Below, in pieces: positions 1 through 64,000 of a DNA stretch of 64,000 bases. How positions within the stretch are numbered: the first letter of the stretch is position 1; every line of letters starts with the position of its first letter. A model generated the notes under the pieces. That model was not told the origin of the DNA and did not search any database. It saw nothing but the letters and a program-made list of their open reading frames with translations. The position numbers and the translations under genes were made by a program. This DNA is from Beijerinckiaceae bacterium (lineage in GTDB: Bacteria; Pseudomonadota; Alphaproteobacteria; Rhizobiales; Beijerinckiaceae): positions 1 to 64,000 of the forward strand of contig JALOTF010000057.1 of NCBI GenBank assembly GCA_025458025.1, read 5' to 3'.

Positions 1-1931
1 ATGAGGCGCGTTGCATCCGCGCGGGTGAGAATGCCCGCCGCTTCCGCAGCCGCCACCTCGCCCACGGAATGGCCGAGCACGCCTTCGGGTACGAAGCCGC
101 GCTGCGCGAGGATTGCGGCCAGCGCGGATTGGATCGCGTAGATCAGCGGCTGCGCCACCGAGGTTTGTTCAAGATCACCAGCAGGGATCGTCGCCTCAAG
201 GCGGCTGCCGATGGACCAGCCCGAGAGGGGCTGGAATGTCGCGTCGATCTCGGCGATTTCATTGCGGAACTCGGCGCTGGCGCGATAGGCTGCATGGCCC
301 ATCTCGCTGAATTGCGAGCCGTTTCCGGAGAAGACAAAAACAAGCAGATTGGCCGCACCGGCTTCGGCGGCCACGAAATTCGGGCTCGTATTCTGCCCCT
401 CGGCATAGGCGCGAAGGCCGGCAATCGCCGCGGCATTCTTGGTGGAAACCGCGAGGCGCAGCTTCTGGATCTCGCGGAAATGGCCGAAATCGCGCGCGAC
501 GCGCTGGGCGGGAATGCCCTGCTCGATGGAATTCGCGACCTGACCGGCGAGGGTCGTCAGCGCATCCTTTGTTGCGGCGGAGAGCAGCAGAACGGGCGCT
601 TCGGCGGGGGCTTCCTCCGCCTTCGCGGGTTGCGGCACGGCCTTGATAAGCACATGCGCATTGGTGCCGCCGAAGCCGTAATTGCAGATCGCGGCATATG
701 CGCCATCGCGCTCGAGATCGAGCGGGCGTTCTTTCGCGTTGGGCGAGAGGTTGAGCCCGGCAAAGTCGATCGCGTCATTCGGCTTGTCGAGGAAGAGCGA
801 GCGCGGCAAACGGCCCTTTTCGAGCGCCATCGCGGATTTCAAGAGGCCTGCAAGACCCGATGCGGCTTCCAGATGGCCGATATTCGATTTCACCGAGCCG
901 ATGGGCAGCGGCTTCGAGCGCCGCTGGCCGATTGCCTGCCCGATGGCGGTCGCCTCGATGGGGTCGCCGACTTTCGTGCCTGTGCCATGGGCTTCCACGA
1001 AGGCGATCTCGTCCGGCGAGACCTTCACGCGGTCGTAAAAGCGATCGAGCAGACGACGCTGGCCTTCCAGCGAGGGCAGCGAGATGCCGCTCGTGCGTCC
1101 ATCCGAATTGACGGACACATCCACGATTTCGCCGCGCAGGCGATTGCCATCAAGGCTCGCAAGATCGCCGTTGCGCAGGATGAGCACAACCGCGCCCTCG
1201 GAGCGCACATAACCGTCACCATCCGCCGAGAAGGGCCGCGAGAGCCCTGTCGGCGAGAGCATGCGCGCCTGGCTGAAGCCGATGAACGGCGCGGGCGACA
1301 GGCACAGGTTCACGCCGCCCACGACAGCGGTGTCGATTTCACCCGAACGCAGGGCTGCGACGGCCCGATCCAGCGCGACAAACGAAGAGGAACAGGCAGA
1401 ATCAACCGTGAAGCTCGGGCCTTGCAGGTTGAATATGTAGGAAATCCGGTTCGACAGGATCGAGAGCGAATTACCGGTCATGAAATGGCTTTCCATGACC
1501 GCCGGATCATGGGACGCCCCGCTCTGGTAATCCACCATCGAGGCGCCGACATAAACGCCCACATGGTTGCCCGTCAGGCTCGAAGGCGGAATACCCGCAT
1601 CCTCGAAGGCTTCCCACACCACTTCCAGCAGGAGCCGCTGCTGCGGGTCCATCTGCTGCGCCTCACGCGGGGAAATCCCGAAGGGCAGCGGGTCAAATCC
1701 GAGCGGGTCATCAAGATAGCCGCCCGCGAAGGTATAGGCAAAGCCAGGGGCGGGCGCGCCGGGGCGCAGGAAGCGCTCCACGCTCCAGCGCCCGGTCGGC
1801 GCCGGTTTCACCGTGTTGCGCCCGTCGCTCAGCAGGTTCCAGAACGCATCGAGGTTGTCAGCGCCCGGCAACCGGCACGCTGCGCCGATGATAAAGACAT
1901 TCTGGTGCGCGTTATTCTGCCCCACGCCCAT
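1..1931 (-). CDS. Type I polyketide synthase, N-terminal part (KS and start of AT); runs off the window
   Basis: The minus strand is open from an ATG at 1931-1929 to the window edge (643 codons, no stop). Residues about 8-430 are a ketosynthase: active-site Cys180 in a DSACSSS motif, His315 in VEAHGTGT, and His353 in SNIGH. A linker follows. An acyltransferase domain starts near residue 528 and has its nucleophile motif GHSVGE at about 620-625. KS and AT domains in this order are diagnostic of modular type I synthases, which condense acyl units on a carrier protein; later domains lie outside the window. It is on the same strand as the epimerase at 2144-3157, 212 bp downstream of it, next to nucleotide-sugar genes. 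A lipid or polyketide part of a surface glycolipid is a plausible product (inference). The family call is firm; the product is unknown. Confidence 0.93.
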   Translation of the reverse strand, partial: MGVGQNNAHQNVFIIGAACRLPGADNLDAFWNLLSDGRNTVKPAPTGRWSVERFLRPGAPAPGFAYTFAGGYLDDPLGFDPLPFGISPREAQQMDPQQRLLLEVVWEAFEDAGIPPSSLTGNHVGVYVGASMVDYQSGASHDPAVMESHFMTGNSLSILSNRISYIFNLQGPSFTVDSACSSSFVALDRAVAALRSGEIDTAVVGGVNLCLSPAPFIGFSQARMLSPTGLSRPFSADGDGYVRSEGAVVLILRNGDLASLDGNRLRGEIVDVSVNSDGRTSGISLPSLEGQRRLLDRFYDRVKVSPDEIAFVEAHGTGTKVGDPIEATAIGQAIGQRRSKPLPIGSVKSNIGHLEAASGLAGLLKSAMALEKGRLPRSLFLDKPNDAIDFAGLNLSPNAKERPLDLERDGAYAAICNYGFGGTNAHVLIKAVPQPAKAEEAPAEAPVLLLSAATKDALTTLAGQVANSIEQGIPAQRVARDFGHFREIQKLRLAVSTKNAAAIAGLRAYAEGQNTSPNFVAAEAGAANLLVFVFSGNGSQFSEMGHAAYRASAEFRNEIAEIDATFQPLSGWSIGSRLEATIPAGDLEQTSVAQPLIYAIQSALAAILAQRGFVPEGVLGHSVGEVAAAEAAGILTRADATRL

Positions 1932-2121
1932 TCCTCAAATCAACCTGTGATGGCCCACAAAGACGCCGGCCCGAAAGCAGGTGAGCCCAAACCAGTCTGC
2001 CTCATTGAGGAGGGCAGATAAGGTTGTCAACCGTCATTTTCCGAATAGGGTTCCTGCGCAAACCGATCTGCTCCAGTCCGCGCCGGTCTACAAAAAGGGA
2101 TGGCGGGAATGGCGTGTGTAA

Positions 2122-2141
2122 TTGTCATGTCTCCGTGACAA
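2122..2141. promoter_or_regulatory. Small dyad in the PKS-epimerase gap
   Basis: The 212-bp gap between the epimerase stop and the PKS start contains the inverted repeat TTGTCA-N8-TGACAA at 2122-2127 and 2136-2141. It could be an operator or a weak hairpin before the PKS gene. Nothing else is recognisable in this gap. Confidence 0.3.
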
Positions 2142-2143
2142 GC

Positions 2144-3157
2144 CTAATTGTAATGCCCGCGATACCATTCCACGAATTTTGGAATTCCCGCGTCCAGAGG
2201 GGTGGATGGCCGCTGGCCGGTCAGGGCCTGAAGCAAATCGGTATTTGCGAAGGTCTTCACGACATCACCCGGCGGGCGTGGTTTCAGCTCGCGCTTCGCG
2301 GGCACGCCCAGCGCCTTTTCCAGCGCATCCACCAGTGTCGTCACCTTTTCCGGCTGGCCCGCGCCGATATTCACGAGCCGGTAGGGGGCGACCGGGCTGA
2401 GGCTGTCGCCCGGGATTGCTGACATACCTTCGCGCGCATCGGCAGCCGGCGGCACGCAATCCACGAGACGGCGGATCGAGCCCACGAGATCGTCGATAAA
2501 GGTGAAATCGCGCCAGCTCTCGCCGTGGTTGAAAAGGGCAATGGGCCTGCCCTCGAGAATGGCGCGGGTGAACAGGAAATAGGCCATATCCGGTCGGCCC
2601 CACGGGCCATAGACCGTGAAGAAACGGAAGGCGGTCGTCGGCGTGCCGAAGAGATGCGCATAGGAATGCGCCATCAGTTCCATCGCGCCCTTGGAGGCGG
2701 CGTAAAGCGTGATGGGATGCACCGCGTGATCGGTTTCCTCAAAGGGGAATTTCTCGTTCGCCCCATACGCGGAACTGGTTGAGGCAAGCAGCAGGTGCTT
2801 CACCGGAAAGAACCGGCAGGCTTCGAGCATATTGAAGGAACCGACCATATTCGCGCCGAGATAGGCGCGCGGGTTCTCCACCGAATAGCGCACGCCGGCC
2901 TGCGCCGCGAGGTGGATGACTACCTCGGGACGAAAGCGCTCGAACAGGGCAAGAAGGCTCTCGTGATCTTCAAGCGAGGCATGGGTTTCGGAAAAACCGG
3001 GCTGGTCCTGGAGTTGCGCCAGCCGCCGATGCTTGAGGTTCACATCATAGTAATCGTTGACGGAATCGAGCCCGTGGACCTCATGCCCCTCACGCAGCAG
3101 CGCCCGCGCGGTGTGAAAACCGATGAAGCCGGCATGGCCTGTCACGAGGATGCGCAC
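2144..3157 (-). CDS. NAD-dependent sugar-nucleotide epimerase, UDP-glucuronate 4-epimerase type
   Basis: Extended short-chain dehydrogenase of 337 aa. The N-terminal Rossmann motif TGHAGFIG (residues 6-13) binds NAD, and the catalytic pair is Tyr152/Lys156 in YAASK. The N-terminal stretch with DSVNDYYDVNLK is typical of bacterial UDP-glucuronate 4-epimerases (LpsL/Cap family), which make UDP-galacturonate for capsule or LPS. The length matches that family. It is divergent from gmd across a 160-bp gap that must hold both promoters, and the PKS gene follows on the same strand. Substrate is by family resemblance only; a UDP-glucose or other hexuronate epimerase is possible. Confidence 0.88.
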   Translation of the reverse strand: MRILVTGHAGFIGFHTARALLREGHEVHGLDSVNDYYDVNLKHRRLAQLQDQPGFSETHASLEDHESLLALFERFRPEVVIHLAAQAGVRYSVENPRAYLGANMVGSFNMLEACRFFPVKHLLLASTSSAYGANEKFPFEETDHAVHPITLYAASKGAMELMAHSYAHLFGTPTTAFRFFTVYGPWGRPDMAYFLFTRAILEGRPIALFNHGESWRDFTFIDDLVGSIRRLVDCVPPAADAREGMSAIPGDSLSPVAPYRLVNIGAGQPEKVTTLVDALEKALGVPAKRELKPRPPGDVVKTFANTDLLQALTGQRPSTPLDAGIPKFVEWYRGHYN

Positions 3158-3317
3158 GGGAATGCTCCGGTTCCGGAAACAGGGAAAAGGGGAGCCAGAA
3201 AGGCCATCCCGGGTTAAGCGCTATGCCCTGTCGTTGGCAAGGGGCTCTGGCCTTTTGAGCCTCGAACCGTTATCGGACAGCCTCTTTCAGGCGAGCATGA
3301 CGGGGCGATGACGCGGC

Positions 3318-4385
3318 ATGACAAAAACGGCACTCATCACCGGGATTACGGGGCAGGACGGCGCCTATCTCACCGAATTGCTGCTCGCCAAGGGCTACCG
3401 CGTGCATGGGGTGAAGCGTCGTTCCTCGTCGTTCAACACCGCGCGGATCGATCACCTCTATCAGGATCCGCATGAGCGGGACGTGCGCCTGAAACTCCAT
3501 TATGGCGACATGACCGATGCGACGAACCTCATCCGCATTGTGCAGGAAACCCAGCCCGACGAGATCTACAATCTCGCGGCACAATCCCATGTGCAGGTGA
3601 GTTTCGAGACCGCCGAATATACCGCCAATGCCGATGCCATCGGCACATTGCGCCTGCTGGAGGCCATCCGCATTCTCGGGCTGGAGAAGAAGACGCGTTT
3701 CTACCAGGCCTCGACCTCCGAACTCTATGGCAAGGCGCAGGAAGTGCCGCAGAGCGAGACCACCCCGTTCTATCCGCGCAGCCCTTACGCTGCCGCGAAG
3801 CTCTATGCCTACTGGATCACGGTGAACTACCGTGAGGCCTACGGCATCCATGCCTCGAACGGAATCCTCTTCAATCACGAGAGCCCCCTGCGCGGCGAAA
3901 CCTTCGTGACGCGCAAGATCACGCGGGCCGTGGCCTCCATCCATCACGGCCTGCAGGATGTGCTCTATCTCGGCAATCTCGATGCCAAGCGCGATTGGGG
4001 CCATGCGCGGGACTATGTCGAGGGCATGTGGCGCATTCTCCAGCAGCCGCTCGGCGATGATTACGTGCTCGCGACCGGCGAAACCCACACCGTGCGCGAA
4101 TTCGTGGAGCGTGCTTTCGCCGAAACCGGCGTCACGCTGCGTTGGGAAGGCGCGGGCGTGGACGAGGTGGGGCGCGACGCGAAAACCGGCACGGTGCGCG
4201 TGCAGATCGACCCGCGCTATTTCCGCCCCACGGAAGTGGATCTGCTGCTGGGCGACCCCCGGAAGGCCCATGTCGTGCTCGGCTGGAAGCACACGACCAC
4301 CTTCCCCGATCTCGTGAAGGACATGATGCGTTCTGATCTCGAAACGGTGTTGCGCGAGCACAACCGGCAGGATCGCGATGCCTGA
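3318..4385 (+). CDS. gmd: GDP-mannose 4,6-dehydratase
   Basis: Converts GDP-D-mannose to GDP-4-keto-6-deoxymannose, the first step to GDP-L-fucose. The 355-aa protein has the NADP-binding motif [10 protein letters not shown] (residues 9-18), a [16 protein letters not shown] segment characteristic of Gmd, the catalytic Tyr156 and Lys160 in SPYAAAK, and the conserved [16 protein letters not shown] stretch. The stop overlaps the start of fcl by 8 bp, so the two are translationally coupled. Together they supply GDP-fucose (or GDP-rhamnose-type sugars) for the neighbouring polysaccharide or glycolipid genes. Confidence 0.97.
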
Positions 4386-5331
4386 GCCAATGTTCTCGCT
4401 CACTGGAAAGCGCGTCTATGTCGCGGGCCATCGCGGCATGGTGGGGCAGGCGCTGGTGCGGGCACTGAAGGCGCGCGGCGTCGAGCCGATCATCGCCACC
4501 CGCGCAGAGGTGGATCTCGAAAATCAGGCGCAGACCGAAGCTTGGTTTGCGAAGAACCGCCCGCAGGTCGTGCTGCTCGCGGCGGCCCATGTCGGCGGCA
4601 TTCTCGCGAACAACACCTATCCGCGCGATTTCCTCTACAAGAATGTGATGATCGCCGCGAATGTTATCGAGGCGGCGCATCGCAACGGCGTGGAGAAGCT
4701 CGTCAATCTCGGCTCCTCCTGCATCTATCCGAAATTCGCCGAGCAGCCGATCCGTGAGGAAAGCCTGCTGACCGGCAGCCTTGAGCCCACGAACGAGTGG
4801 TATGCCATCGCGAAGATCGCCGCGATCAAGCTCGCCCAGAGCTATCGCCGGCAATTCGGCGCGGACATGATTTCGCTGATGCCCTGCAATCTCTATGGTC
4901 CCGGCGACAATTACCACCCCGAGAACAGCCATGTGCTGCCAGCACTCATCCGCCGCTTCCACGAGGCGAAGGCGACGGGCGCGAAGGCTGTCACGCTCTG
5001 GGGCAGCGGCAAGCCGCGACGCGAATTCCTGTTCGTGGATGATCTCGCGGAAGGCACGCTTTTCGCGACCGAGCACTATTCCGGCGAGCCACATCTCAAT
5101 GTCGGCGCCGGCACGGATGTGACAATTGCAGAGGTTGCGGCCCTCATCGCGAAGGTCGTGGGCTTCGGAGGCACGCTGGAATACGACCGTTCGAAACCCG
5201 ATGGCACGCCGCGCAAGCTGATGGATGTCTCCAAACTCGCCGAACTCGGATGGCGTGCGGAAACCCCGCTGGAGGAGGGCATTCGTCTGGCCTATGACGA
5301 TTTTCTCTCGGGAGGCGGCCGGAACGGATAA
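4378..5331 (+). CDS. fcl: GDP-L-fucose synthase (epimerase/reductase)
   Basis: Bifunctional 3,5-epimerase and 4-reductase that turns the Gmd product into GDP-L-fucose. The 317-aa protein shows an NADP-binding GHRGMVG motif near residues 17-23, the SSCIYPK signature at about 113-119, and catalytic Tyr142/Lys146 in WYAIAK, as in WcaG/Fcl. It overlaps gmd and forms a two-gene operon. The following 290 bp have no gene except an IS21 remnant. Confidence 0.96.
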
Positions 5332-5426
5332 TACTGAACCGTTGTTTGTTGATTACCGCTTGGATTTGACCCGGGATTTTCGTTGAGAAGCAACCCAGGT
5401 TGAAGGTTTTTTTCGCGGTGTTTGCG

Positions 5427-5530
5427 GGTCGTCATCTTGGCATCGCCGAAGACACCGCCCATTCGGCGAAGCGGAGGTTCCTGGTGATGACGACACTGAG
5501 AGCTGGCTCGGTTTGTTTGAACAGTTTCTG
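5427..5530 (-). mobile_element. IS21-family IstB C-terminal remnant
   Basis: On the minus strand a short stretch reads SVVITRNLRFAEW and, after a one-base shift, VFGDAKMTT. These are the conserved C-terminal words of IS21 IstB helper ATPases. The match stops right after KMTT, and the rest of 5332-5622 carries no recognisable gene. It is a small frameshifted relic at the left edge of the insertion-sequence cluster. Confidence 0.6.
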
Positions 5531-5622
5531 GGGCGTCGCTAGGCCGTAAACCCATAAACGGCTACCTTGGGTTCCGTCACGGCGGCGATTGTGATTCAAG
5601 CTCCTTTTTCTAGAGCTTTTCG

Positions 5623-6165
5623 ATGAGCCGCTACGATCTGACGGAGAAGGAATGGCAGGCGATCCAGCCGCACCTTCCGAATAAGCCGAGGGGCGTGCCG
5701 CGCGTTGATGACCGGCGTGTCCTGAACTGCATCTTCTGGGTGCTGCGCTCTGGCGCGTTCTGGTCGGACTTACCCGAACGCTACGGCCCGCCCACGACGA
5801 TCTACAACCGCTTCAACCGCTGGCGGAAGGCCGGGGTATGGGATCGTCTCATGGACGAGATAACAAAGCTTTACGACGGCGACGTCCAGATGATCGATAC
5901 CTCCGTCGTGCGCGTCCACCAGCAAGGCGCGACGGCAAAAATGTATGGTCCGCCCCGGCGTTGCAAGGGTTTTGGGCTGCTGTCGGGAGCAGTTTGCGTA
6001 AATGTATCCGGCCTCTCGCGAGTGGACTGCTGTTGCAGCCAGGCCATGATGAGATGCGCGCGCATCGTTCCCAATAAATCGTACGGGCACGAAAGCCCGT
6101 TTTTTGACAGGGCTTACGATGCGCCGATCGACTGTTCCGACATCATTCCTCCACCTCGCAACTGA
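5623..6165 (+). pseudogene. IS5-family transposase, truncated after its first third
   Basis: The first 107 or so codons are a typical IS5/IS427-group transposase N-terminus (MSRYDLTEKEWQAIQPHLP, DDRRVLNCIFWVLRSGAFW, then the first catalytic Asp in MIDTSVVRVHQQGATAK). From about position 5943 the frame no longer resembles the family: the RSRGGLTTK segment, the second Asp and the C-terminal domain are missing. What follows up to about 6175 looks like the edge of the adjacent IS110 relic. The remnant cannot be an active transposase. Confidence 0.8.
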
Positions 6166-6180
6166 CGTAGAGCGGCGTGA

Positions 6181-7098
6181 TCAAGCGTGGGCCGGATCAA
6201 CGCGCTCATAAAGGTTGCCCGGCCTCGTGAGCACGGCCCACATCATCCGAGCGATTTTGTTGGCGAAGGCCACCACGACCTTGTTGATGTGCATGCGCTG
6301 CTCCAGCTTGCCGATCCATTCGCCCATCTTGTCCCGTTCCCGGTTCAGATGGGCGATGCAGGACCGTGCGCCATGCACGATCAGACGCCGGAGATACGGG
6401 TTGCCCCGTTTGCTGATTCCCAGCAGCGTTGTCTTGCCGCCTGTCGAGTGTTGACGCGGGACAAGGCCAAGCCAGGCGGCGAGATCGCGCGCCTTGCGGA
6501 ACTGCCGCCCGTCACCGACCGCCTCCAGCAGCGCCGTGGCGTTAAGCGCGTCGATGCCGGGAATGCCCATAAGGCGGCGCACCTGCTCATCTTCCCTTGC
6601 CTGCGCAGCGAACTCTTTGTTGAAGGCCTCGATGCGGTCATCGAGCGCGTCTAGGCGATTGGCGAGGTCCGTCAGTAGCAGGCGCATGCGTGGGCTCAGG
6701 GTTGACGTCTCGTCGGTCGCAGCTGTCATTTGCTCAGTGTCACTGGCCACCGAATACTCCCTGAATGTGGCCTTTGAATTTTCCCTTGCTGAGCACGTTG
6801 TCTGGCCTGTGGAGGGCGCGCGCTCCAGCAGGAGTGAGCGGATCTGGTTCATCAGCAAGGTGCGCTCCACCACGAGCCGGTCGCGTATGCGGGGGAGCGT
6901 CTGCATATCGAGTTGCTCCTCGCTCTTGAGCGCAACGAAGCGCATGGTCGGGCGGGGTCGCTGCTTCAGTGATCGCCTCGGCATCGCGGTCATCGTTCTT
7001 CTGCGTCTTGACGTAGGGGCGCACGTACTCGGGCGACATCAGCCTGACGTCGTGCCCCTGCGTCGCCAGCGCACGGCCCATGTGATGGGAGCCGCAGC
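6181..7098 (-). pseudogene. IS110-family transposase, 5'-truncated and frameshifted
   Basis: Two overlapping minus-strand frames together give the central and C-terminal parts of an IS110 transposase. The upstream frame reads HDVRLMSPEYVRPYVKTQKNDD and DRDAEAI. The downstream frame reads MRFVALKSEEQLDMQTL, then the C-terminal domain with IPGIDALNATALLEAVGD and LGLVPRQHSTGGKTTLLGI. The shift lies in the C/G-rich run near 6951-6962. The N-terminal RuvC-like DEDD part is absent because the sequence is cut at about 7098, where an IS256 end begins. It is inactive. Confidence 0.85.
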
Positions 7099-7695
7099 AG
7101 GGACTATCTGAAATTTTGTGCTCGGGGCGGGTTGAGCGTCATGCGATTTTGAACCGCTCCTCGAACAGGATCGCGAATTGGGACTTTGCTTCTGTCCATT
7201 CGCGAGCCGACATTCTCCACTCCTTGGTGACATCGCGCAAGACGAGAAAAATCAGCTTCATTGCGGCCTCGTCAGTTGGGAAATGGCCCCGGATTTTCAC
7301 GGCGCGGCGGAGCGACGAATTCAGGGCCTCGATGGCGTTGGTGGTGTAAATGATCTTCCGAACGGCCTCGGGAAACGCAAAAAACGGGATCACCCGATCC
7401 CAATTCCGGCGCCAGGCCCCGGTGATGGCGGGATATTTTTTGCCCCAATCGCCGGCTTCGAAGGCGTCGAGGGCCGCCAAACCAGCATCGGCGTCCTTTG
7501 CTCGGTAAATCTCACGCAAGGCTGGCACGAGCGGCTTCCGGTCCTTCCATGAGACGAACTCAAGGCTATGCCGAATGAGATGCACGATGCAGGTTTGCAC
7601 CAGCGCCTGCGGGAACACCGCATTGATGGCTTCCGGGAAGCCCTTGAGGCCATCGACGACCGTGATCAGGATATCCTCGACACCGCGGTTCTGAG
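7099..7695 (-). mobile_element. IS256-family (MULE) transposase fragment with one terminus
   Basis: A minus-strand frame from about 7695 down to a stop at 7139 encodes the last 185 or so residues of an IS256 transposase: NRGVEDILITVVDGLKGF, QTCIVHLIRHSLEFVSWKDRK, and the C-terminal YTTNAIEALNSSLRRAVK with its conserved Glu. The outer end, starting near 7099 with GGGACTATCTGAAATTTT, has the look of an IS256 terminal repeat, so the element inserted into the IS110 gene. The upstream half of the transposase is missing; the sequence ends abruptly just before the pilus cluster. Confidence 0.82.
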
Positions 7696-7708
7696 TCTAC
7701 GGCCTAAG

Positions 7709-7719
7709 GCGATCAGTTA
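7709..7719 (+). repeat. 11-bp direct repeat, left copy, at the pilus cluster edge
   Basis: GCGATCAGTTA occurs here, 10 bp outside the stop of the last pilus gene, and again at 12636-12646 upstream of the first pilus gene, in the same orientation. It might be a target duplication or attachment-site core bracketing the pilus genes, but an 11-mer can recur by chance. Confidence 0.3.
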
Positions 7720-7729
7720 ATTTCCATTT

Positions 7730-8692
7730 TCAATAGGTCACAGTGATTTGCACGGTATCCGTATAAGTCGCAGCTGGTGGGGTACTCTGCGCGGGGACTC
7801 TTCCATAAATCGGGATAGATGTGGTCACGGCTGTCCCCACGCCACCGAGGGTATCGACCCCGATCGTCGCGCCCCAGTTTCTGGTGCGCCCAGCATCGCG
7901 GAATAGCGAGTAATCGACTGTATTCGATCCGCTTTTCATCTTGCGCGTCGTCGATGAGGCGGAGTTCAGCCCGTTATCGAGCGCAATGCTGTAGGGCAGG
8001 GTATTCGAGCAGATCAGCGAGATGTTCGTCGAGGCATCAATCCGGTTGTTCAACGACGACACGATGCCGAAATTGAGCGCGCCGCCGCTGACGATGCATT
8101 TGTGCAGCACACTTGCTGTGATCGTCATGGGCACGGCCCAGGCGCTGCCGCCTGCGGTCAGCTGCGAGCAATCCAGACCTGTCGCGGTGTATTGCGCGTG
8201 CTGGTAGAGGTTGGTGATGTTCCGCGTGAAGGTCGAGGTGTAGATCAGCGACGGGTTCTGTGTCGGCGTCATTTGCTGGCCGCTGAACACCCGCGCATAG
8301 ATCGGCACGCTGGTCGAATAGGTCGAAGTGCTGGGCGTGAAGACCAGTTCATGCCCGCTGCCGACTCCATTGAGCCAGCTTCCCCAGCGCCGGGTTCGGC
8401 CGGGATCAGAAAACACATCGTAATAGAGCTTGTTGGTGCCGTTCACCAGGTAACGGGTTGAGCCATTCTCTCCATTCGGGTCGCCCATGCTGATGCACAG
8501 CCGGACTTCCTGCCCGGCCATGACTGAACAATTGATGTTGATGGAGGTCTGCACATCCATGATCGAATTCGTCAGCACGTCCACCGAGCCGAGATTGAAG
8601 CTGGAGGGAGGTGTCACCGTGCATGTCTGCGCATGCGCGGACGTGATCCCGAACGTGAAGAGGGTGATGAGGAGCAGGAACTGGCGCATCAT
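7730..8692 (-). CDS. Two-domain spore coat U (SCPU) protein, CsuE-like pilus tip subunit
   Basis: A secreted protein of about 320 aa with signal peptide (MMRQFLLLITLFTFGITSAHA) and two consecutive SCPU domains. The first runs from about residue 20 to 165 (CTVTPPSSFNLGSVDV start), and the second from about 185 to the C-terminus (CIVSGGALNFGIV start, ending YTDTVQITVTY). In archaic Csu pili a two-domain subunit of this kind forms the adhesive tip. The ATG at 8692 overlaps the usher stop as ATGA and puts the signal peptide at the N-terminus; an upstream ATG at 8704 would add four residues. It is the last gene of the csu-type operon. Confidence 0.9.
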   Translation of the reverse strand: MMRQFLLLITLFTFGITSAHAQTCTVTPPSSFNLGSVDVLTNSIMDVQTSININCSVMAGQEVRLCISMGDPNGENGSTRYLVNGTNKLYYDVFSDPGRTRRWGSWLNGVGSGHELVFTPSTSTYSTSVPIYARVFSGQQMTPTQNPSLIYTSTFTRNITNLYQHAQYTATGLDCSQLTAGGSAWAVPMTITASVLHKCIVSGGALNFGIVSSLNNRIDASTNISLICSNTLPYSIALDNGLNSASSTTRKMKSGSNTVDYSLFRDAGRTRNWGATIGVDTLGGVGTAVTTSIPIYGRVPAQSTPPAATYTDTVQITVTY

Positions 8693-11193
8693 TTCAGAGC
8701 ACATGTGAGCGGTCCGACCTGCCCGGTATTGCCGCGGCGATCGGATTTGTTGAACCGGACGGTGCAGGAACGGGTATCGATCTCGATGGTCAGCGTATTC
8801 TGTTCATCGATCTCCGGAAGGAACGTCTTGCCATTGTAGCCGAGGGCAAAGGTCTTGCCGCTCTCCGCATGCGCGACCCGCGTGCCTGGCGGAAAATGGG
8901 TGTCATCCGCCTGCCGGATTTCGACGTTCGCCGTGTTCCTCGCAGCAACGGTCTTCATCCGGACAGTTGCCGAACCGCGCCATGTCGGCAGCACCTCGGC
9001 CTCGGTCACCATGGCGTGGCTGTCACCGGGCAAGGTCTCCGGGGAAACCGCGATGCGCGTGCGCTGTCCCGAGGGGACGTTCGGCACCAGAACCTTGCCG
9101 AAGATGTCGGAGCGGGCAACCGGCCGGTTCTCATGCAAAACCTCCACGCCGGGCGTGCCGATATCGACGATGGCGAAGCCATCATGGATGCGGTTGCTCG
9201 CAAAGATTCCCGAGGGCGAAATCACAGCCGCGCCGTCGAGTTCGCCAGCACCGCCCACGGTCGAACCATCCTGGCGGATGGTGGCAGAGCTCCGGGCATA
9301 GGGCGTCTTGATGGCGGCCTGCACCCCGCGGCTCGAGGTCCGTCCTTCATTGTCGAAGATGCGCCAGCCGTAATCATAGGGCTTGCTGCCAACCGTGCGC
9401 GTGGCCTCGATGCCACCGGCGCGATCAAAGCGCGACGCACCGACCGACGAGGTGATGACGATGTCATCGTCGAAATTGAAGGTCAGGCCACCGAGAATGC
9501 CGCTGCGGCGCTGGCTGCCGAAATCGGAAAACGCCGTCGCAAAGACATTGTATCGCTTCGCGAAGGTCTGCGACCAGGTAACGGTCGCGAGGCGCGAGAC
9601 ATCCCGGTTCGTGCGCTCGACATTGATGAAGGATGCGGAAACCGTCGCGTTGAGGTCTTCGAGGATCGTTCCGACCGAAATCCGATCCAGCGCCCTTGGA
9701 ACGGCTGCGGTGCGATTGAGAACGAAAAAGCCAGAATCGAGGAAGTTGGAGCTCAGCTTCGACGCGTTGGTCAGCGTGGCCGTCACCGTGGCGATGTCGA
9801 CATAAGATCCGAAAGTACGCTGCGTATTGGCGCCGAAGAACAGCCGCTTCCAGTTGGATTGCCAGCCCGCAGAGGCCATGCTCCCCATCGAGCCGGAATA
9901 CCAGCTTCCGGCACCCGCCACCGAGAAGGTGCCGAGCTTGCCCGCATTGTAGACAACGCCGCCCCCGGCCAGCGCCAGCTTCTGCGTGCCTTCGGCATGG
10001 CCTTCCAGCGTGACATGATCGAGCAGGCCATAGCGGAAGCTGCCTTGCCCCATCAGCTTCTTCGAATAACTGAAGGATTCGATCGCGTAATTGAGGCGCG
10101 GATAGCCAATTTCAGCCGAAAAATCGAGAACGCCCGGTGCCAGCAATTTCGATGAGGTGAAGAACGGCAGGGCCGTCGCGGTTTCCTTGCCCGTGACATC
10201 GCGCACGACGATGCGCGCTGTGCCGCTATCGCCCGAAACCGGCAGGTTTGAGATGCGATAGGGGCCAGTGCTCACATCCTGGCTCGCGATCCGCATGTTG
10301 TCGATATAGACATCGACCGTCGAGGGAACCGCCGCACTCCCCGAAACGCTGGGTAAGGGTGCAGTCACAAGATCAGGGCGCAGTCCGAAGGACCGGCTGA
10401 CCTGCATGCCGCCGAAGCGCACTGGGCGCGACCAGCTGAGCCCGCCCGACACCGCGTCGCCGATCATCGTGGTGGTCGCCGTATCGCGATGGGCGAAGAC
10501 ATAGGCGGTATCGAGCCGCAGGGCGCCCTGCTTCACCAGCGAATTGCCGATCACGGTGCTGTGCTGCAGCAGGCCGAAAGGCGAAAAGATCCGGCTGTCG
10601 AGTGATAGCGTGCCCGTGCTGTAGGTGCCACCACCCGAGGCGTAACCCCGCGCAAGGGTCCCATAGGCGTTGTAATTGACGACTGCCCCGAACTCTCGCG
10701 ACTCCTCCACCGGCTTGTATTGCGGCAGAGCCCCGGTCGCCGAGAGATCGTATTCCCGGGCAACGCGGATATCGTCGGGCGCGCCGAGATGCAGCTTCTG
10801 CGCGGCCTCGTCATAGCGCATCGAAAGGCCGGAAATGGCATCGAAGGCGATCATCTCCTGATCATCTCCGCGCCCCGGCGGCTTCAGGCCGATCGCCTGC
10901 AATTCCTGGCGCGTGGCGAAAAGCTGGCCATCCGGCTTGCTGTAGATGTCGGCGATCAGATTGGTCGGGTGATCGTTGATGAACACCTCGAGTGCAAGGC
11001 GGGTCATGCCCGCCGGGGTGCTGCGCGCGCGTTCAGTCAAGGGGCTCTTGGCGGCCGGGCTCGATGCTTCCAGTGTCGTGCAGACAGGGATCGAGGCCAT
11101 GAACGCCAAAAGCCCGGACCTCAAGGTCCGAGCCAAGGCCCTGCTGCCACGATCCGGCAGGGGCGACAACCCGTGTCGCTCAGCGTAGACCAT
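8689..11193 (-). CDS. Fimbrial outer-membrane usher, CsuD-like
   Basis: The 834-aa usher forms the outer-membrane pore that takes chaperone-subunit complexes and assembles the pilus. An N-terminal periplasmic domain starts near residue 66 (LALEVFINDHPTNLIADIY). A long beta-barrel part follows with the conserved VDVYIDNMRIASQDVSTGPY plug-flanking segment near 295, and C-terminal domains with PSGIFASNRIHDGFAIVDIG. The gene overlaps the chaperone gene by 14 bp and the tip gene by 4 bp, so all are co-translated. The long basic N-terminal region before the signal segment suggests that the true start could be some codons downstream. Confidence 0.92.
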   Translation of the reverse strand: MVYAERHGLSPLPDRGSRALARTLRSGLLAFMASIPVCTTLEASSPAAKSPLTERARSTPAGMTRLALEVFINDHPTNLIADIYSKPDGQLFATRQELQAIGLKPPGRGDDQEMIAFDAISGLSMRYDEAAQKLHLGAPDDIRVAREYDLSATGALPQYKPVEESREFGAVVNYNAYGTLARGYASGGGTYSTGTLSLDSRIFSPFGLLQHSTVIGNSLVKQGALRLDTAYVFAHRDTATTTMIGDAVSGGLSWSRPVRFGGMQVSRSFGLRPDLVTAPLPSVSGSAAVPSTVDVYIDNMRIASQDVSTGPYRISNLPVSGDSGTARIVVRDVTGKETATALPFFTSSKLLAPGVLDFSAEIGYPRLNYAIESFSYSKKLMGQGSFRYGLLDHVTLEGHAEGTQKLALAGGGVVYNAGKLGTFSVAGAGSWYSGSMGSMASAGWQSNWKRLFFGANTQRTFGSYVDIATVTATLTNASKLSSNFLDSGFFVLNRTAAVPRALDRISVGTILEDLNATVSASFINVERTNRDVSRLATVTWSQTFAKRYNVFATAFSDFGSQRRSGILGGLTFNFDDDIVITSSVGASRFDRAGGIEATRTVGSKPYDYGWRIFDNEGRTSSRGVQAAIKTPYARSSATIRQDGSTVGGAGELDGAAVISPSGIFASNRIHDGFAIVDIGTPGVEVLHENRPVARSDIFGKVLVPNVPSGQRTRIAVSPETLPGDSHAMVTEAEVLPTWRGSATVRMKTVAARNTANVEIRQADDTHFPPGTRVAHAESGKTFALGYNGKTFLPEIDEQNTLTIEIDTRSCTVRFNKSDRRGNTGQVGPLTCALK

Positions 11194-11911
11194 GCGCCTC
11201 CGCCGTCAGGGGCCCAAGGTCGGTGACAGCGGTCACCGTGCCGGGGCCACTGGTGACCGCAGCATTGGAGCGCCATTCCATCGTCGAACCGGCGAGGACA
11301 TAGCCGAGCAGTCCGCTGCCGAATGTTACCCGGCGGCCATCGGCCAGTCTCACCGCCACGTTGGCAAGGCGCAGCCGGCGCGTGCCGTTATTGGTGGCCT
11401 GCAGCGTCAGCTTTCCGTTGGCCGATCCCAGCTTCCAGGTCACTTTCGGCTGGCCGCCATCACCGTCGCCCAGGAACACCGGGATGGAATGGCGCACCAC
11501 CAGCGCAACCGTGCCATTTTTCTGGCGCGTCGCATCCGGCAGCTGATCCACAAAGACCCGGTAGGCTTCCTCGCCGGAAACCTGCCCCTTGGCGGAGCGG
11601 ACGATGCGGACAGCGTAATTCGATCCCGGCCGCAGCGTGGTCATCGGTGGGGAGGCGATGATTTCCTCTGCTTCCTCAAGGCTTTCTGCCCCATTCGCCT
11701 GTGTCCATCGCATCACCCGCGTCTGAACATCGATCGGGTCCTGGCTGGTATTGCGGATGGTGATGACCGCGCTCGGTGACCGATCGGAGATCTCGATCAG
11801 CACCGGCGACGCCTGAAGTGCTGCAGAAGACAGGGCAGGTCCGGCCAGCGCCACGAGAGCCGCACCGGCGGAAACAACACTGCGCATGATGGCGCGCATG
11901 GAGAAAGGCAT
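11180..11911 (-). CDS. Periplasmic pilus chaperone, CsuC-like
   Basis: An immunoglobulin-fold periplasmic chaperone that caps SCPU pilin subunits by donor-strand complementation. The chosen ATG at 11911 gives MPFSMRAIMRSVVSAGAALV, a clear signal peptide ending near ALSSAALQ; the frame also extends upstream to 11998 without a recognisable leader. Mature features include SPVLIEISDRSPSAVITIRN, EAYRVFVDQLP, and VALVVRHSIPVFL, which match the family's subunit-binding strands. About 243 aa, the usual size. It lies between the pilin and usher genes. Confidence 0.92.
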   Translation of the reverse strand: MPFSMRAIMRSVVSAGAALVALAGPALSSAALQASPVLIEISDRSPSAVITIRNTSQDPIDVQTRVMRWTQANGAESLEEAEEIIASPPMTTLRPGSNYAVRIVRSAKGQVSGEEAYRVFVDQLPDATRQKNGTVALVVRHSIPVFLGDGDGGQPKVTWKLGSANGKLTLQATNNGTRRLRLANVAVRLADGRRVTFGSGLLGYVLAGSTMEWRSNAAVTSGPGTVTAVTDLGPLTAEAHGLR

Positions 11912-12019
11912 GGCGAGTTTCCCGGAAATGGTCGTCAGCGAGGCTTGGGGAAAGCCTGATCCATGACGGAGTCGGGGCAGCACATCCGGTCTGGACATGC
12001 CGCCCCGAAGCCTGACAGA

Positions 12020-12505
12020 TCAGTAGGTGATGGTGACGGTGACACTATCGGAATAGGAGCCCGCCGGAGGCGTCGACTGTACCGGAGCGCGCCCGTAGAT
12101 GGTGATCACCTGGTTCGAACCCGTGCCGGTGCCGGCCACGGTGTTCGTGCCAATCGTTTCGCCCCAGATCTGTGTGCGTGCAGCATCCCGGTAGAGCGAG
12201 TAGCTTACCTCGTTGCCGGCATTGGACATCTTGCGGGTCGCAACGGTTGCGCCAGAGCCGCCGCCCGCGCTCAGCCCAATATTGTAGGGCGTCGCATTCG
12301 AGCAGTTCACGGTCAGGCTGCTGTTCTGATCAAGGTTGCTGCTTATGGCCGTGACAGTTCCGAAATCAATCGACGTCGCCGAAATCACTGTGCAGGTCGC
12401 GGCGATAGTGATGGATACATTCAGCGTGCCGGTGGCTGTCGCAGCCATTGCAGCCGGTGCGGCAGCGGCGCAGACAGCTGCCAGCCCAAAGATCGGGTAT
12501 TTCAA
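12020..12505 (-). CDS. Major pilin, single SCPU domain, CsuA/B-like
   Basis: A 161-aa secreted subunit: signal peptide to about residue 21 (MAATATG junction), then one SCPU domain with ATCTVISATSIDFGTV, SLTVNCSNATPYNIGL, and the C-terminal YSDSVTVTITY. The two cysteines fit the conserved disulfide of Csu pilins. It is the first gene of the operon, 108 bp ahead of the chaperone, with the SD AGGAGA about 11 nt before the ATG. Only one single-domain pilin is present, whereas Acinetobacter csu has three such genes, so this is a compact version. Confidence 0.9.
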   Translation of the reverse strand: MKYPIFGLAAVCAAAAPAAMAATATGTLNVSITIAATCTVISATSIDFGTVTAISSNLDQNSSLTVNCSNATPYNIGLSAGGGSGATVATRKMSNAGNEVSYSLYRDAARTQIWGETIGTNTVAGTGTGSNQVITIYGRAPVQSTPPAGSYSDSVTVTITY

Positions 12506-12723
12506 GGCGGTTCTCCTGCTCGCATCCTCGCTTCTCGAGAATGGACGCTGAACGCTTGCGGGAGGTGGGTTAAGGAAACCTTCCAGAAAAAAGGTTAATC
12601 TTCAGAATAGTTTTTACCGCACGACCATATAGTAAGCGATCAGTTAGTGCTCGCAAATTGCCGAATGAACTGCGCCGGAACGTGTAGATGCGTTGAACGT
12701 CTGGTGTCAGGCTACCGCATCAC
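12506..12723 (-). promoter_or_regulatory. Upstream region of the pilus operon
   Basis: No gene fits here. An AT-rich segment at 12590-12645, including the inverted repeat AACCTT-N8-AAGGTT at 12577-12596, is the likely promoter area reading leftwards into the pilin gene. The exact -35/-10 pair cannot be assigned. Confidence 0.4.
12636..12646 (+). repeat. 11-bp direct repeat, right copy, upstream of the pilus operon
   Basis: Second copy of GCGATCAGTTA (first at 7709-7719), on the same strand. Together they bracket all four pilus genes. Confidence 0.3.
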
Positions 12724-14093
12724 TGGACTGCACCCCGTTTTGACCGGACAGGGAGCATAGCTCGATAAGGCATAGGCATACGCCTATGATTATGACTATG
12801 AGTTCCGATCCGAATTTTCCAAAACCCCGTGTCGAGGTCATCACCTCGGTTCAGCGACGGCGCCGCTGGTCGGTCGCCGAGAAGGTCCGGCTTGTCGAAG
12901 AGACCATGCAGCCTGGCCATTCTGTCTCGCTTGTTGCGCGGCGTGTGGGCATATCTCCGAGCCAGCTCTTCGCCTGGAAGCGCCGGATGCTGGAGGGCGG
13001 TACGGTCGCCGTCGAGGCCGATGAGGACGTTGTCGCGGCCTCGCGCATCCGCGAACTCGAGAAGCGCGTTCGCGACCTCGAGCGCATGCTCGGCAAGAAA
13101 ACAATGGAAGCGGAGATCCTGAAAGAGGCGCTTGCCATCGCGAACCCAAAAAAACCGATGTTGCGGCTGAGCTCGTTCGACGAGGACGGTTTGCCATGAA
13201 GACCGTTGCGGATGTCATGGGCGTCGCACGCTCCCATCTGTCCGAGAAGGCGAGACGGGATCAGCAGGCGCCTTCCCCGAAAAGCCCTTCGCCACGCGGC
13301 CCCTATGCGAAGCCGGAGGATATCGTGCTGTTGCCGGCGATCAGAGAGCTGGTAAACGCGCGCCAGACCTATGGCTATCGCCGGATCACGGCGCTGCTGA
13401 ACCGGAAAAGGCGCAAGGAAGGGCTCGGGCCGGTCAATCGCAAACGGGTTCTCCGCATCATGCAGGCCCATGCGATGGTGTTGACCCGGCATACCGCCCT
13501 GCGCCCGGCGCGAACCCATGAGGGTGTGGTCATTGCCCTGCGCTCGAATATCCGCTGGTGCTCTGATCATCTCGAACTCACGTCCCGCAATGGCGATATC
13601 GTCCGCGTGCTCTTCGTCATCGATGCCTGCGATCGGGAAATCATCGCCCATTCGGCGGTCGCGCATGCCGGCATCTCCGGCGAAATGGTGCGCGATCTGA
13701 TGGTGGAAGCCGTCGAGCGGCGCTTCGAAAACACGAAAACCCCGCATCCGGTCGAATGGCTCTCGGATAATGGCAGTGCCTACATCGCGCGGGAAACGGC
13801 GACAACGGCCACCGCGTTGGGCCTGACGCTTGCCTTCACCCCGGTGCGTTCGCCGGAAAGCAACGGCATCTCGGAAGCCTTCGTCAAAACCCTCAAGCGC
13901 GATTATGCCCGTTGCACCATCCTGCCCGATGCAGAAACGACCCTCCGGTTGATCCCGGAATGGATCGAAGACTACAACGAAAGCCACCCGCACTCAGGCC
14001 TGCGCTTCCTCTCGCCGCGAGAGTTCAGGCAAAAGGCCGAATGTGCGTATAAACTCAACCCGCTCCCTGTCCGGGAAAATAGGGTGCACTCCA
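12724..14093 (+). mobile_element. Complete IS3-family (IS2 group) element with 5-bp target duplication
   Basis: The imperfect terminal inverted repeats are 29-30 bp: left starting TGGACTGCACCCC at 12724, right ending at 14093 whose complement starts TGGAGTGCACCCT. The element is flanked by the direct repeat ATCAC at 12719-12723 and 14094-14098, which fits the 5-bp duplication made by IS2-like elements. It carries intact orfA and orfB, so this is probably the youngest insertion in the cluster. Confidence 0.92.
12786..13199 (+). CDS. IS2-group transposase OrfA (helix-turn-helix protein)
   Basis: A 137-aa OrfA of an IS3-family element. A helix-turn-helix lies near residues 25-75 (RRWSVAEKVRLVEETMQPGHSV and GISPSQLFAWKRRM), followed by a leucine-zipper-like helix at about 90-125 (RIRELEKRVRDLERMLGKKTMEAE) that mediates OrfA/OrfAB contacts. 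It overlaps orfB by 4 bp. In IS2-type elements programmed frameshifting fuses the two into the active transposase. Confidence 0.93.
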   Translation: MIMTMSSDPNFPKPRVEVITSVQRRRRWSVAEKVRLVEETMQPGHSVSLVARRVGISPSQLFAWKRRMLEGGTVAVEADEDVVAASRIRELEKRVRDLERMLGKKTMEAEILKEALAIANPKKPMLRLSSFDEDGLP

Positions 14094-14128
14094 ATCACCG
14101 CGTTGAAGGACTGCTGAGGGGACGCTAG
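13196..14128 (+). CDS. IS2-group transposase OrfB (DDE integrase)
   Basis: The 310-aa catalytic half of the IS3-family transposase, with an rve integrase core: first Asp in RWCSDHLELT, second in EWLSDNGSAY, and Glu in SPESNGISEAFVKTLKRDY. Spacing between the second Asp and the Glu is about 35 residues, as in DD(35)E enzymes. The frame runs through the right terminal repeat and stops outside the element at 14126-14128, where TAG is formed by the TA target of the next element plus its first base. All catalytic residues are present, so it may be active. Confidence 0.92.
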   Translation: MKTVADVMGVARSHLSEKARRDQQAPSPKSPSPRGPYAKPEDIVLLPAIRELVNARQTYGYRRITALLNRKRRKEGLGPVNRKRVLRIMQAHAMVLTRHTALRPARTHEGVVIALRSNIRWCSDHLELTSRNGDIVRVLFVIDACDREIIAHSAVAHAGISGEMVRDLMVEAVERRFENTKTPHPVEWLSDNGSAYIARETATTATALGLTLAFTPVRSPESNGISEAFVKTLKRDYARCTILPDAETTLRLIPEWIEDYNESHPHSGLRFLSPREFRQKAECAYKLNPLPVRENRVHSNHRVEGLLRGR

Positions 14129-15169
14129 CTCGTTTTTCGAGCGGCATGAATCGGCATGGGATTCCCATGTGGCGTGAAATCTGATTGAGATCCGTGCTGG
14201 TGATGGCGGCCAGCACAGATTGGGCAGCCTCTTTCGACGGATTTGCGGTCGCGGCTTCTTGCAGCGATTGATGGCGGGATGAGTTATCGCGCAGCAGCGT
14301 CGCGGTATGGCGTGGCGCCTTCAACAGCGATCCGCTGGCAGGCCCAGCGACGGACAACGGGCGGTATCGCTCCCAAACCCCAGGGTGGCGACACGCGATC
14401 ACATCGCGTTGAGGCGCGCGGAGCGGAGATCCTCGCCCTTTGGGAGGCGCGCAAGGACATCTCGCTTGAGGAATTGCGTCAGGCACTGGCCGGGATGGGC
14501 CTGTCCGTCTCCGTCGCCGGGCTCCACCGCTTCTTCGCGCGTCGGGGCATGACGCGCAAAAAAAAGACTGGCCACGCCATAGAGCAGGGCCATCCCTATA
14601 TCCTGAAGCGGCGTCGCGACTGATTCGATGGCCAGATCGAACTGGCGCCAGAGCGTCTGGTCTTCATCGATGAGACGTAGACTGCGACCAACATGACCCG
14701 CTCTCATGGCCGTTGCCCAAGAGGCGGGATGGCTTCCTGCACGGTCACCGCAAGACCACGACGTTGGTGGCTGGCCTGCGCATGATAGGCATGATCGCGC
14801 CGATGGTGCTGGATGGCCCGATCAACGGACATTGGTTCGAGGCTTATGTCCCGCACGTTCTGGTGCCGGAACTGCCCCCCGGTGACGTCGTCATCATGGA
14901 CAATCTCTCCAGCCACAAGCGTCCAGTGGTAAAGGAACTGATCGAGGCGGAGAAGGCTCACCTGTTGTACCTGCCGCCCTACAGCCCAGACTTCAACCCC
15001 ATCGAAAAGGCCTTCTCGCGCCGGAAGGCCATGCTGCGCAAGATCGGCGAGCGAACCGTGAGCGGCCTCTGGAACCGTATCGGCTCCCTCGTCGATATCT
15101 TCCAGCCCGCCCAATGCGCAAACTACTTCACCGCATGCGTGTATGCCCCAGATTGATCGAAAAACGCTC
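14128..15169 (+). mobile_element. IS630-family element with TA duplication, decayed
   Basis: Short inverted ends face each other: GCTCGTTTTTCGA at 14128-14140, and the complement of TCGAAAAACGCTC at 15157-15169 (GAGCGTTTTTCGA). Each end abuts a TA dinucleotide (14126-14127 and 15170-15171), the target duplicated by IS630/Tc1-type elements. It inserted 28 bp to the right of the IS2-group target duplication. Confidence 0.8.
14243..15156 (+). pseudogene. IS630-family transposase with two Trp-to-stop mutations and a frameshift
   Basis: The 5' part (14243-14623) encodes the helix-turn-helix domain (YRAAASRYGVAPSTAIRW) and linker. The same frame continues past a TGA at 14621 as FDGQIELAPERLVFIDET, is stopped again by TAG in the ETWTATNM word, and then shifts near 14722. 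The 3' part (14713-15156) carries the catalytic region VVIMDNLSSHK and LPPYSPDFNPIEKAFS. In intact relatives both stop positions are Trp (TGG), so each is a single G-to-A change. Transposition activity is excluded. Confidence 0.88.
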
Positions 15170-15171
15170 TA

Positions 15172-15806
15172 TAAATTATAAATGTAAAGTCCCAGCGAGG
15201 CCCGTGCCTCTGACATGCCCGCATAGGCCGGGGGCTGCTTCGCGGATAGGCAGTTCCGCCAGAATGACAGGCATGCAAACGGACGCAATCATAGGCGCGA
15301 TGATCAGCCCATTGTCGAAGCGGCCCTGTGATCGCCCGCAAGGTCACCGCCGGCCTTGTTCGCGCCGCTGCGGGTCAGCTGAAAGGGTTCGACACACAGG
15401 GATCTCAGCAATCCCACAATTGTGGGGGCGGCGCGCAGATCATCAGCAGGGTTGGGTGTCGTACCAGGTCATCCGCGTTATCCTCTCTGGCAGTTCAAGG
15501 TGCCGGGATAAGCGCAAGGCAGAGACCATGATGTTCCGACGATGGGATCGGGCCGATCTATACTTGCAAGGGGGCTGAACATGCCCTTGCAAAGCCTCCG
15601 GACAGGATTCCGGCGCTGGCAAGCGGAAGGCGTTGAGCCAGTGGCGATCATGGCTGCATTCGATGGTCGTGGATAGCGGGGTCCCTTGATCAGGGAGCGG
15701 CTGTCCGTCTATCCGGTGACGCCTCAGATGCGGAAGAGCGTTGTTCGACGCGTGGGGCGGTCTGGATCCGGCAGATCCGCTTTTGGCGATCGACCAGGGA
15801 GGTCAT
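15172..15806. other. Non-coding stretch between IS630 and the methyltransferase gene
   Basis: No convincing gene is seen. Two structured spots stand out: a perfect 14-bp palindrome CCCACAATTGTGGG at 15413-15426, and an inverted repeat TTGCAAGGG-N11-CCCTTGCAA at 15564-15592. Either could be an operator or a relic of the mobile element that brought in the following genes. The SD of the methyltransferase gene lies at the right end. Confidence 0.5.
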
Positions 15807-17288
15807 ATGGTCCATCGCAAGGGCTCCCGAGGCCACGTGTCAAACGACCAGCCTGAGACGATATCGAGAAAAAGGCAGGGAGAGCTCGGACAGTTTTTCA
15901 CGCAAGAGCATGTCGCGACGTTCATGGCGGGTCTTTTCCAGAAACCCGTTGAGACGGTCCGGTTACTGGATGCCGGGGCAGGGGACGGTATCCTTTTGAG
16001 CGCATTTGTGCGCCATCAGCGCGGCTGCGGGTACCAGGGCCCTATATCGGTCGATGCCTATGAACGCGATGAACTGATTCTGCCGGACCTCGAATCCAAC
16101 ATCGGCTCCTTGGAAAAGGAGTGCCATGTCACAATCGAGATCATCCGGGGTGATTTTATCGGCCACGGCAGCCGGCTTATCGGTGAAGGGCGAGAGCCTC
16201 GCTACACCCATGCGATCCTGAACCCGCCTTACCGGAAGATCCATTCGCGGTCCGGGCATCGAGCCCAGTTGCGCGCAATCGGGCTTGAGACGGTCAATCT
16301 CTATTCCGGCTTCGTCGGGCTTGCCTTGGCCATGATGGAGCCTGGCGGGCAACTGGTCGCCATTCTGCCCCGCAGCTTCTGCAATGGTCCCTATTTCGAG
16401 CCCTTTCGTCGATTTCTTCTCTCGCGCGCTGCCCTGAAGCATATTCATCTCTTCCAGGCGCGTGACAAGGCTTTCCAGGGTGACCGGGTCTTGCAGGAGA
16501 ATGTCATTATCCGGTTGTCCAAGGGCGAACGGCATGGCGCGGTCATGGTGTCGACATCGAGCGATGACCGTTTCAGCGACTATATCGAGACAAGCCACGC
16601 TTTCGGGACAATCGTGCTGCCGGAGGATCCTCATCAATTTATCCATATCCCGACCGGGAATGGGGCTGATCCTTTGGCAGGGCCGGCTTTCCGGTTTCGC
16701 CTCGGGGATCTGGGGCTGTCGGTATCAACCGGTCCGGTCATGGATTACAGGATCCGCGAAGAGTTATGCGCCGAGCCCGAGCCTGGTGCCGTGCCGTTGC
16801 TCTATCCGGCCCATTTTTCCGGGCAGGCCTTGCAATGGCCGAGGCCCGGATCGAAAAAGCCGAACGCGATCCGGTTCAATGAGCGCACAGCGAAGTGGCT
16901 GCTCCCGAATGGCTGGTACACGCTCGTCCGGCGCCTGTCATCGAAAGAGGAACGGCGGCGGATCGTTGCCCAGGTTCTTGACCCTGAGAAGCTGCCGGCT
17001 GCAAGGATCGGCATCGAGAATGATTTCAACATCTTTCATGTCGGAAAACAGCCTCTGGAGCGCCGTTTGGCACATGGGTTGGCCACCTACCTGAATTCCA
17101 CAGCGGTTGATGAATCATTCCGCCGCTTTAACGGTCATACACAGGTCAATGCGAGTGACTTGCGCGCGCTTCGCTATCCAAGCCGGGAAATGCTGCTGGA
17201 ACTCGGGGATTGGGCAATGCGGTCTCCTACGGTCCATCAGCAGGCAATCGATCAGGCAATCGATCACCTGCGGCTCCGGCGCGATTGA
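15807..17288 (+). CDS. N6-adenine DNA methyltransferase, PstI/BsuBI (Eco57I-like) type
   Basis: Predicted to methylate adenine in DNA with S-adenosylmethionine. Of 493 aa, residues 28-32 are GQFFT, motif I is DAGAGDG (55-61), and the catalytic motif IV is NPPY (139-142). A later block (SGFVGLALAMMEPGGQLVAILPRSFCNGPYF) is typical of M.PstI/M.BsuBI-like gamma enzymes, whose length (about 500 aa) also matches. The C-terminal half should hold target recognition. The start chosen is the ATG at 15807, behind a strong AGGGAGGT SD; the frame extends upstream to a TTG at 15741. No restriction endonuclease gene of the BsuBI/PstI type is adjacent. The next gene is a nucleotidyltransferase-fold protein 385 bp downstream, with IS relics on both sides. 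Confidence 0.87.
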   Translation: MVHRKGSRGHVSNDQPETISRKRQGELGQFFTQEHVATFMAGLFQKPVETVRLLDAGAGDGILLSAFVRHQRGCGYQGPISVDAYERDELILPDLESNIGSLEKECHVTIEIIRGDFIGHGSRLIGEGREPRYTHAILNPPYRKIHSRSGHRAQLRAIGLETVNLYSGFVGLALAMMEPGGQLVAILPRSFCNGPYFEPFRRFLLSRAALKHIHLFQARDKAFQGDRVLQENVIIRLSKGERHGAVMVSTSSDDRFSDYIETSHAFGTIVLPEDPHQFIHIPTGNGADPLAGPAFRFRLGDLGLSVSTGPVMDYRIREELCAEPEPGAVPLLYPAHFSGQALQWPRPGSKKPNAIRFNERTAKWLLPNGWYTLVRRLSSKEERRRIVAQVLDPEKLPAARIGIENDFNIFHVGKQPLERRLAHGLATYLNSTAVDESFRRFNGHTQVNASDLRALRYPSREMLLELGDWAMRSPTVHQQAIDQAIDHLRLRRD

Positions 17289-17604
17289 CGCGGGACTTGG
17301 CCCTCCACGGGCGCTCGGCTTTGGATCGCGTGTGCCTCGGCTTTGTGTTGTCTATCGCAAAAAGTCACCGGAAGGATAAAGCAGGCCGGTCCGGTTGACA
17401 TGCCTGGTCCCCAGGCAAGCCATCAGCCGTCAGAGCCATTTCACAAGCGATGGGTGAGCCCCTCATGGGCATATCGGGAACGTTGGCGGCCGCCTGGTAT
17501 CAAACACGAAAAAACGCGTTCCCATCAAACCGTCCGCACGAATGACAACGCAGTTCATGGGGGACATCACCTTGTTCCCGGCCGCGCGCCGCGGTGATAT
17601 GCAA
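17289..17604. other. Intergenic stretch between methyltransferase and nucleotidyltransferase genes
   Basis: No coding sequence is supported. A short perfect hairpin TGCCTGG-TCC-CCAGGCA lies at 17401-17417 without a following T tract, so it is at best a weak terminator. The rest leads into the tandem dyads at 17605-17670. Confidence 0.4.
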
Positions 17605-17670
17605 TGTTCAACAAACTTGAATGGCGTTGAACAAGAGGGCATGTTCAACAAAAATTTCAACTGTTGAACA
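17605..17670 (+). promoter_or_regulatory. Two identical dyads repeated at 37 bp, just before the nucleotidyltransferase start
   Basis: TGTTCAAC (17605-17612) pairs with GTTGAACA (17626-17633) across 13 bp. The same TGTTCAAC (17642-17649) and GTTGAACA (17663-17670) recur across exactly 13 bp, 37 bp further on. The ATG at 17674 is 3 bp beyond. Such paired inverted repeats are the hallmark of cooperative repressor binding, as described for AbiEi antitoxins on abiE promoters. Occupancy here would cover the ribosome-binding site. No SD is evident between the second dyad and the ATG. Confidence 0.75.
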
Positions 17671-17673
17671 ATC

Positions 17674-18717
17674 ATGCGCCAGAATCTCAGTCCCATCGCC
17701 CATGCGGCCTACCACGACCTCCTCCGTTCCCTGAAAGATGATGCTGTGTCCGATCTCAGAGGCACGCCAACGCGTGTGGAGCGAGGGGGGAAGGTCTTCT
17801 GGTATGACAGCTACCGGATCGGCAGCGATGTCCGCAAAGCCTATATCGGGGAAGATTCGGCGGAACTGCGTTCACGGTTCGAACGCAGTGCGGCTCTGGC
17901 AGCCAAACGGAATGACCATCAACGCCATCGCGCCCGGCTCATCCGGATCTTGCGCGCTGAAGGTTGGAGCGGTGTCGATGTCACGACCGGCTCCCTGCTC
18001 AATGCCCTGCAGAAGGTGGGTGTCTTCCGGTTGGGAGGGATCATCGTTGGAACGCAGGCTTTTCGCCTCTACGAAGGTGAACTTGGCATTCGCTATGCGT
18101 TTGATCAGGCAGCGCAGACCAACGATATCGACATTGCGAGTTTCGAGCGCCTCTCGCTTGTGCTGGCGGACGTGGTTTCCGAGCCTCTGACAAAGGTGTT
18201 GGCCGATTTCGAGTTCGATGCAGTGCCTTCTCTTGAGCCAGGCAAGGTCTGGCGCTGGAGACAGAGTCGGAATGAGCTCTTGCTGGAATTCCTGGCGCCG
18301 TCCTTTGAAGCGGCCGAGGCGTTGAAGCCCCTCACGGATTTGGGCGTCCACGCCCAATCCCTCCATTTCCTCAATTTCCTGATTGCTGAGCCGATCCAGG
18401 TTGCCGTCACCTACCGTTCGGGCGTTCTTGTTCAGGTTCCGCGTGCCGAGCGTTTTGCTGTTCACAAGCTGATTGTTGCAGATCGGCGCAAGGAAGGACC
18501 AGAAAGCCTGACATCGATCAAGGATCGCGCACAGGCAGCTTTCCTGATTGATGCTTTGGCAGAGGACAGGCCAGACGATCTCGCCGAGGCTTTCGAGGAC
18601 GCGTTCTCTCGCGGCCCCCGCTGGCGGAAACGTCTTCTGGCAACATTGAGACGCATGCCTGATACCAGAAAGCGGCTGATGGATGCCGGCATTCCGTCAA
18701 AGCATCTGAGCGAATGA
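17674..18717 (+). CDS. Nucleotidyltransferase-fold protein of the GSU2403 type
   Basis: A 347-aa protein with a minimal nucleotidyltransferase core: GGIIVGTQAF at residues 121-130, and the metal-binding pair in TNDIDIA (Asp151, Asp153). The N-terminal 110 residues are basic and helical. The C-terminal part (KLIVADRRKEGPESLTSIKDRAQAAFLIDAL) is a helical domain typical of AbiEii-like and related nucleotidyltransferase-fold proteins. Members of this superfamily transfer NMPs to tRNA or protein, and several are toxins; this one's target is unknown. The promoter carries two tandem dyads. The stop at 18715-18717 abuts an IS3 remnant. The fold call is good; a role in phage defence with the upstream methyltransferase is inference. 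Confidence 0.75.
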   Translation: MRQNLSPIAHAAYHDLLRSLKDDAVSDLRGTPTRVERGGKVFWYDSYRIGSDVRKAYIGEDSAELRSRFERSAALAAKRNDHQRHRARLIRILRAEGWSGVDVTTGSLLNALQKVGVFRLGGIIVGTQAFRLYEGELGIRYAFDQAAQTNDIDIASFERLSLVLADVVSEPLTKVLADFEFDAVPSLEPGKVWRWRQSRNELLLEFLAPSFEAAEALKPLTDLGVHAQSLHFLNFLIAEPIQVAVTYRSGVLVQVPRAERFAVHKLIVADRRKEGPESLTSIKDRAQAAFLIDALAEDRPDDLAEAFEDAFSRGPRWRKRLLATLRRMPDTRKRLMDAGIPSKHLSE

Positions 18718-19036
18718 GCAGATGATCCTTCGACGCGACATTGTCGAGCATGGCGTCGGCCAGAAGCCGCTTCAGCTTGGCGTTCTCGTCCTCGAGTGCC
18801 TTCAGACGCTTGGCTTCCGAAACGTCCATCCCGCCGAACTTCGCCTTCCAGGCGTAGAACTTGGCGCTGCTGATCCCGTGCTTACGGCAGACATCGGCGG
18901 TCGAAATACCCGCCTCCTGCTCACGCAGCACGGCAATGATCTGCTCTTCCGTAAACCTCGATCGCTTCATGGTCCGGTCCTTCCTTCGGTCCGGACTCCA
19001 GCCTCATCTGAAGGACATCGCAGGGGGCACAGCCGC
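18718..19036 (-). mobile_element. IS3-family (IS407 group) OrfA remnant
   Basis: From an ATG at 18970 the minus strand reads MKRSRFTEEQIIAVLREQE, CRKHGISSAKFYAWKAKFGG, and AKRLKALEDENAKLKRLLAD, the hallmark OrfA of IS407-type elements. After about 82 codons the match ends (near 18725), directly against the stop of the nucleotidyltransferase gene; orfB is absent. A GGGGGCA-type element end lies near 19028-19036. This relic marks the right boundary of the methyltransferase cargo. Confidence 0.82.
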
Positions 19037-19276
19037 CGCACAAATCACTCTGGAAACCAGGGCCGCATAGGCCCTAAATCAACCCAAGGAATCTCCCCAT
19101 AACCGGAGGAGAACAGGGTCTCAGGTCAATCTGTGCCTTGGCGAGGAGGCAGGCGAAATGCCGCTGTCGTCGATCTGTCATCAAATATGGGCTTAGTGCG
19201 CCCAAACGTGATCTGTCAGCCCCTCGCCCCTCAAGCGGGTGTTTCTGGACATGATCGCCAAGAGGCGGACGAGACA

Positions 19277-19963
19277 GTGGACAACACCCTTTCGATTGCA
19301 CTCTCGCGCCGGATGGTCGCTGAAACCCTGGGCACAATGGTTCTCGTGGCCACGGTTATTGGCTCGGGGATCATGGCCACGCGATTGACGGGCGATCCGG
19401 CCATCCAGCTCCTCGGCAATACGCTGCCGACCGGCGCGATTCTCGTGGTTCTGGTCACGATCTTCGGTCCGGTCTCCGGGGCGCATTTCAATCCGGCTGT
19501 CAGTCTGGTCTTCGCTTTCCGCCGTGAGTTGCCCTGGCCGGAATTGGCGCCCTATGCCTTGGCGCAGGTGGTCGGGGGCCTTCTTGGAACCATCGTTGCG
19601 CATCTCATGTTCAGCCTGCCGGCGCTGGAGATCGGTGATCGGGCGCGAAACGGCAGCGCGATCTGGTTTTCGGAGATTGTCGCAACGTTCACGCTGGTGG
19701 TGGCCATCCTCGGGACACTGCACGCGAGGCGGGAGGCGGTGCCATTGATCGTCGGGCTCACGATCACGGCAACCTATTGGTTCACGGCCTCGACCTCCTT
19801 CGCCAACCCGGCTGTGACGCTCGCGCGCGGTTTCACCCAGAGCTTTGCCGGCATCGCCTTGAAGGATATACCGGCCTTTGCCCTCATGCAGGTGATCGGT
19901 GCCCTTGCCGGCGCCACCCTTGCCCGTTTTGTGTTTGGCAAATTCGAGAGGACGAACGGATGA
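19277..19963 (+). CDS. aqpS: Aquaglyceroporin of the AqpS type (arsenite channel)
   Basis: A MIP-family channel of about 228 aa with six hydrophobic segments and two NPA boxes: HFNPAVS (NPA at about 72-74) and FANPAVTLARGFTQSFAGI (about 177-179). The second box lacks the usual NPAR arginine context of glycerol facilitators and matches AqpS of rhizobial ars operons, which lets As(III) formed by ArsC leave the cell. The GTG at 19277 gives a short leader before RRMVAETLGTMVLVATVIGSGIMA; an ATG at 19313 is the alternative. The stop overlaps the arsC start (ATGA). No arsR is present upstream, where IS relics lie; 19037-19276 has no recognisable gene. Confidence 0.9.
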   Translation: MDNTLSIALSRRMVAETLGTMVLVATVIGSGIMATRLTGDPAIQLLGNTLPTGAILVVLVTIFGPVSGAHFNPAVSLVFAFRRELPWPELAPYALAQVVGGLLGTIVAHLMFSLPALEIGDRARNGSAIWFSEIVATFTLVVAILGTLHARREAVPLIVGLTITATYWFTASTSFANPAVTLARGFTQSFAGIALKDIPAFALMQVIGALAGATLARFVFGKFERTNG

Positions 19964-20394
19964 CGCGCTTCCTTCCGGTGGTGATCTACCACAATCCGGA
20001 TTGCGGAACCTCGCGCAATGTCCTCGCGATCATCGAGGCTGCCGGATATCGCCCGGAGGTGGTCGAATATCTTTCGACGGGCTGGACACGCCCGCAGCTC
20101 CTCGCTCTTTTCGCGGCGGCAGGTCTCACGCCGCGCGAGGCCTTGCGGGAGACGAAATCGCCGGCACAGGCGCTTGGCCTACTGGAGCCTGGAATTCCGG
20201 ATGAAACGATCATCGCGGCCATGCTGGAGCACCCCGTGCTCGTGAACCGGCCCATTGTCTGCACCCGCCGGGGCGTTCGTCTGTGTCGTCCGAGCGAAAC
20301 CGTGCTGGACCTTCTCGAAAGGCTTCCGCCCGGCCCCCTCGCCAAGGAGGACGGGGCTTTGCTGATCGACGCCGAGGGTCGGCGGGTCGTGTGA
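19960..20394 (+). CDS. arsC: Arsenate reductase, glutaredoxin-dependent type
   Basis: Reduces As(V) to As(III) with glutathione and glutaredoxin. The 144-aa protein has catalytic Cys15 in HNPDCGTSRN and the conserved LVNRPIV substrate-arginine motif, as in plasmid R773 ArsC. The ATG at 19960 overlaps the aqpS stop. Together they make a reduce-and-export pair that needs no ArsB pump. The 116-bp gap that follows holds the phnC promoter. Confidence 0.93.
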   Translation: MTRFLPVVIYHNPDCGTSRNVLAIIEAAGYRPEVVEYLSTGWTRPQLLALFAAAGLTPREALRETKSPAQALGLLEPGIPDETIIAAMLEHPVLVNRPIVCTRRGVRLCRPSETVLDLLERLPPGPLAKEDGALLIDAEGRRVV

Positions 20395-20432
20395 AGAACC
20401 GGCGGCAGCACTCCGCGCAGCGTGCAACGGGA

Positions 20433-20472
20433 TCGTCGTCCAAACGTCATCGAAGTGTTGTGCAAGCTCGCT
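20433..20472 (+). promoter_or_regulatory. Degenerate Pho-box array upstream of phnC
   Basis: Four 7-mers at strict 11-bp spacing: TCGTCGT (20433), ACGTCAT (20444), GTGTTGT (20455) and GCTCGCT (20466), separated by A-rich 4-mers (CCAA, CGAA, GCAA). The pattern is that of PhoB sites (CTGTCAT-like repeats with 4-bp spacers), but only the second and third units are close to consensus. Weak support on sequence; strengthened by position 38 bp before phnC. Confidence 0.5.
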
Positions 20473-20510
20473 AACCGGTGTGTCCAACGACACATCAATC
20501 GGGGCCTGCC

Positions 20511-21314
20511 ATGCTCGAAATCCGGAACCTCTCGCGGCGATTTGGTGACAAGCGCGCGGTGGATGACGTTTCCCTGCGGGTCGAGAAAGGCAGCTTTGTC
20601 GGCGTGATCGGTCGCTCCGGTGCCGGCAAATCGACGCTGCTGCGCATGATCAACCGGCTGCAGGAACCGTCTTCCGGCGAGATCTCGTGGGAAGGCCGCC
20701 CGGTTTCCACCTTGTCGGGCCGCGATCTGCGTCGCTGGCGCACCTCCTGCGCCATGATTTTCCAGCAATTCAACATCGTGGGCCGCCTCGATGTGCTCAC
20801 CAACGTGCTGATCGGGCGGCTTCACGCCACCTCCATGGCGCGCTCCATGCTGAAACTCTGGGCCGAGGAAGACCGCGCGCTCGCGGTCTCGGCGCTGGAG
20901 CAGTTCGATATCGCCAATCTCGCGAGCCAGCGGGCCGAAACGCTTTCCGGTGGGCAGCAGCAGCGCGTCGCCATTGCCCGCGCGCTGGTCCAGGAGCCGG
21001 AACTGGTGCTGGCGGATGAGCCCATCGCCTCGCTCGACCCCCGCAATACCCGCATCGTGATGGATGCCCTGCTGCGCCTCAACAAGCATTTCGGCATCAC
21101 CGTGATCTGCAACCTGCATGATCTCGATATCGCCAAGGATTATTGCGACCGCCTCGTGGGCATGGCGCAGGGCCGCGTCGTTTTCGATGGCGCGCCCGAA
21201 GCGCTGACCGAGGCGACCGCCCGCGAACTCTATGGCCTCGAGGCCGAGGACGCGATGAACGTGCTTCCGCCTTCCGTGCCGGTTCGTCTCCCTGAACTGG
21301 CAGCCGTCGCCTGA
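20511..21314 (+). CDS. phnC: Phosphonate ABC transporter, ATP-binding subunit
   Basis: The ATPase of the PhnCDE importer for phosphonates and phosphate esters, 267 aa. Walker A is GRSGAGKST (residues about 34-42), the signature is [15 protein letters not shown], and Walker B is [14 protein letters not shown]. The ATG at 20511 places the family N-terminus ([20 protein letters not shown]) at residue 1; the frame itself extends a little upstream. First gene of phnCDE-E2, 32 bp before phnD, behind a Pho-like box. Confidence 0.95.
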
Positions 21315-21346
21315 CCTTATCTCCCTGATAAAACGAGGAAAAGACC

Positions 21347-22255
21347 ATGACGTTCCCCCGTCGTGCGGTGCTTGCTGCCGCCTTTCTCAGCCTTGCCGCT
21401 CCCGCTTTCGCGCAGGATTGGAAAGCGAAATATCCCGAAATCGTCTATGCCACCGTGCCCGCCGAGAACGCCTCGGGCGTGACCGAGCGCTTCGGCCCGT
21501 GGATGGAATATCTTTCCAAGGAACTCGGCGTGAAGGTCACGTTGCGCATCGCGGCGGATTACGCGGCGGTGATCGAGGGCCAGCGCGCAGGCACCATCCA
21601 TATCGGTGATTACGGCCCGTCTTCCTATGTCCGCGCCCACACCGTCTCGAATGGTGGCGTCGAGGCTTTCGCCACGATGCGCGCCTCGGATGGCTCGACC
21701 GGCTATTTCGCGGTCGCCTATGCGAAGAAGGAAGCGGCAGGCACGAAACTCGAGGATTTCAAGGGCAAGAATCTGTGCCTCGTCGATCCGAACTCGACCT
21801 CGGGCAATAACGTGCCGCTCTTCTCGATGAACAAGATGAACATCGACCCGGCCAAGTTCTTCGCCAAGGTGACGAATGCCGGCAGCCATGAGAATGCGGT
21901 GATGGCCGTTCAGCAGGGCACCTGCGATCTCGCCTTCAACTGGTGGAACTCCGAGGATGACTCGAACCTCTCGCGCATGGCCAACAAGGGCATGGTGAAG
22001 AAGGACGATTTCAAGATCGTGTTCCGTTCGGAGAAGATCCCCGGCTCGCCCTATGCCGTGCTGACCAGCCTCCCGGCTGATCTGAAGGCTGCGATCACCA
22101 AGGCCTTCATGGATGCCCCGACCAAGGCCCCGGAAGCCTTCAAGCGCCTTTCGGATGGCAAGTCGCCCGGTTTCGCAGCGGTGAAGCACTCGGATTACAA
22201 GGTGACAGAAGACCTTCAGAAGTTCGTGGACTCGCTCCGCAAGAAGGGTTCGTAA
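21347..22255 (+). CDS. phnD: Phosphonate ABC transporter, periplasmic binding protein
   Basis: Binds phosphonates in the periplasm and delivers them to PhnE. Of 302 aa, residues 1-22 are a signal peptide ending APAFAQ. The mature part has family words VPAENASGVTERFGPWMEYLSKELG and LCLVDPNSTSGNNVP (a phosphate-binding segment in PhnD proteins). An SD GAGGAAAAG precedes the ATG. A strong hairpin with a T tract follows the stop, so expression of the binding protein can exceed that of the permeases. Confidence 0.95.
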   Translation: MTFPRRAVLAAAFLSLAAPAFAQDWKAKYPEIVYATVPAENASGVTERFGPWMEYLSKELGVKVTLRIAADYAAVIEGQRAGTIHIGDYGPSSYVRAHTVSNGGVEAFATMRASDGSTGYFAVAYAKKEAAGTKLEDFKGKNLCLVDPNSTSGNNVPLFSMNKMNIDPAKFFAKVTNAGSHENAVMAVQQGTCDLAFNWWNSEDDSNLSRMANKGMVKKDDFKIVFRSEKIPGSPYAVLTSLPADLKAAITKAFMDAPTKAPEAFKRLSDGKSPGFAAVKHSDYKVTEDLQKFVDSLRKKGS

Positions 22256-22272
22256 CACGCGCTCGCGATGGC

Positions 22273-22300
22273 AAGGCCGGGGTTCGCCCCGGCCTTTTTT
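22273..22300 (+). terminator. Intra-operon terminator or attenuator after phnD
   Basis: A perfect 10-bp stem AAGGCCGGGG (22273-22282), TTCG tetraloop, complementary arm to 22296, then continuing T residues to 22300. It is 17 bp after the phnD stop and 50 bp before phnE. Such structures commonly lower downstream expression and protect the 3' end of binding-protein mRNA. Confidence 0.88.
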
Positions 22301-22349
22301 GCGCGTCGATGATGTCTGATCCCCCGCGAGCACGCCCGAGAGGCCGTTC

Positions 22350-23234
22350 ATGACCGCCGCTGTTACCCGTCTCCCCGACCAGCAGATTGCGCCGCATCTC
22401 GCCGCCTATGATCGCGAGCAGTCTGCGAAACGTCGCGCAGGCCTTTTCGGCCTCGCGATCCTGCTGGTGCTCATCCTCGTCGCGAGTCATGTCGCGGAGG
22501 TCGATCCGGCGAAATTCGCTGGCAATATCCACCAGCTCACCAGCTATATCGGCCGCATCTTCTACCTCGATAACGGGCAATTCGTGCTGACTGACCCTGC
22601 CGAATGGTTCTGGGGCTGGAAGAAGTGGCTCATCCATATCGGCGATACGCTGCTCATCGCCTATCTCGGCACCGTGCTGGGCGCCGTGGCAGCGTTTCTG
22701 GTCTGCTTTGCCGCCTCCTCGAACCTGTCGCGGAATTCCACCAGCCGTTTCGTGGCGCGGCGCGTGCTGGAATTCTGCCGCACCGTGCCGGAACTCGTCT
22801 TCGCGCTGATTTTCGTGGTGGCCTTCGGCCTTGGCCCAATGCCCGGCGTGCTGGCGATTGCCATCCACACCTTCGGCGCTTTGGGGAAACTTTTCTCGGA
22901 GGTTGTCGAGAACATCGACATGAAGCCGATCGATGGCGCCATCGCCACCGGGGCCAGCCGCTGGCAGGTGATCCGCTATGCCGCGGTGCCGCAAGTGCTC
23001 TCGAACTTCGCGAGCTACGGCCTGCTGCGCTTCGAAATCAACGTGCGCGGCGCTTCCGTCATGGGCTTCGTCGGGGCAGGCGGCATCGGCCAGGAGCTGA
23101 TCGAGGCCGTGCGCAAGTTCTACTACTCCGATGTCTCGGCGATCCTCCTGCTCATCGTCGGAACCGTGATGGTGATCGACCTCGTGACTGAACGCATTCG
23201 CCACCGCCTGATTGCCGGGGAGCAGCGCCGATGA
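22350..23234 (+). CDS. phnE: Phosphonate ABC transporter permease, first copy
   Basis: A 294-aa inner-membrane permease with several hydrophobic segments, beginning near residue 33 (GLFGLAILLVLILVASHVAE). The EAA loop that docks PhnC reads EVVENIDMKPIDGAIATGASRWQVIRYAAVPQV near residues 188-220, followed by MGFVGAGGIGQELIEAVRKF. Its stop overlaps the start of the second permease gene (ATGA). Alphaproteobacterial phn operons often have two PhnE genes that may form a heterodimer. Confidence 0.93.
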   Translation: MTAAVTRLPDQQIAPHLAAYDREQSAKRRAGLFGLAILLVLILVASHVAEVDPAKFAGNIHQLTSYIGRIFYLDNGQFVLTDPAEWFWGWKKWLIHIGDTLLIAYLGTVLGAVAAFLVCFAASSNLSRNSTSRFVARRVLEFCRTVPELVFALIFVVAFGLGPMPGVLAIAIHTFGALGKLFSEVVENIDMKPIDGAIATGASRWQVIRYAAVPQVLSNFASYGLLRFEINVRGASVMGFVGAGGIGQELIEAVRKFYYSDVSAILLLIVGTVMVIDLVTERIRHRLIAGEQRR

Positions 23235-23946
23235 ACCCGAAAGCCTCCATTCTCGATCGCGAGAGCGCCCGACGGAACCATCCCACCCTCATTCGCCCCT
23301 CGATGAAGACCCGCATCATCACGAGCCTGATCGTATTGGCGATGCTCGCGTTAGCGATCTTCGCGCTGGCCCGGCTGGAATTCTCCTTTGCGCGGCTTGG
23401 CAGTGGCATGGCCCAGCTTGGCACGTTCCTCGGCCTGATGGTGCCGCCCTCGGCGGGCGGCTATGCGTTCCTCGGGACGCTGCTCGCAGCGGCGATTGCG
23501 TTGCCTCTCGGCTTCATGGCGGCGAAGGGCATGATCGGCGGCTGGGTGACGCGTTTCCTGACGCGGCGCTTCTCGGATACGATTCGCGGCGTCGATACGC
23601 TGATCTGGGCGCTCATCTGGATCAATGTGGTGGGGCTCGGCCCCTTTGCGGGTGTGCTCGCGATCATGACCAGCGATATCGGCTCCTTCGCGAAGCTGTT
23701 TTCCGAGGCCATCGAGGCGACGGATCGCAAGCCGGCGGAAGGCGTTACCTCTACGGGCGGACCACCATCATCGGCATCGTCGGGGCAGGCGGCATCGGAC
23801 TCCATCTCGCGGAGATGATCCGCACCTACGAATGGGACCGCGTGGCCTTCATCATCCTGATGATTCTCGCGACTGTAGCGGTGATCGATTTCTTCTCCTC
23901 GCGGCTGCGCACGCGCCTCATCGGCCTGCGCCGCGCGGAGGCGTGA
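23231..23946 (+). pseudogene. phnE2: Second phosphonate permease, internal deletion with frameshift
   Basis: The first 176 codons are a normal PhnE-type permease up to the EAA-loop word EAIEATDRKPAEGVTSTG (about 23750). The frame then shifts at 23757-23760 into TTIIGIVGAGGIGLHLAEMI and the normal C-terminus ending at 23946. The roughly 30 residues expected between these words in the family (the rest of the EAA loop and the following membrane segment) are missing, and the deletion is not a multiple of three. The two reading frames cannot give one functional permease. PhnE alone would have to pair with itself, or import is lost. Confidence 0.88.
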
Positions 23947-23949
23947 AGT

Positions 23950-23989
23950 CTGTCATTCAAGTGTCATCGCAGCATCATCGGCACGTCAT
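23950..23989 (+). promoter_or_regulatory. Tandem Pho boxes upstream of the C-P lyase operon
   Basis: Four 7-bp repeats at 11-bp steps: CTGTCAT (23950-23956), GTGTCAT (23961-23967), GCATCAT (23972-23978) and ACGTCAT (23983-23989), with 4-bp spacers TCAA, CGCA and CGGC. This is the PhoB operator pattern in two adjoining copies. It sits directly after the phnE2 stop and 46 bp before phnG, so the lyase genes have their own phosphate-starvation promoter. Confidence 0.85.
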
Positions 23990-24035
23990 CCGCGGGGTGG
24001 AAGAGCAGTCATCCTGATCGAACGGATGACCCGAT

Positions 24036-24503
24036 ATGCCCAATGCCGAGGCCGCAAGGCCGAACCCCGATCCCCGTGCCGCAACGATGGCCCTTTTGGC
24101 CCGTGCGACGCGGGATGAACTCTCCACCCCGCTTCGCGACCATTGGCCGAACCTCGCCTATGCTACTATTCGCGCAGCTGAAATCGGCCTCGTGATGCTG
24201 CGGGGACGGATGGGTGGCGATGGCGCGCCGTTCAATCTCGGCGAAGCCACCATGACCCGCGCGGTGGTGGAACTCGCAACCGGCGAACGCGGTTATGGCC
24301 AGTTTCTGGGCCGCGATCCCGCCCGCGCCGAACAGGCGGCGATCCTCGAAGCGCTGGCGCAGCGCGAAGCGGATCGTGAGGCTGTCGAGGCATTTGTCCT
24401 TGCTCCCATCCGCCAGCGCCTCGCGGAGGACGCGCAGAGGAAGCGCGCCGAAACCGCCGCGACGCGCGTCGATTTCTTCACTCTCGTGCGTGCGGAGGGC
24501 TGA
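24036..24503 (+). CDS. phnG: C-P lyase core subunit PhnG
   Basis: A 155-aa subunit of the PhnGHIJ complex, which with PhnI attaches ATP's ribose to the phosphonate. Family words present: RDHWPNLAYATIRAAEIGLVMLRGRMGGDGAPFNLGE and ATGERGYGQFLGRD. First gene of the lyase operon behind tandem Pho boxes; phnH starts one base after its stop. Length is usual for the family. Confidence 0.95.
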   Translation: MPNAEAARPNPDPRAATMALLARATRDELSTPLRDHWPNLAYATIRAAEIGLVMLRGRMGGDGAPFNLGEATMTRAVVELATGERGYGQFLGRDPARAEQAAILEALAQREADREAVEAFVLAPIRQRLAEDAQRKRAETAATRVDFFTLVRAEG

Positions 24504-24504
24504 T

Positions 24505-25089
24505 ATGAGCCTGGCTGGTTTCCCAAATCCCGTTCTCGATCAACAGGCGGCGTTCCGTGCAGTGATGCAGGCACTCTCCGAACCCGGTTGCATCGTGCAG
24601 GCGGGTGCATTGGCTGGTGAGGGCTCTCCACTCGGCCCGGTGGCGCGCGCGATTGCCCTCAGCCTGCTCGATTTCGAGGTGCGCTTTTCCCTCTCATCGA
24701 GCCTGGCCGACGCCGAAGGCGACATCACATTTCACACCGGCTCGCGCCTTGCCAGCCGATTGGATGAAGCGGAATTCGCTTTCGTGGATCTTCGGCAAGA
24801 CGTGCTCGATCTCGGGAGTTTCGCGCAAGGGACACCGGAATACCCGGATCGTTCGACAACGGTCATCCTCCGCGTGGAAAGCCTCACCGGCGGCCCGTCT
24901 CTCAAGATCCGCGGCCCTGGCATCCGGGGAACGCGTGAGCTGAACATCCCCGGACTCCCCACGGATTTCGCTCTGCAATGGGCCGCGAATGCTGCCCGTT
25001 CGCCCCTCGGCGTCGACCTCATTTTCGTGACCAACGAGGCCGTTCTTGGCCTGCCGCGCTCCACGCGCATTCTTCCGGAGGCGCGCTGA
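24505..25089 (+). CDS. phnH: C-P lyase core subunit PhnH
   Basis: A 194-aa subunit of the PhnGHIJ complex. The start ATG at 24505 gives MSLAGFPNPVLDQQAAFRAV; the same frame is open further upstream over phnG but that part has no PhnH features. The conserved QALSEPGCIV near residue 28 and GPGIRGTRELNIPGLP near 132 fit PhnH. The stop overlaps the phnI start. Confidence 0.94.
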   Translation: MSLAGFPNPVLDQQAAFRAVMQALSEPGCIVQAGALAGEGSPLGPVARAIALSLLDFEVRFSLSSSLADAEGDITFHTGSRLASRLDEAEFAFVDLRQDVLDLGSFAQGTPEYPDRSTTVILRVESLTGGPSLKIRGPGIRGTRELNIPGLPTDFALQWAANAARSPLGVDLIFVTNEAVLGLPRSTRILPEAR

Positions 25090-26189
25090 TGTATGTCGCG
25101 GTGAAAGGTGGCGAACGCGCCATCGCCAATGCCCATCGCCTGGTCGAACATGAGCGGCGCGGCGATCGGAACGTGCCGGAACTCGGCACGGAGCAGATCG
25201 AGCAGCAATTGAGCCTCGCGGTGGATCGCGTGATGAGTGAGGGCTCGCTTTATGATCGTGGGCTCGCGGCGCTTGCGATCAAGCAGGCGCGCGGCGACCT
25301 CATCGAGGCGATCTTCCTCATCCGCGCCTATCGCACGACCCTGCCGCGCTTCGGCTTCTCGGTGCCGCTCGATACGGCCGATATGGCGATCCGCCGGCGG
25401 ATTTCCTCCACCTACAAGGATCTGCCGGGCGGGCAGGTTCTGGGGCCAACTTTCGATTACACGCATCGACTGCTCGATTTCGCGCTCGCTGCCGAGGGCA
25501 ATCCCGCTCCGCCCGTGACGGCGCCGGTTGATACAGCGGAGCGCTTCCCGCGCGTCACCGATCTCATTGCGCAGGACGATCTCATCGAGCGCAACCCGCC
25601 GGAGAATCCGGGCCAGCCCGTAGGCGATCTCACCCGCGAGCCGCTCGCCTTCCCGGCGGAGCGTGATCTACGCCTCCAGAACCTCGCGCGCGGCGACGAG
25701 GGTTTCCTGCTGGCACTCGGCTATTCCACGCAGCGCGGCTACGGTCGTAACCACCCCTTTGTGGGTGAAATTCGCATGGGCGAGGTGGAAGTCGAGTTCG
25801 ACATTCCCGAACTCGGCCTCATGGCGTCGCTCGGCGAAGTGACGCTCACCGAATGCCAGATGGTGAACCAGTTCAAGGGCTCACTGACCGAGCCTGCGAA
25901 GTTCACACGGGGCTATGGCCTCAGCTTCGGCCATTGCGAGCGCCGGGCGATGAGCATGTCGCTGGTGGATCGCGCCTTGCGGGCCGATGAACTCGGCGAG
26001 GAGCGCACGAGCCCCGCGCAGGACGAGGAATTCGTGCTCTCGCACTCGGATAACATCCAGGCGACCGGTTTCGTCGAGCACCTGAAACTGCCCCATTACG
26101 TCGATTTCCAGGCCGAACTCGCGCTTTTGCGCCAGATGCGCCGCGAACTCGAGACCCGTGCAAGCACCCACCCGGAGGCCGCGGAATGA
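25089..26189 (+). CDS. phnI: C-P lyase core subunit PhnI (nucleosidase-type)
   Basis: The PhnI subunit of 366 aa replaces the base of ATP by the phosphonate, together with PhnG, H and L. Starts MYVAVKGGERAIANAHRL as in the family. Conserved DFDIPELGLMASLGEVTLTECQMVNQF-like and GYGLSFGHCERRAMSMSLVDRAL segments lie at about 235-300. Overlaps phnH by the shared A of TGATG, and phnJ by 4 bp. Confidence 0.96.
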   Translation: MYVAVKGGERAIANAHRLVEHERRGDRNVPELGTEQIEQQLSLAVDRVMSEGSLYDRGLAALAIKQARGDLIEAIFLIRAYRTTLPRFGFSVPLDTADMAIRRRISSTYKDLPGGQVLGPTFDYTHRLLDFALAAEGNPAPPVTAPVDTAERFPRVTDLIAQDDLIERNPPENPGQPVGDLTREPLAFPAERDLRLQNLARGDEGFLLALGYSTQRGYGRNHPFVGEIRMGEVEVEFDIPELGLMASLGEVTLTECQMVNQFKGSLTEPAKFTRGYGLSFGHCERRAMSMSLVDRALRADELGEERTSPAQDEEFVLSHSDNIQATGFVEHLKLPHYVDFQAELALLRQMRRELETRASTHPEAAE

Positions 26190-27079
26190 GCCGGACAGCG
26201 GAAAATTATCGCGGATACAACTTCGCCTATCTCGACGAGCAGACGAAGCGGATGATCCGCCGCGCGATCCTGAAAGCCATCGCCATCCCCGGCTATCAGG
26301 TGCCCTTCGCCAGCCGCGAAATGCCCATGCCCTATGGCTGGGGCACCGGCGGCGTGCAGGTGACGGCGGCGATCCTCGGCCCGTCAGACGTGCTCAAGGT
26401 GATCGATCAGGGCGCGGATGACACGACCAACGCCGTTTCCATCCGCCAGTTCTTCGAGAAGACCGCAGGCGTGGAAACGACCACGGAAACCGAGAAGGCG
26501 ACCGTCATCCAGACCCGCCACCGCATTCCCGAGGCGAAGCTTCAGGGCCATCAGGTGCTGGTCTATCAGGTGCCGATCCCCGAGCCCCTGCGCTTTCTTG
26601 AGCCGCGCGAAACCGAGACCCGCACGCTGCATGCCCTCGCCGAATATGGCCTGATGCATGTCAGGCTATACGAGGATATCGCGCAGCACGGGCATATCGC
26701 GAAGACCTATGCCTATCCGGTGCTCGTGGCGGATCGCTACGTGATGGACCCGTCGCCCATCCCCAAATTCGACAACCCGAAGATGGATGATTGCGCGGCC
26801 CTCCAGCTCTTCGGCGCGGGGCGCGAAAAGCGGATCTACGCCATCCCGCCCTACACGAAAGTGGTCAGCCTCGATTTCGAGGATCACCCCTTCGAGGCAA
26901 CGAAATTCGAGCAGCCCTGCGCGCTGTGTGGCGCGACCGACAGCTATCTCGATGAGGTCATCACCGATGACCAGGGCGGGCGCATGTTCGTCTGCTCCGA
27001 CACCCACCATTGCGAAACCCGCCGCTGCGAAGGCCATGTCGGCCATCTCGGCATGCCCGTGACGGAGGCCGCCGAATGA
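26186..27079 (+). CDS. phnJ: Carbon-phosphorus lyase, radical SAM subunit
   Basis: Cleaves the C-P bond of ribosylated phosphonate to give 5-phosphoribosyl 1,2-cyclic phosphate and a hydrocarbon. The 297-aa protein keeps the unusual iron-sulfur motif CX2CX21CX5C: Cys245, Cys248, Cys270 and Cys276. The N-terminal GYNFAYLDEQTKRMIRRAILKA is characteristic. All key cysteines are present, so the enzyme should be functional. Tight overlaps with phnI and phnK. Confidence 0.97.
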   Translation: MSRTAENYRGYNFAYLDEQTKRMIRRAILKAIAIPGYQVPFASREMPMPYGWGTGGVQVTAAILGPSDVLKVIDQGADDTTNAVSIRQFFEKTAGVETTTETEKATVIQTRHRIPEAKLQGHQVLVYQVPIPEPLRFLEPRETETRTLHALAEYGLMHVRLYEDIAQHGHIAKTYAYPVLVADRYVMDPSPIPKFDNPKMDDCAALQLFGAGREKRIYAIPPYTKVVSLDFEDHPFEATKFEQPCALCGATDSYLDEVITDDQGGRMFVCSDTHHCETRRCEGHVGHLGMPVTEAAE

Positions 27080-27861
27080 CCAACCTTTCCGCTTCCCCGC
27101 TTCTCGTGGCCGAGGGGCTTTCAAAATTCTACGGCTCCCGCATCGGCTGCCGGAACGTCAACTTCGCGCTCCAGCCCGGCGAGGTGCTCGCGATTGTGGG
27201 CGAATCCGGCTCCGGCAAGACGACGCTGCTGAACCTGCTTTCCGGCCAACTCGCGCCGAATGCCGGTGCCGTGCGCTATCGCATGCGCGACGGCGAGACG
27301 AAGAACCTGCTCGACCTCAGTGAGGCCGAGCGCCGTTTTCTGGCCCGCACCGATTGGGGCTTCGTGCATCAGGATGCACGCAATGGCCTGCGGATGGGCG
27401 TTTCCGCCGGGGGCAATATCGGCGAGCGCCTGATGGGCGTGGGCGATCGGCATTACGGTCGCATCCGCGAGACGGCGCGTGGCTGGCTCGACCGCGTGGA
27501 AATCGACACCTCCCGCATCGATGACAAGCCGACCCAGTTCTCCGGCGGCATGCGCCAGCGCCTGCAAATCGCGCGCAATCTCGTGACGCATCCGCGCCTC
27601 GTCTTCATGGATGAGCCCACAGGCGGCCTCGATGTCTCGGTGCAGGCGCGGTTGCTCGATCTCATACGCGGGCTTGTGGCTGATCTCGGCCTCGCGGTGG
27701 TGCTGGTCACGCATGATCTCGCGGTGGCGAGGCTCCTCTCGCATCGCATCCTCGTGATGAAGGACGGCCACGTGATCGAGGCGGGCCTGACGGATCGCGT
27801 CCTCGACGATCCGCAGGAGGCCTACACCCAGCTTCTTGTTTCGTCTGTTCTTGCCGCGTGA
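27076..27861 (+). CDS. phnK: C-P lyase ABC-type ATPase PhnK
   Basis: ABC ATPase of 261 aa that docks on the PhnGHIJ complex rather than on a membrane permease. Walker A is GESGSGKTT, the signature FSGGMRQRLQIARNL, and Walker B LVFMDEPTGGLDV. Its start ATG at 27076 overlaps the phnJ stop (ATGA). The closest relatives outside phn operons are oligopeptide-type ATPases, but context and length fit PhnK. Confidence 0.94.
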   Translation: MTNLSASPLLVAEGLSKFYGSRIGCRNVNFALQPGEVLAIVGESGSGKTTLLNLLSGQLAPNAGAVRYRMRDGETKNLLDLSEAERRFLARTDWGFVHQDARNGLRMGVSAGGNIGERLMGVGDRHYGRIRETARGWLDRVEIDTSRIDDKPTQFSGGMRQRLQIARNLVTHPRLVFMDEPTGGLDVSVQARLLDLIRGLVADLGLAVVLVTHDLAVARLLSHRILVMKDGHVIEAGLTDRVLDDPQEAYTQLLVSSVLAA

Positions 27862-27868
27862 GGCCCCG

Positions 27869-28579
27869 ATGAACCCTGTTCTGCAAGTCTCTGGCCTCTC
27901 CAAGGCGTTTCACCTGCACCTGCATGGCGGCAAGCACCTGCCGGTGGTCGAGGGCGTGGATTTCGTGGTCAACGCGGGCGAATGCGTGGTGCTCGGCGGC
28001 CCCTCGGGCGCGGGCAAATCGTCGATTCTGAAAGCGATCTACGGGAACTATCTCGCGAATTCCGGCGCGATCATCCTCGATGATGGCGAGACGGCGATGG
28101 ATGTCGTCACGGCCTCGCCCGGGGCGATCATCACGTTGCGCCGGCACACCATGGGTTATGTCAGCCAGTTCCTGCGGGTTATTCCGCGCGTGCCGGCGCT
28201 GGAAATCGTCGCAGAAGCCGCGCGCGCCGCCGGCCTTCCCGCGGATGAAGCGCTTGAGCGTGCAGGGCGGCTTCTCGCCCATCTCAACCTGCCGGAACGG
28301 CTCTGGAACCTCCCGCCTGCGACCTTCTCCGGCGGCGAGCAGCAGCGCGTGAATATCGCACGCGGCTTTGCGGGAAATCACCGTTTCCTCATCCTCGATG
28401 AGCCCACGGCATCGCTCGATGCTGTGAACCGCGAAGCTGTCATCGGGCTCATCGCCGAACGCAAGGCACAGGGCACAGCATTCCTCGGCATCTTCCATGA
28501 TACGGAAGTGCGCGAGCGCGTGGCCGATCGCATCATCGACGTGACGCGCTTTTCGCCCGCGAAGGAGATCGCCGCATGA
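27869..28579 (+). CDS. phnL: C-P lyase ABC-type ATPase PhnL
   Basis: Second soluble ABC ATPase of the lyase system, 236 aa. Walker A is GPSGAGKSS, the signature is [14 protein letters not shown], and Walker B is [12 protein letters not shown]. PhnL is required with PhnGHI for the first step on ATP. The start at 27869 ([21 protein letters not shown]) follows phnK by 7 bp. It overlaps the acetyltransferase gene by 4 bp. Confidence 0.94.
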
Positions 28580-29235
28580 GCGCCGAAATCCAGCCCATCC
28601 GCAAGACGAAGCTTTCCGAAACACCTCTCATTCACCCGACCGCCGATATGCGCAACACCGCCCTCGGCCGCTACACCGAGATCTACGAGCGCTGTTCGAT
28701 CAGCGACAGCACCATCGGCGATTATTCCTATGTGGTCCGCGATGGCGAGATTTGGTGCGCGACCATCGGCAAGTTCGTGAACATCGCCTCACATGCCCGC
28801 ATCAACGCGCCAAACCACCCGACCTGGCGCGCGACGCTCCACCACTTCACTTATCGCGCCGAAAATTACTGGGCCGATGCCGAGGCAGAGGCCGAATTCT
28901 TTGACTGGCGGCGCGAGAACGCCGTGACCATCGGCCACGATGTCTGGCTCGGCCATGGCGTCACGATCCTGCCGGGCGTGACGGTCGGCAATGGCGCGGT
29001 GATCGGCGCCGGCGCGGTCGTGAGCCGCGATGTCGAACCCTACACGATTGTCGCCGGCGTGCCCGCCAAGCCGATCCGCCGTCGCTTTCCAGAAGACATC
29101 GCCGCCCGGCTCGAAAAACTGGGCTGGTGGGACTGGAGCCATGTGCGCCTGCGCGCGGCCCTGAACGATTTCCGCACACTCTCCATCGAGGCCTTCCTCG
29201 ATGCTTACGAAAACCAGCCTCGCGAGGTCACCTGA
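28576..29235 (+). CDS. Phosphonate-operon hexapeptide-repeat acetyltransferase
   Basis: A 219-aa left-handed beta-helix protein of the DapH/LacA fold. Hexapeptide repeats run at about 27-75 and again at about 115-150 ([37 protein letters not shown]). A subfamily of this kind is found specifically in phn operons of Proteobacteria, and may acetylate aminophosphonates, the job done by the unrelated PhnO in E. coli. Substrate unproven. Both ends overlap neighbours by the ATGA pattern, so it is an integral operon member. Confidence 0.9.
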
Positions 29236-30377
29236 TGAGCGAACCGATCGTTTTCTCCAACGCGGTGATCGTCACGGCGGAGCACCAGTTCCGGGGCTAT
29301 GTGGTGATCCATCAGGGCCGCATCGTCGAAATCGGCGAGGGGCGCGCACCGGAAGTTGGCGTCGATTTCGGTGGCGATTTCCTGCTGCCCGGCCTTGTGG
29401 AACTGCACACGGATCATCTCGAAGTGCATTTCATGCCGCGCCCCAAGGTGGAATGGCCGGCGGTATCTGCCGTGCTCGCACATGATGCGCAGGTGATCGG
29501 CGCGGGCATCACCACGGTGTTCGATGCCCTGCGTGTTGGGAACGATTACGACGATGAGAAATTCGGCGCGCGCATGAAGAAACTCGCCGAGGCCATCGCT
29601 GCTGCGAAAGGGCAAGCTCTAACGCGCGCCGAGCACTTCGTGCATCTCAGGTGCGAAATCTCCTGCGCGGACGTTGTCGAGGAGATGCAGCCCTTCCTCA
29701 CCGATCCGCAATTGAAGCTGGTTTCGGTGATGGATCATACGCCGGGCCAGCGGCAATTCACGGATGTTTTGAAGTGGAAGACCTATTACGCAGGCAAGCG
29801 CGGCGCCACCGAAGCCGAGATGAACGAGCGCATTAACCGCCGCCGGGCGATCCACGCGCAATTCGCCGATGCCAATCGCCGCGCCATCGTCGATCTCTGC
29901 CAGAGCCATGGCGTGACGCTCGCGAGCCACGATGATGCAACCCTCGAACATGTCGAGGAAGCGGTGGCCGATGGCATGCATATCGCCGAGTTCCCCACGA
30001 CAGTGGAGGCAGCGGCAGCCTCGCATGAGGCCGGCCTCAAGGTGCTGATGGGCGCTCCGAACGTGGTGCGCGGGGGCTCGCATTCCGGCAACGTCAGCGC
30101 CCGTGCACTGGCTGAGGAAGGCGTGCTCGATGTGCTCTCCTCGGATTATGTGCCAACGAGCCTGCTGATGGGCGCTTTCGCGCTGGCGGATGTTGCTGCG
30201 ATGGGCGGCCTGCCGGGTGCCATCCGGCTCGTGAGCAAGAACCCCGCGGATGCCGCAGGTCTCACGGATCGCGGCGAGATCGCGCTTGGAAAACGGGCCG
30301 ACCTGATCCGCGTGGATGCCGCCAGCGGCCAGCCGGTTCTGCGCGCAGCGTGGCGTGAGGGGCGCCGGGTCTCATGA
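29235..30377 (+). CDS. phnM: Alpha-D-ribose 1-methylphosphonate 5-triphosphate diphosphatase
   Basis: Amidohydrolase-superfamily enzyme of 380 aa that removes pyrophosphate from the 5-triphosphate intermediate before PhnJ acts. The metal motif HTDHLEVH (near residue 60) and the later ASHDDAT (near 235) and SSDYVPTSLL segments match PhnM. The chosen ATG at 29235 overlaps the previous stop; the longer upstream frame is not PhnM-like. Confidence 0.95.
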   Translation: MSEPIVFSNAVIVTAEHQFRGYVVIHQGRIVEIGEGRAPEVGVDFGGDFLLPGLVELHTDHLEVHFMPRPKVEWPAVSAVLAHDAQVIGAGITTVFDALRVGNDYDDEKFGARMKKLAEAIAAAKGQALTRAEHFVHLRCEISCADVVEEMQPFLTDPQLKLVSVMDHTPGQRQFTDVLKWKTYYAGKRGATEAEMNERINRRRAIHAQFADANRRAIVDLCQSHGVTLASHDDATLEHVEEAVADGMHIAEFPTTVEAAAASHEAGLKVLMGAPNVVRGGSHSGNVSARALAEEGVLDVLSSDYVPTSLLMGAFALADVAAMGGLPGAIRLVSKNPADAAGLTDRGEIALGKRADLIRVDAASGQPVLRAAWREGRRVS

Positions 30378-30943
30378 GCCGCACGGGCCTCTTCATCGCC
30401 GTGGTCGGCCCAAGCGGCGCGGGGAAGGATACCATCCTCGCGCGACTGAAATCGCTGCTGCCCGCGCGCCATTTTGTCTTTCCGTCACGCATCATCTCGC
30501 GACCGGCGGATCACAACGAGGCAAGCCTTTTTCTTGCGGCGGAGGAATTCCCCGCAGCACGTGAGCGTGGTGAATTCCTGATCGATTGGGAAGCGCATGG
30601 CCTCGCCTATGCCATTCCGGCCTCTGCACGACAGGATCTCGAACAGGGCCGGCACGTCATCGCCAATCTTTCCCGCGCCGTACCCCAGCTCCTGCGGATG
30701 AAGGGGCTTCCCGTGCTGGTCGTGCATGTCACGGCACGGGCTGAAGTGCTGGAGCAGCGCCTTCGTCTGCGCGGTCGCGAATTCGACACCGATCAGCAAG
30801 CTCGGCTCGCGCGCGGTGACGCACTCGACCGGGATGTGGAAGCCGATATCCGCATCGAGAACAATGGCGCGGTTGAAACCGCCGTGAGCGCCCTCATGGA
30901 TGCGCTGATGCCGCTGGCGGCCCGGGAGCCGCTTTCCGCATGA
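30374..30943 (+). CDS. phnN: Ribose 1,5-bisphosphate phosphokinase
   Basis: A 189-aa kinase with a guanylate-kinase-like fold; the P-loop GPSGAGKD lies at residues 12-19. It turns ribose 1,5-bisphosphate into PRPP, returning the ribosyl carrier of the C-P lyase pathway to nucleotide metabolism. Overlaps phnM and the next gene by 4 bp each. Confidence 0.94.
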   Translation: MSRTGLFIAVVGPSGAGKDTILARLKSLLPARHFVFPSRIISRPADHNEASLFLAAEEFPAARERGEFLIDWEAHGLAYAIPASARQDLEQGRHVIANLSRAVPQLLRMKGLPVLVVHVTARAEVLEQRLRLRGREFDTDQQARLARGDALDRDVEADIRIENNGAVETAVSALMDALMPLAAREPLSA

Positions 30944-31650
30944 TCCCCGAGCCGCGCTTTGCGATCTATCTCGCGCCGGAGCCGCATGAGGCGCTCTGGC
31001 AATTTGGCTCTGCGTGGCTGGGTTATGATGCCGAGACGCGGGCAGACCTTCGCCAGCCGTGTCTGGCAGGTGTCGCGCCCGAAGCCTTGCGCGAGGCGAC
31101 CGCTCATCCCCGTCTCTACGGGCTGCATATCACGCTGAAAGCGCCGTTCCGGCTGGTTGACGGTTTCTCCGTGACGGAACTCGAACATGTGGTCGAGGAT
31201 CTAGCGCGCAGGCATGATCCCTTCGGCCCCTTCCAGCTGGTGCTGGAGGCACGGAAGGCCGGCGAGAACGAGATTTTCCTCTGCCTCGCGCCTGCCGAAC
31301 AACAGGTGGCCCTGCACCGGCTTGAAGCGGATGCGGTGGTCGCTCTCGATTCCTTCCGAGCACCTCTCACGCCGGCCGAGATGGCGCGACGCAAGCCGGA
31401 TCGCCTGGGGCGGAGGGAACGCGCCTACCTCGAAAGCTATGGCTATCCGCATGTGCTGGATGCATTCCGGCCGCATATCTCGCTGACCGGCCCGATTTCA
31501 CCCGATGCGCCACTGCGCGATGCCCTGGCTGAACGGCTTGCCGCCGAGCCGGAACTCCTGCGCCTGTCCATCCACTCGATGCTGCTTTTCGAGCAGCCCG
31601 AACCGGGTGCGCGGTTTCACATCCGCCAACGGTACCTGCTCGGGGCGTGA
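30940..31650 (+). CDS. 2H-phosphoesterase-like phosphonate-operon protein (DUF1045)
   Basis: A 236-aa protein with two HxS/T motifs: HITLKAPF at 63-70 and HISLTGPI at 179-186, the signature of 2H phosphoesterases that act on cyclic phosphates or RNA ends. This family is a regular but uncharacterised member of alphaproteobacterial phn operons. phnP, whose product opens the 1,2-cyclic phosphate made by PhnJ, is absent from this operon. This protein is a natural candidate for that step (inference). Last gene of the operon; the next genes converge on it. Confidence 0.88.
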   Translation: MIPEPRFAIYLAPEPHEALWQFGSAWLGYDAETRADLRQPCLAGVAPEALREATAHPRLYGLHITLKAPFRLVDGFSVTELEHVVEDLARRHDPFGPFQLVLEARKAGENEIFLCLAPAEQQVALHRLEADAVVALDSFRAPLTPAEMARRKPDRLGRRERAYLESYGYPHVLDAFRPHISLTGPISPDAPLRDALAERLAAEPELLRLSIHSMLLFEQPEPGARFHIRQRYLLGA

Positions 31651-31659
31651 GCCGAGCCC

Positions 31660-32724
31660 TCACAGGAACGGGATCAATTGGGCGGCCTGCTTTTCGGCAG
31701 GCGCGACCATGTGGCGCTTCCGGTCGATCGTCTCGACCATGACATCCCGGAACTGGCCGATCGCCGCCGACCAATCATAGCGCCGGGCGAGCGGAACGCA
31801 TTCGGCACGGTCGCAGGAGATGGCTGCCAGCGCCGCGATCCGCAGATCCTCGGAGAGAATGCCGGCGCGCGTGCCGCCGATCACATCCACCGGTCCCATC
31901 ACCGGATAGGCCGCGACCGGAAGTCCCGAGGCAAGAGCCTCAAGGATCACCACGCCGAACGTGTCGGTTCGGCTGGGAAAGACAAACACATCCGCCTGAC
32001 GATAGATTTCGGCGAGTTCCGGCCCGGTCTTCGCGCCGAGGAAGATCGCATCCGGGAAACGGGTCGCGAGTTCCGCGCGCTGCGGGCCATCGCCCATGAT
32101 CACCTTGGTGCCCGGAAGGTCGAGGCTCAGAAAGGCTTCGAGGTTCTTCTCGACTGCGACACGACCCACATTGAGAAAAACCGGCCGCGGCCATGGCGCG
32201 GTCGATTCCGTGCGCGGGGCATAGAGCGAAAGATCAACCCCGCGCGACCAGCGGCGCATGGGGCCGAAGCCCTTGGCGCGCAATTCCGCTTCTAGCGACG
32301 GCGTGGAAACGAGAATGGCATCCGCCGCATTGTGGAACCAGCGCAAGGCGGCATAACTCACCCGCTCCGGAACGGGCGCGCGCGCCGCAAGATATTCCGG
32401 GAACCGGGTGTGGTAGCTCGTGGTGAGCGGCAGGCCTTCGCGCAGCGCCATCTGTCGGGCCGCGAAGCCGATCGGCCCCTCGGTCGCGACATGGATGATA
32501 TCGGGCTCAATCCGGCGGTATTCCTGCGCAAAGGAGCCGGGCCGCAGCATGGCCAGCCGGATTTCCGGGTAGCCCGGCATGGGCAGCGTGGGAAAACGAT
32601 CGGGTGTCACGAAATGAAGGTCCAGCCCCATTCCCGGCCCGAGATCACGCAGCTTCTGGAGCGTGCGCACAACGCCGTTGATCTGCGGCTCCCAGGCATC
32701 ACTGGCGACGAGCACGCGCATCAT
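31660..32724 (-). CDS. GT4 glycosyltransferase, Agt-like diacylglycerol glycosyltransferase
   Basis: GT-B glycosyltransferase of 354 aa. The N-terminal acceptor domain has ASDAWEPQINGVVRTLQ and TSYHTRFPEYL. The C-terminal donor domain has VGRVAVEKNLEAFL and the E-x7-E-type segment DTFGVVILEALASGLP. In alphaproteobacteria a gene of this kind paired with plcP (Agt) makes glucosyl- and glucuronosyl-diacylglycerol under phosphate starvation. It overlaps the PlcP-like gene by 4 bp and is convergent with the phn operon. Annotation as a generic mannosyltransferase is possible; context favours lipid glycosylation. Confidence 0.82.
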   Translation of the reverse strand: MMRVLVASDAWEPQINGVVRTLQKLRDLGPGMGLDLHFVTPDRFPTLPMPGYPEIRLAMLRPGSFAQEYRRIEPDIIHVATEGPIGFAARQMALREGLPLTTSYHTRFPEYLAARAPVPERVSYAALRWFHNAADAILVSTPSLEAELRAKGFGPMRRWSRGVDLSLYAPRTESTAPWPRPVFLNVGRVAVEKNLEAFLSLDLPGTKVIMGDGPQRAELATRFPDAIFLGAKTGPELAEIYRQADVFVFPSRTDTFGVVILEALASGLPVAAYPVMGPVDVIGGTRAGILSEDLRIAALAAISCDRAECVPLARRYDWSAAIGQFRDVMVETIDRKRHMVAPAEKQAAQLIPFL

Positions 32725-33530
32725 GCGGCCCGCGAGACAGGTGCGGGCATCGGAACCGCCTTTGGCGCTTCTTCCGCGCGCAGATCGTCAACGAAACGAA
32801 TGATCCGGAAGGTGCCGTCGTAGCTCTCGGCAAGAGCGGTGCAGCTTTCCACCCAATCCCCGCAATTCATGTAGCGGATACCCTCGATCTCGCGATCGGC
32901 GGCATGGTGGATATGCCCGCAGATGACACCCGCCGCGCCATGCGTGCGCGCCTCTGCCGCGAGGAAGGTCTCGAAATTGCCGATATAGCTGACCGCGTTC
33001 TTAACCTTCAGCTTCGCCCAGGCCGAGAGTGACCAGTATGGTAGGCCAAGCCGGCGCCGCGCATGGTTCAAGATGCGGTTGCTCCAGAGCGCGAACTCAT
33101 AGGCCCAGTCTCCGAGATGGGCGAGCCAGCGCGCATGGGCCACCACAACGTCGAACTCATCGCCATGCATCACGAGATAATCGCGCCCATCCGCTCCGCG
33201 ATGGATCGCACGCTCGGCGATCTCGATGCTGCCGAAATTCAGCCCCAGATAATCGCGCAGGAATTCATCGTGGTTGCCGGGAATGTAGATGAGCCGCGCG
33301 CCCTTGCGCACCTTGCGCAGGAGCTTCTGCACCACGTCGTTCTGTTCCTGTGGCCAATACCAGCCGCTCTTCAGCCGCCAGCCATCAACGATATCGCCCA
33401 CGAGGAAGATGGTATCCGCCTCATAACGGCGGAGGAATTCCAGCAGCAGCCGCGCCTGGCACCCGGTCGTGCCGAGATGCAGATCGGAGAGGAACAGCGT
33501 GCGCAGGCGGATCGGTTCAGGTTCGGCCAT
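32721..33530 (-). CDS. plcP: PlcP-type metallophosphoesterase (phospholipase C for lipid remodelling)
   Basis: A calcineurin-like phosphoesterase of 269 aa with metal motifs DLHLG (16-20), GDIVD (45-49), GNHDE (85-89), an HGDEFD motif and GHIHHA near the C-terminus. The YWPQEQNDVVQKLLRKVRKGARLIY and YWSLSAWAKLKVKNAVSYIG regions resemble PlcP of rhizobia, which releases diacylglycerol from phospholipids in low phosphate. Automatic pipelines often call it UDP-2,3-diacylglucosamine diphosphatase (LpxH). The start at 33530 has a GGGAGA SD. The adjacent glycosyltransferase and phn genes support the PlcP role. Confidence 0.82.
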   Translation of the reverse strand: MAEPEPIRLRTLFLSDLHLGTTGCQARLLLEFLRRYEADTIFLVGDIVDGWRLKSGWYWPQEQNDVVQKLLRKVRKGARLIYIPGNHDEFLRDYLGLNFGSIEIAERAIHRGADGRDYLVMHGDEFDVVVAHARWLAHLGDWAYEFALWSNRILNHARRRLGLPYWSLSAWAKLKVKNAVSYIGNFETFLAAEARTHGAAGVICGHIHHAADREIEGIRYMNCGDWVESCTALAESYDGTFRIIRFVDDLRAEEAPKAVPMPAPVSRAA

Positions 33531-33569
33531 GAGGTCTCCCTTCTGGCTCGAAGGGCATCGCATGGTTCT

Positions 33570-33587
33570 GCGACGCTGCCGTGACAG
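33570..33587 (-). promoter_or_regulatory. Pho-box-like site upstream of plcP
   Basis: On the minus strand CTGTCAC (33587-33581), 4 bp, then GCGTCGC (33576-33570). The first half fits the PhoB consensus well and the second moderately, about 40 bp before the plcP start. Confidence 0.45.
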
Positions 33588-33746
33588 TCGGGCTGAAAGG
33601 GCGTCAACAGGGCAGGGTGGAAAGAACCGTTTGCCCCGATGTCATTGCACTGACCGACCGTGCTTCGGGCCTTGCATCAAAGGCGAGAATTCTGCTCACA
33701 CGGCCATCCAAGCAGTCCACAAGGGCTGCTTATCTGACAGGTCCGA

Positions 33747-34226
33747 TCAATAGAACGCGACCTCGCGGATCTCGATTTCGGCTTCATGGTCGCGCCCATA
33801 GGCCACGATGCCAATGGACCTGAGGCTTTCGGCTGTTGCAATCGCGCCGGGCATTGACCCCGAGGCCATGAAGCTGGCGAGAGGCAAATGAACCTCGTTC
33901 CATTCCGTTCCAACCTCGAAGCCGGCCTGATAATACTGCCAGGGAAGGCGCGTTGCAGCGTTACGCAGGTGGACGAAGTAACGCTGCCGATTGCCGCGCA
34001 CAACCAGCCGCACACCCTCGATGTCTGCCGGCGGCGGGGCGGGCAGGTCCATGCGGATCTGAATGAAGCCCCCGTTATTCGCGATGCTCACTTTGCCCGT
34101 CATGCGGGCATGGACGCGCGCACTGTCCGACACGAATTCGACGCGGCCGCTAGAGACTCCGCCCATGACGGCATCCGTGAAGAAGCGCCATCGCGTGCCG
34201 GGCGTGCCCGAAAAGGTCTCCATCAT
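33747..34226 (-). CDS. CIA30-domain protein
   Basis: About 159 aa from a double ATG at 34226 (MMETFSGTPGTRWRFFTDAVMGGVSSG). The WRFFTDAVMGGVSSG start, NNGGFIQIRMDL, GNRQRYFVHLRN and the ending EIEIREVAFY match the CIA30 family, named after the complex I assembly factor; bacterial members form a beta-sandwich and have no known enzymatic role. The frame extends to 34376 but that part has no homology-like character. Stands alone. Confidence 0.8.
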   Translation of the reverse strand: MMETFSGTPGTRWRFFTDAVMGGVSSGRVEFVSDSARVHARMTGKVSIANNGGFIQIRMDLPAPPPADIEGVRLVVRGNRQRYFVHLRNAATRLPWQYYQAGFEVGTEWNEVHLPLASFMASGSMPGAIATAESLRSIGIVAYGRDHEAEIEIREVAFY

Positions 34227-34471
34227 TGGCAGGCCCCGGTATGGTGGCGTGAGAAGCGTGTCCTTCCCAAGCCAGTTTCCGCTCTGAGATGGAAAACTCC
34301 ACCCTGAGGACAAGGACATACGGCATCTCGCTCTATTGCAGAAATCGTCGGAGCAACCGTGAGTGGGAGGGCACACACGCAGCCTTAAGGCTTACACCGA
34401 GGTGCTGGCATGGGGCCGCATGGCGGGCTAACCTTTGACTCGACATTCATTCCCGCGACGAAGGAACCACC

Positions 34472-35890
34472 ATGGACAATCGCAGTGAAATCTGGCGCAG
34501 GGTCGACGAACAGAAGTTGCGCTTCATCGAACTGAGTGATCGTGTCTGGGGGATGCCGGAAGTCTGCTATACCGAGGAACGCTCGGTGGCGGAGCACAAG
34601 GCGGAGCTTCTCGCTCAAGGGTTCCGCATCCGCGAGAACATCGCGGGTATTCCCACCGCCATCATCGGGGAAGCGGGCGAGGGCGGGCCGGTCATCGCCA
34701 TTCTGGGTGAGTATGACGCGCTCCCGGGCCTGAGCCAGGAAGCGGGGAGGGCCGTTCACAGCCCGATCGAGGCCGGCGGACATGGCCATGGCTGCGGCCA
34801 CAATCTGCTCGGCTCGGCCGCCATGTTGGCCGCAACGGCCGTGAAGGATTGGCTCGCCGCCAACAAGGTTCCCGGTCGCGTCCGCTATTACGGCTGCCCG
34901 GCGGAGGAGGGCGGAGCAGCGAAGGCCTTCATGGTGCGCGCCGGCGCCTTCGAGGATGCCGATATCGCCATTTCCTGGCATCCCTCCAGCTGGTGGGAGG
35001 TGGTGCCGCCGCTTTCGCTGGCCAATACCCGTGCGGATTTCATCTTCACCGGGCGCGCCGCTCATGCCGCGGCGGCGCCACATCTCGGGCGCTCCGCGCT
35101 CGATGCCGTCGAGCTTATGAATGTCGGCGTGAACTACATGCGCGAACACATGCCGAGCGATGCGCGCGTGCACTATGCCGTGCTCGATACGGGTGGCATC
35201 GCGCCCAATGTAGTGCAGGCCCATGCGCGGGTACGCTATTCGATCCGCGCGCGGGATCTGCCGGGCATGCTTGAACTCGTCCGTCGCGTGCGACAGATCG
35301 CGGAGGGCGCAGCCCTCATGACCGAAACGACGATGGAAATGCGTGTCGTCAGCGCCGTTTCCAACATGGTGGGCAACACACCGCTCGAACAAGCCCTGCA
35401 GAAGATCCTCGAAGAGCTTGGGCCGCCGCATTTCGATGAACAGGATCGCGCTTTCGCAACGGCGATCCGCGCCACCCTGTCCCCGCAGGAAATCGCCGCC
35501 GTCTGGCATTCGATCGGCATGGAGGATACCGGCGCGCCGTTGGCGGACTTCACCGTTCCGCTCGATGCCCGGCGCAACCCGATGATCGGCTCGACCGATG
35601 TCGGCGATGTCTCATGGGTTGTGCCGACGGTGCAGGCCCATGCCCCCACGGTGGCGATCGGCACACCCTTTCACACCTGGCAGATTGTGGCCCAAGGCAA
35701 GGAGCCGGCAGCGCACAAGGCGATGGTTCAGGTCTCCAAGGCGATGGCATCCCTTGCGATTTCCGCCCTCACGGACCCCGCGCTGGTGGCCGCGGCCAAG
35801 GCAGACCATGCGCGGCGATTGAAGAACAACCCCTATACGAGCCCGATCCCGTCCGGTGTCGAACCGCCGCTGAACATGTCGAGAGGCTAG
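34472..35890 (+). CDS. M20-family amidohydrolase, AbgB-like
   Basis: Zinc peptidase-fold hydrolase of 472 aa. Metal ligands are visible in GEYDALPG, GHGHGCGHNL (residues about 100-112), PAEEGG and the SWHPSSWW region, with a dimerisation domain between about 185 and 300. Best resemblance is to p-aminobenzoyl-glutamate hydrolase subunit B and related amidohydrolases that split N-acyl amino acids. SD AAGGAACC precedes the ATG. No AbgA or transporter is adjacent, so its substrate is open. Confidence 0.87.
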   Translation: MDNRSEIWRRVDEQKLRFIELSDRVWGMPEVCYTEERSVAEHKAELLAQGFRIRENIAGIPTAIIGEAGEGGPVIAILGEYDALPGLSQEAGRAVHSPIEAGGHGHGCGHNLLGSAAMLAATAVKDWLAANKVPGRVRYYGCPAEEGGAAKAFMVRAGAFEDADIAISWHPSSWWEVVPPLSLANTRADFIFTGRAAHAAAAPHLGRSALDAVELMNVGVNYMREHMPSDARVHYAVLDTGGIAPNVVQAHARVRYSIRARDLPGMLELVRRVRQIAEGAALMTETTMEMRVVSAVSNMVGNTPLEQALQKILEELGPPHFDEQDRAFATAIRATLSPQEIAAVWHSIGMEDTGAPLADFTVPLDARRNPMIGSTDVGDVSWVVPTVQAHAPTVAIGTPFHTWQIVAQGKEPAAHKAMVQVSKAMASLAISALTDPALVAAAKADHARRLKNNPYTSPIPSGVEPPLNMSRG

Positions 35891-36089
35891 CCGCGCAGTT
35901 CACAGCCCGGAGCGCCGATAGAGGACCGGGCGAGTGGCCTGAGGGTCTCACAGCATCCCTCATCACGTTAAACTCATCCGGCCGGTGCAGCATGGCCAGC
36001 TGGTGACCGATCTCGATGTAGCAATGGACACGACCATCGCGACCTAGTGCCTGCGCGAGGGGATCGAGGCGCAATTTCTCAAAGGTTGA

Positions 36090-36365
36090 TTACCGAAGGC
36101 CTGTGCCGAATGGCGCGGGCTCTGGCGGACGATCCGCCCGGAAAGCATGGATATCCTGCGGTGGTCCGATGGGGCGCACGCGATCGCCGAAGGGGCGCGT
36201 CAGTGCGGGCCAGAGGATCAAGAGCGCGACCATCGCCATCTGCAGCGCGATAAATGGCACCGCGCCCCAATAGATATCAGCCGAACGCACGGTTGGTGGC
36301 GCGACACTGCGCAGGCTGAAAAGCGCCATGCCGAAGGGCGGGTGCATACAGGAGGTCTGCATGTT
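36090..36365 (-). pseudogene. C-terminal fragment of a TRAP transporter large permease (DctM)
   Basis: The minus strand reads QTSCMHPPFGMALFSLRSVAPP, then ADIYWGAVPFIALQMAMVALLILWPAL, the conserved end of DctM proteins. All upstream transmembrane segments are missing and the sequence joins an IS3 orfA relic at about 36362. The stretch 35891-36089 before it shows no gene. Confidence 0.8.
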
Positions 36366-36498
36366 CACGCATCCAGCGCCGCAACTGCCCCTCGGCCAGA
36401 TCAAGATCTCAGGCAGCCTGAGCCACAGCGACGCCGCGCTCTGTTACCAGCCTCACTGCCTCGATCTTGAACTCGCGGCTGAACTTCCGTCTTGGCAT
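36366..36498 (-). mobile_element. IS3-family OrfA N-terminal remnant with a stop
   Basis: From an ATG at 36498 the minus strand reads MPRRKFSREFKIEAVRLV, then GVAVAQAA, a TGA in place of an Arg codon, and DLDLAEGQLRRWM. This is the start of a common IS3 OrfA. It is cut off where the dctM fragment begins, so the element's insertion or excision probably truncated dctM. The 190 bp to the right, up to vapC, hold nothing recognisable. Confidence 0.75.
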
Positions 36499-36685
36499 AA
36501 AAACTCTTCTGTTCCTTGGTCATGATCTTATCTTCGTGTCCACGAAACCGGGAGCAGGCCACAGATCGATATCCGCGTCACGCCCGGCACCGCAATGAAG
36601 GGCCATGGCGAGTGAGGGAGACCAGAAGCATGCGTGGTTTTTCGCTCGCGTCAAGATCTTCGCGAGGAGCCGGGCACAAGCCGTG

Positions 36686-37066
36686 CTACGCGACGATCTT
36701 CTGAATGTAAGTTACCTTGGGCAGCGCCTCAAAATGCGCATCGCATGTGATCAGTTCGGCACCATAGGCCTGAGCTGTCGCGTAGACGATCGCATCGGCC
36801 GTGGCCAATCGGTGTTTCACAAAGATGTCGGCGGCTGATAGCGCAATCGGCGTATCGAGCGGCGCCAGAACGCAAAGCTGGGTGAAGGCGAGCACTTGGT
36901 CAGCCTTGTCCTCGCCAGCTTCGCGCCGAAGCCACTTAGCAAGTTCAAGCTGTACGATCGTTGGAACAAGCCACTCGTGACTGGGTGGAATGTGATCTCC
37001 AACGCGCTTTCCTGTCGATGACGCTGCAAGCCACTCGATCCATGCAGAAGTGTCAACAAGCCACAT
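36686..37066 (-). CDS. vapC: PIN-domain toxin VapC
   Basis: A 126-aa PIN ribonuclease: the acidic residues are in MWLVDTSAWIEWL (Asp5), IVQLELAKWL (Glu), and RLATADAIVYATA (Asp), followed by AELITCDAHF (Asp). The start ATG at 37066 overlaps the antitoxin stop in a TAATG arrangement. VapC toxins cleave tRNA or rRNA when the antitoxin is degraded. Confidence 0.93.
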   Translation of the reverse strand: MWLVDTSAWIEWLAASSTGKRVGDHIPPSHEWLVPTIVQLELAKWLRREAGEDKADQVLAFTQLCVLAPLDTPIALSAADIFVKHRLATADAIVYATAQAYGAELITCDAHFEALPKVTYIQKIVA

Positions 37067-37278
37067 TAGAAGCGATCTTTCCGATCTCGGTAATCGGAGG
37101 TCTTGGCGCCCTTGGCGATGCCAGCCAAGTCTTTTGCGTTTGGCACCGGAACGAGCAGGACGCCCGCGCCTTTCGGGATAAACACGAACTCCTGTCCCGC
37201 CTGCCAATGCTGCGCAGTGCGGACCTCTTTGGGAATCGAGATCTGGAATTTTGTCGAAAGTGTCGCGCGATTGGCCAT
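37066..37278 (-). CDS. vapB: AbrB/MazE-type antitoxin, VapB
   Basis: A 70-aa protein with a swapped-hairpin SpoVT/AbrB DNA-binding domain (ATLSTKFQISIPKEVRTAQHWQAGQEFVFI) and a charged C-terminal tail that would wrap VapC. It starts 2 bp inside a large dyad that is the likely autoregulatory operator. Confidence 0.92.
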   Translation of the reverse strand: MANRATLSTKFQISIPKEVRTAQHWQAGQEFVFIPKGAGVLLVPVPNAKDLAGIAKGAKTSDYRDRKDRF

Positions 37279-37280
37279 AA

Positions 37281-37314
37281 CTTACACATTCCTGATCGAT
37301 ACCATTTTTGTAAG
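37281..37314 (-). promoter_or_regulatory. VapBC operator dyad
   Basis: CTTACA (37281-37286) and TGTAAG (37309-37314) form an inverted repeat around a central ATCGAT, 2 bp upstream of the vapB start. The VapB-VapC complex probably binds here. Confidence 0.55.
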
Positions 37315-37503
37315 AAATAGCATTGGGTGTCAGGATGGGCAAGGTTCGGAACCTGTGCGCTGAAGGTCCTTCACCCCTCAGCCTCACCGGAGAGAGTTCG
37401 TTCAACCCCTCCGGTGCTTTTCGTCGGAACCTCAGGGGCGATAGGAAAGCATGGCTGTGCCATGCCGGAGCACCAGCATAGGGAGCCACCGGCGGGTGAT
37501 TGT
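37315..37503. other. Gap between vapBC and the polyamine transporter
   Basis: No gene. A perfect hairpin GCATGGC-TGT-GCCATGC at 37449-37465 lies 39 bp beyond the stop of the leftward potC-like gene, and might act as its terminator although no T tract follows. Confidence 0.35.
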
Positions 37504-38289
37504 TCACGCTATCAATTTCTCGCGCTTCAAAATCAGTGAGGCCGTGACGACCAGAGCTGCCACGCCCGCAATCAGCAGGGTGGAGATCGCGTTGATCTCC
37601 GGGCTCACGCCGAGCCGCACGGCAGAATAGATGCGCATCGGCAGCGTCGTTGCGCCCGGTCCGGTCGCAAAGCTCGCGATGACGAGATCATCCAGCGACA
37701 GCGTGAAGGCGAGCAACCAGCCGGCGATGATTCCTGGAAGCGCCAGCGGCAGCGTGATGGTCAGCGTCACGCGCCACGGGCTCGCGCCGAGATCCTGCGC
37801 CGCTTCCTCCAGACTGCGGTCGAGCGTGGCCAGCCTCGCCTGCACGATCATCGTGACGAAGCAGAGGGTCAGCGTGGCATGCGCCAGCGTGACGGTGATG
37901 GCGCCGCGCTCGACATTCAGCGCCACAAAAAGCAGCAGCAGCGAAAGGCCGGTGATCACCTCGGGCATCACCATGGGTGCGGCAATGAGCCCGCCGAAGA
38001 GAAGCTTCGCGCGGCCCGGTCGCGCGCGCTCCAGTGCCAGCGCAGCCAGCGTGCCGAGCACCGTAGCGATGGTCGCCGAGGCCATTGCAACGCCCAGCGA
38101 AAGCAGGGCCGCATCCTTCAGTGCCTGATTGCTGAGCAGGCTCGCATACCATTGCGTGGAAAAACCGCCCCAGACCGTCACCAGCCTTGAGGCGTTGAAA
38201 GAATAGAGGATGAGGATGCCAATCGGCACATAAAGGAACAGCAGGCCGGCAATGAGCGCCACGGAATGGATAAGACGGAAGCCCTTCAT
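37504..38289 (-). CDS. Polyamine-type ABC transporter permease (PotC/PotI-like)
   Basis: A 261-aa permease with about six membrane helices (GLLFLYVPIGILILYSFNASRL first). The EAA loop is SLEEAAQDLGASPWRVTLTITLPLALPG near residues 165-192. Start at ATG 38289, overlapping the upstream permease gene by 4 bp. Last gene of a four-gene leftward operon. Substrate by family: putrescine, spermidine or a related polyamine. Confidence 0.9.
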   Translation of the reverse strand: MKGFRLIHSVALIAGLLFLYVPIGILILYSFNASRLVTVWGGFSTQWYASLLSNQALKDAALLSLGVAMASATIATVLGTLAALALERARPGRAKLLFGGLIAAPMVMPEVITGLSLLLLFVALNVERGAITVTLAHATLTLCFVTMIVQARLATLDRSLEEAAQDLGASPWRVTLTITLPLALPGIIAGWLLAFTLSLDDLVIASFATGPGATTLPMRIYSAVRLGVSPEINAISTLLIAGVAALVVTASLILKREKLIA

Positions 38290-39176
38290 CGCGCGGTCTC
38301 TTTCCGGCCGGCGAAGCCGCGCAGCAGCATCATCGGCAGGATGACAAAGGCGAGGAGACTCACGGCCACGGCGGAGGCCAGCGGCCAATCGCGGTTCGAG
38401 AAGAATTCGGTCCAGAGTACGCGGCCGATCATCAGTGTTTCCGAGCCGCCAAGGAGGTCGGGGATCACGAATTCGCCGATGCCCGGCACGAAGACGAGAA
38501 AACACCCCGCGAGAATGCCGGGCTTCGCCAGCGGTATGGTGATGGTGAGGAAGCGCGTGAGCGGTTTCGCGCCAAGGTCCGCCGCAGCCTCGATGAGGCT
38601 GCGATCCATCTTTTCGAGCACCGCATAGATCGGCAGCACCATGAAGGGCAGGTAGGAATAGACCATGCCGATCAGCACGGCAGTCTCGGTGTTCAGGAGC
38701 CGCAAGGGCTCGCTGGTGAGGCCGATGGTTATCAGCACGCGATCCAGCACGCCCTCGGGCCGGAGGATCGCAATCCACGCATAGACGCGGATGAGAAACG
38801 AGGTCCAGAACGGCAGGATCACCAGCAGAACGAGCAGGTTTTGCCAGCTCTTGGGCGCGCGGGTGATGGCATAGGCCAAGGGAAAGCCGATCAGTAAAGC
38901 GATCAGCGTGGCCGTGCCGGCGATACGGATCGCGGTGAGAAAGGCATTGAGATAGAGGCTGTCTTCCCAGAGAAGCCTGAACGCCTCGACATCGAGGCCC
39001 GCGAGGAATTCGCGGATCTGCCCGAAGCCGATCCAGTGTGGCGCATAGGGCGGCACGGCTTGCGCTGTATCGGACAGCGACATCCGCAGCACCATCAGGA
39101 AGGGCAGCACGAAGAACGCCGCGAGCCACAGGAGTGGCGCAAGCGCGGCGATCCGGGCGCGGCGGTCGGTCCTCAC
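38286..39176 (-). CDS. Polyamine-type ABC transporter permease (PotB/PotH-like)
   Basis: A 296-aa permease. GTG at 39176 is chosen because it overlaps the ATPase stop (GTGA) and places the first helix (ALAPLLWLAAFFVLPFLMVLRMSL) near the N-terminus. The EAA loop SLIEAAADLGAKPLTRFLTITIPLAKPG is near residues 195-225. Forms the membrane pair with the next gene. Confidence 0.9.
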   Translation of the reverse strand: MRTDRRARIAALAPLLWLAAFFVLPFLMVLRMSLSDTAQAVPPYAPHWIGFGQIREFLAGLDVEAFRLLWEDSLYLNAFLTAIRIAGTATLIALLIGFPLAYAITRAPKSWQNLLVLLVILPFWTSFLIRVYAWIAILRPEGVLDRVLITIGLTSEPLRLLNTETAVLIGMVYSYLPFMVLPIYAVLEKMDRSLIEAAADLGAKPLTRFLTITIPLAKPGILAGCFLVFVPGIGEFVIPDLLGGSETLMIGRVLWTEFFSNRDWPLASAVAVSLLAFVILPMMLLRGFAGRKETAR

Positions 39177-40330
39177 GATGCACCATCCAGCAGGATCGGC
39201 GCCTCGATATCCCACGAGAGCCAGACGCGATCATCCCAGCCGATCGGCCGCTCCGAGCGCCGCGTGCGATTGGTGATGCCGACGCGCACGATCGTGCCAT
39301 CCGCCAGCTTCACCTGCACCATGGTCATGTCGCCGAGATAGCCGATATCCCAGACGATGCCCTCGACGCGGTTCACGGTTTCATGCGGCGGGGTGAAGCC
39401 GAGCGTGATCTTCTCGGGCCGGAGGCCGACATCCACGCGCGTGCCGGGCGCAGGCTTGTCACCCTCGTCATCGAGTTCGATGGTGCCGATGGTGGGGTGG
39501 AGAAGCGTCACCACCTCGCCTTCGACCTTCGTGACAATCGCCTCAAAAATGGTGATATCGCCCACGAATTCGGCGACCGCCCGCGTTTCCGGTGCCTCGT
39601 AGATCTCCGCAGGCGTGCCAACCTGCGCGAGCCGCGCCTTCTGCATCACGCCGATGCGATGAGCCATGGTCATGGCTTCATCCTGATCATGCGTGACCAT
39701 GAGGAAGGCGAGGCCGAGCTTTTCCTGCAGGGCCACCAACTCGTATTGCGTCTCCTCGCGCAGCTTGCGGTCGAGCGCGCCGAGGGGCTCATCGAGCAGC
39801 AGGATGCGCGGACGCTTGGCGATGGCGCGTGCGAGCGCCACGCGCTGCCTCTGCCCGCCGGAGAGCTGATCCGGCCTGCGCTTGCCGAAATCCTGAAGGC
39901 GCACCAGATTAAGAACCTCTTCCACGCGCGCGGAAATCTCGGCCTTCGGAAGGCCCTCCTGCTTCAGGCCATAGGCGATGTTCTCCGCGACATTCATGTG
40001 CGGAAACAAGGCGTAGGACTGGAACATGAGGTTCGTGGGCCGCTGATGTGCGGGCACGCCGAGCACGCTCTTGCCGTCGAGAAGGATGTCGCCGGAGGTC
40101 GGCTCCTCGAAGCCCGCGAGCATGCGCATCAGCGTGGTCTTCCCGCAGCCAGAGGGGCCGAGCAGCGCAAAGAACTCACGGGGGTAGAGGTCGAGATTCA
40201 CCCCCGCCACGGCTTCCACCGCGCCGAAGGCCTTCCGGACATTCCGGAAAGAAACGAGCGGCTTCGCGCCAGGGTCAAGCCACGGCGCGAAGCTCGATCG
40301 CACCGGGCCTGCGGCGCGTTGCGTGCTCAT
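39173..40330 (-). CDS. Polyamine-type ABC transporter ATPase (PotA/PotG-like)
   Basis: A 385-aa ATPase: Walker A GPSGCGKTT (about residues 53-61), signature LSGGQRQRVALARAI, Walker B ILLLDEPLGALD, then a C-terminal TOBE region from about 255 (VTLLHPTIGTIELDDEG). Length and TOBE domain fit PotA-type importers. 31 bp separate it from the binding-protein gene. Confidence 0.93.
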   Translation of the reverse strand: MSTQRAAGPVRSSFAPWLDPGAKPLVSFRNVRKAFGAVEAVAGVNLDLYPREFFALLGPSGCGKTTLMRMLAGFEEPTSGDILLDGKSVLGVPAHQRPTNLMFQSYALFPHMNVAENIAYGLKQEGLPKAEISARVEEVLNLVRLQDFGKRRPDQLSGGQRQRVALARAIAKRPRILLLDEPLGALDRKLREETQYELVALQEKLGLAFLMVTHDQDEAMTMAHRIGVMQKARLAQVGTPAEIYEAPETRAVAEFVGDITIFEAIVTKVEGEVVTLLHPTIGTIELDDEGDKPAPGTRVDVGLRPEKITLGFTPPHETVNRVEGIVWDIGYLGDMTMVQVKLADGTIVRVGITNRTRRSERPIGWDDRVWLSWDIEAPILLDGAS

Positions 40331-40361
40331 GATACGGGAAGCCGGCCGGTGAGGTGCATGA

Positions 40362-41462
40362 TCATCGGCCGGTCTTCACGCGCGTCCAGAGGCGGTTCAC
40401 CGCCCGCTGGGTTTTCTCGTCGAAGGGGGTGATGGTGTAGAGACGCGTGAGCGTTTCGGCACTCGGATAGATGCCCGGATCCTTGAGGATTTCCTGCGCG
40501 ACATGCTTCTGCGCCGAGAGGTTCGGTGAGGCATACTGGATGAAGACCGAGTTGCTGGCCGCCACTTCCGGGCGGTTGAGGTAGTCGATCAGCTTGTAGG
40601 CGGCTTCCTTGTTCTGGGCATCCGCCGGGATCACGAAGCTGTCGAACCACATCAGCGCGCCTTCCTTGGGGATGGCATAGCCCACTTCAACGCCGTTCTT
40701 CGCTTCCGCCGCGCGCTTCTTTGCCTGAAGCACGTCGCCCGAATAGCCAACGGCGAGGCAGATATCGCCATTCGCGAGCGCCGTGATGTATTCCGAGGAA
40801 TGGAATTTCTGGATGTGCGGCTTGATCTTCGCCAACAGATCCGCCGCCTTGCGCAGGTCGCCCTCGGCCTTGGAGTCCGGGTTGAGGCCGAGATAGCGCA
40901 GCGCCGCCGGAAAGAGTTCTTCCGTTGCATCCAGTACGTGCACACCGCAGGAGGCGAGCTTCGAGACCTTCGCCGGGTCGAACAGGATCGACCAGCTATC
41001 CACCACAGCATCGGCCCCGAGGCGCTCGCGCACCTTCTTCAGGTTATAGCCGAGGCCCGTGGTGCCCCACATGTAGTTGACCGCGAACTTGTTGCCCGGA
41101 TCGTATTTCGCCAGTCGCCCGGTGATATCCGGCCACATATGCGTGAGGTTCGGCAGCTTCGCCTTGTCGAGTTCCGTGTAGAGCTTTAGCGGAATATGCC
41201 GCGGCAGGAAGGACGCCGTGACCACCACGAGATCATACCCGCTCTTGCCGGTGACGAGCTTCGTCTCCACCGTCTCCATCTGGTCGAAGGTGTCATAGAT
41301 CACTTTGATGCCGGTTTCCCGTGTAAAGGCATCGAGCACCGCCGGATTGATGTAATCCGACCAGTTATAGACGCGCACTTCGCCCTGCGCCTTCGCAGCA
41401 AGGGCCGAAAGCATCAGCGCCAGACCGGCCATCATGCCGCGCCCGATCGAGAAGCCGTTCAT
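40362..41462 (-). CDS. Polyamine-type periplasmic binding protein (PotF-like)
   Basis: A 366-aa secreted protein. The start at 41462 (MNGFSIGRGMMAGLALMLSALAAKAQG) gives a good signal peptide and a GGAGG SD; the frame extends to 41516 without a leader. The mature start VRVYNWSDYINPAVLDAFTRETGIKVIYDTFD is the classic PotF/PotD opening, and MWFDSFVIPADAQN a family word. First gene of the operon; the 180-bp gap to its right is shared with the TPP riboswitch transcript. Confidence 0.92.
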   Translation of the reverse strand: MNGFSIGRGMMAGLALMLSALAAKAQGEVRVYNWSDYINPAVLDAFTRETGIKVIYDTFDQMETVETKLVTGKSGYDLVVVTASFLPRHIPLKLYTELDKAKLPNLTHMWPDITGRLAKYDPGNKFAVNYMWGTTGLGYNLKKVRERLGADAVVDSWSILFDPAKVSKLASCGVHVLDATEELFPAALRYLGLNPDSKAEGDLRKAADLLAKIKPHIQKFHSSEYITALANGDICLAVGYSGDVLQAKKRAAEAKNGVEVGYAIPKEGALMWFDSFVIPADAQNKEAAYKLIDYLNRPEVAASNSVFIQYASPNLSAQKHVAQEILKDPGIYPSAETLTRLYTITPFDEKTQRAVNRLWTRVKTGR

Positions 41463-41639
41463 CGCATTTAACCTCCATGGGAAAAGGGGCGGTCTTTGCC
41501 GCACACCCTTAAACAATAGCGCCGTTGGCCCGCGAGAAAAGATGGAAGCGGCTTGCCCATGCCTAAAATCTGATCATCCACATCTGTTGCGCGAGCCGAA
41601 TTGACGGCTGGGGCCCGCGCGCCTATCTCAGAGGCATGC

Positions 41640-41762
41640 CAAGGGGAGCCCCGGCCAGCCGTTTTTCGCGGTTTTCGGGGCTGAGATGATCGCGAAATCC
41701 GGATTCCCGGAGGTGCGGCGACCCTTTGAACCTGATCCGGATCATGCCGGCGAAGGGATGGC
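41640..41762 (+). ncRNA. TPP riboswitch (THI element)
   Basis: The conserved core words are present in order: GGGGAGCCCCG at 41643 paired with CGGGGC before GGCTGAGA (41679-41686), a variable stem, ACCCTTTGAACCTGAT (41721-41736), CCGG-ATCATG-CCGG, and CGAAGGGA (to 41758). These are the pyrimidine- and pyrophosphate-sensing halves of the thiamine pyrophosphate aptamer. About 75 bp follow before the start of the binding-protein gene at 41836. A weak pairing of GTCTC (near 41810) with the SD region GGAGAT could be the translation-blocking platform. Confidence 0.93.
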
Positions 41763-41835
41763 GCGAATGGCTCCCGCGGGGCCTTCGCACTCTCAAGCCT
41801 TGGGTCCGGGTCTCTGCCTCGAACGGAGATCCGCC

Positions 41836-42861
41836 ATGTCGTTCCTGAATCACCTCACGCGCCGCGCGGTGCCTGTCTTGCTGGCGAGCCTGCTGGCCAT
41901 GCCAGCGTTTGCGCAAACCGCGAAGACCCAGCTTCAGGTCTACACGACCCTGCTTCCCGAGAGCCTCGCGGAGTTCAAGGGGGCCTTCGAGACGGAAAAT
42001 CCGAATATCGAGATCGTCTGGCGCCGCGAATCGACCGGCACGCTCACCGCGCGCATCATCGCCGAGAGTGAGCAGGCGCGGGGCGATGTCATCTGGGGCC
42101 TTGCGGTGACCTCGATGCTCGATTTCAAGCGGCGGGGTATTCTCGAACCCTATGCGCCGAAGAACCTCGCGGCCCTGCGTCCGAATTTCCGTGATGCCGA
42201 GGCCGTGCCGCATTGGATCGGCATGGAAGCCTGGGTGGCGGCCATCTGCTTCAACACCATCGAGGCGGGAAAGCAGAACCTGCCGCGCCCGGAAAGCTGG
42301 TTCGACCTGTTGAACCCGGTTTACAAGGGCAAGATTGTTTTCTCCGATCCGGCTGCCTCGGGCACCGGCTATTTCCACGTCTCCGCCTTCCTCCAGCTTT
42401 TCGGCGAAGCGAAGGCGTGGGAATTCATGGAAGGGCTCCACAAGAATATCGCGGTCTACGAGCCTTCGGGCACCCGGCCCTGCCGCCATGCCGCGACCGG
42501 CGAATATCCGATCGGCATCTCCTATGAACTCGCGGGCATGATGGAGAAGGACAAGGGCGCGCCCATCGACATCCTCGTGATGAAGGAGGGCGGCGGATGG
42601 GACATGGATACCGCTGCGATCCTCAAAGGCACGAAGAACCTCGATGCCGCGAAGACGCTGATGGATTTCGCCGCGAGCCGGAAGGCGAATGAACTCTACG
42701 CCAAATGGGTGCCGCTCACGGCCATCGAAGGGGTCGCGCCGCCACCGAAAAACTACCCGGCCGGTGTCGCAGCCTCGATGATCAAGAACGATTTCGCCTG
42801 GGCCATGGAGAACCGCGACCGCATTCTCCAGGAATGGCAGAAGCGCTTCGCGAAGAAGTGA
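41836..42861 (+). CDS. Periplasmic solute-binding protein of the 2-aminoethylphosphonate/iron type, TPP-riboswitch controlled
   Basis: A 341-aa secreted protein with signal peptide (MSFLNHLTRRAVPVLLASLLAMPAFAQT). The mature part (LQVYTTLLPESLAEFKGAFETENPNIEIVWRRESTGTLTARI) is paralogous to the 2-aminoethylphosphonate-binding protein at 59716-60747: shared words include SGTGY, GWDM, KGTKNL and KKANELY/RKANELY, and both end in a NRxRIL.EW motif. Unlike that paralogue it has no permease or ATPase beside it and is under a TPP riboswitch. It may bind thiamine, a thiamine precursor or a phosphorylated pyrimidine, using a transporter encoded elsewhere (inference). SD CGGAGAT precedes the ATG at 41836. 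Confidence 0.85.
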   Translation: MSFLNHLTRRAVPVLLASLLAMPAFAQTAKTQLQVYTTLLPESLAEFKGAFETENPNIEIVWRRESTGTLTARIIAESEQARGDVIWGLAVTSMLDFKRRGILEPYAPKNLAALRPNFRDAEAVPHWIGMEAWVAAICFNTIEAGKQNLPRPESWFDLLNPVYKGKIVFSDPAASGTGYFHVSAFLQLFGEAKAWEFMEGLHKNIAVYEPSGTRPCRHAATGEYPIGISYELAGMMEKDKGAPIDILVMKEGGGWDMDTAAILKGTKNLDAAKTLMDFAASRKANELYAKWVPLTAIEGVAPPPKNYPAGVAASMIKNDFAWAMENRDRILQEWQKRFAKK

Positions 42862-42864
42862 GGC

Positions 42865-43551
42865 TCATTCCTTCTCAGGCAGGTCGCGCAGGAAGCCGAG
42901 CCCGAGGAAATAGATACCACCCGCCAGCAAAACCGACCATACGGCGGCCAAGCTCCAGATCGCGAGCACCGCCATGGTCATCGGGCGCCAGCGCTTCACG
43001 CGCACGGGGTGCACGAACACCACCGGCAGGAACATCATCGCCGTCAGCGCCGTGACAATCACCAGCGCCAGCCAGGCCGGCGGCAGGAACACCACGATAT
43101 AGAACACCACCACGTTCCACACGGCAGGGAAGCCGAGGAACCACCAATCATGCGTCTTCATATGGGTGTCGGCGAAATAAAGCGCCGAGCCGATGGTGAT
43201 GATCAGCCCCATGATCAGCCCATAGGGCTGCGGCATGATCTCGGGGCGCAGCAGAATCGCGGCAGGCACGAAGACATAGGTGATGAAATCCACCACGAGA
43301 TCGAGCACCGCGCCATCATAGCGCGAGGCGGTCTCGATCACGTTGAGCCGCCGCGCCATCGGGCCATCGGCTGCATCGACGAAAAGCGCCACGGCGAGCC
43401 AGCCGAAGCACGCCACGATATGCCCGGAAATCGCGGATTCAAGGGCCAGAAAGCCGAGCGCAGCGCCAAGCGCAGTGAAAACGTGCACGCCATAGGCCAT
43501 GACATGGACCGGGCCCTTCTTGCCGGTCTTGTCCCGCTCTTTCGCCGCCAC
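42865..43551 (-). CDS. pcs: Phosphatidylcholine synthase
   Basis: A 228-aa integral membrane CDP-alcohol phosphotransferase that condenses CDP-diacylglycerol and choline. The catalytic signature DGPMAR, then G and D/D (residues about 62-88: ADGPMARRLNVIETASRYDG and AVLDLVVD) is complete, with about eight helices. Pcs is typical of rhizobia, Brucella and relatives. Convergent with the TPP-controlled gene (3 bp apart). Confidence 0.92.
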   Translation of the reverse strand: MAAKERDKTGKKGPVHVMAYGVHVFTALGAALGFLALESAISGHIVACFGWLAVALFVDAADGPMARRLNVIETASRYDGAVLDLVVDFITYVFVPAAILLRPEIMPQPYGLIMGLIITIGSALYFADTHMKTHDWWFLGFPAVWNVVVFYIVVFLPPAWLALVIVTALTAMMFLPVVFVHPVRVKRWRPMTMAVLAIWSLAAVWSVLLAGGIYFLGLGFLRDLPEKE

Positions 43552-43623
43552 GCCCCAACTCCGTCACTGAACTCTCGCAGAAACGGCATAACACCCTTGG
43601 GCTTACCCGCCAATCCGGGTGGT

Positions 43624-44349
43624 TCACGCGCCGAAACTTCCGCCCGGCGAGAAATGCGAGACGATCTGATGCCGCGCGGCCGGATAGTGCAAGGTGACGG
43701 CTGTCACGATCACGCCACCCTGCCAGGTGCGCCGATCAATCACGAGGCAGGCCGCGCCCTTCGCCATGGCGAGACGTCGCGCGAGAGCCGCTGAGGCAAT
43801 ATCCGCACGGATGATATGCTCGGCATCGGTCCATGGCACCTCGTTCAGAAGCCAGGTGCCGGGTGGCGTCTCGGAGAAATCCGCGCTCACCGCATCGGGC
43901 ACGATGGCAAGATTCATGAGGCGGTTTTCCACCGCGTAGGGGAGGGCGTCGGCGTAATGCACGAGTTCCAGTGCGAGGATCTCCGCCACGGGCTGGCCGA
44001 GACGCGCGGCCTCCGCTGCATCCGGCGCCCGCTTCGCGCGCGACAGGATTTCGCAGCGATAGGCGCGCCCGGAAGCGGTGATTTCCGCCTTGAGATCGTG
44101 GATCTTCAGCACGGTCTGTGCGTTGCGCGGCATGGCCACCTGCGAGCCCGCACGCCGCCGCCGCTGGATCAGCCCCTCGCTGGTGAGCGCGGAGAGCGCC
44201 TTGCTCACGGTCATGCGCGAGCAGCCGTAGAGTTCTTTGAGTTCATGCTCGGAGGGGATGGCATCGCCCGGCCGCAATTCGCCCGAGGCGATGCGATTCT
44301 GGATATCGCGCCGGATCTCGAGATAGCGGGGGAGGGCGATGTCGTCCAA
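43624..44349 (-). CDS. hutC: HutC-type GntR repressor of histidine utilisation
   Basis: A 241-aa regulator: winged helix at residues about 8-75 (YLEIRRDIQNRIASGELRPGDAIPSEHELKELYGCSRMTVSKAL) and a UTRA ligand domain behind it, which senses urocanate in HutC proteins. Downstream of hutF on the same strand, 15 bp apart. Two copies of a TGTxTAGACA palindrome near hutI and near the ABC transporter are its probable operators. Confidence 0.92.
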   Translation of the reverse strand: MDDIALPRYLEIRRDIQNRIASGELRPGDAIPSEHELKELYGCSRMTVSKALSALTSEGLIQRRRRAGSQVAMPRNAQTVLKIHDLKAEITASGRAYRCEILSRAKRAPDAAEAARLGQPVAEILALELVHYADALPYAVENRLMNLAIVPDAVSADFSETPPGTWLLNEVPWTDAEHIIRADIASAALARRLAMAKGAACLVIDRRTWQGGVIVTAVTLHYPAARHQIVSHFSPGGSFGA

Positions 44350-44364
44350 AGGCGCGGTTCCCGG

Positions 44365-45717
44365 TCAGATCGTGCTGGCGAGGCGGTGGATGACCTGCCG
44401 ATAGGCTTGAGCCAAGGCCTCATGCCTGTGATGCCGGCCCTTGTCCACGACCAGTTTGCCCGCCGCATAGACCTTGTCGATCAAGGCATGGTCACCGGCG
44501 AAGATGTAGGAATCCAGCGCGTAATCGCCATCGCGGCCCGCGAGATCGGGCGCATTGGGGTTGAGCGTCACAAAGTCAGCCCGCGCGCCAACAGCAATGC
44601 CCATGGCTCGCCCGAGCGCCTGCGCCCCGCCCGCCAGCGCGCGATCATAAAGCGTGCGTCCGGTGGAAGCACCCGGCAAACTCATCGCGTTGCGCACGCG
44701 CCGCGTGAGGCGCTGGCTGTATTCCAGCATACGCAATTCGCCGGGCGCGGTGATCTCGACATTCGAATCTGTCCCGACGCCGAAGCTCCCGCCCGCCGCG
44801 AGAAAATCCGTGGCTGGAAACACGCCATCGCCCAGATTCGCTTCCGTGATGGGGCAGAGGCCCGCAACGGCACCGGACTTTGCCAGCGCCAGCGTTTCGC
44901 TCTCCGTGAGATGCGTCGCGTGGATCAGGCACCAGCGCTCATCCACCGGCTGATGTGCGAGAAGCCATTCGACGGGACGCTGGCCGCTCCAGGCGAGGCA
45001 ATCCTGCACTTCCTTCATCTGCTCGGCGACATGGATATGCACCGGACCGATGGGATAGGCCGAGACAAGCGCATTCAATTCATCTGGCGTCGCCGCGCGC
45101 AGGGAATGCGGCGCGAAACCCAGCACCGCATGCGGCAGGCGCGAAATCGCGCGCCCGCTCGCTTCCATGAGGCGCGCGAAGCCATGGAGATCGGAGAGGA
45201 AACGCCGCTGGCCCGGATTGGCCGCCTGCCCACCAAAGCCGCCATGGGCATAGAACACTGGCAGAAGCGTGAGCGCGATGCCCGTTTCCGCCGAGGCCGA
45301 AGCGATGCGCACGGCATGCTCGGCGGGGTTGGCATAGGCCGTGCCATCCGGCTGATGATGCAGGTAGTGGAACTCGCCCACGGCGGTAAATCCGCGCTCC
45401 AGCATCTCCATGAAGGCGAAAGCGGCAATCGCCTCCACATCCTCGGCGGTGATTTCCCCGAGGAAGCGATACATCACCTCGCGCCAGGTCCAGAAGCTGT
45501 CATCCGATTGGCCGCGTCGCTCCGCAAGGCCCGCCATGCCGCGCTGGAAGCTGTGGGAATGCAGGCTCGCGAGGCCAGGAAGCGCAATCGCGCCATCACT
45601 CGCCACGGCCTCCACGCCGGTCTCCACCCGCGTGATCAGCCCCGCCTCGTGATGAACCGCAACCCCGCGCGCCCAGCCCATGGGCAGCAGCGCCTGGCCA
45701 AAATGGAGCACTGGCAT
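44365..45717 (-). CDS. hutF: Formimidoylglutamate deiminase
   Basis: A 450-aa amidohydrolase that converts N-formimino-glutamate to N-formylglutamate and ammonia, the five-step branch of histidine degradation completed by HutG. Metal motif HSHSFQRGM near residue 53 and the [11 protein letters not shown] segment near 310 match HutF. Divergent from hutI across 79 bp containing a HutC-like operator. Confidence 0.94.
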
Positions 45718-45772
45718 CGCTTCATTCTCCGTCTCTCAAATTCCGCTGGACTTTAGCGCGAGCGCCTCATTA

Positions 45773-45782
45773 TGTATAGACA
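45773..45782 (+). promoter_or_regulatory. HutC-like operator between hutF and hutI
   Basis: TGTATAGACA, a near-palindrome (TGT-TA-ACA), 14 bp upstream of the hutI start and in the shared hutF/hutI promoter. It differs by one base from the perfect TGTCTAGACA at 54661. Confidence 0.7.
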
Positions 45783-45796
45783 AAAGAGGTGATGTC

Positions 45797-47005
45797 GTGA
45801 CAGCGGATCATGTGTTTCGCAACGCCCGTCTCGTGACCATGGCCGGGGAGGGCATGGGCGCAATCGAACGCGGCGCTGTGGTCGTCGCGGGCGGGCGGAT
45901 CGCCTATGCCGGCCCAGATAGCGAGTGTCCCACGGGTCTTTCCGGCATCGAAAGCACGGATTGCGAGGGCCGCGTCATCACCCCCGGCCTCATCGATTGC
46001 CACACGCATCTCGTGTTTGGCGGCAACCGCGCCCGGGAATTCGAGATGCGCCTTGATGGTGCAAGCTATGAGGAGATCGCCCGCGCCGGAGGCGGCATTC
46101 TTTCCACCGTGCGCGCCACGCGCGCCGCAAGCGAGGATGACCTCGTTGCTTCCGCTTTGCCGCGTCTTGATGCGTTGCTGGCGGAGGGTGTCACCACAAT
46201 CGAGATCAAGTCCGGCTATGGCCTTACTGTCGCGGATGAGGTGAAGACCCTTCGCGCCGCGCGCAAACTCCGCACGATGCGGCCTGTTTCCGTGACGACC
46301 ACGGCACTTGGCGCGCATGCGATCCCACCGGAATTTGCGGGCCGCTCCGCTGATTACATCGCGCATGTCATCAACGAGCAACTGCCGGCTCTCGCCGCTG
46401 AAAACCTCGCGGATGCGGTGGATGCCTTCTGCGAGGGCATCGCCTTTTCGCCGGATGAGGTGGACCGGCTCTTCACGGCCGCGCGGAGCCTTGGCCTGCC
46501 GGTGAAGCTGCACGCGGACCAGCTCTCGAACCTCCATGGCGCGGCACTCGCGGCCAAGCACGGCGCGCTCTCGGCGGATCATCTGGAATATACCGATGCT
46601 GAGGGTGCTGCTGCGATGGCCAAGGCCGGAACGGTGGCGGTTCTTTTGCCCGGCGCCTTCTATTTCCTGCGCGAGAAGCAGCTTCCGCCCATCGCGGCGT
46701 TCCGCGCGGCGGGCACGCGCATGGCCCTCGCGACCGATTGCAATCCCGGCTCGTCGCCGCTCACATCGCCCCTGCTCACCATGAACATGGCCGCGACCCT
46801 CTTCCGCATGACCGTTTCGGAATGCCTCGCGGGCTTCACGCGGGAGGCGGCGCGCGCGCTTGGCAAGCTCGGCGAAACCGGCACGCTGGAAGTCGGGAAA
46901 TGGGCCGATCTCGCGATCTGGTCGGTCGAAAGCCCGGCAGAACTCGTCTATCGCATGGGGTTCAACCCGCTCCATGCGCGCATCTGGAGGGGGAAACCAT
47001 GCTGA
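45797..47005 (+). CDS. hutI: Imidazolonepropionase
   Basis: A 402-aa amidohydrolase, third step of histidine degradation (imidazolonepropionate to formiminoglutamate). Metal ligands are in [12 protein letters not shown] (near residue 70), GAHAIP, HADQL and [14 protein letters not shown] start at 45797 is chosen: SD AGAGGTGAT lies just before it and [15 protein letters not shown] is the family N-terminus. Overlaps hutH by 7 bp. Confidence 0.95.
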
Positions 47006-48525
47006 CGATCCATCCCGGCACGGTGCCGTTGGCCGACTGGCGCGCGATCTACCGTGGCGCTGCCTTCCGGCTTGATGCCGCCTGCCGCGAGAAGGTGGCC
47101 GCGAGTGCGGCCTCCATCGCGCGCATCCTCGCGAAGGGCGAGCCGGTCTACGGCATCAATACTGGCTTCGGGAAGCTCGCGAGCGTGCGCATCGGCGACA
47201 ATGATCTCGCGACGCTCCAGCGCAACATCGTGCTGAGCCACGCTGCGGGTGTGGGCGAGGCCATGCCGAAGCCCATCGCGCGTCTGATGATGGCGCTGAA
47301 GCTCGCGAGCCTCGCGCAGGGCGCCTCCGGCATCCGCCTCGAAACCCTGGATCGGCTGGAAACGCTGCTTCAGCGAGACCTCATCCCCGTGGTGCCGGCG
47401 CAAGGTTCGGTGGGCGCTTCGGGCGATCTCGCGCCGCTCTCGCACATGACCGCCGCGATGATCGGCGTGGGGCAGATCGACACGCCAAACGGGCGTAAAC
47501 CCGCTGCCAAGGCTCTCGCAGAAGCGGGCCTTGCTCCGCTGGAACTCGGCGCGAAGGAGGGACTCGCGCTGCTGAACGGCACGCAGTTTTCCACCGCGTA
47601 TGCCCTTGCGGGCCTGTTCGAGGCGGAAGCGCTTCTGCATGCCGCACTCGTCACGGGTGCGCTTTCCACCGATGCCGCGCGCGGCTCGGATACGCCGTTC
47701 GATCCGCGCATCCATGCGCTTCGCGGCCATCGCGGGCAGATCGACACGGCGGATGCCTTGCGTCGCCTGATGGCGGGTTCAGCGATCCGCGCCTCGCACC
47801 TCACGGGCGATGATCGCGTGCAGGACCCCTATTGCCTGCGCTGCCAGCCGCAGGTGATGGGCGCAGCTTTGGACGTGCTGCGGCAGGCGGCGGCGACGCT
47901 GGGCACCGAAGCCAATGGCGTTTCCGATAACCCGCTGATCTTCGCCGACGCCGATGAGGCGCTCTCTGGCGGGAATTTCCACGCCGAGCCGGTGGCTTTC
48001 GCGGCCGACATGATCGCGCTCGCCATCTGCGAGATCGGCTCGCTCTCCGAGCGCCGCGTGGCGATGCTGGTGGACCCGGCGCTCTCCGGCCTGCCGGCCT
48101 TCCTCACGCCAAAGCCGGGGCTCAATTCCGGCTTCATGATCCCGCAGGTCACGGCAGCGGCGCTTGTCTCCGAGAACAAGCAGAAGGCCTACCCTGCGAG
48201 TGTGGATTCCATCCCCACCTCTGCCAATCAGGAAGATCACGTCTCCATGGCCGCGCATGGCGCGCGCCGGCTGATGCCGATGGTCGAGAATGCGCGCAGC
48301 GTGGTGGCGATCGAGGCACTCGCGGCCTGTCAGGCGATCGATTTCCACGCGCCGCTCGCTTCCAGCCCCGCTCTGGAAGCGGCGAAAGGCGCGTTGCGCG
48401 CGCTTGTGCCAACACTTCAGGAAGACCGGCATTTCCACCCGGATATCGAGGCCGCGCTCGATCTCGTGCGCTCCGGCGCGCTGGTGAAGGCGGCTGCCCT
48501 GCCGCTGCCCGGTTTGGAGGCCTGA
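46999..48525 (+). CDS. hutH: Histidine ammonia-lyase
   Basis: Deaminates histidine to urocanate. The 508-aa enzyme has the Ala140-Ser141-Gly142 triad in [14 protein letters not shown] that cyclises into the MIO prosthetic group, [10 protein letters not shown] near 51-60, and [14 protein letters not shown] near 412. The ATG at 46999 has an SD GGAGGGGG and the family N-terminus [11 protein letters not shown]. Confidence 0.97.
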
Positions 48526-48528
48526 GCC

Positions 48529-49374
48529 ATGTTCACGTTGCCTGAAAACTGGCTCACGATCCGGCGTGGTAACGCCCCGCTGGTCATCAGCCTGCCGCAT
48601 ACCGGGCGCGACCTGCCGCCGGAGCTTGAAGCCCGCGTCGTCTCGCCCTGGCTCGCGCGGAAGGATTGCGACTGGTGGATCGACAATCTCTATGCCTTCG
48701 CAGCAGATCTCGATGCCACGATCATCCACACCTCGCTTTCGCGCACGCTGATTGACGTGAATCGCGATCCCTCTGGCGTGTCGCTCTATCCCGGACAGGC
48801 GACGACGGAACTCTGCCCCTCCACGACTTTCGACGGCGAGCCGCTCTACAAGGTGGGGCAGGCGCCGGATGCGGCGGAGATCGCGGTGCGGCAGAAGCTT
48901 GCTTTCGATCCCTATCACGCGGCTCTCGCGGGCGAGATCCAGCGCCTGCGCGGCCAGAATTCCCGCGTGGTGCTCTATGATTGCCACTCGATCCGCTCGG
49001 TCATCCCCCGGCTTTTCGAAGGCGAGTTGCCGCATTTCAACATCGGCACGAATTCTGGTGCGGCCTGCGATGCACGCCTCACGGCTGAAATCGAAAAGCT
49101 CTGCGATTCAAGCGGCATGAGCCGTGTCACCAACGGGCGCTTCAAGGGCGGTTACATCACCCGGAACTACGGCAAGCCGGAAAACGGTGTTCATGCCGTG
49201 CAGATGGAACTCGCCTGCCGGGGCTACATGCGCGAGCCCATTTCCCGTGCGAACCAGCCCGATGTGAGCGAGGCCAACTGGCCCAGCACCTACGATCCCG
49301 CTTATGCCGCGCCGATCCGCGCGACGCTTCAATCCATTCTCCAAGCCTGCCTTGCCTTCGCGAAAGGGGCCTGA
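48529..49374 (+). CDS. hutG: N-formylglutamate deformylase
   Basis: A 281-aa hydrolase giving glutamate and formate, the last step after HutF. Conserved [11 protein letters not shown] near residue 23, [18 protein letters not shown], and [13 protein letters not shown] identify the N-formylglutamate amidohydrolase family. Two to three bases separate it from hutH and hutU. Confidence 0.95.
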
Positions 49375-49376
49375 CC

Positions 49377-51041
49377 ATGACCCGTCTCGACAATTCCCGC
49401 GTGATCCGCGCGCCGCGTGGCCTCGATCTCTCGGCCAAGTCCTGGCTGACCGAAGCGCCGCTGCGCATGCTCATGAACAATCTCGATCCCGATGTGGCCG
49501 AGAAGCCCGGCGAACTCGTGGTCTATGGCGGCATTGGCCGCGCCGCGCGTGACTGGGACAGCTTCGACAAGATCGTGGGCGCGCTGAAAAAGCTGGAGGC
49601 GGATGAGACGCTGCTCGTCCAATCCGGCAAGCCGGTGGGCGTGTTCCGCACCCATGCCGATGCACCGCGCGTGCTCATCGCCAATTCGAACCTCGTGCCG
49701 CGCTGGGCGACCTGGGAGCATTTCAACGAGCTCGATAAGAAGGGCCTGATGATGTACGGCCAGATGACCGCTGGCTCGTGGATCTATATCGGCACGCAGG
49801 GCATCGTTCAGGGCACCTACGAAACCTTCGTGGAGATGGGCCGCCAGCATTATGGCGGCGATCTCTCGGGCCGCTGGATCCTCACGGCAGGTCTTGGCGG
49901 GATGGGTGGCGCGCAGCCGCTCGCCGCGACCATGGCTGGGGCCTCCTGCCTCGCGGTGGAATGCCGGCCCTCGTCGATCGAGTTCCGCCTGCGCACGGGC
50001 TATCTCGATACCAAGGCGGACACGCTGGATGAAGCGCTGGAGATCATCCGCCGTGCCTCAGCCGAGAAGAAGGCGATCTCGGTCGGTCTCCTCGGCAATG
50101 CGGCGGATATCTTCCCCGAACTCGTGCGCCGCGGCATCCGCCCGGATTGCGTGACCGACCAGACTTCCGCGCATGATCCCGTGCACGGCTACCTGCCGCA
50201 GGGCTGGACGCTGGCGGATTGGGAAGCCAAGCAGGCCAATGATCCCAAGGCTGTGACCGCCGCCGCGAAAAAGAGCATGGCCGCGCATGTCCGCGCGATG
50301 CTCGATTTCCACAAGATGGGTGTTCCCACGGTCGATTACGGCAACAATATCCGCCAGATGGCACTCGAGGAAGGCGTGGCGGATGCCTTCGATTTCCCCG
50401 GCTTTGTACCGGCCTATATCCGCCCGCTCTTCTGCCGCGGGATCGGCCCCTTCCGCTGGTGCGCGCTCTCGGGCGATCCGGAGGATATCTATCGCACCGA
50501 CGAGAAGGTGAAGGAGCTGCTGCCGGATAACAAGCACCTCCACAACTGGCTCGACATGGCCAAGAAGCGCATCAAGTTCCAGGGCCTGCCCGCGCGCATC
50601 TGCTGGGTGGGCCTGGGGGATCGGCATCGCCTCGGCCTCGCCTTCAACGAGATGGTCGCGAAGGGTGAACTCAAGGCCCCCATCGTGATCGGGCGAGACC
50701 ACCTCGATTCTGGCTCCGTCGCCTCGCCCAATCGTGAGACCGAAGCGATGCGCGACGGCTCGGATGCGGTGTCCGATTGGCCGCTGCTGAATGCGCTGCT
50801 CAACTGCGCGAGCGGTGCCACCTGGGTCTCGCTGCATCATGGCGGCGGCGTGGGCATGGGCTTTTCGCAGCATTCGGGCATGGTCATCTGCTGCGACGGC
50901 ACGGAAGATGCCGCGCGCCGCATCGCCCGCGTGCTCTGGAACGACCCGGCGACGGGCGTAATGCGCCATGCCGATGCGGGCTACCAGATCGCGCTGGATT
51001 GCGCCCGCGAGCACCAGCTGAACCTGCCGGGCATCCTGTGA
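49377..51041 (+). CDS. hutU: Urocanate hydratase
   Basis: A 554-aa enzyme, second step: urocanate to imidazolonepropionate. The NAD-binding [19 protein letters not shown] segment lies near residues 175-195, followed by the conserved [14 protein letters not shown] and [15 protein letters not shown], the latter containing the substrate-binding loop. Overlaps hutD by 4 bp. Confidence 0.97.
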
Positions 51042-51586
51042 TCCAGCTTCTGCTCGCTTCGGAACGCGAGGCCCGCCCCTGGAAGAACGGGGGCGGGGTG
51101 ACCTTCGATGTGGCGAGCTTCCCGCAAGGGTCGACGCTCGAAACCTTCGGCTGGCGCATCTCCATCGCGGAGGTCGCGAGTGACGGACCCTTCTCGCGGT
51201 TCGAAGGCATTGACCGCTCGACCGCCATCCTTCGTGGAGAGGGATTCCGACTGGTCTTTGGTGATGGCCGCGTGGAAACCTTGCGGCTTGATGCTCCCGC
51301 TCTGGCCTATCCCGGCGATGTTGCGACCGATTGCACGCTGCTCGCCGGGCCGGTGCGCGATCTCAACGTGATGACCCGGCGCGGCATCTATCGCCATCGC
51401 CTGACGCGGGTGAGCGGGGAGATCAGCACTGAGGGTGAGGTTGTTCTGGTCTGCCCGCGCGGGTCGGCCGCGATTACCACTGGTGGCACCAAAGTCACGC
51501 TGCAGGAGAATGACGCGCTGGTGCTCTCCGCCCCACGCTTCCACAGCGACGCGCCGGTCTGGCTCGCGGAGCTTTTGCCCGTTTAA
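51038..51586 (+). CDS. hutD: HutD family protein
   Basis: A 182-aa cupin-like protein. GTG at 51038 overlaps the hutU stop and gives the family start ([25 protein letters not shown], then [18 protein letters not shown]). HutD proteins of Pseudomonas are thought to limit hut expression or handle urocanate, without a settled biochemical function. Ends 4 bp inside the convergent ATPase gene. Confidence 0.92.
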
Positions 51587-52365
51587 TGCGCCGCCGCGAG
51601 CACGGCCTCGCTGCGGATCTCCTCGGTCAGCCGGGCCTTCAGCGCGGAAAATTCCGGCGCGGTCTTCAGCGTGTAATGGCGCGGATGCGGCAGGGTAATC
51701 GGCAGATCGGCCTTGATGCGTCCGGGACGCGCGCTCATCACGAGGCAGCGGGTCGCGAGGAAGATCGCCTCCTCGATATCGTGGGTCACGAAGATCACGG
51801 TCTTTTGCTCGCGCTCCCAGATGCCGAGCAGCAATTCCTGCATCAACGCGCGGGTCTGGTTGTCGAGCGCGCCGAATGGTTCGTCGAGCAGAAGCACGCC
51901 AGGATCATTGGCAAGCGCCCGGGCAATGGCGGTGCGCTGCTGCATGCCGCCTGAAAGCTGCTTGGGGTAGTGGTTCTCAAAGCCCTTGAGGCCGACCTTC
52001 TCGATGTAACTGGCCACGATCTCGCGGCTCTCGCGCTCGGGCATGCCCTTCTCGTTGAGGCCGAAGGCGATGTTCTGCGAGACCGTGAGCCACGGAAAGA
52101 GCGTGTAGCTCTGGAAGACCATGCCGCGATCGGCGCCCGGCCCTTCCACCTTTCGTCCATCGAGCAGGATCTGCCCGGATGTGGGTCGATCCAGCCCCGC
52201 GACCATGCGCAGAAGGGTGGATTTTCCGCAGCCCGAGGGTCCGAGGATCGTCACGAACTCGTTGTTGCCGATGGTGAGGTTGGTGGGTTGCAAAGCCGTC
52301 ACCGGCTTGCCGCCGCGCACGCCGGGGAAGATGCGCCCGAGGCCCTCGATCACGAGCTTGCTCAT
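51583..52365 (-). CDS. ABC transporter ATPase of the nitrate/sulfonate/taurine family, hut-linked
   Basis: A 260-aa ATPase: Walker A GPSGCGKST near residue 39, signature LSGGMQQRTAIARAL, Walker B GVLLLDEPFGALDNQTR. It belongs to the SsuB/TauB/NrtD type. Overlaps the permease gene by 4 bp. The HutC-like operator before the binding-protein gene and the position next to hutD suggest import of histidine, urocanate or a related imidazole compound (inference). Confidence 0.88.
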   Translation of the reverse strand: MSKLVIEGLGRIFPGVRGGKPVTALQPTNLTIGNNEFVTILGPSGCGKSTLLRMVAGLDRPTSGQILLDGRKVEGPGADRGMVFQSYTLFPWLTVSQNIAFGLNEKGMPERESREIVASYIEKVGLKGFENHYPKQLSGGMQQRTAIARALANDPGVLLLDEPFGALDNQTRALMQELLLGIWEREQKTVIFVTHDIEEAIFLATRCLVMSARPGRIKADLPITLPHPRHYTLKTAPEFSALKARLTEEIRSEAVLAAAH

Positions 52366-53135
52366 GCCAATCTCCAGGGGAACAGCTTTGCGTTCAGGAA
52401 CTTGAACAGGAAATCGGAGATGAGCCCGATGATGCCGATGATGATGATCCCGAAGATCATCTGGCCGGTGGCCAGCAGCGCCTGGCTGTCGATGATCATG
52501 TGGCCGATGCCGCTGGAAGAGCCGATGAGTTCCGCCACGATCACATAGGTCCAGGCCCAGCCGAGCACGAGGCGGAGGATTTCCGCAATCTCCGGCGCAT
52601 TCATGGGGATCATCACACGGCCGACGATGCCCGTATCCTTCGCGCCCAAGGTGTAGGCTGCCTCCACGAGATCGCGGCGCGTGTTGCCCACCACCACGGC
52701 GACCATCAGGATGATCTGGAACACCGAGCCGATGAAGATCACGAGCAGCTTCTGCGTCTCGCCGATGCCCGCCCAGAGGATCAGCAGCGGCACGAAGGCG
52801 GAAGCCGGGAGATAGCGCGCGAAAGAGACGAAGGGCTCGAGGAAAGCCTCCACCGGCTTGTAGGCACCCATCAGGATGCCCAGCGGCACCGCCACGATGG
52901 CCGCCAGCACGAAGCCGCCGACCACGCGCCAGATCGTGATGCCGATATCCGCTGCGAAGCCGAATTTTGTCAGCAGCAGCCAGCCATCCTTCACCATGGT
53001 GATGGGGTCGGCGAGGAAGGTCTTGGAGACGAAGCCGCCGAGCGTAGCCACGGCCCAGGCCGCGAAGAACAGCACGAAAAACGAGAGGCCGAGAACGACC
53101 TTCCGTCCTTCGGAGATAGGTTCAAGCGGCCGCAT
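52362..53135 (-). CDS. ABC transporter permease, SsuC/TauC family, hut-linked
   Basis: A permease of about 257 aa with six helices; the EAA loop is LVEAAYTLGAKDTGIVGRVMIPMNAPEI. The start ATG at 53135 has a GAGAGG SD; an ATG at 53147 is the alternative, and the frame extends further into mug without a meaningful N-terminus. It overlaps the 3' end of mug, which separates it from the binding-protein gene. Confidence 0.88.
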   Translation of the reverse strand: MRPLEPISEGRKVVLGLSFFVLFFAAWAVATLGGFVSKTFLADPITMVKDGWLLLTKFGFAADIGITIWRVVGGFVLAAIVAVPLGILMGAYKPVEAFLEPFVSFARYLPASAFVPLLILWAGIGETQKLLVIFIGSVFQIILMVAVVVGNTRRDLVEAAYTLGAKDTGIVGRVMIPMNAPEIAEILRLVLGWAWTYVIVAELIGSSSGIGHMIIDSQALLATGQMIFGIIIIGIIGLISDFLFKFLNAKLFPWRLA

Positions 53136-53637
53136 GGTGCCTCTCATCTGCCGCGCGCCGGGCAAGAGCCTGCCACGGCGCGACGTTCCAGTGGGATGTG
53201 GCCAGCCCTGAAGTCGAGGGCAGCACATGGGTTTCGATGCCGCAGAACGGCTCATCCTGAAGGCCGAACCGCAGGTTCCTGCGCCCTAGGGCAAGCTGCG
53301 CCGCATTCTTGCTGGTGAAGGCAAGGCAGCGCGGCTGGTGGCGTTCGAGGCTCTTCCGCAGGCGATCGAGATGAAGCTCGCCCGCGGAAAGCGTGGAATC
53401 CTGTCCGGCGGAGGATTTCGCAAGATCGGTCAGTCCGATCCCCAGAGGCAGGAGCAGCGGGTATTCCTCGGGCGCGAAGAGGCGAGGGATCAGCCCCACC
53501 TCATGCAGGGTGCGCCAGAAGCGGTTGCCTGGCTTCGCGTAATAGGCGCGCCGCTCAGCCGAGGCGATGCCGGGGCGGGTGCCGCAGAAGACGATCCGAA
53601 GGCCATCGGCAAGAAGGTCTTCGAGAACGTCTCCCAT
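53122..53637 (-). CDS. mug: Mug/TDG-type mismatch uracil-DNA glycosylase
   Basis: A 171-aa glycosylase acting on G:U or G:T mismatches. Family words include AYYAKPGNRFWRTLHEVGLIP, LLPLGIGLTDLAK, AFTSKNAA and the C-terminal loop PSTSGLATSHW. Motif 1 reads CGTRPGIAS, with Arg where E. coli Mug has the catalytic Asn (GINPG); related alphaproteobacterial proteins may vary here too, so activity needs testing. It lies inside the ABC-transporter operon, 21 bp after the binding-protein gene and overlapping the permease gene. Confidence 0.87.
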   Translation of the reverse strand: MGDVLEDLLADGLRIVFCGTRPGIASAERRAYYAKPGNRFWRTLHEVGLIPRLFAPEEYPLLLPLGIGLTDLAKSSAGQDSTLSAGELHLDRLRKSLERHQPRCLAFTSKNAAQLALGRRNLRFGLQDEPFCGIETHVLPSTSGLATSHWNVAPWQALARRAADERHHAAA

Positions 53638-53658
53638 GGCGCCCCCCGTGCCTCGCGC

Positions 53659-54600
53659 TTACTGGATGAAGCGTGTATCAGCGAGCTTCGTCAGGTCCGG
53701 AATCGACTTGATGATGCCGAGTTCGAGCAGGAGATCCGCCGCTTCCTTCGAGAATGCCGCATGCGGGCCAGCAAAGAACGCCTTGTTCGCGGCCTTGTCC
53801 TGCCAGCGGAGATACTTCGCGCTGTCGCCGAATTGCTGGGCGGTCTGGCGCACGTCAGCGCCCATGATCGTGTAGGCCTTGTCCTGTTCCTTCGAGATCA
53901 TCTCGAGAGCTTCGAAATAGCTGTCGGCGATCGCCTTCACGGCCTTTTCGTTCTCGGCGATGAATTTCGGCGTGCAGCCGAAGGTGTCCATCACCATGGG
54001 GTAATCGAGCGTCGTCGCGATGATCTTGCCTGCCTGCGGTGCGTTACGCACCGCTGAGAGGAACGGCTCATAGGTCATGGCGACATCATTCTGGCCGGCA
54101 ATGAAGGCCTGGGCTGCCGGGCCCGGCTCCATGTTCACCACCGTCACATCCTTCACCGAGAGGCCGTTCTTCTTGAGGAACCAGGCGAGGGTGAAATAGG
54201 GCGCGGTGCCGGGCGCGGATGCCGCAACCGTCTTACCCTTGATTTCCTTGATGGAATTGATGTTGTTGCGCACGACCATGCCATCCGCGCCATAGCTCTT
54301 GTCGAGCTGGAAGAGCTGGGTGGTTGCGACGCCATTGGCATTCCAGACGATCCACGTTTCCACCGTCGTCGCAGCGCACTGGATGTCACCCGAGGCAATC
54401 GCGAGATGGCGCGAGGCCTGCGGGATCTTCTTGATGGTCACGTCAAGGCCGTTCTTGGCGAAGATGCCGGCTTCCTTCGCGAGCGTGAGCGGCGCAAAGC
54501 CGGTCCAGCCGGAAATGCCGATCGACACTTTCGTCTGGGCTGAAGCCGGAGCCGCAAGCCCGGCGGCGAGGAGAAGGGCGGCAAGGCGAAGCTTGGTCAT
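53659..54600 (-). CDS. ABC transporter binding protein, TauA/SsuA/NMT1 family, hut-linked
   Basis: A 313-aa secreted protein: signal peptide from ATG 54600 (MTKLRLAALLLAAGLAAPASAQ), SD GGGAGA. Mature features VSIGISGWTGFAPLTLAKEAGIF and GDIQCAATTVET are typical of the taurine/nitrate/thiamine-precursor binding family. A perfect HutC-like palindrome is 61 bp upstream, so histidine-pathway control is likely. Substrate inferred only. Confidence 0.88.
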   Translation of the reverse strand: MTKLRLAALLLAAGLAAPASAQTKVSIGISGWTGFAPLTLAKEAGIFAKNGLDVTIKKIPQASRHLAIASGDIQCAATTVETWIVWNANGVATTQLFQLDKSYGADGMVVRNNINSIKEIKGKTVAASAPGTAPYFTLAWFLKKNGLSVKDVTVVNMEPGPAAQAFIAGQNDVAMTYEPFLSAVRNAPQAGKIIATTLDYPMVMDTFGCTPKFIAENEKAVKAIADSYFEALEMISKEQDKAYTIMGADVRQTAQQFGDSAKYLRWQDKAANKAFFAGPHAAFSKEAADLLLELGIIKSIPDLTKLADTRFIQ

Positions 54601-54660
54601 GACGGTCTCCCTAATGCTGTTTCGCATTCTCAACGGAAGTGAAGCATTCCGGTTTTTTAT

Positions 54661-54670
54661 TGTCTAGACA
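54661..54670 (-). promoter_or_regulatory. HutC-like operator upstream of the hut-linked ABC transporter
   Basis: The perfect palindrome TGTCTAGACA, within an AT-rich promoter-like stretch (TTTTTTATTGTCTAGACATAATT is approximated by 54653-54675). It matches the TGTATAGACA site at hutI in nine of ten bases. Confidence 0.75.
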
Positions 54671-54729
54671 TAATTTGCGCTGCACAACGGATTGCGATCC
54701 GGCACCGCAACGCGCGCCGGATCATGCTC

Positions 54730-55596
54730 TCAGGCCTGCCCCTCGGAGACAAGATCAAGGAAGCTCCGGACCATCGCCACCTCCGCGCGGGCGGCGAGGC
54801 AGGCGACATATTCGGCCACATCCAGCGGCTCATCGGCGATGGCCACGGGCCGAAAGCTGTCGCCTGGGGGCATCTCGCTTTCGAAGACGATGCCGAGGCC
54901 AAAACCGGCCGCCACCGCTTCACGTACGCTCTCGCGACCCTCAACCTCGATGAGCATGCCCGGCGTGATGCCCCGCTCGGCCAGCGCGCTTTCGAACACC
55001 TCGCGCGTCACCGATCCGCGCTCGCGGATCACCAGATCCTGCCCGGCGAGATCCGCGAGAGGCACGGCGCGCCGGCTCGCAAGCCGGTGCCCCGAGGGGG
55101 CGAACAGCACCACGCGGTCCCGCCGCAGCAGGCGGATCGTGAAGCGCGGATCGGAACTCGGGCGCGCGGTGATGGCGATATCCGCGCGATAATCCAGCAG
55201 GTCATCGAGCACGGTGGAGGAGTTGCCGATCCTGAGGCTGAAGGTGAGGCCCGGCGCGCGATCTCGCATGCGCGCGAGCAAGGGCATGGCATGGGTCGCG
55301 CTATCCGCAGCGATGCGCAAATGCCCCTGCCGCACGGTGCGCACGCCTTCGAGCAGGGCTTTCGCTTCTTCCTCGGCTGCGAAAAGCCGGGTGGTGATAT
55401 CCAGCAGCTTCTGCCCGAGAGGCGTCAGCGCCACGCCGCGCCCCTTGCGATCGAAAAGCGCAGCGTCATGCCGCTCTTCCACTAGGCGCACCTGGCTGGA
55501 AAGCGTCGGCTGGCTGATGCCTGCCGCCTCCGCCGCGCGGGTAAAGCTGCCGGCGCGCGCGACCGCGTGAAAGGCCCGGAGGCCGGTGATCGACAT
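54730..55596 (-). CDS. LysR-type regulator of the phnWAY genes
   Basis: A 288-aa LysR regulator: winged helix-turn-helix at residues about 1-60 (MSITGLRAFHAVARAGSFTRAAEAAGISQPTLSSQVRLVEERHD) and an effector domain behind it. ATG at 55596 with an AGGAGGG SD. It is divergent from phnW, and the 119-bp gap contains a perfect 21-bp palindrome of LysR character. Similar regulators control 2-aminoethylphosphonate catabolism in other bacteria, responding to the substrate rather than to phosphate. Confidence 0.92.
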   Translation of the reverse strand: MSITGLRAFHAVARAGSFTRAAEAAGISQPTLSSQVRLVEERHDAALFDRKGRGVALTPLGQKLLDITTRLFAAEEEAKALLEGVRTVRQGHLRIAADSATHAMPLLARMRDRAPGLTFSLRIGNSSTVLDDLLDYRADIAITARPSSDPRFTIRLLRRDRVVLFAPSGHRLASRRAVPLADLAGQDLVIRERGSVTREVFESALAERGITPGMLIEVEGRESVREAVAAGFGLGIVFESEMPPGDSFRPVAIADEPLDVAEYVACLAARAEVAMVRSFLDLVSEGQA

Positions 55597-55618
55597 GGCG
55601 CGACCCTCCTGGCGCAAA

Positions 55619-55639
55619 GATATAGATAAGGTCTATATC
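55619..55639. promoter_or_regulatory. LysR operator palindrome between the regulator and phnW
   Basis: GATATAGA-N5-TCTATATC, perfect eight-base arms, containing the T-N11-A core of LysR sites. It begins 23 bp upstream of the regulator start and ends 77 bp before phnW, suiting autoregulation plus activation of phnW. A CTGTCAT half Pho box (55639-55645) follows directly. Confidence 0.8.
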
Positions 55640-55715
55640 TGTCATCCAAAACACGTATTGGACGAATAGGAGAGCCCTCGGCTAGCTTGGCCGCATTGCT
55701 TGCCCGGAGCTTCCG

Positions 55716-56861
55716 ATGTCCGCTTCCCGTCTGAACCGCGCCGCCTCCGAAACCGGCGATCCGCTGCTGCTCACCCCCGGCCCGTTGACCACCGCGAAAA
55801 GTGTGAAAGAGGTCATGGTGCATGATTGGGGGAGCCGTGATGCGACCTTCCTCAAGATCAACCGCGAGGTGCTGGAGCGCCTGCCGGAAATCGTGAACGC
55901 CACGAAGAACTTCGTCACCGTGCCGGTGCAGGGCTCCGGCACATTCGCCGTGGAAGCGATGCTCACGAGCCTCGTGCCGGCCAAGGGCCGCGTGCTGGTG
56001 CTGATCAATGGCGCCTATGGTCATCGCGCCAAGCGCATCCTCGACATCGCGAAGCGGAAATCGGTGGTCTACGAGACGCCGGAAGATACCCCGCCGGACC
56101 TCAAGAAGATCGAGGCGATCCTCAAGCGCTCGAAGAGCATCACGCACATTTTCACGGTGCATTGCGAGACGACGAGCGGCGTGCTGAACCCGGTCCATGA
56201 GATCGGCGCGCTCGCGAAGAAGTATGGCAAGACCTATCTCATCGATTCCATGAGCGCGTTCGGCGCGCTGCCGCTCGATGCCGAAAAGGCGCATGCCGAT
56301 GCCATCGCCGCCTCCTCGAACAAGTGCATCGAGGGCGTGCCGGGCCTCGGCTTCGTGCTGTGCCGGAAATCGACGCTCGCTACGGCCAAGGGCAATGCCA
56401 CGACCCTCGTGCTGGACCTCTATGATCAGGCCGCGAATTTCGAGAAAACAGGGCAATATCGCTTCACGCCGCCGATCCACGTCATCGTCTCGTTCCATCA
56501 GGCGCTGATGGAATTCTTCGCGGAAGGCGGGCAACCGGGCAGGGGCGGTCGCTACGCCCGCAATGGCAAGGTGCTGATCGACGGGATGCGCAAGCTCGGC
56601 TTCAAGACGCTGCTGCCGGATGAGCTTCAGGCCCCGATCATCGTGACCTTCCATATGCCGAAGGACCCGAAATTCGTGTTCCAGACCTTCTATGACGCGC
56701 TGAAGGACCGGGGCTACGTGATCTATCCGGGCAAGCTGACCGTGGCGGATTCCTTCCGCATTGGCTGCATCGGCCGGCTCTATGAAAAGGATATGGAAGG
56801 CGCGGTTTCGGCCGTGCGCGACGTGCTCGCCGAGATGGGTGTCTCGGTTCCGGTGAAGTGA
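55716..56861 (+). CDS. phnW: 2-Aminoethylphosphonate:pyruvate aminotransferase
   Basis: PLP enzyme of 381 aa: 2-aminoethylphosphonate plus pyruvate gives phosphonoacetaldehyde plus alanine. The Schiff-base lysine is Lys203 in ASSNKCIEGVPG, and Asp177 in YLIDSMSAFG contacts the cofactor. LLLTPGPLTTAKSVKEVM near residue 18 is the family start. First gene of phnW-phnA-phnY, 4 bp before phnA. Confidence 0.97.
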   Translation: MSASRLNRAASETGDPLLLTPGPLTTAKSVKEVMVHDWGSRDATFLKINREVLERLPEIVNATKNFVTVPVQGSGTFAVEAMLTSLVPAKGRVLVLINGAYGHRAKRILDIAKRKSVVYETPEDTPPDLKKIEAILKRSKSITHIFTVHCETTSGVLNPVHEIGALAKKYGKTYLIDSMSAFGALPLDAEKAHADAIAASSNKCIEGVPGLGFVLCRKSTLATAKGNATTLVLDLYDQAANFEKTGQYRFTPPIHVIVSFHQALMEFFAEGGQPGRGGRYARNGKVLIDGMRKLGFKTLLPDELQAPIIVTFHMPKDPKFVFQTFYDALKDRGYVIYPGKLTVADSFRIGCIGRLYEKDMEGAVSAVRDVLAEMGVSVPVK

Positions 56862-56865
56862 GGCG

Positions 56866-58104
56866 ATGATGACCGCAATTTCTGTCAACGGCCGCGATTA
56901 TCCCGCGCCGAAAAATCCCACGGTCGTCATCTGCATTGATGGCTCGGAGCCGGGCTATATCGAGAAGGCGATTGAAGCGGGCTTCGCGCCGAATTTCGCA
57001 CGAATGATGCATAACGGCGCGAACCTCATCGCCGAATGCGTGATCCCCAGCTTCACCAACCCCAACAACCTCTCGATCATCACGGGCCGCCCGCCCGAGG
57101 TGCACGGCATCGCGGGTAATTTCTTCTACGACCCCGCGACCGGCAAGGAAGTGATGATGAACGATCCGTCCTTCCTGCGGGCGCCGACCATTCTCGCGGG
57201 TGTGCAGCAGGCCGGACACAAGGTCGCGATGGTGACCGCAAAGGACAAGCTGCGCCTGCTGCTCTCGAAGGGCCTGGATTACGCGAAGGGCACGGCCATC
57301 GCGTTCTCCTCCGAGAAGGCGGACAAGGCGAACAAGGCCGAAAACGGCATCGAGAATGTCTGTGATTTCGTCGGCATGGGTGTGCCGGATGTCTATTCGG
57401 CGGGTCTTTCGGAATTCGTCTTCGCGGCGGGTGTCAAGCTGGCGGAGACTTTCCGGCCCGACCTCATGTATCTCTCCACGACCGATTACATCCAGCACAA
57501 GACTGCGCCGGGCACGACGATCGCCAATGATTTCTACGCGATGATCGACCGTTATCTCGGCCGGCTCGATGCCCTGGGCTATACGGTTCTCGCGACCGCC
57601 GACCACGGCATGAATGACAAGCACCACGCCGACAAGAGCCCGCAGGTGGTCTATCTTGAGCCGCTCTTCGAAAGCTGGCTCGGCAAGGGCGCGGCGCGCG
57701 TCATCCTGCCGATCACCGACCCCTATGTGGTCCACCACGGCGCGCTCGGCTCTTTCGCGACCATCTATCTGCCTGAAGGCGTGGATCGCGAAAGCATGAT
57801 CCACAAACTGAAGCTCATTCCGGGCGTGCAGGTCGCGCTGACCCGGGAAGCGGCCTGCGCCGAATTCGAGTTGCCGCCCGATCGCCTGGGTGATCTCGTG
57901 GTGATCTCGACGCGACACGTCACGCTGGGCACCGCGCCGGACAAGCATGATCTCTCGGGCCTCACGGAGCCGTTGCGCAGCCATGGTGGCCTGACCGAGC
58001 AGCGCGTGCCGATGATCTCGAACCGGAAGCTCTCGATCCCCGCGGGCCATCGCCTGCGCACCTTCGATGCCTTCTGGGTCGCGCTGAATTGCGTGGAGGC
58101 CTGA
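56866..58104 (+). CDS. phnA: Phosphonoacetate hydrolase
   Basis: Alkaline-phosphatase-superfamily enzyme of 412 aa that hydrolyses phosphonoacetate to acetate and phosphate. Metal and nucleophile residues are in place: Asp25 (CIDGSEPG), Thr64 (PSFTNPNN), STTDYIQHK, ATADHGMNDKHH and the late RSHGG histidine. With PhnW and PhnY it completes the Sinorhizobium-type PhnWAY route, which yields phosphate without C-P lyase. Confidence 0.97.
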   Translation: MMTAISVNGRDYPAPKNPTVVICIDGSEPGYIEKAIEAGFAPNFARMMHNGANLIAECVIPSFTNPNNLSIITGRPPEVHGIAGNFFYDPATGKEVMMNDPSFLRAPTILAGVQQAGHKVAMVTAKDKLRLLLSKGLDYAKGTAIAFSSEKADKANKAENGIENVCDFVGMGVPDVYSAGLSEFVFAAGVKLAETFRPDLMYLSTTDYIQHKTAPGTTIANDFYAMIDRYLGRLDALGYTVLATADHGMNDKHHADKSPQVVYLEPLFESWLGKGAARVILPITDPYVVHHGALGSFATIYLPEGVDRESMIHKLKLIPGVQVALTREAACAEFELPPDRLGDLVVISTRHVTLGTAPDKHDLSGLTEPLRSHGGLTEQRVPMISNRKLSIPAGHRLRTFDAFWVALNCVEA

Positions 58105-58107
58105 ACC

Positions 58108-59559
58108 ATGCCGATCATGCCGAAGCTGCCGGCCCGCAAGGAAGCGATGCGCATCGCGGGAAAACTCGTTTCCACCGACGACGTGATCGAGGTGAAGAAC
58201 CCCTATGACGGCTCGCTCGTCGGCACCGTGCCGATGGCCCGGCCCGAGCATGTGCGCGAGGCTTTCCAGCGCGCGAAAGACTTCAAGCCGAAGCTCTCGC
58301 GCTACGAGCGCCAGCAGATCCTGCAGAAAACCGCGCAATTGCTGCTCGACCGGCGCGAGGAATTCGCGCGGCTCATCTCGGCGGAATCGGGCCTGTGCTG
58401 GAAGGATGCGATCTACGAATCCACCCGCGCCTATGATGTCTGGTCCTTCGCGGGCCAGCTCGCGATCAAGGACGATGGCGAGCAGTTTTCCTGCGACATC
58501 TCCCCCAACGGCAAGGCGCGGAAGATCTTCACGACCCGCGTGCCGCTGCTGGGCGTGATCTCGGCCATCACCCCGTTCAACCACCCGCTGAACATGGTGA
58601 GCCACAAGCTCGCCCCGGCCATCGCCACCAACAATCGCCTCGTGCTGAAGCCGACGGAACTCACCCCGCTCACGGCGCTCGCGCTCGCAGATGTGCTCTA
58701 CGAGGCAGGACTTCCGCCCGAGATGCTCTCGGTCGTCACTGGCAATCCGCGCACCATGGGTGACGCGATGATCACCGATCCGGCGGCGGACCTCATCACC
58801 TTCACGGGCTCGGTGCGCGTCGGCAAGTATATCGCCGAGAAGGCGGGCTATCGCCGCATCGTACTCGAACTCGGCGGCAATGATCCGCTGATCATCATGG
58901 AGGATGCCGACCTCGACAAGGCCGCCGAACTCGCGGTGCAGGGCGCCACGAAGAATTCGGGCCAGCGCTGCACGGCCGTGAAGCGCATCCTCTGCGTGGA
59001 AAGCGTTGCGGACGAGTTCGTGAAGCGCGTCGTCGAGAAGGCGAAGAAGCTGAAATGCGGAAACCCCGCCGATACCGAGGTCGATCTCGGCACGGTCATC
59101 AACGAGGGGGCGGCGAAGCTGTTCGAGGCCCGCGTGAAGGATGCCGAGAAGCAGGGTGCCGAAGTGCTCTATGGCCACCCGCGCGAGGGCGCATTGTTCC
59201 ACCCGACCGTGGTGGACAAGGTGCCCTACATGGCTGAACTCGTGCACGAGGAAACCTTCGGGCCGGTCATCCCGATCATCCGCGTGCCTGACAACATGAA
59301 CGAGATCATCCGCATCTCGAATTCCACGGCCTATGGCCTCTCTTCCGGCGTGTGCACGAACCGCATCGACTACATCCAGCGCTTCATTGCGGAACTCGAT
59401 GTCGGCACGGTCAATGTCTGGGAGGTTCCGGGCTATCGCATCGAGATGAGCCCGTTCGGCGGCATCAAGGATTCCGGCCTCGGCTACAAGGAAGGCGTGT
59501 GGGAGGCGATGAAGAGCTTCACCAATGTCCGCACCTGGTCGATGCCCTGGAGTGCGTGA
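58108..59559 (+). CDS. phnY: Phosphonoacetaldehyde dehydrogenase
   Basis: NAD-dependent aldehyde dehydrogenase of 483 aa oxidising phosphonoacetaldehyde to phosphonoacetate. Catalytic Cys288 ([11 protein letters not shown]) and Glu254 (LELGGNDP) are present, with [10 protein letters not shown] near 231-240. Starts 3 bp after phnA. The gene order W-A-Y matches the characterised pathway. Confidence 0.96.
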
Positions 59560-59630
59560 GAAGTCACGCGCAGAAGGAATGGGGATGCGCGTGAGAAGCC
59601 TGAATAACCGGGCGCAAATGCCGTTTCGGC

Positions 59631-59659
59631 TTGTCACGGAACTGTCTTTGCGCTGCAAT
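59631..59659 (+). promoter_or_regulatory. Pho box upstream of the 2-aminoethylphosphonate transporter
   Basis: Three 7-mers at 11-bp spacing: TTGTCAC (59631), CTGTCTT (59642), CTGCAAT (59653), separated by GGAA and TGCG. This fits a PhoB site, 56 bp before the binding-protein gene, and suggests that transport is under phosphate control while PhnWAY follows its LysR regulator. Confidence 0.72.
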
Positions 59660-59715
59660 ACGAGACGGAGCCCGAGGGGCAGGGAGCGCCCTTCAAGAGG
59701 ACAGGGAGAACTTGG

Positions 59716-60747
59716 ATGAAACAGGGTTGGCTGGCCGGCGTGGCGATGGGCCTCGTACTGGCCATGGGGTGGAGCAGCGCGGCTGACGCGCAGGGTCGCA
59801 CCCGTGTGACGGTCTACACGGCGCTGGAAAACGACCAGCTCCAGCCGTTCAAGCAGGCCATCGAAGCCGATGTGCCGGATGTGGAAATCTCCTGGGTGCG
59901 TGACTCGACCGGCGTCATCACCTCGCGCTTCCTCGCCGAGAAGGAAAACCCGCGCGCGGATGTCGTGCTCGGCCTCGCGGCGACCTCGCTGCTGCTCTTC
60001 GAGAAGATGAACCTGCTCGAGGAATACAAGCCCGCTGGTGCTGATGCGCTGAAGCCCGCTTATCGCGACACCTCCGGCCCCTATACCTGGACCGGCATGG
60101 ACGCCTTCCTCGCTGTCGTCTGCTTCAACACGGCGGAAGCCGCGAAGGAGAAGGTGTCGGCCCCCACCTCATGGATGGATCTCACCAAGCCTGAATTCAA
60201 GGGCAAGATCGTGATGCCGCATCCGGCCTCTTCGGGTACAGGCTATCTCAAGGTCGCGGCCTGGCTGCAGATCATGGGTGAGCAGGCCGGCTGGGCCTAT
60301 ATGGACAAGCTGCACGAGAATATCGCCGTCTATACCCATTCGGGTTCCGCTCCTTGCGTGCAGGCTGCCAAGGGCGAGCGCATGGTGGGCATCGGCTTCG
60401 ACATGCGCGGCGCGCGCGAGAAGACGCAAGGCGCGCCGATCGACCTCATCCTGCCGAAGGAAGGCGCTGGCTGGGACATGGAAGCGACCGCTATCGTGAA
60501 GGGCACCAAGAACCTCGCCGCTGCGAAGAAGGTGGCGGACTGGGTGGCCACGAAGAAGGCGAACGAGCTCTATGGCCGCTATTACGCCCTCGTGGCGCAT
60601 CCCGATGTGAAGAGCGCCCCGCCGAACTACCCGGCTGATGCCGAGGCCAAGATGGCGAAGAACGATTTCGGCTGGATGGCAGAGAACCGCGAGCGCATCC
60701 TCGCCGAGTGGACCAAGCGCTACGACAGCAAGGCTGCACCGCGCTAA
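59716..60747 (+). CDS. 2-Aminoethylphosphonate ABC transporter binding protein
   Basis: A 343-aa secreted protein with signal peptide (MKQGWLAGVAMGLVLAMGWSSAADAQG). The mature start RVTVYTALENDQLQPFKQAIEADVPDVEISWVRDSTGVI and the SGTGYLKVAAWLQIMGEQAGW segment match the putative 2-aminoethylphosphonate-binding family found beside phnW or phnX. Followed by an ATPase and a double-length permease. Paralogous to the TPP-controlled protein at 41836-42861. Confidence 0.92.
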   Translation: MKQGWLAGVAMGLVLAMGWSSAADAQGRTRVTVYTALENDQLQPFKQAIEADVPDVEISWVRDSTGVITSRFLAEKENPRADVVLGLAATSLLLFEKMNLLEEYKPAGADALKPAYRDTSGPYTWTGMDAFLAVVCFNTAEAAKEKVSAPTSWMDLTKPEFKGKIVMPHPASSGTGYLKVAAWLQIMGEQAGWAYMDKLHENIAVYTHSGSAPCVQAAKGERMVGIGFDMRGAREKTQGAPIDLILPKEGAGWDMEATAIVKGTKNLAAAKKVADWVATKKANELYGRYYALVAHPDVKSAPPNYPADAEAKMAKNDFGWMAENRERILAEWTKRYDSKAAPR

Positions 60748-60817
60748 GCGAAGACGGATCAGTCCGGCATGCCCCGTGCATGCCGGGCACGCCGGTTTCC
60801 GCGCCTTCGGGGGGCTC

Positions 60818-61929
<1,112 letters not shown>

Positions 61930-61933
<4 letters not shown>

Positions 61934-63609
61934 GTGCAAACGCCTCCTTCACGCGGGATCGCGAGGCGCGGGTGGCGACCCTGCTGCTCGCGGGGCTCGC
62001 CTTCCTGCTGGTGCTGCTGATCGCAGTGCCGCTCTGGTCGCTGCTGTCGAAATCCGTACAGAACAGCAACGGGCAGTTCGTCGGGCTCGCGAATTTCGCG
62101 CGCTACATCTCCACGCCCGCGCTTGTGGCTTCGCTGTGGAACTCGATCTGGGTGTCGAGCCTTGTCGCGCTGATCGTGGTGCCGCTTGCGTTCCTTTATG
62201 CCTATGCGCTCACGCGCAGCCGCATGCCGGGCAGAGGCCTGTTCATGGCCGTGGCGATGACCCCGCTTTTTGCGCCCTCGCTGCTTTCGGCCATCTCGCT
62301 GATCTACATTTTCGGCAATCAGGGCTTCCTCAAGAGCTGGCTTTTCGGCGCGAGCATCTATGGCCCGGTGGGCATCGTGCTGGCGGAAGCGGTCTATTGT
62401 TTCCCGCATGCGCTGATGATCATGGTGACGGCCTTGCGCCTCGCCGATGGACGCCTTTATGAGGTGGCGGAGGCGCTTGGCACTTCGAAATCCCGCGTGT
62501 TCTTCACGGTCACTTTGCCCGGTGCGCGTTATGGCCTGATCAGTGCGATTTTCGTGGTGTTCACGCTGGTCATCACCGATTTCGGCATTCCCAAGGTGAT
62601 CGGCGGGCAATTCAACGTGCTCGCGACGGACGCCTACAAGCAGATCGTGGGGCAGCAGAATTTCGAGATGGGCGCGGTGGTCGGCCTTATCCTGCTCATG
62701 CCCGCGATCTTCGCCTTCTTCGTGGACCGGCAGGTGCAGAAGAAGCAGGTGGCTTTGCTTTCCGCCCGCGCTGTGCCCTATGAGCCGAAGCCGAACGGGA
62801 AGCGTGATTTTGCGCTTCTGGCCTTCTGCCTCGTGATTGGCGGCCTGCTGATCGGCATGCTCGGCATGGCGATCTGGGCGAGTTTCATCCGCTATTGGCC
62901 TTACAATCTCACCTTCACGCTGAATAACTACAACTTCGCGAATTTCGATCCGCAAGGTTGGGGCGCCTATCTGACCTCACTGAAAATGGCGGGCCTCACC
63001 GCGATTTTCGGCACGACAATCGTGTTTTTCGGCGCCTATCTCGTGGAGAAGACCAAGCCTGCTCCTGCCTTGCGTGGCTTCGTGCATTTTCTCGCCATGC
63101 TGCCGATGGCCGTGCCGGGGCTGGTGCTGGGCTTGGGCTATGTGTTCTTCGTCAATGCGCCGTGGAACCCGCTGGGCATCTTCTACGGCACGCTGACAGT
63201 GCTGGTGGCGAACACGGTCGCGCATTTCTACACGGTCGCGCATATCACCGCCGTGACCCAACTGAAGCAGATCGATGCCGAATTCGAGAGCGTTTCCGCC
63301 TCGCTGAAGGTGCCTTTCTGGGTGACCTTCCGGCGCGTGACAGTGCCGATCTCGCTGCCGGCGGTGCTGGATATCGCGGTCTATCTCTTCGTGAATGCGC
63401 TGACGACCGTCTCCGCCGTGATCTTCCTCTATGGTCCCGGCACGAAGCTCGCCTCCATCGCGATTGTTCACATGGACGAGATGGGCGCAGTGGCCGCTGC
63501 GGCAGCGATGGCCACCTGCATCGTCTTCACGGCCATGGCGGTGAAGCTGCTGCATCTCGCGCTGGATCGCGTCGTCTTCGCGCGCTTCCAGGCATGGCGG
63601 AAGCGATGA
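61930..63609 (+). CDS. 2-Aminoethylphosphonate ABC transporter permease, two fused MetI domains
   Basis: A 559-aa permease made of two half-transporters in one chain. The first half has its EAA loop at about 175-200 (YEVAEALGTSKSRVFFTVTLPGARYG), and the second at about 455-485 (EFESVSASLKVPFWVTFRRVTVPISLPAVL). About twelve helices in total. This fused design is typical of the putative 2-aminoethylphosphonate and ferric-iron importer families. Overlaps the ATPase gene and the following pbfA by 4 bp each. Confidence 0.92.
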
Positions 63610-64000
63610 GCGTCGGGCAATCCGAGAGCGATACCAACCTCACCTCGCGCCGGGCGCGCTGGCAGGCGGCGCGGCTGGATGATGCGACGCACGGCACGCT
63701 CGCGAAGGATACGCGCCATTTCCTGCGCCAGTCGGTCTCGACGCCCTGCCTCAATGTCATCACCAAGGCCGAGGGCATCCATATCTGGGATGGCCAGGGG
63801 CGGCGTTACATGGATTTCCATGGTCGCCGGGCCGGCTCTCGAAATGCCTCTTCACAACGGGTGGTTCGGATGCGGTGGAGGTCGCCGTGCGCCTCGCGCG
63901 CGCCGCCACCGGGCGCTTCAAGACGCTTTCCTTCTGGGATGCCTTCCATGGCGCGGGCACGGGTGCTTCCGCGCTTTCGGGCGAGATGCTGTTCCGCTCC
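63606..64000 (+). pseudogene. pbfA: PbfA-like PLP enzyme (hydroxy-aminoethylphosphonate ammonia-lyase), internal deletion and frameshift; partial
   Basis: The first 73 codons read RARWQAARLDDATHGTLAKD, then EGIHIWDGQGRRYMDFHG, as in class III aminotransferase-fold PbfA proteins. At 63824-63827 the frame shifts to PGRLSKCLFTTGGSDAVEVA, then FKTLSFWDAFHGAGTG. About 50 residues that normally separate these words are missing. PbfA deaminates (R)-1-hydroxy-2-aminoethylphosphonate to phosphonoacetaldehyde, the PhnY substrate, so its place after the transporter makes sense. The gene continues beyond the window, but as read it cannot give an intact protein. Confidence 0.82.

Follow-up and report, generated by a model that had tools for sequence, protein, structure and literature searches.

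We propose that an orphan periplasmic binding protein of a Beijerinckiaceae bacterium is repressed by a TPP riboswitch, binds a phosphorylated vitamin B1 vitamer (most likely TMP or TPP), and borrows the ATPase and permease of its 2-aminoethylphosphonate (AEP) paralogue, PhnT2-PhnU2; we put the probability of this reading at about 0.58. The gene belongs to a real, conserved, and coherent branch of TPP-controlled, AepX-like orphan binders in alphaproteobacteria that mostly lack ThiG, and the most likely role of the branch is B1 acquisition. The features of the window (the whole 64,000-nucleotide stretch that was analyzed) on which the proposal rests are as follows.

41632..41775, + strand: TPP riboswitch aptamer (RF00059), 63.7 bits against a gathering threshold of 54.3
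41807..41833, + strand: hairpin burying the Shine-Dalgarno sequence, stem of 10 bp, shared by five of the seven genus leaders, with a putative regulatory function
41836..42861, + strand: orphan gene for a periplasmic binding protein of the phnS2 family (341 aa; a proposed binder of B1 phosphates), TIGR03261 413.6 bits
59716..60747, + strand: paralogue phnS2 (AEP-type) in the phosphonate cluster, TIGR03261 473.7 bits
60860..61933, + strand: phnT2 ATPase, proposed shared partner, TIGR03265 503.6 bits (cut-off 457.7)
61930..63609, + strand: phnU2 permease, proposed shared partner, TIGR03262 794.5 bits (cut-off 593.25)

An earlier note on this DNA had read a TPP aptamer from its core motifs, GGCTGAGA at 41679 and GAACCTGAT at 41728. 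Both motifs are present at these positions, and an Rfam scan of the 64 kb window confirmed the aptamer: the RF00059 match covers the whole model (positions 1-105, E 3.7e-10) and is the only Rfam match in the window at the gathering threshold. The ATG of the orphan gene (41836) lies 60 bp past the end of the covariance match on the same strand, and the longest ORF (41686-42861) extends back through the riboswitch. The protein scores above the NCBIfam TIGR03261 (phnS2) cut-off of 392.75 bits, and its N-terminus, MSFLNHLTRRAVPVLLASLLAMPAFAQ, was judged by eye to be a Sec signal peptide. The genome itself (97% complete) holds one other TPP match, which precedes thiC, thiM, thiE, and thiD, is cut by a contig end, and scores below the cut-off.

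The leader suggests how the riboswitch might act. A 10-bp hairpin covers the Shine-Dalgarno sequence ahead of the start codon in five of the seven genus leaders, two of which have a G-U pair where the others have A-U, and when these five leaders were folded the hairpin had z values of -2.3 to -4.1 against shuffled sequences. Neither a terminator nor a sigma-70-type promoter was found by consensus in 41480-41900, and in one genome (G141) the start codon and the aptamer match overlap each other. Taken together, these observations make translation the likelier level of control, and, judging from the leader sequences, the hairpin probably represents the expression platform in its off state. We also considered an on-state pairing between the leader and the 3' half of the aptamer, which would release the ribosome-binding site. 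In six of the seven genus leaders, 53 to 102 of 300 shuffled sequences reached the same duplex energy (4 of 300 in L158), and so we make no claim for this part of the mechanism.

To define conservation within the genus we used 61 genomes (the genome itself and 60 relatives), taking proteins with at least 75% identity as orthologues. Seven close orthologues were found, every one in the genus. Comparison by coordinates placed an RF00059 match above the cut-off directly upstream of all seven, on the same strand, and near none of the 23 AEP-type genes (242 to 367 bits) in the same genomes, in a search run with stricter Infernal filters. The riboswitch is thus kept across 75-93% identity and three neighborhoods: pot and hut genes (four genomes), a phosphonate cluster (one genome), and trxA-/addAB-like genes identified by eye (two genomes). 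Only the riboswitch and the lone gene are constant among them; the neighborhood comparison leaves out the rows for hutH, phnT2, and the ORF at 36686.

The earlier note held that no permease or ATPase lies beside the gene. This proved incorrect, because a divergent Pot-type ABC operon adjoins it upstream (potF-like gene, 40362-41471; ATPase, 39173-40330; two permeases, 37504-39215). It is therefore conceivable that the orphan feeds B1 vitamers to this transporter and not to PhnT2-PhnU2, and the Pot-type set adjoins the gene in three other genus genomes as well (G004, G007, and G010, in which the contig ends inside potF). However, it does not adjoin the gene in G003, G006, or G014, it was not seen at loci outside the genus, and its proteins are more distant from the orphan than is the system of the paralogue. 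With a Pot-type neighbor at only four of the seven genus loci, we rejected this transporter as the partner, and we regard the idea as very improbable. In G003, the orphan lies near a phosphonate cluster that has its own phnS2.

On its 3' side the orphan gene is followed by a convergent gene. The segment 42865-43551 (- strand) encodes a CDP-alcohol phosphatidyltransferase that is closest to phosphatidylcholine synthase models (205 bits against cut-offs of 400) and falls just below the Pfam cut-off. A histidine utilization cluster occupies 43624-51041, in which hutC, hutF, hutG, and hutU exceed their NCBIfam cut-offs and hutI and hutH were recognized by eye; four of the seven genus loci have this neighborhood. 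In the window and in the genus contexts the orphan is a lone gene, with no dedicated ATPase, permease, or phosphonate genes, and no such partner recurred at the 44 named loci described below.

The paralogue 18 kb away, which the earlier note assigned to an AEP ABC system, does belong to a complete phosphonate cluster and is about 50% identical to the orphan. The order of the cluster is phnA (phosphonoacetate hydrolase), phosphonoacetaldehyde dehydrogenase, phnS2, phnT2, phnU2, with each gene above its NCBIfam cut-off; the true start of phnT2 is near 60860, and the ORF call begins at 60638. We take AepX to be TIGR03261 and PhnU2-PhnT2 to be the AepVW part of the AEP importer.

Orphans of this type also occur beyond the genus. 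A scan with two short peptide patterns, run on a collection in which 84,980 species are represented by a single genome each, yielded 44 loci, 6 of them in the genus and 38 outside it. The latter come from Reyranella, from records labelled Enhydrobacter, and from other Rhodospirillales-like records, most of which are MAGs, and stand at 56 to 67% identity. RF00059 lies directly upstream at 13 of the 44 loci, namely the 6 genus loci and 7 of the 38 outside (L136, L142, L152, L153, L154, L157, and L159). The expectation that orthologues would lie behind TPP riboswitches therefore held for all seven genus orthologues and for these seven others, and failed at the remaining 31 loci, above all in Reyranella and its relatives, where no riboswitch reached the gathering threshold; as these loci were checked only by that threshold and the two core motifs, decayed riboswitches may have been missed.

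A tree was built from 59 proteins (43 of the 44 loci, the two copies of the window, and 14 AEP-type relatives; the partial gene L160 was left out). The 44 orphan rows separated from the 15 AEP-type rows with an SH-aLRT of 99 (a quick method, without bootstrap), and no orphan fell among the AEP-type proteins. The orphan clade spans several alphaproteobacterial lineages, and riboswitch-linked copies occur at five places in it; G141, from the class sample described below, represents a sixth group. Recurring neighbors of the Reyranella-type loci are plsY (PF02660), an amidohydrolase gene, dprA, topA, and an MFS gene, and some of these loci also have a divergent peptide-type ABC set. The same-strand neighbors that recur at the 44 loci include neither a permease nor an ATPase gene. 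A FAD-linked oxidase gene (PF01565/PF08031, berberine-bridge-type) lies near the orphan at nine of the 44 loci, none of them riboswitch-linked, and is the next gene on the same strand in at least seven of the nine.

The loci L122-L151 (Reyranella and relatives) carry riboswitch-less orphans, except for L136 and L142, mostly in ThiG-positive genomes. Inside one riboswitch-less group of Reyranella, the TPP riboswitch of L136 (locus 728-1873) sits behind an upstream segment common to its relatives, and it may be either a recent gain or a retention where the relatives lost theirs. If the orphan acts as an adaptor for PhnT2-PhnU2 (see below), the riboswitch-less Reyranella copies would be adaptors of this kind that escaped B1 control, or else would mark an intermediate step in the shift of ligand.

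We also examined an even draw of 385 genomes from the class, in which scores against profile A4 split orphan-type from AEP-type proteins: the former (10 genes in 9 genomes) scored 545 to 637 bits, and the latter no more than 481 bits. This sample is only partly independent, as G183, G274, G369, and G375 are also in the earlier sets. Of the 10 orphan-type genes, 5 (that of the window included) stand behind an RF00059 match; none of the 21 AEP-type loci does, nor does any of 10 further AEP-type loci from relatives. These results bear on the possibility that the orphan still binds AEP or another phosphonate and that its riboswitch reflects chance or an indirect link. Such a reading accommodates the TIGR03261 score, the anchoring residues that orphans share with AEP-type proteins (see below), and the 31 of 44 loci at which no riboswitch was found. 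It fits poorly with a riboswitch that is present at all genus orthologues and in several other lineages, never occurs at the AEP-type genes examined (23 in relatives, 21 in the class sample), and is tied to the loss of ThiG, and with a separate clade with changed conserved residues. We consider continued phosphonate binding improbable.

The tie to ThiG, and so to synthesis of the thiazole half of B1, was assessed through ThiG as the one thiazole synthase sought, counted as present when a match exceeded 300 bits. Of the 17 genus genomes, 6 have full ThiG. All six are among the 10 non-carriers of the orphan; the 7 carriers hold at most fragments below 24 bits. The other four genus genomes lack both ThiG and the orphan, and these would have to cope otherwise. 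Outside the genus, 37 genomes were searched (38 loci, L156 being left out because it is in the same MAG as L152). Full ThiG was missing in 6 of the 7 riboswitch-linked genomes and present in 25 of the 30 unlinked ones, which suggests that the riboswitch-less copies may do something else. Overall, ThiG is missing in 13 of 14 riboswitch-linked genomes. Fisher tests gave p values of 2e-6 overall and 0.0012 without the genus, with kinship ignored; these values overstate the association, because the lineages are few and related (the linked copies amount to about five or six) and many genomes are MAGs.

At the low Pfam cut-off (23 bits), 33 of the 37 genomes outside the genus have a ThiG match, but 7 of the 33 are pieces of 23 to 34 bits that cover less than half of the profile. 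Five of the six riboswitch-linked genomes that we counted as lacking ThiG hold such pieces, and the sixth (G081) has a match of 20 bits. We read these short pieces as probably belonging to other barrel proteins; the fragment in G068 is a cross-match inside its own ThiE. There are exceptions in both directions. L136 (G075) has both the riboswitch and ThiG, and five of the 30 unlinked genomes (G064, G068, G083, G090, and G094) lack ThiG; one of these, G083, bears at the end of a contig a riboswitch and a gene that by eye is ThiO-like.

ThiB is a thiamine binding protein that captures B1 compounds. We rejected it as the protein doing this job in the genus, because none of the 17 genomes has a ThiB match over the cut-off. 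The genus genomes that lack ThiG thus also lack ThiB over the cut-off, which leaves a gap where their source of thiazole should be, and our proposal, if true, places a transport gene in that gap of B1 metabolism.

Other candidate transport genes stand behind TPP riboswitches in some of the genomes with riboswitch-linked orphans. In L181 (G081, 1183-5261, - strand) and L180 (G095, 744-4584, + strand), TPP riboswitches precede branched-chain-amino-acid-type ABC genes with a Peripla_BP_6 binding protein (the L180 permeases were identified by eye). Both genomes lack ThiG and have a riboswitch-linked orphan, and these sets are possibly a further B1-vitamer transporter. In L177 and L178 (G091 and G092, from about 718 and 755), a TPP riboswitch precedes a YkoF / ABC_cobalt / ATPase set that resembles the ykoFEDC ECF transporter (L178 by eye); these genomes hold riboswitch-linked orphans too.

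A role of the orphan in B1 acquisition is well supported by the genomic context, and it agrees with the proposal of the earlier note that the protein captures thiamine or a pyrimidine or thiazole precursor. The gene content of the genomes and the conserved residues of the protein sharpen that proposal to a phosphorylated vitamer. Thiamine pyrophosphokinase (TPK), the sole thiamine kinase sought, was found in none of 25 genomes, with control genomes positive. ThiM was found in none of the seven riboswitch-linked genomes outside the genus, but it is also missing in six of seven unlinked genomes tested, so its absence is not special to the linked ones; ThiE is missing in two of the seven. In agreement with the suggestion that orthologues might lie next to thi genes, the orphan follows thiL on the same strand in three genomes of one genus-level group. 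In G183, the riboswitch lies between thiL and the orphan, and in G295 and G464 the orphan lies about 0.2 kb and 0.9 kb behind thiL, in both without a riboswitch at threshold.

In P5PA, the phosphate of pyridoxal phosphate is held by T37, S147, G148, T149, and S183 (PMC8427247, excerpts). Mapped by hand, these anchors correspond to T67, S175, G176, T177, and S211 of the orphan, each of which is found in at least 93% of the 44 orphan rows and at least 90% of 10 AEP-type rows (rows L019-L023 were left out of the 10). The residues that set the orphans apart from AEP-type proteins are T38, V91, E131, F180, A194, M249, and D258, and Glu131 stands where P5PA has Tyr103, which contacts the ligand ring (PMC8427247, excerpts). 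The association with missing ThiG, the absence of ThiM in the linked genomes outside the genus, the absence of TPK, and the conserved phosphate anchors speak for a B1 vitamer that carries phosphate and against free pyrimidine or thiazole. On these grounds, and with thiL beside the gene in one group, the ligand is more probably TMP or TPP, both phosphate esters of B1, than thiazole in its free form; HET-P is possible.

An unphosphorylated ligand, thiamine or the thiazole alcohol HET, would also fit a role in B1 supply. Many TPP-controlled transporters carry free vitamers. Imported HET would be usable in the genus, which has ThiM, ThiE, ThiD, and ThiC: ThiM exceeds the Pfam cut-off in all 12 genus genomes tested, and against TIGR00694 it gives split matches, short of the cut-off, in 16 of 17, and so free thiazole would also serve there. 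It is the linked genomes outside the genus, with no ThiM, and the lack of TPK, the anchors, and thiL beside the gene that make a free ligand unlikely.

The earlier note had suggested that the orphan might share the AEP transporter. In the class sample, 8 of the 9 genomes that bear an orphan also have an AEP-type gene, compared with 37 of the 376 genomes that bear none (p 1.6e-7), with the best few candidates per genome scored; the exception, G274 (88% complete), bears an orphan and has no AEP-type gene that we could see. In all 10 genomes examined (7 from the class sample and 3 from the genus), phnT2 and phnU2 adjoin the AEP-type gene. The co-occurrence fits a need for the parental transporter and thus the suggested sharing, which we infer, although common descent or lifestyle could also have caused it. 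There is a precedent in P5PA, an AfuA paralogue for pyridoxal phosphate, which supported growth only together with AfuC (PMC8427247, excerpts).

Taken together, our results partly support the earlier interpretation and suggest the following mechanism, in which the direction and level of control, the ligand, and the shared transporter are deduced from the observations above. When TPP is ample, the riboswitch would turn down translation of the orphan, probably by letting the hairpin bury the ribosome-binding site. When TPP is short, the protein would be made and exported and would capture a phosphorylated B1 compound, most likely TMP or TPP, which it would hand to PhnU2-PhnT2, the permease and ATPase of its paralogue. 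ThiL would then convert TMP to TPP. Such a device would serve strains that lack synthesis of the thiazole half (no ThiG). More tentatively, the stand-alone AepX paralogue may act as an adaptor that, during B1 starvation, temporarily retargets PhnT2-PhnU2 to thiamine phosphates and thereby offsets the lost thiazole branch.

If the proposal is true, some of the proteins that automatic annotation names AEP binders belong to a vitamin group which the NCBIfam cut-off fails to split off, and this would bear on surveys in which AepX is taken to indicate phosphonate use. The orphan would also join P5PA as another binder retuned to a phosphorylated vitamin while parts of the parent transporter are shared. 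Among the titles and abstracts listed in a search of the open-access literature, none described this arrangement of a TPP riboswitch and an aminoethylphosphonate gene, and the two papers that touch on aminoethylphosphonate, riboswitches, and thiamin alike are studies of Paenibacillus and C. difficile; the early comparative genomics of thiamin regulation was outside its scope.

Comparison with known systems sets the orphan apart from each of them. ThiB/SfuA (TIGR01254) would have a similar job, but the orphan scores 57.6 bits against that model, below the cut-off of 93.4. PhnS2/AepX, the AEP binding protein of AepXVW (PMC8316502, excerpts), belongs to the same NCBIfam family over the cut-off and has the phosph(on)ate-anchoring loops in common with the orphan, whereas the orphan forms a separate clade, has a TPP riboswitch, and comes without a dedicated permease, ATPase, or phosphonate gene. 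In a predicted model of middling confidence (pLDDT 74.6), the best structural match is AfuA (Z 29.3, 28% identity), and P5PA matches at Z 25.9; among the 50 matches listed there is no ThiB entry, which has no bearing on likeness to ThiB. A ligand co-purified with P5PA and with AfuA. AfuA is a hexose-phosphate binder (4r72-4r75; PMC4546632, excerpts) whose phosphate-site positions are kept in the orphan, but its sugar-binding His205, Asp206, and Glu229 correspond, by hand mapping, to Leu232, Ala233, and Asp256. P5PA (6wce, Actinobacillus) keeps its own permease and lacks only an ATPase, its ligand is vitamin B6, and the excerpts of PMC8427247 mention no riboswitch; it shares with the orphan the fold, the phosphate anchors, and, as proposed here, the character of a retuned paralogue that borrows part of its parent's transporter. 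Finally, the riboswitch is a full-length member of RF00059, but where the usual targets of that family are a synthesis gene or a complete transporter, the predicted target here is a lone binding protein.
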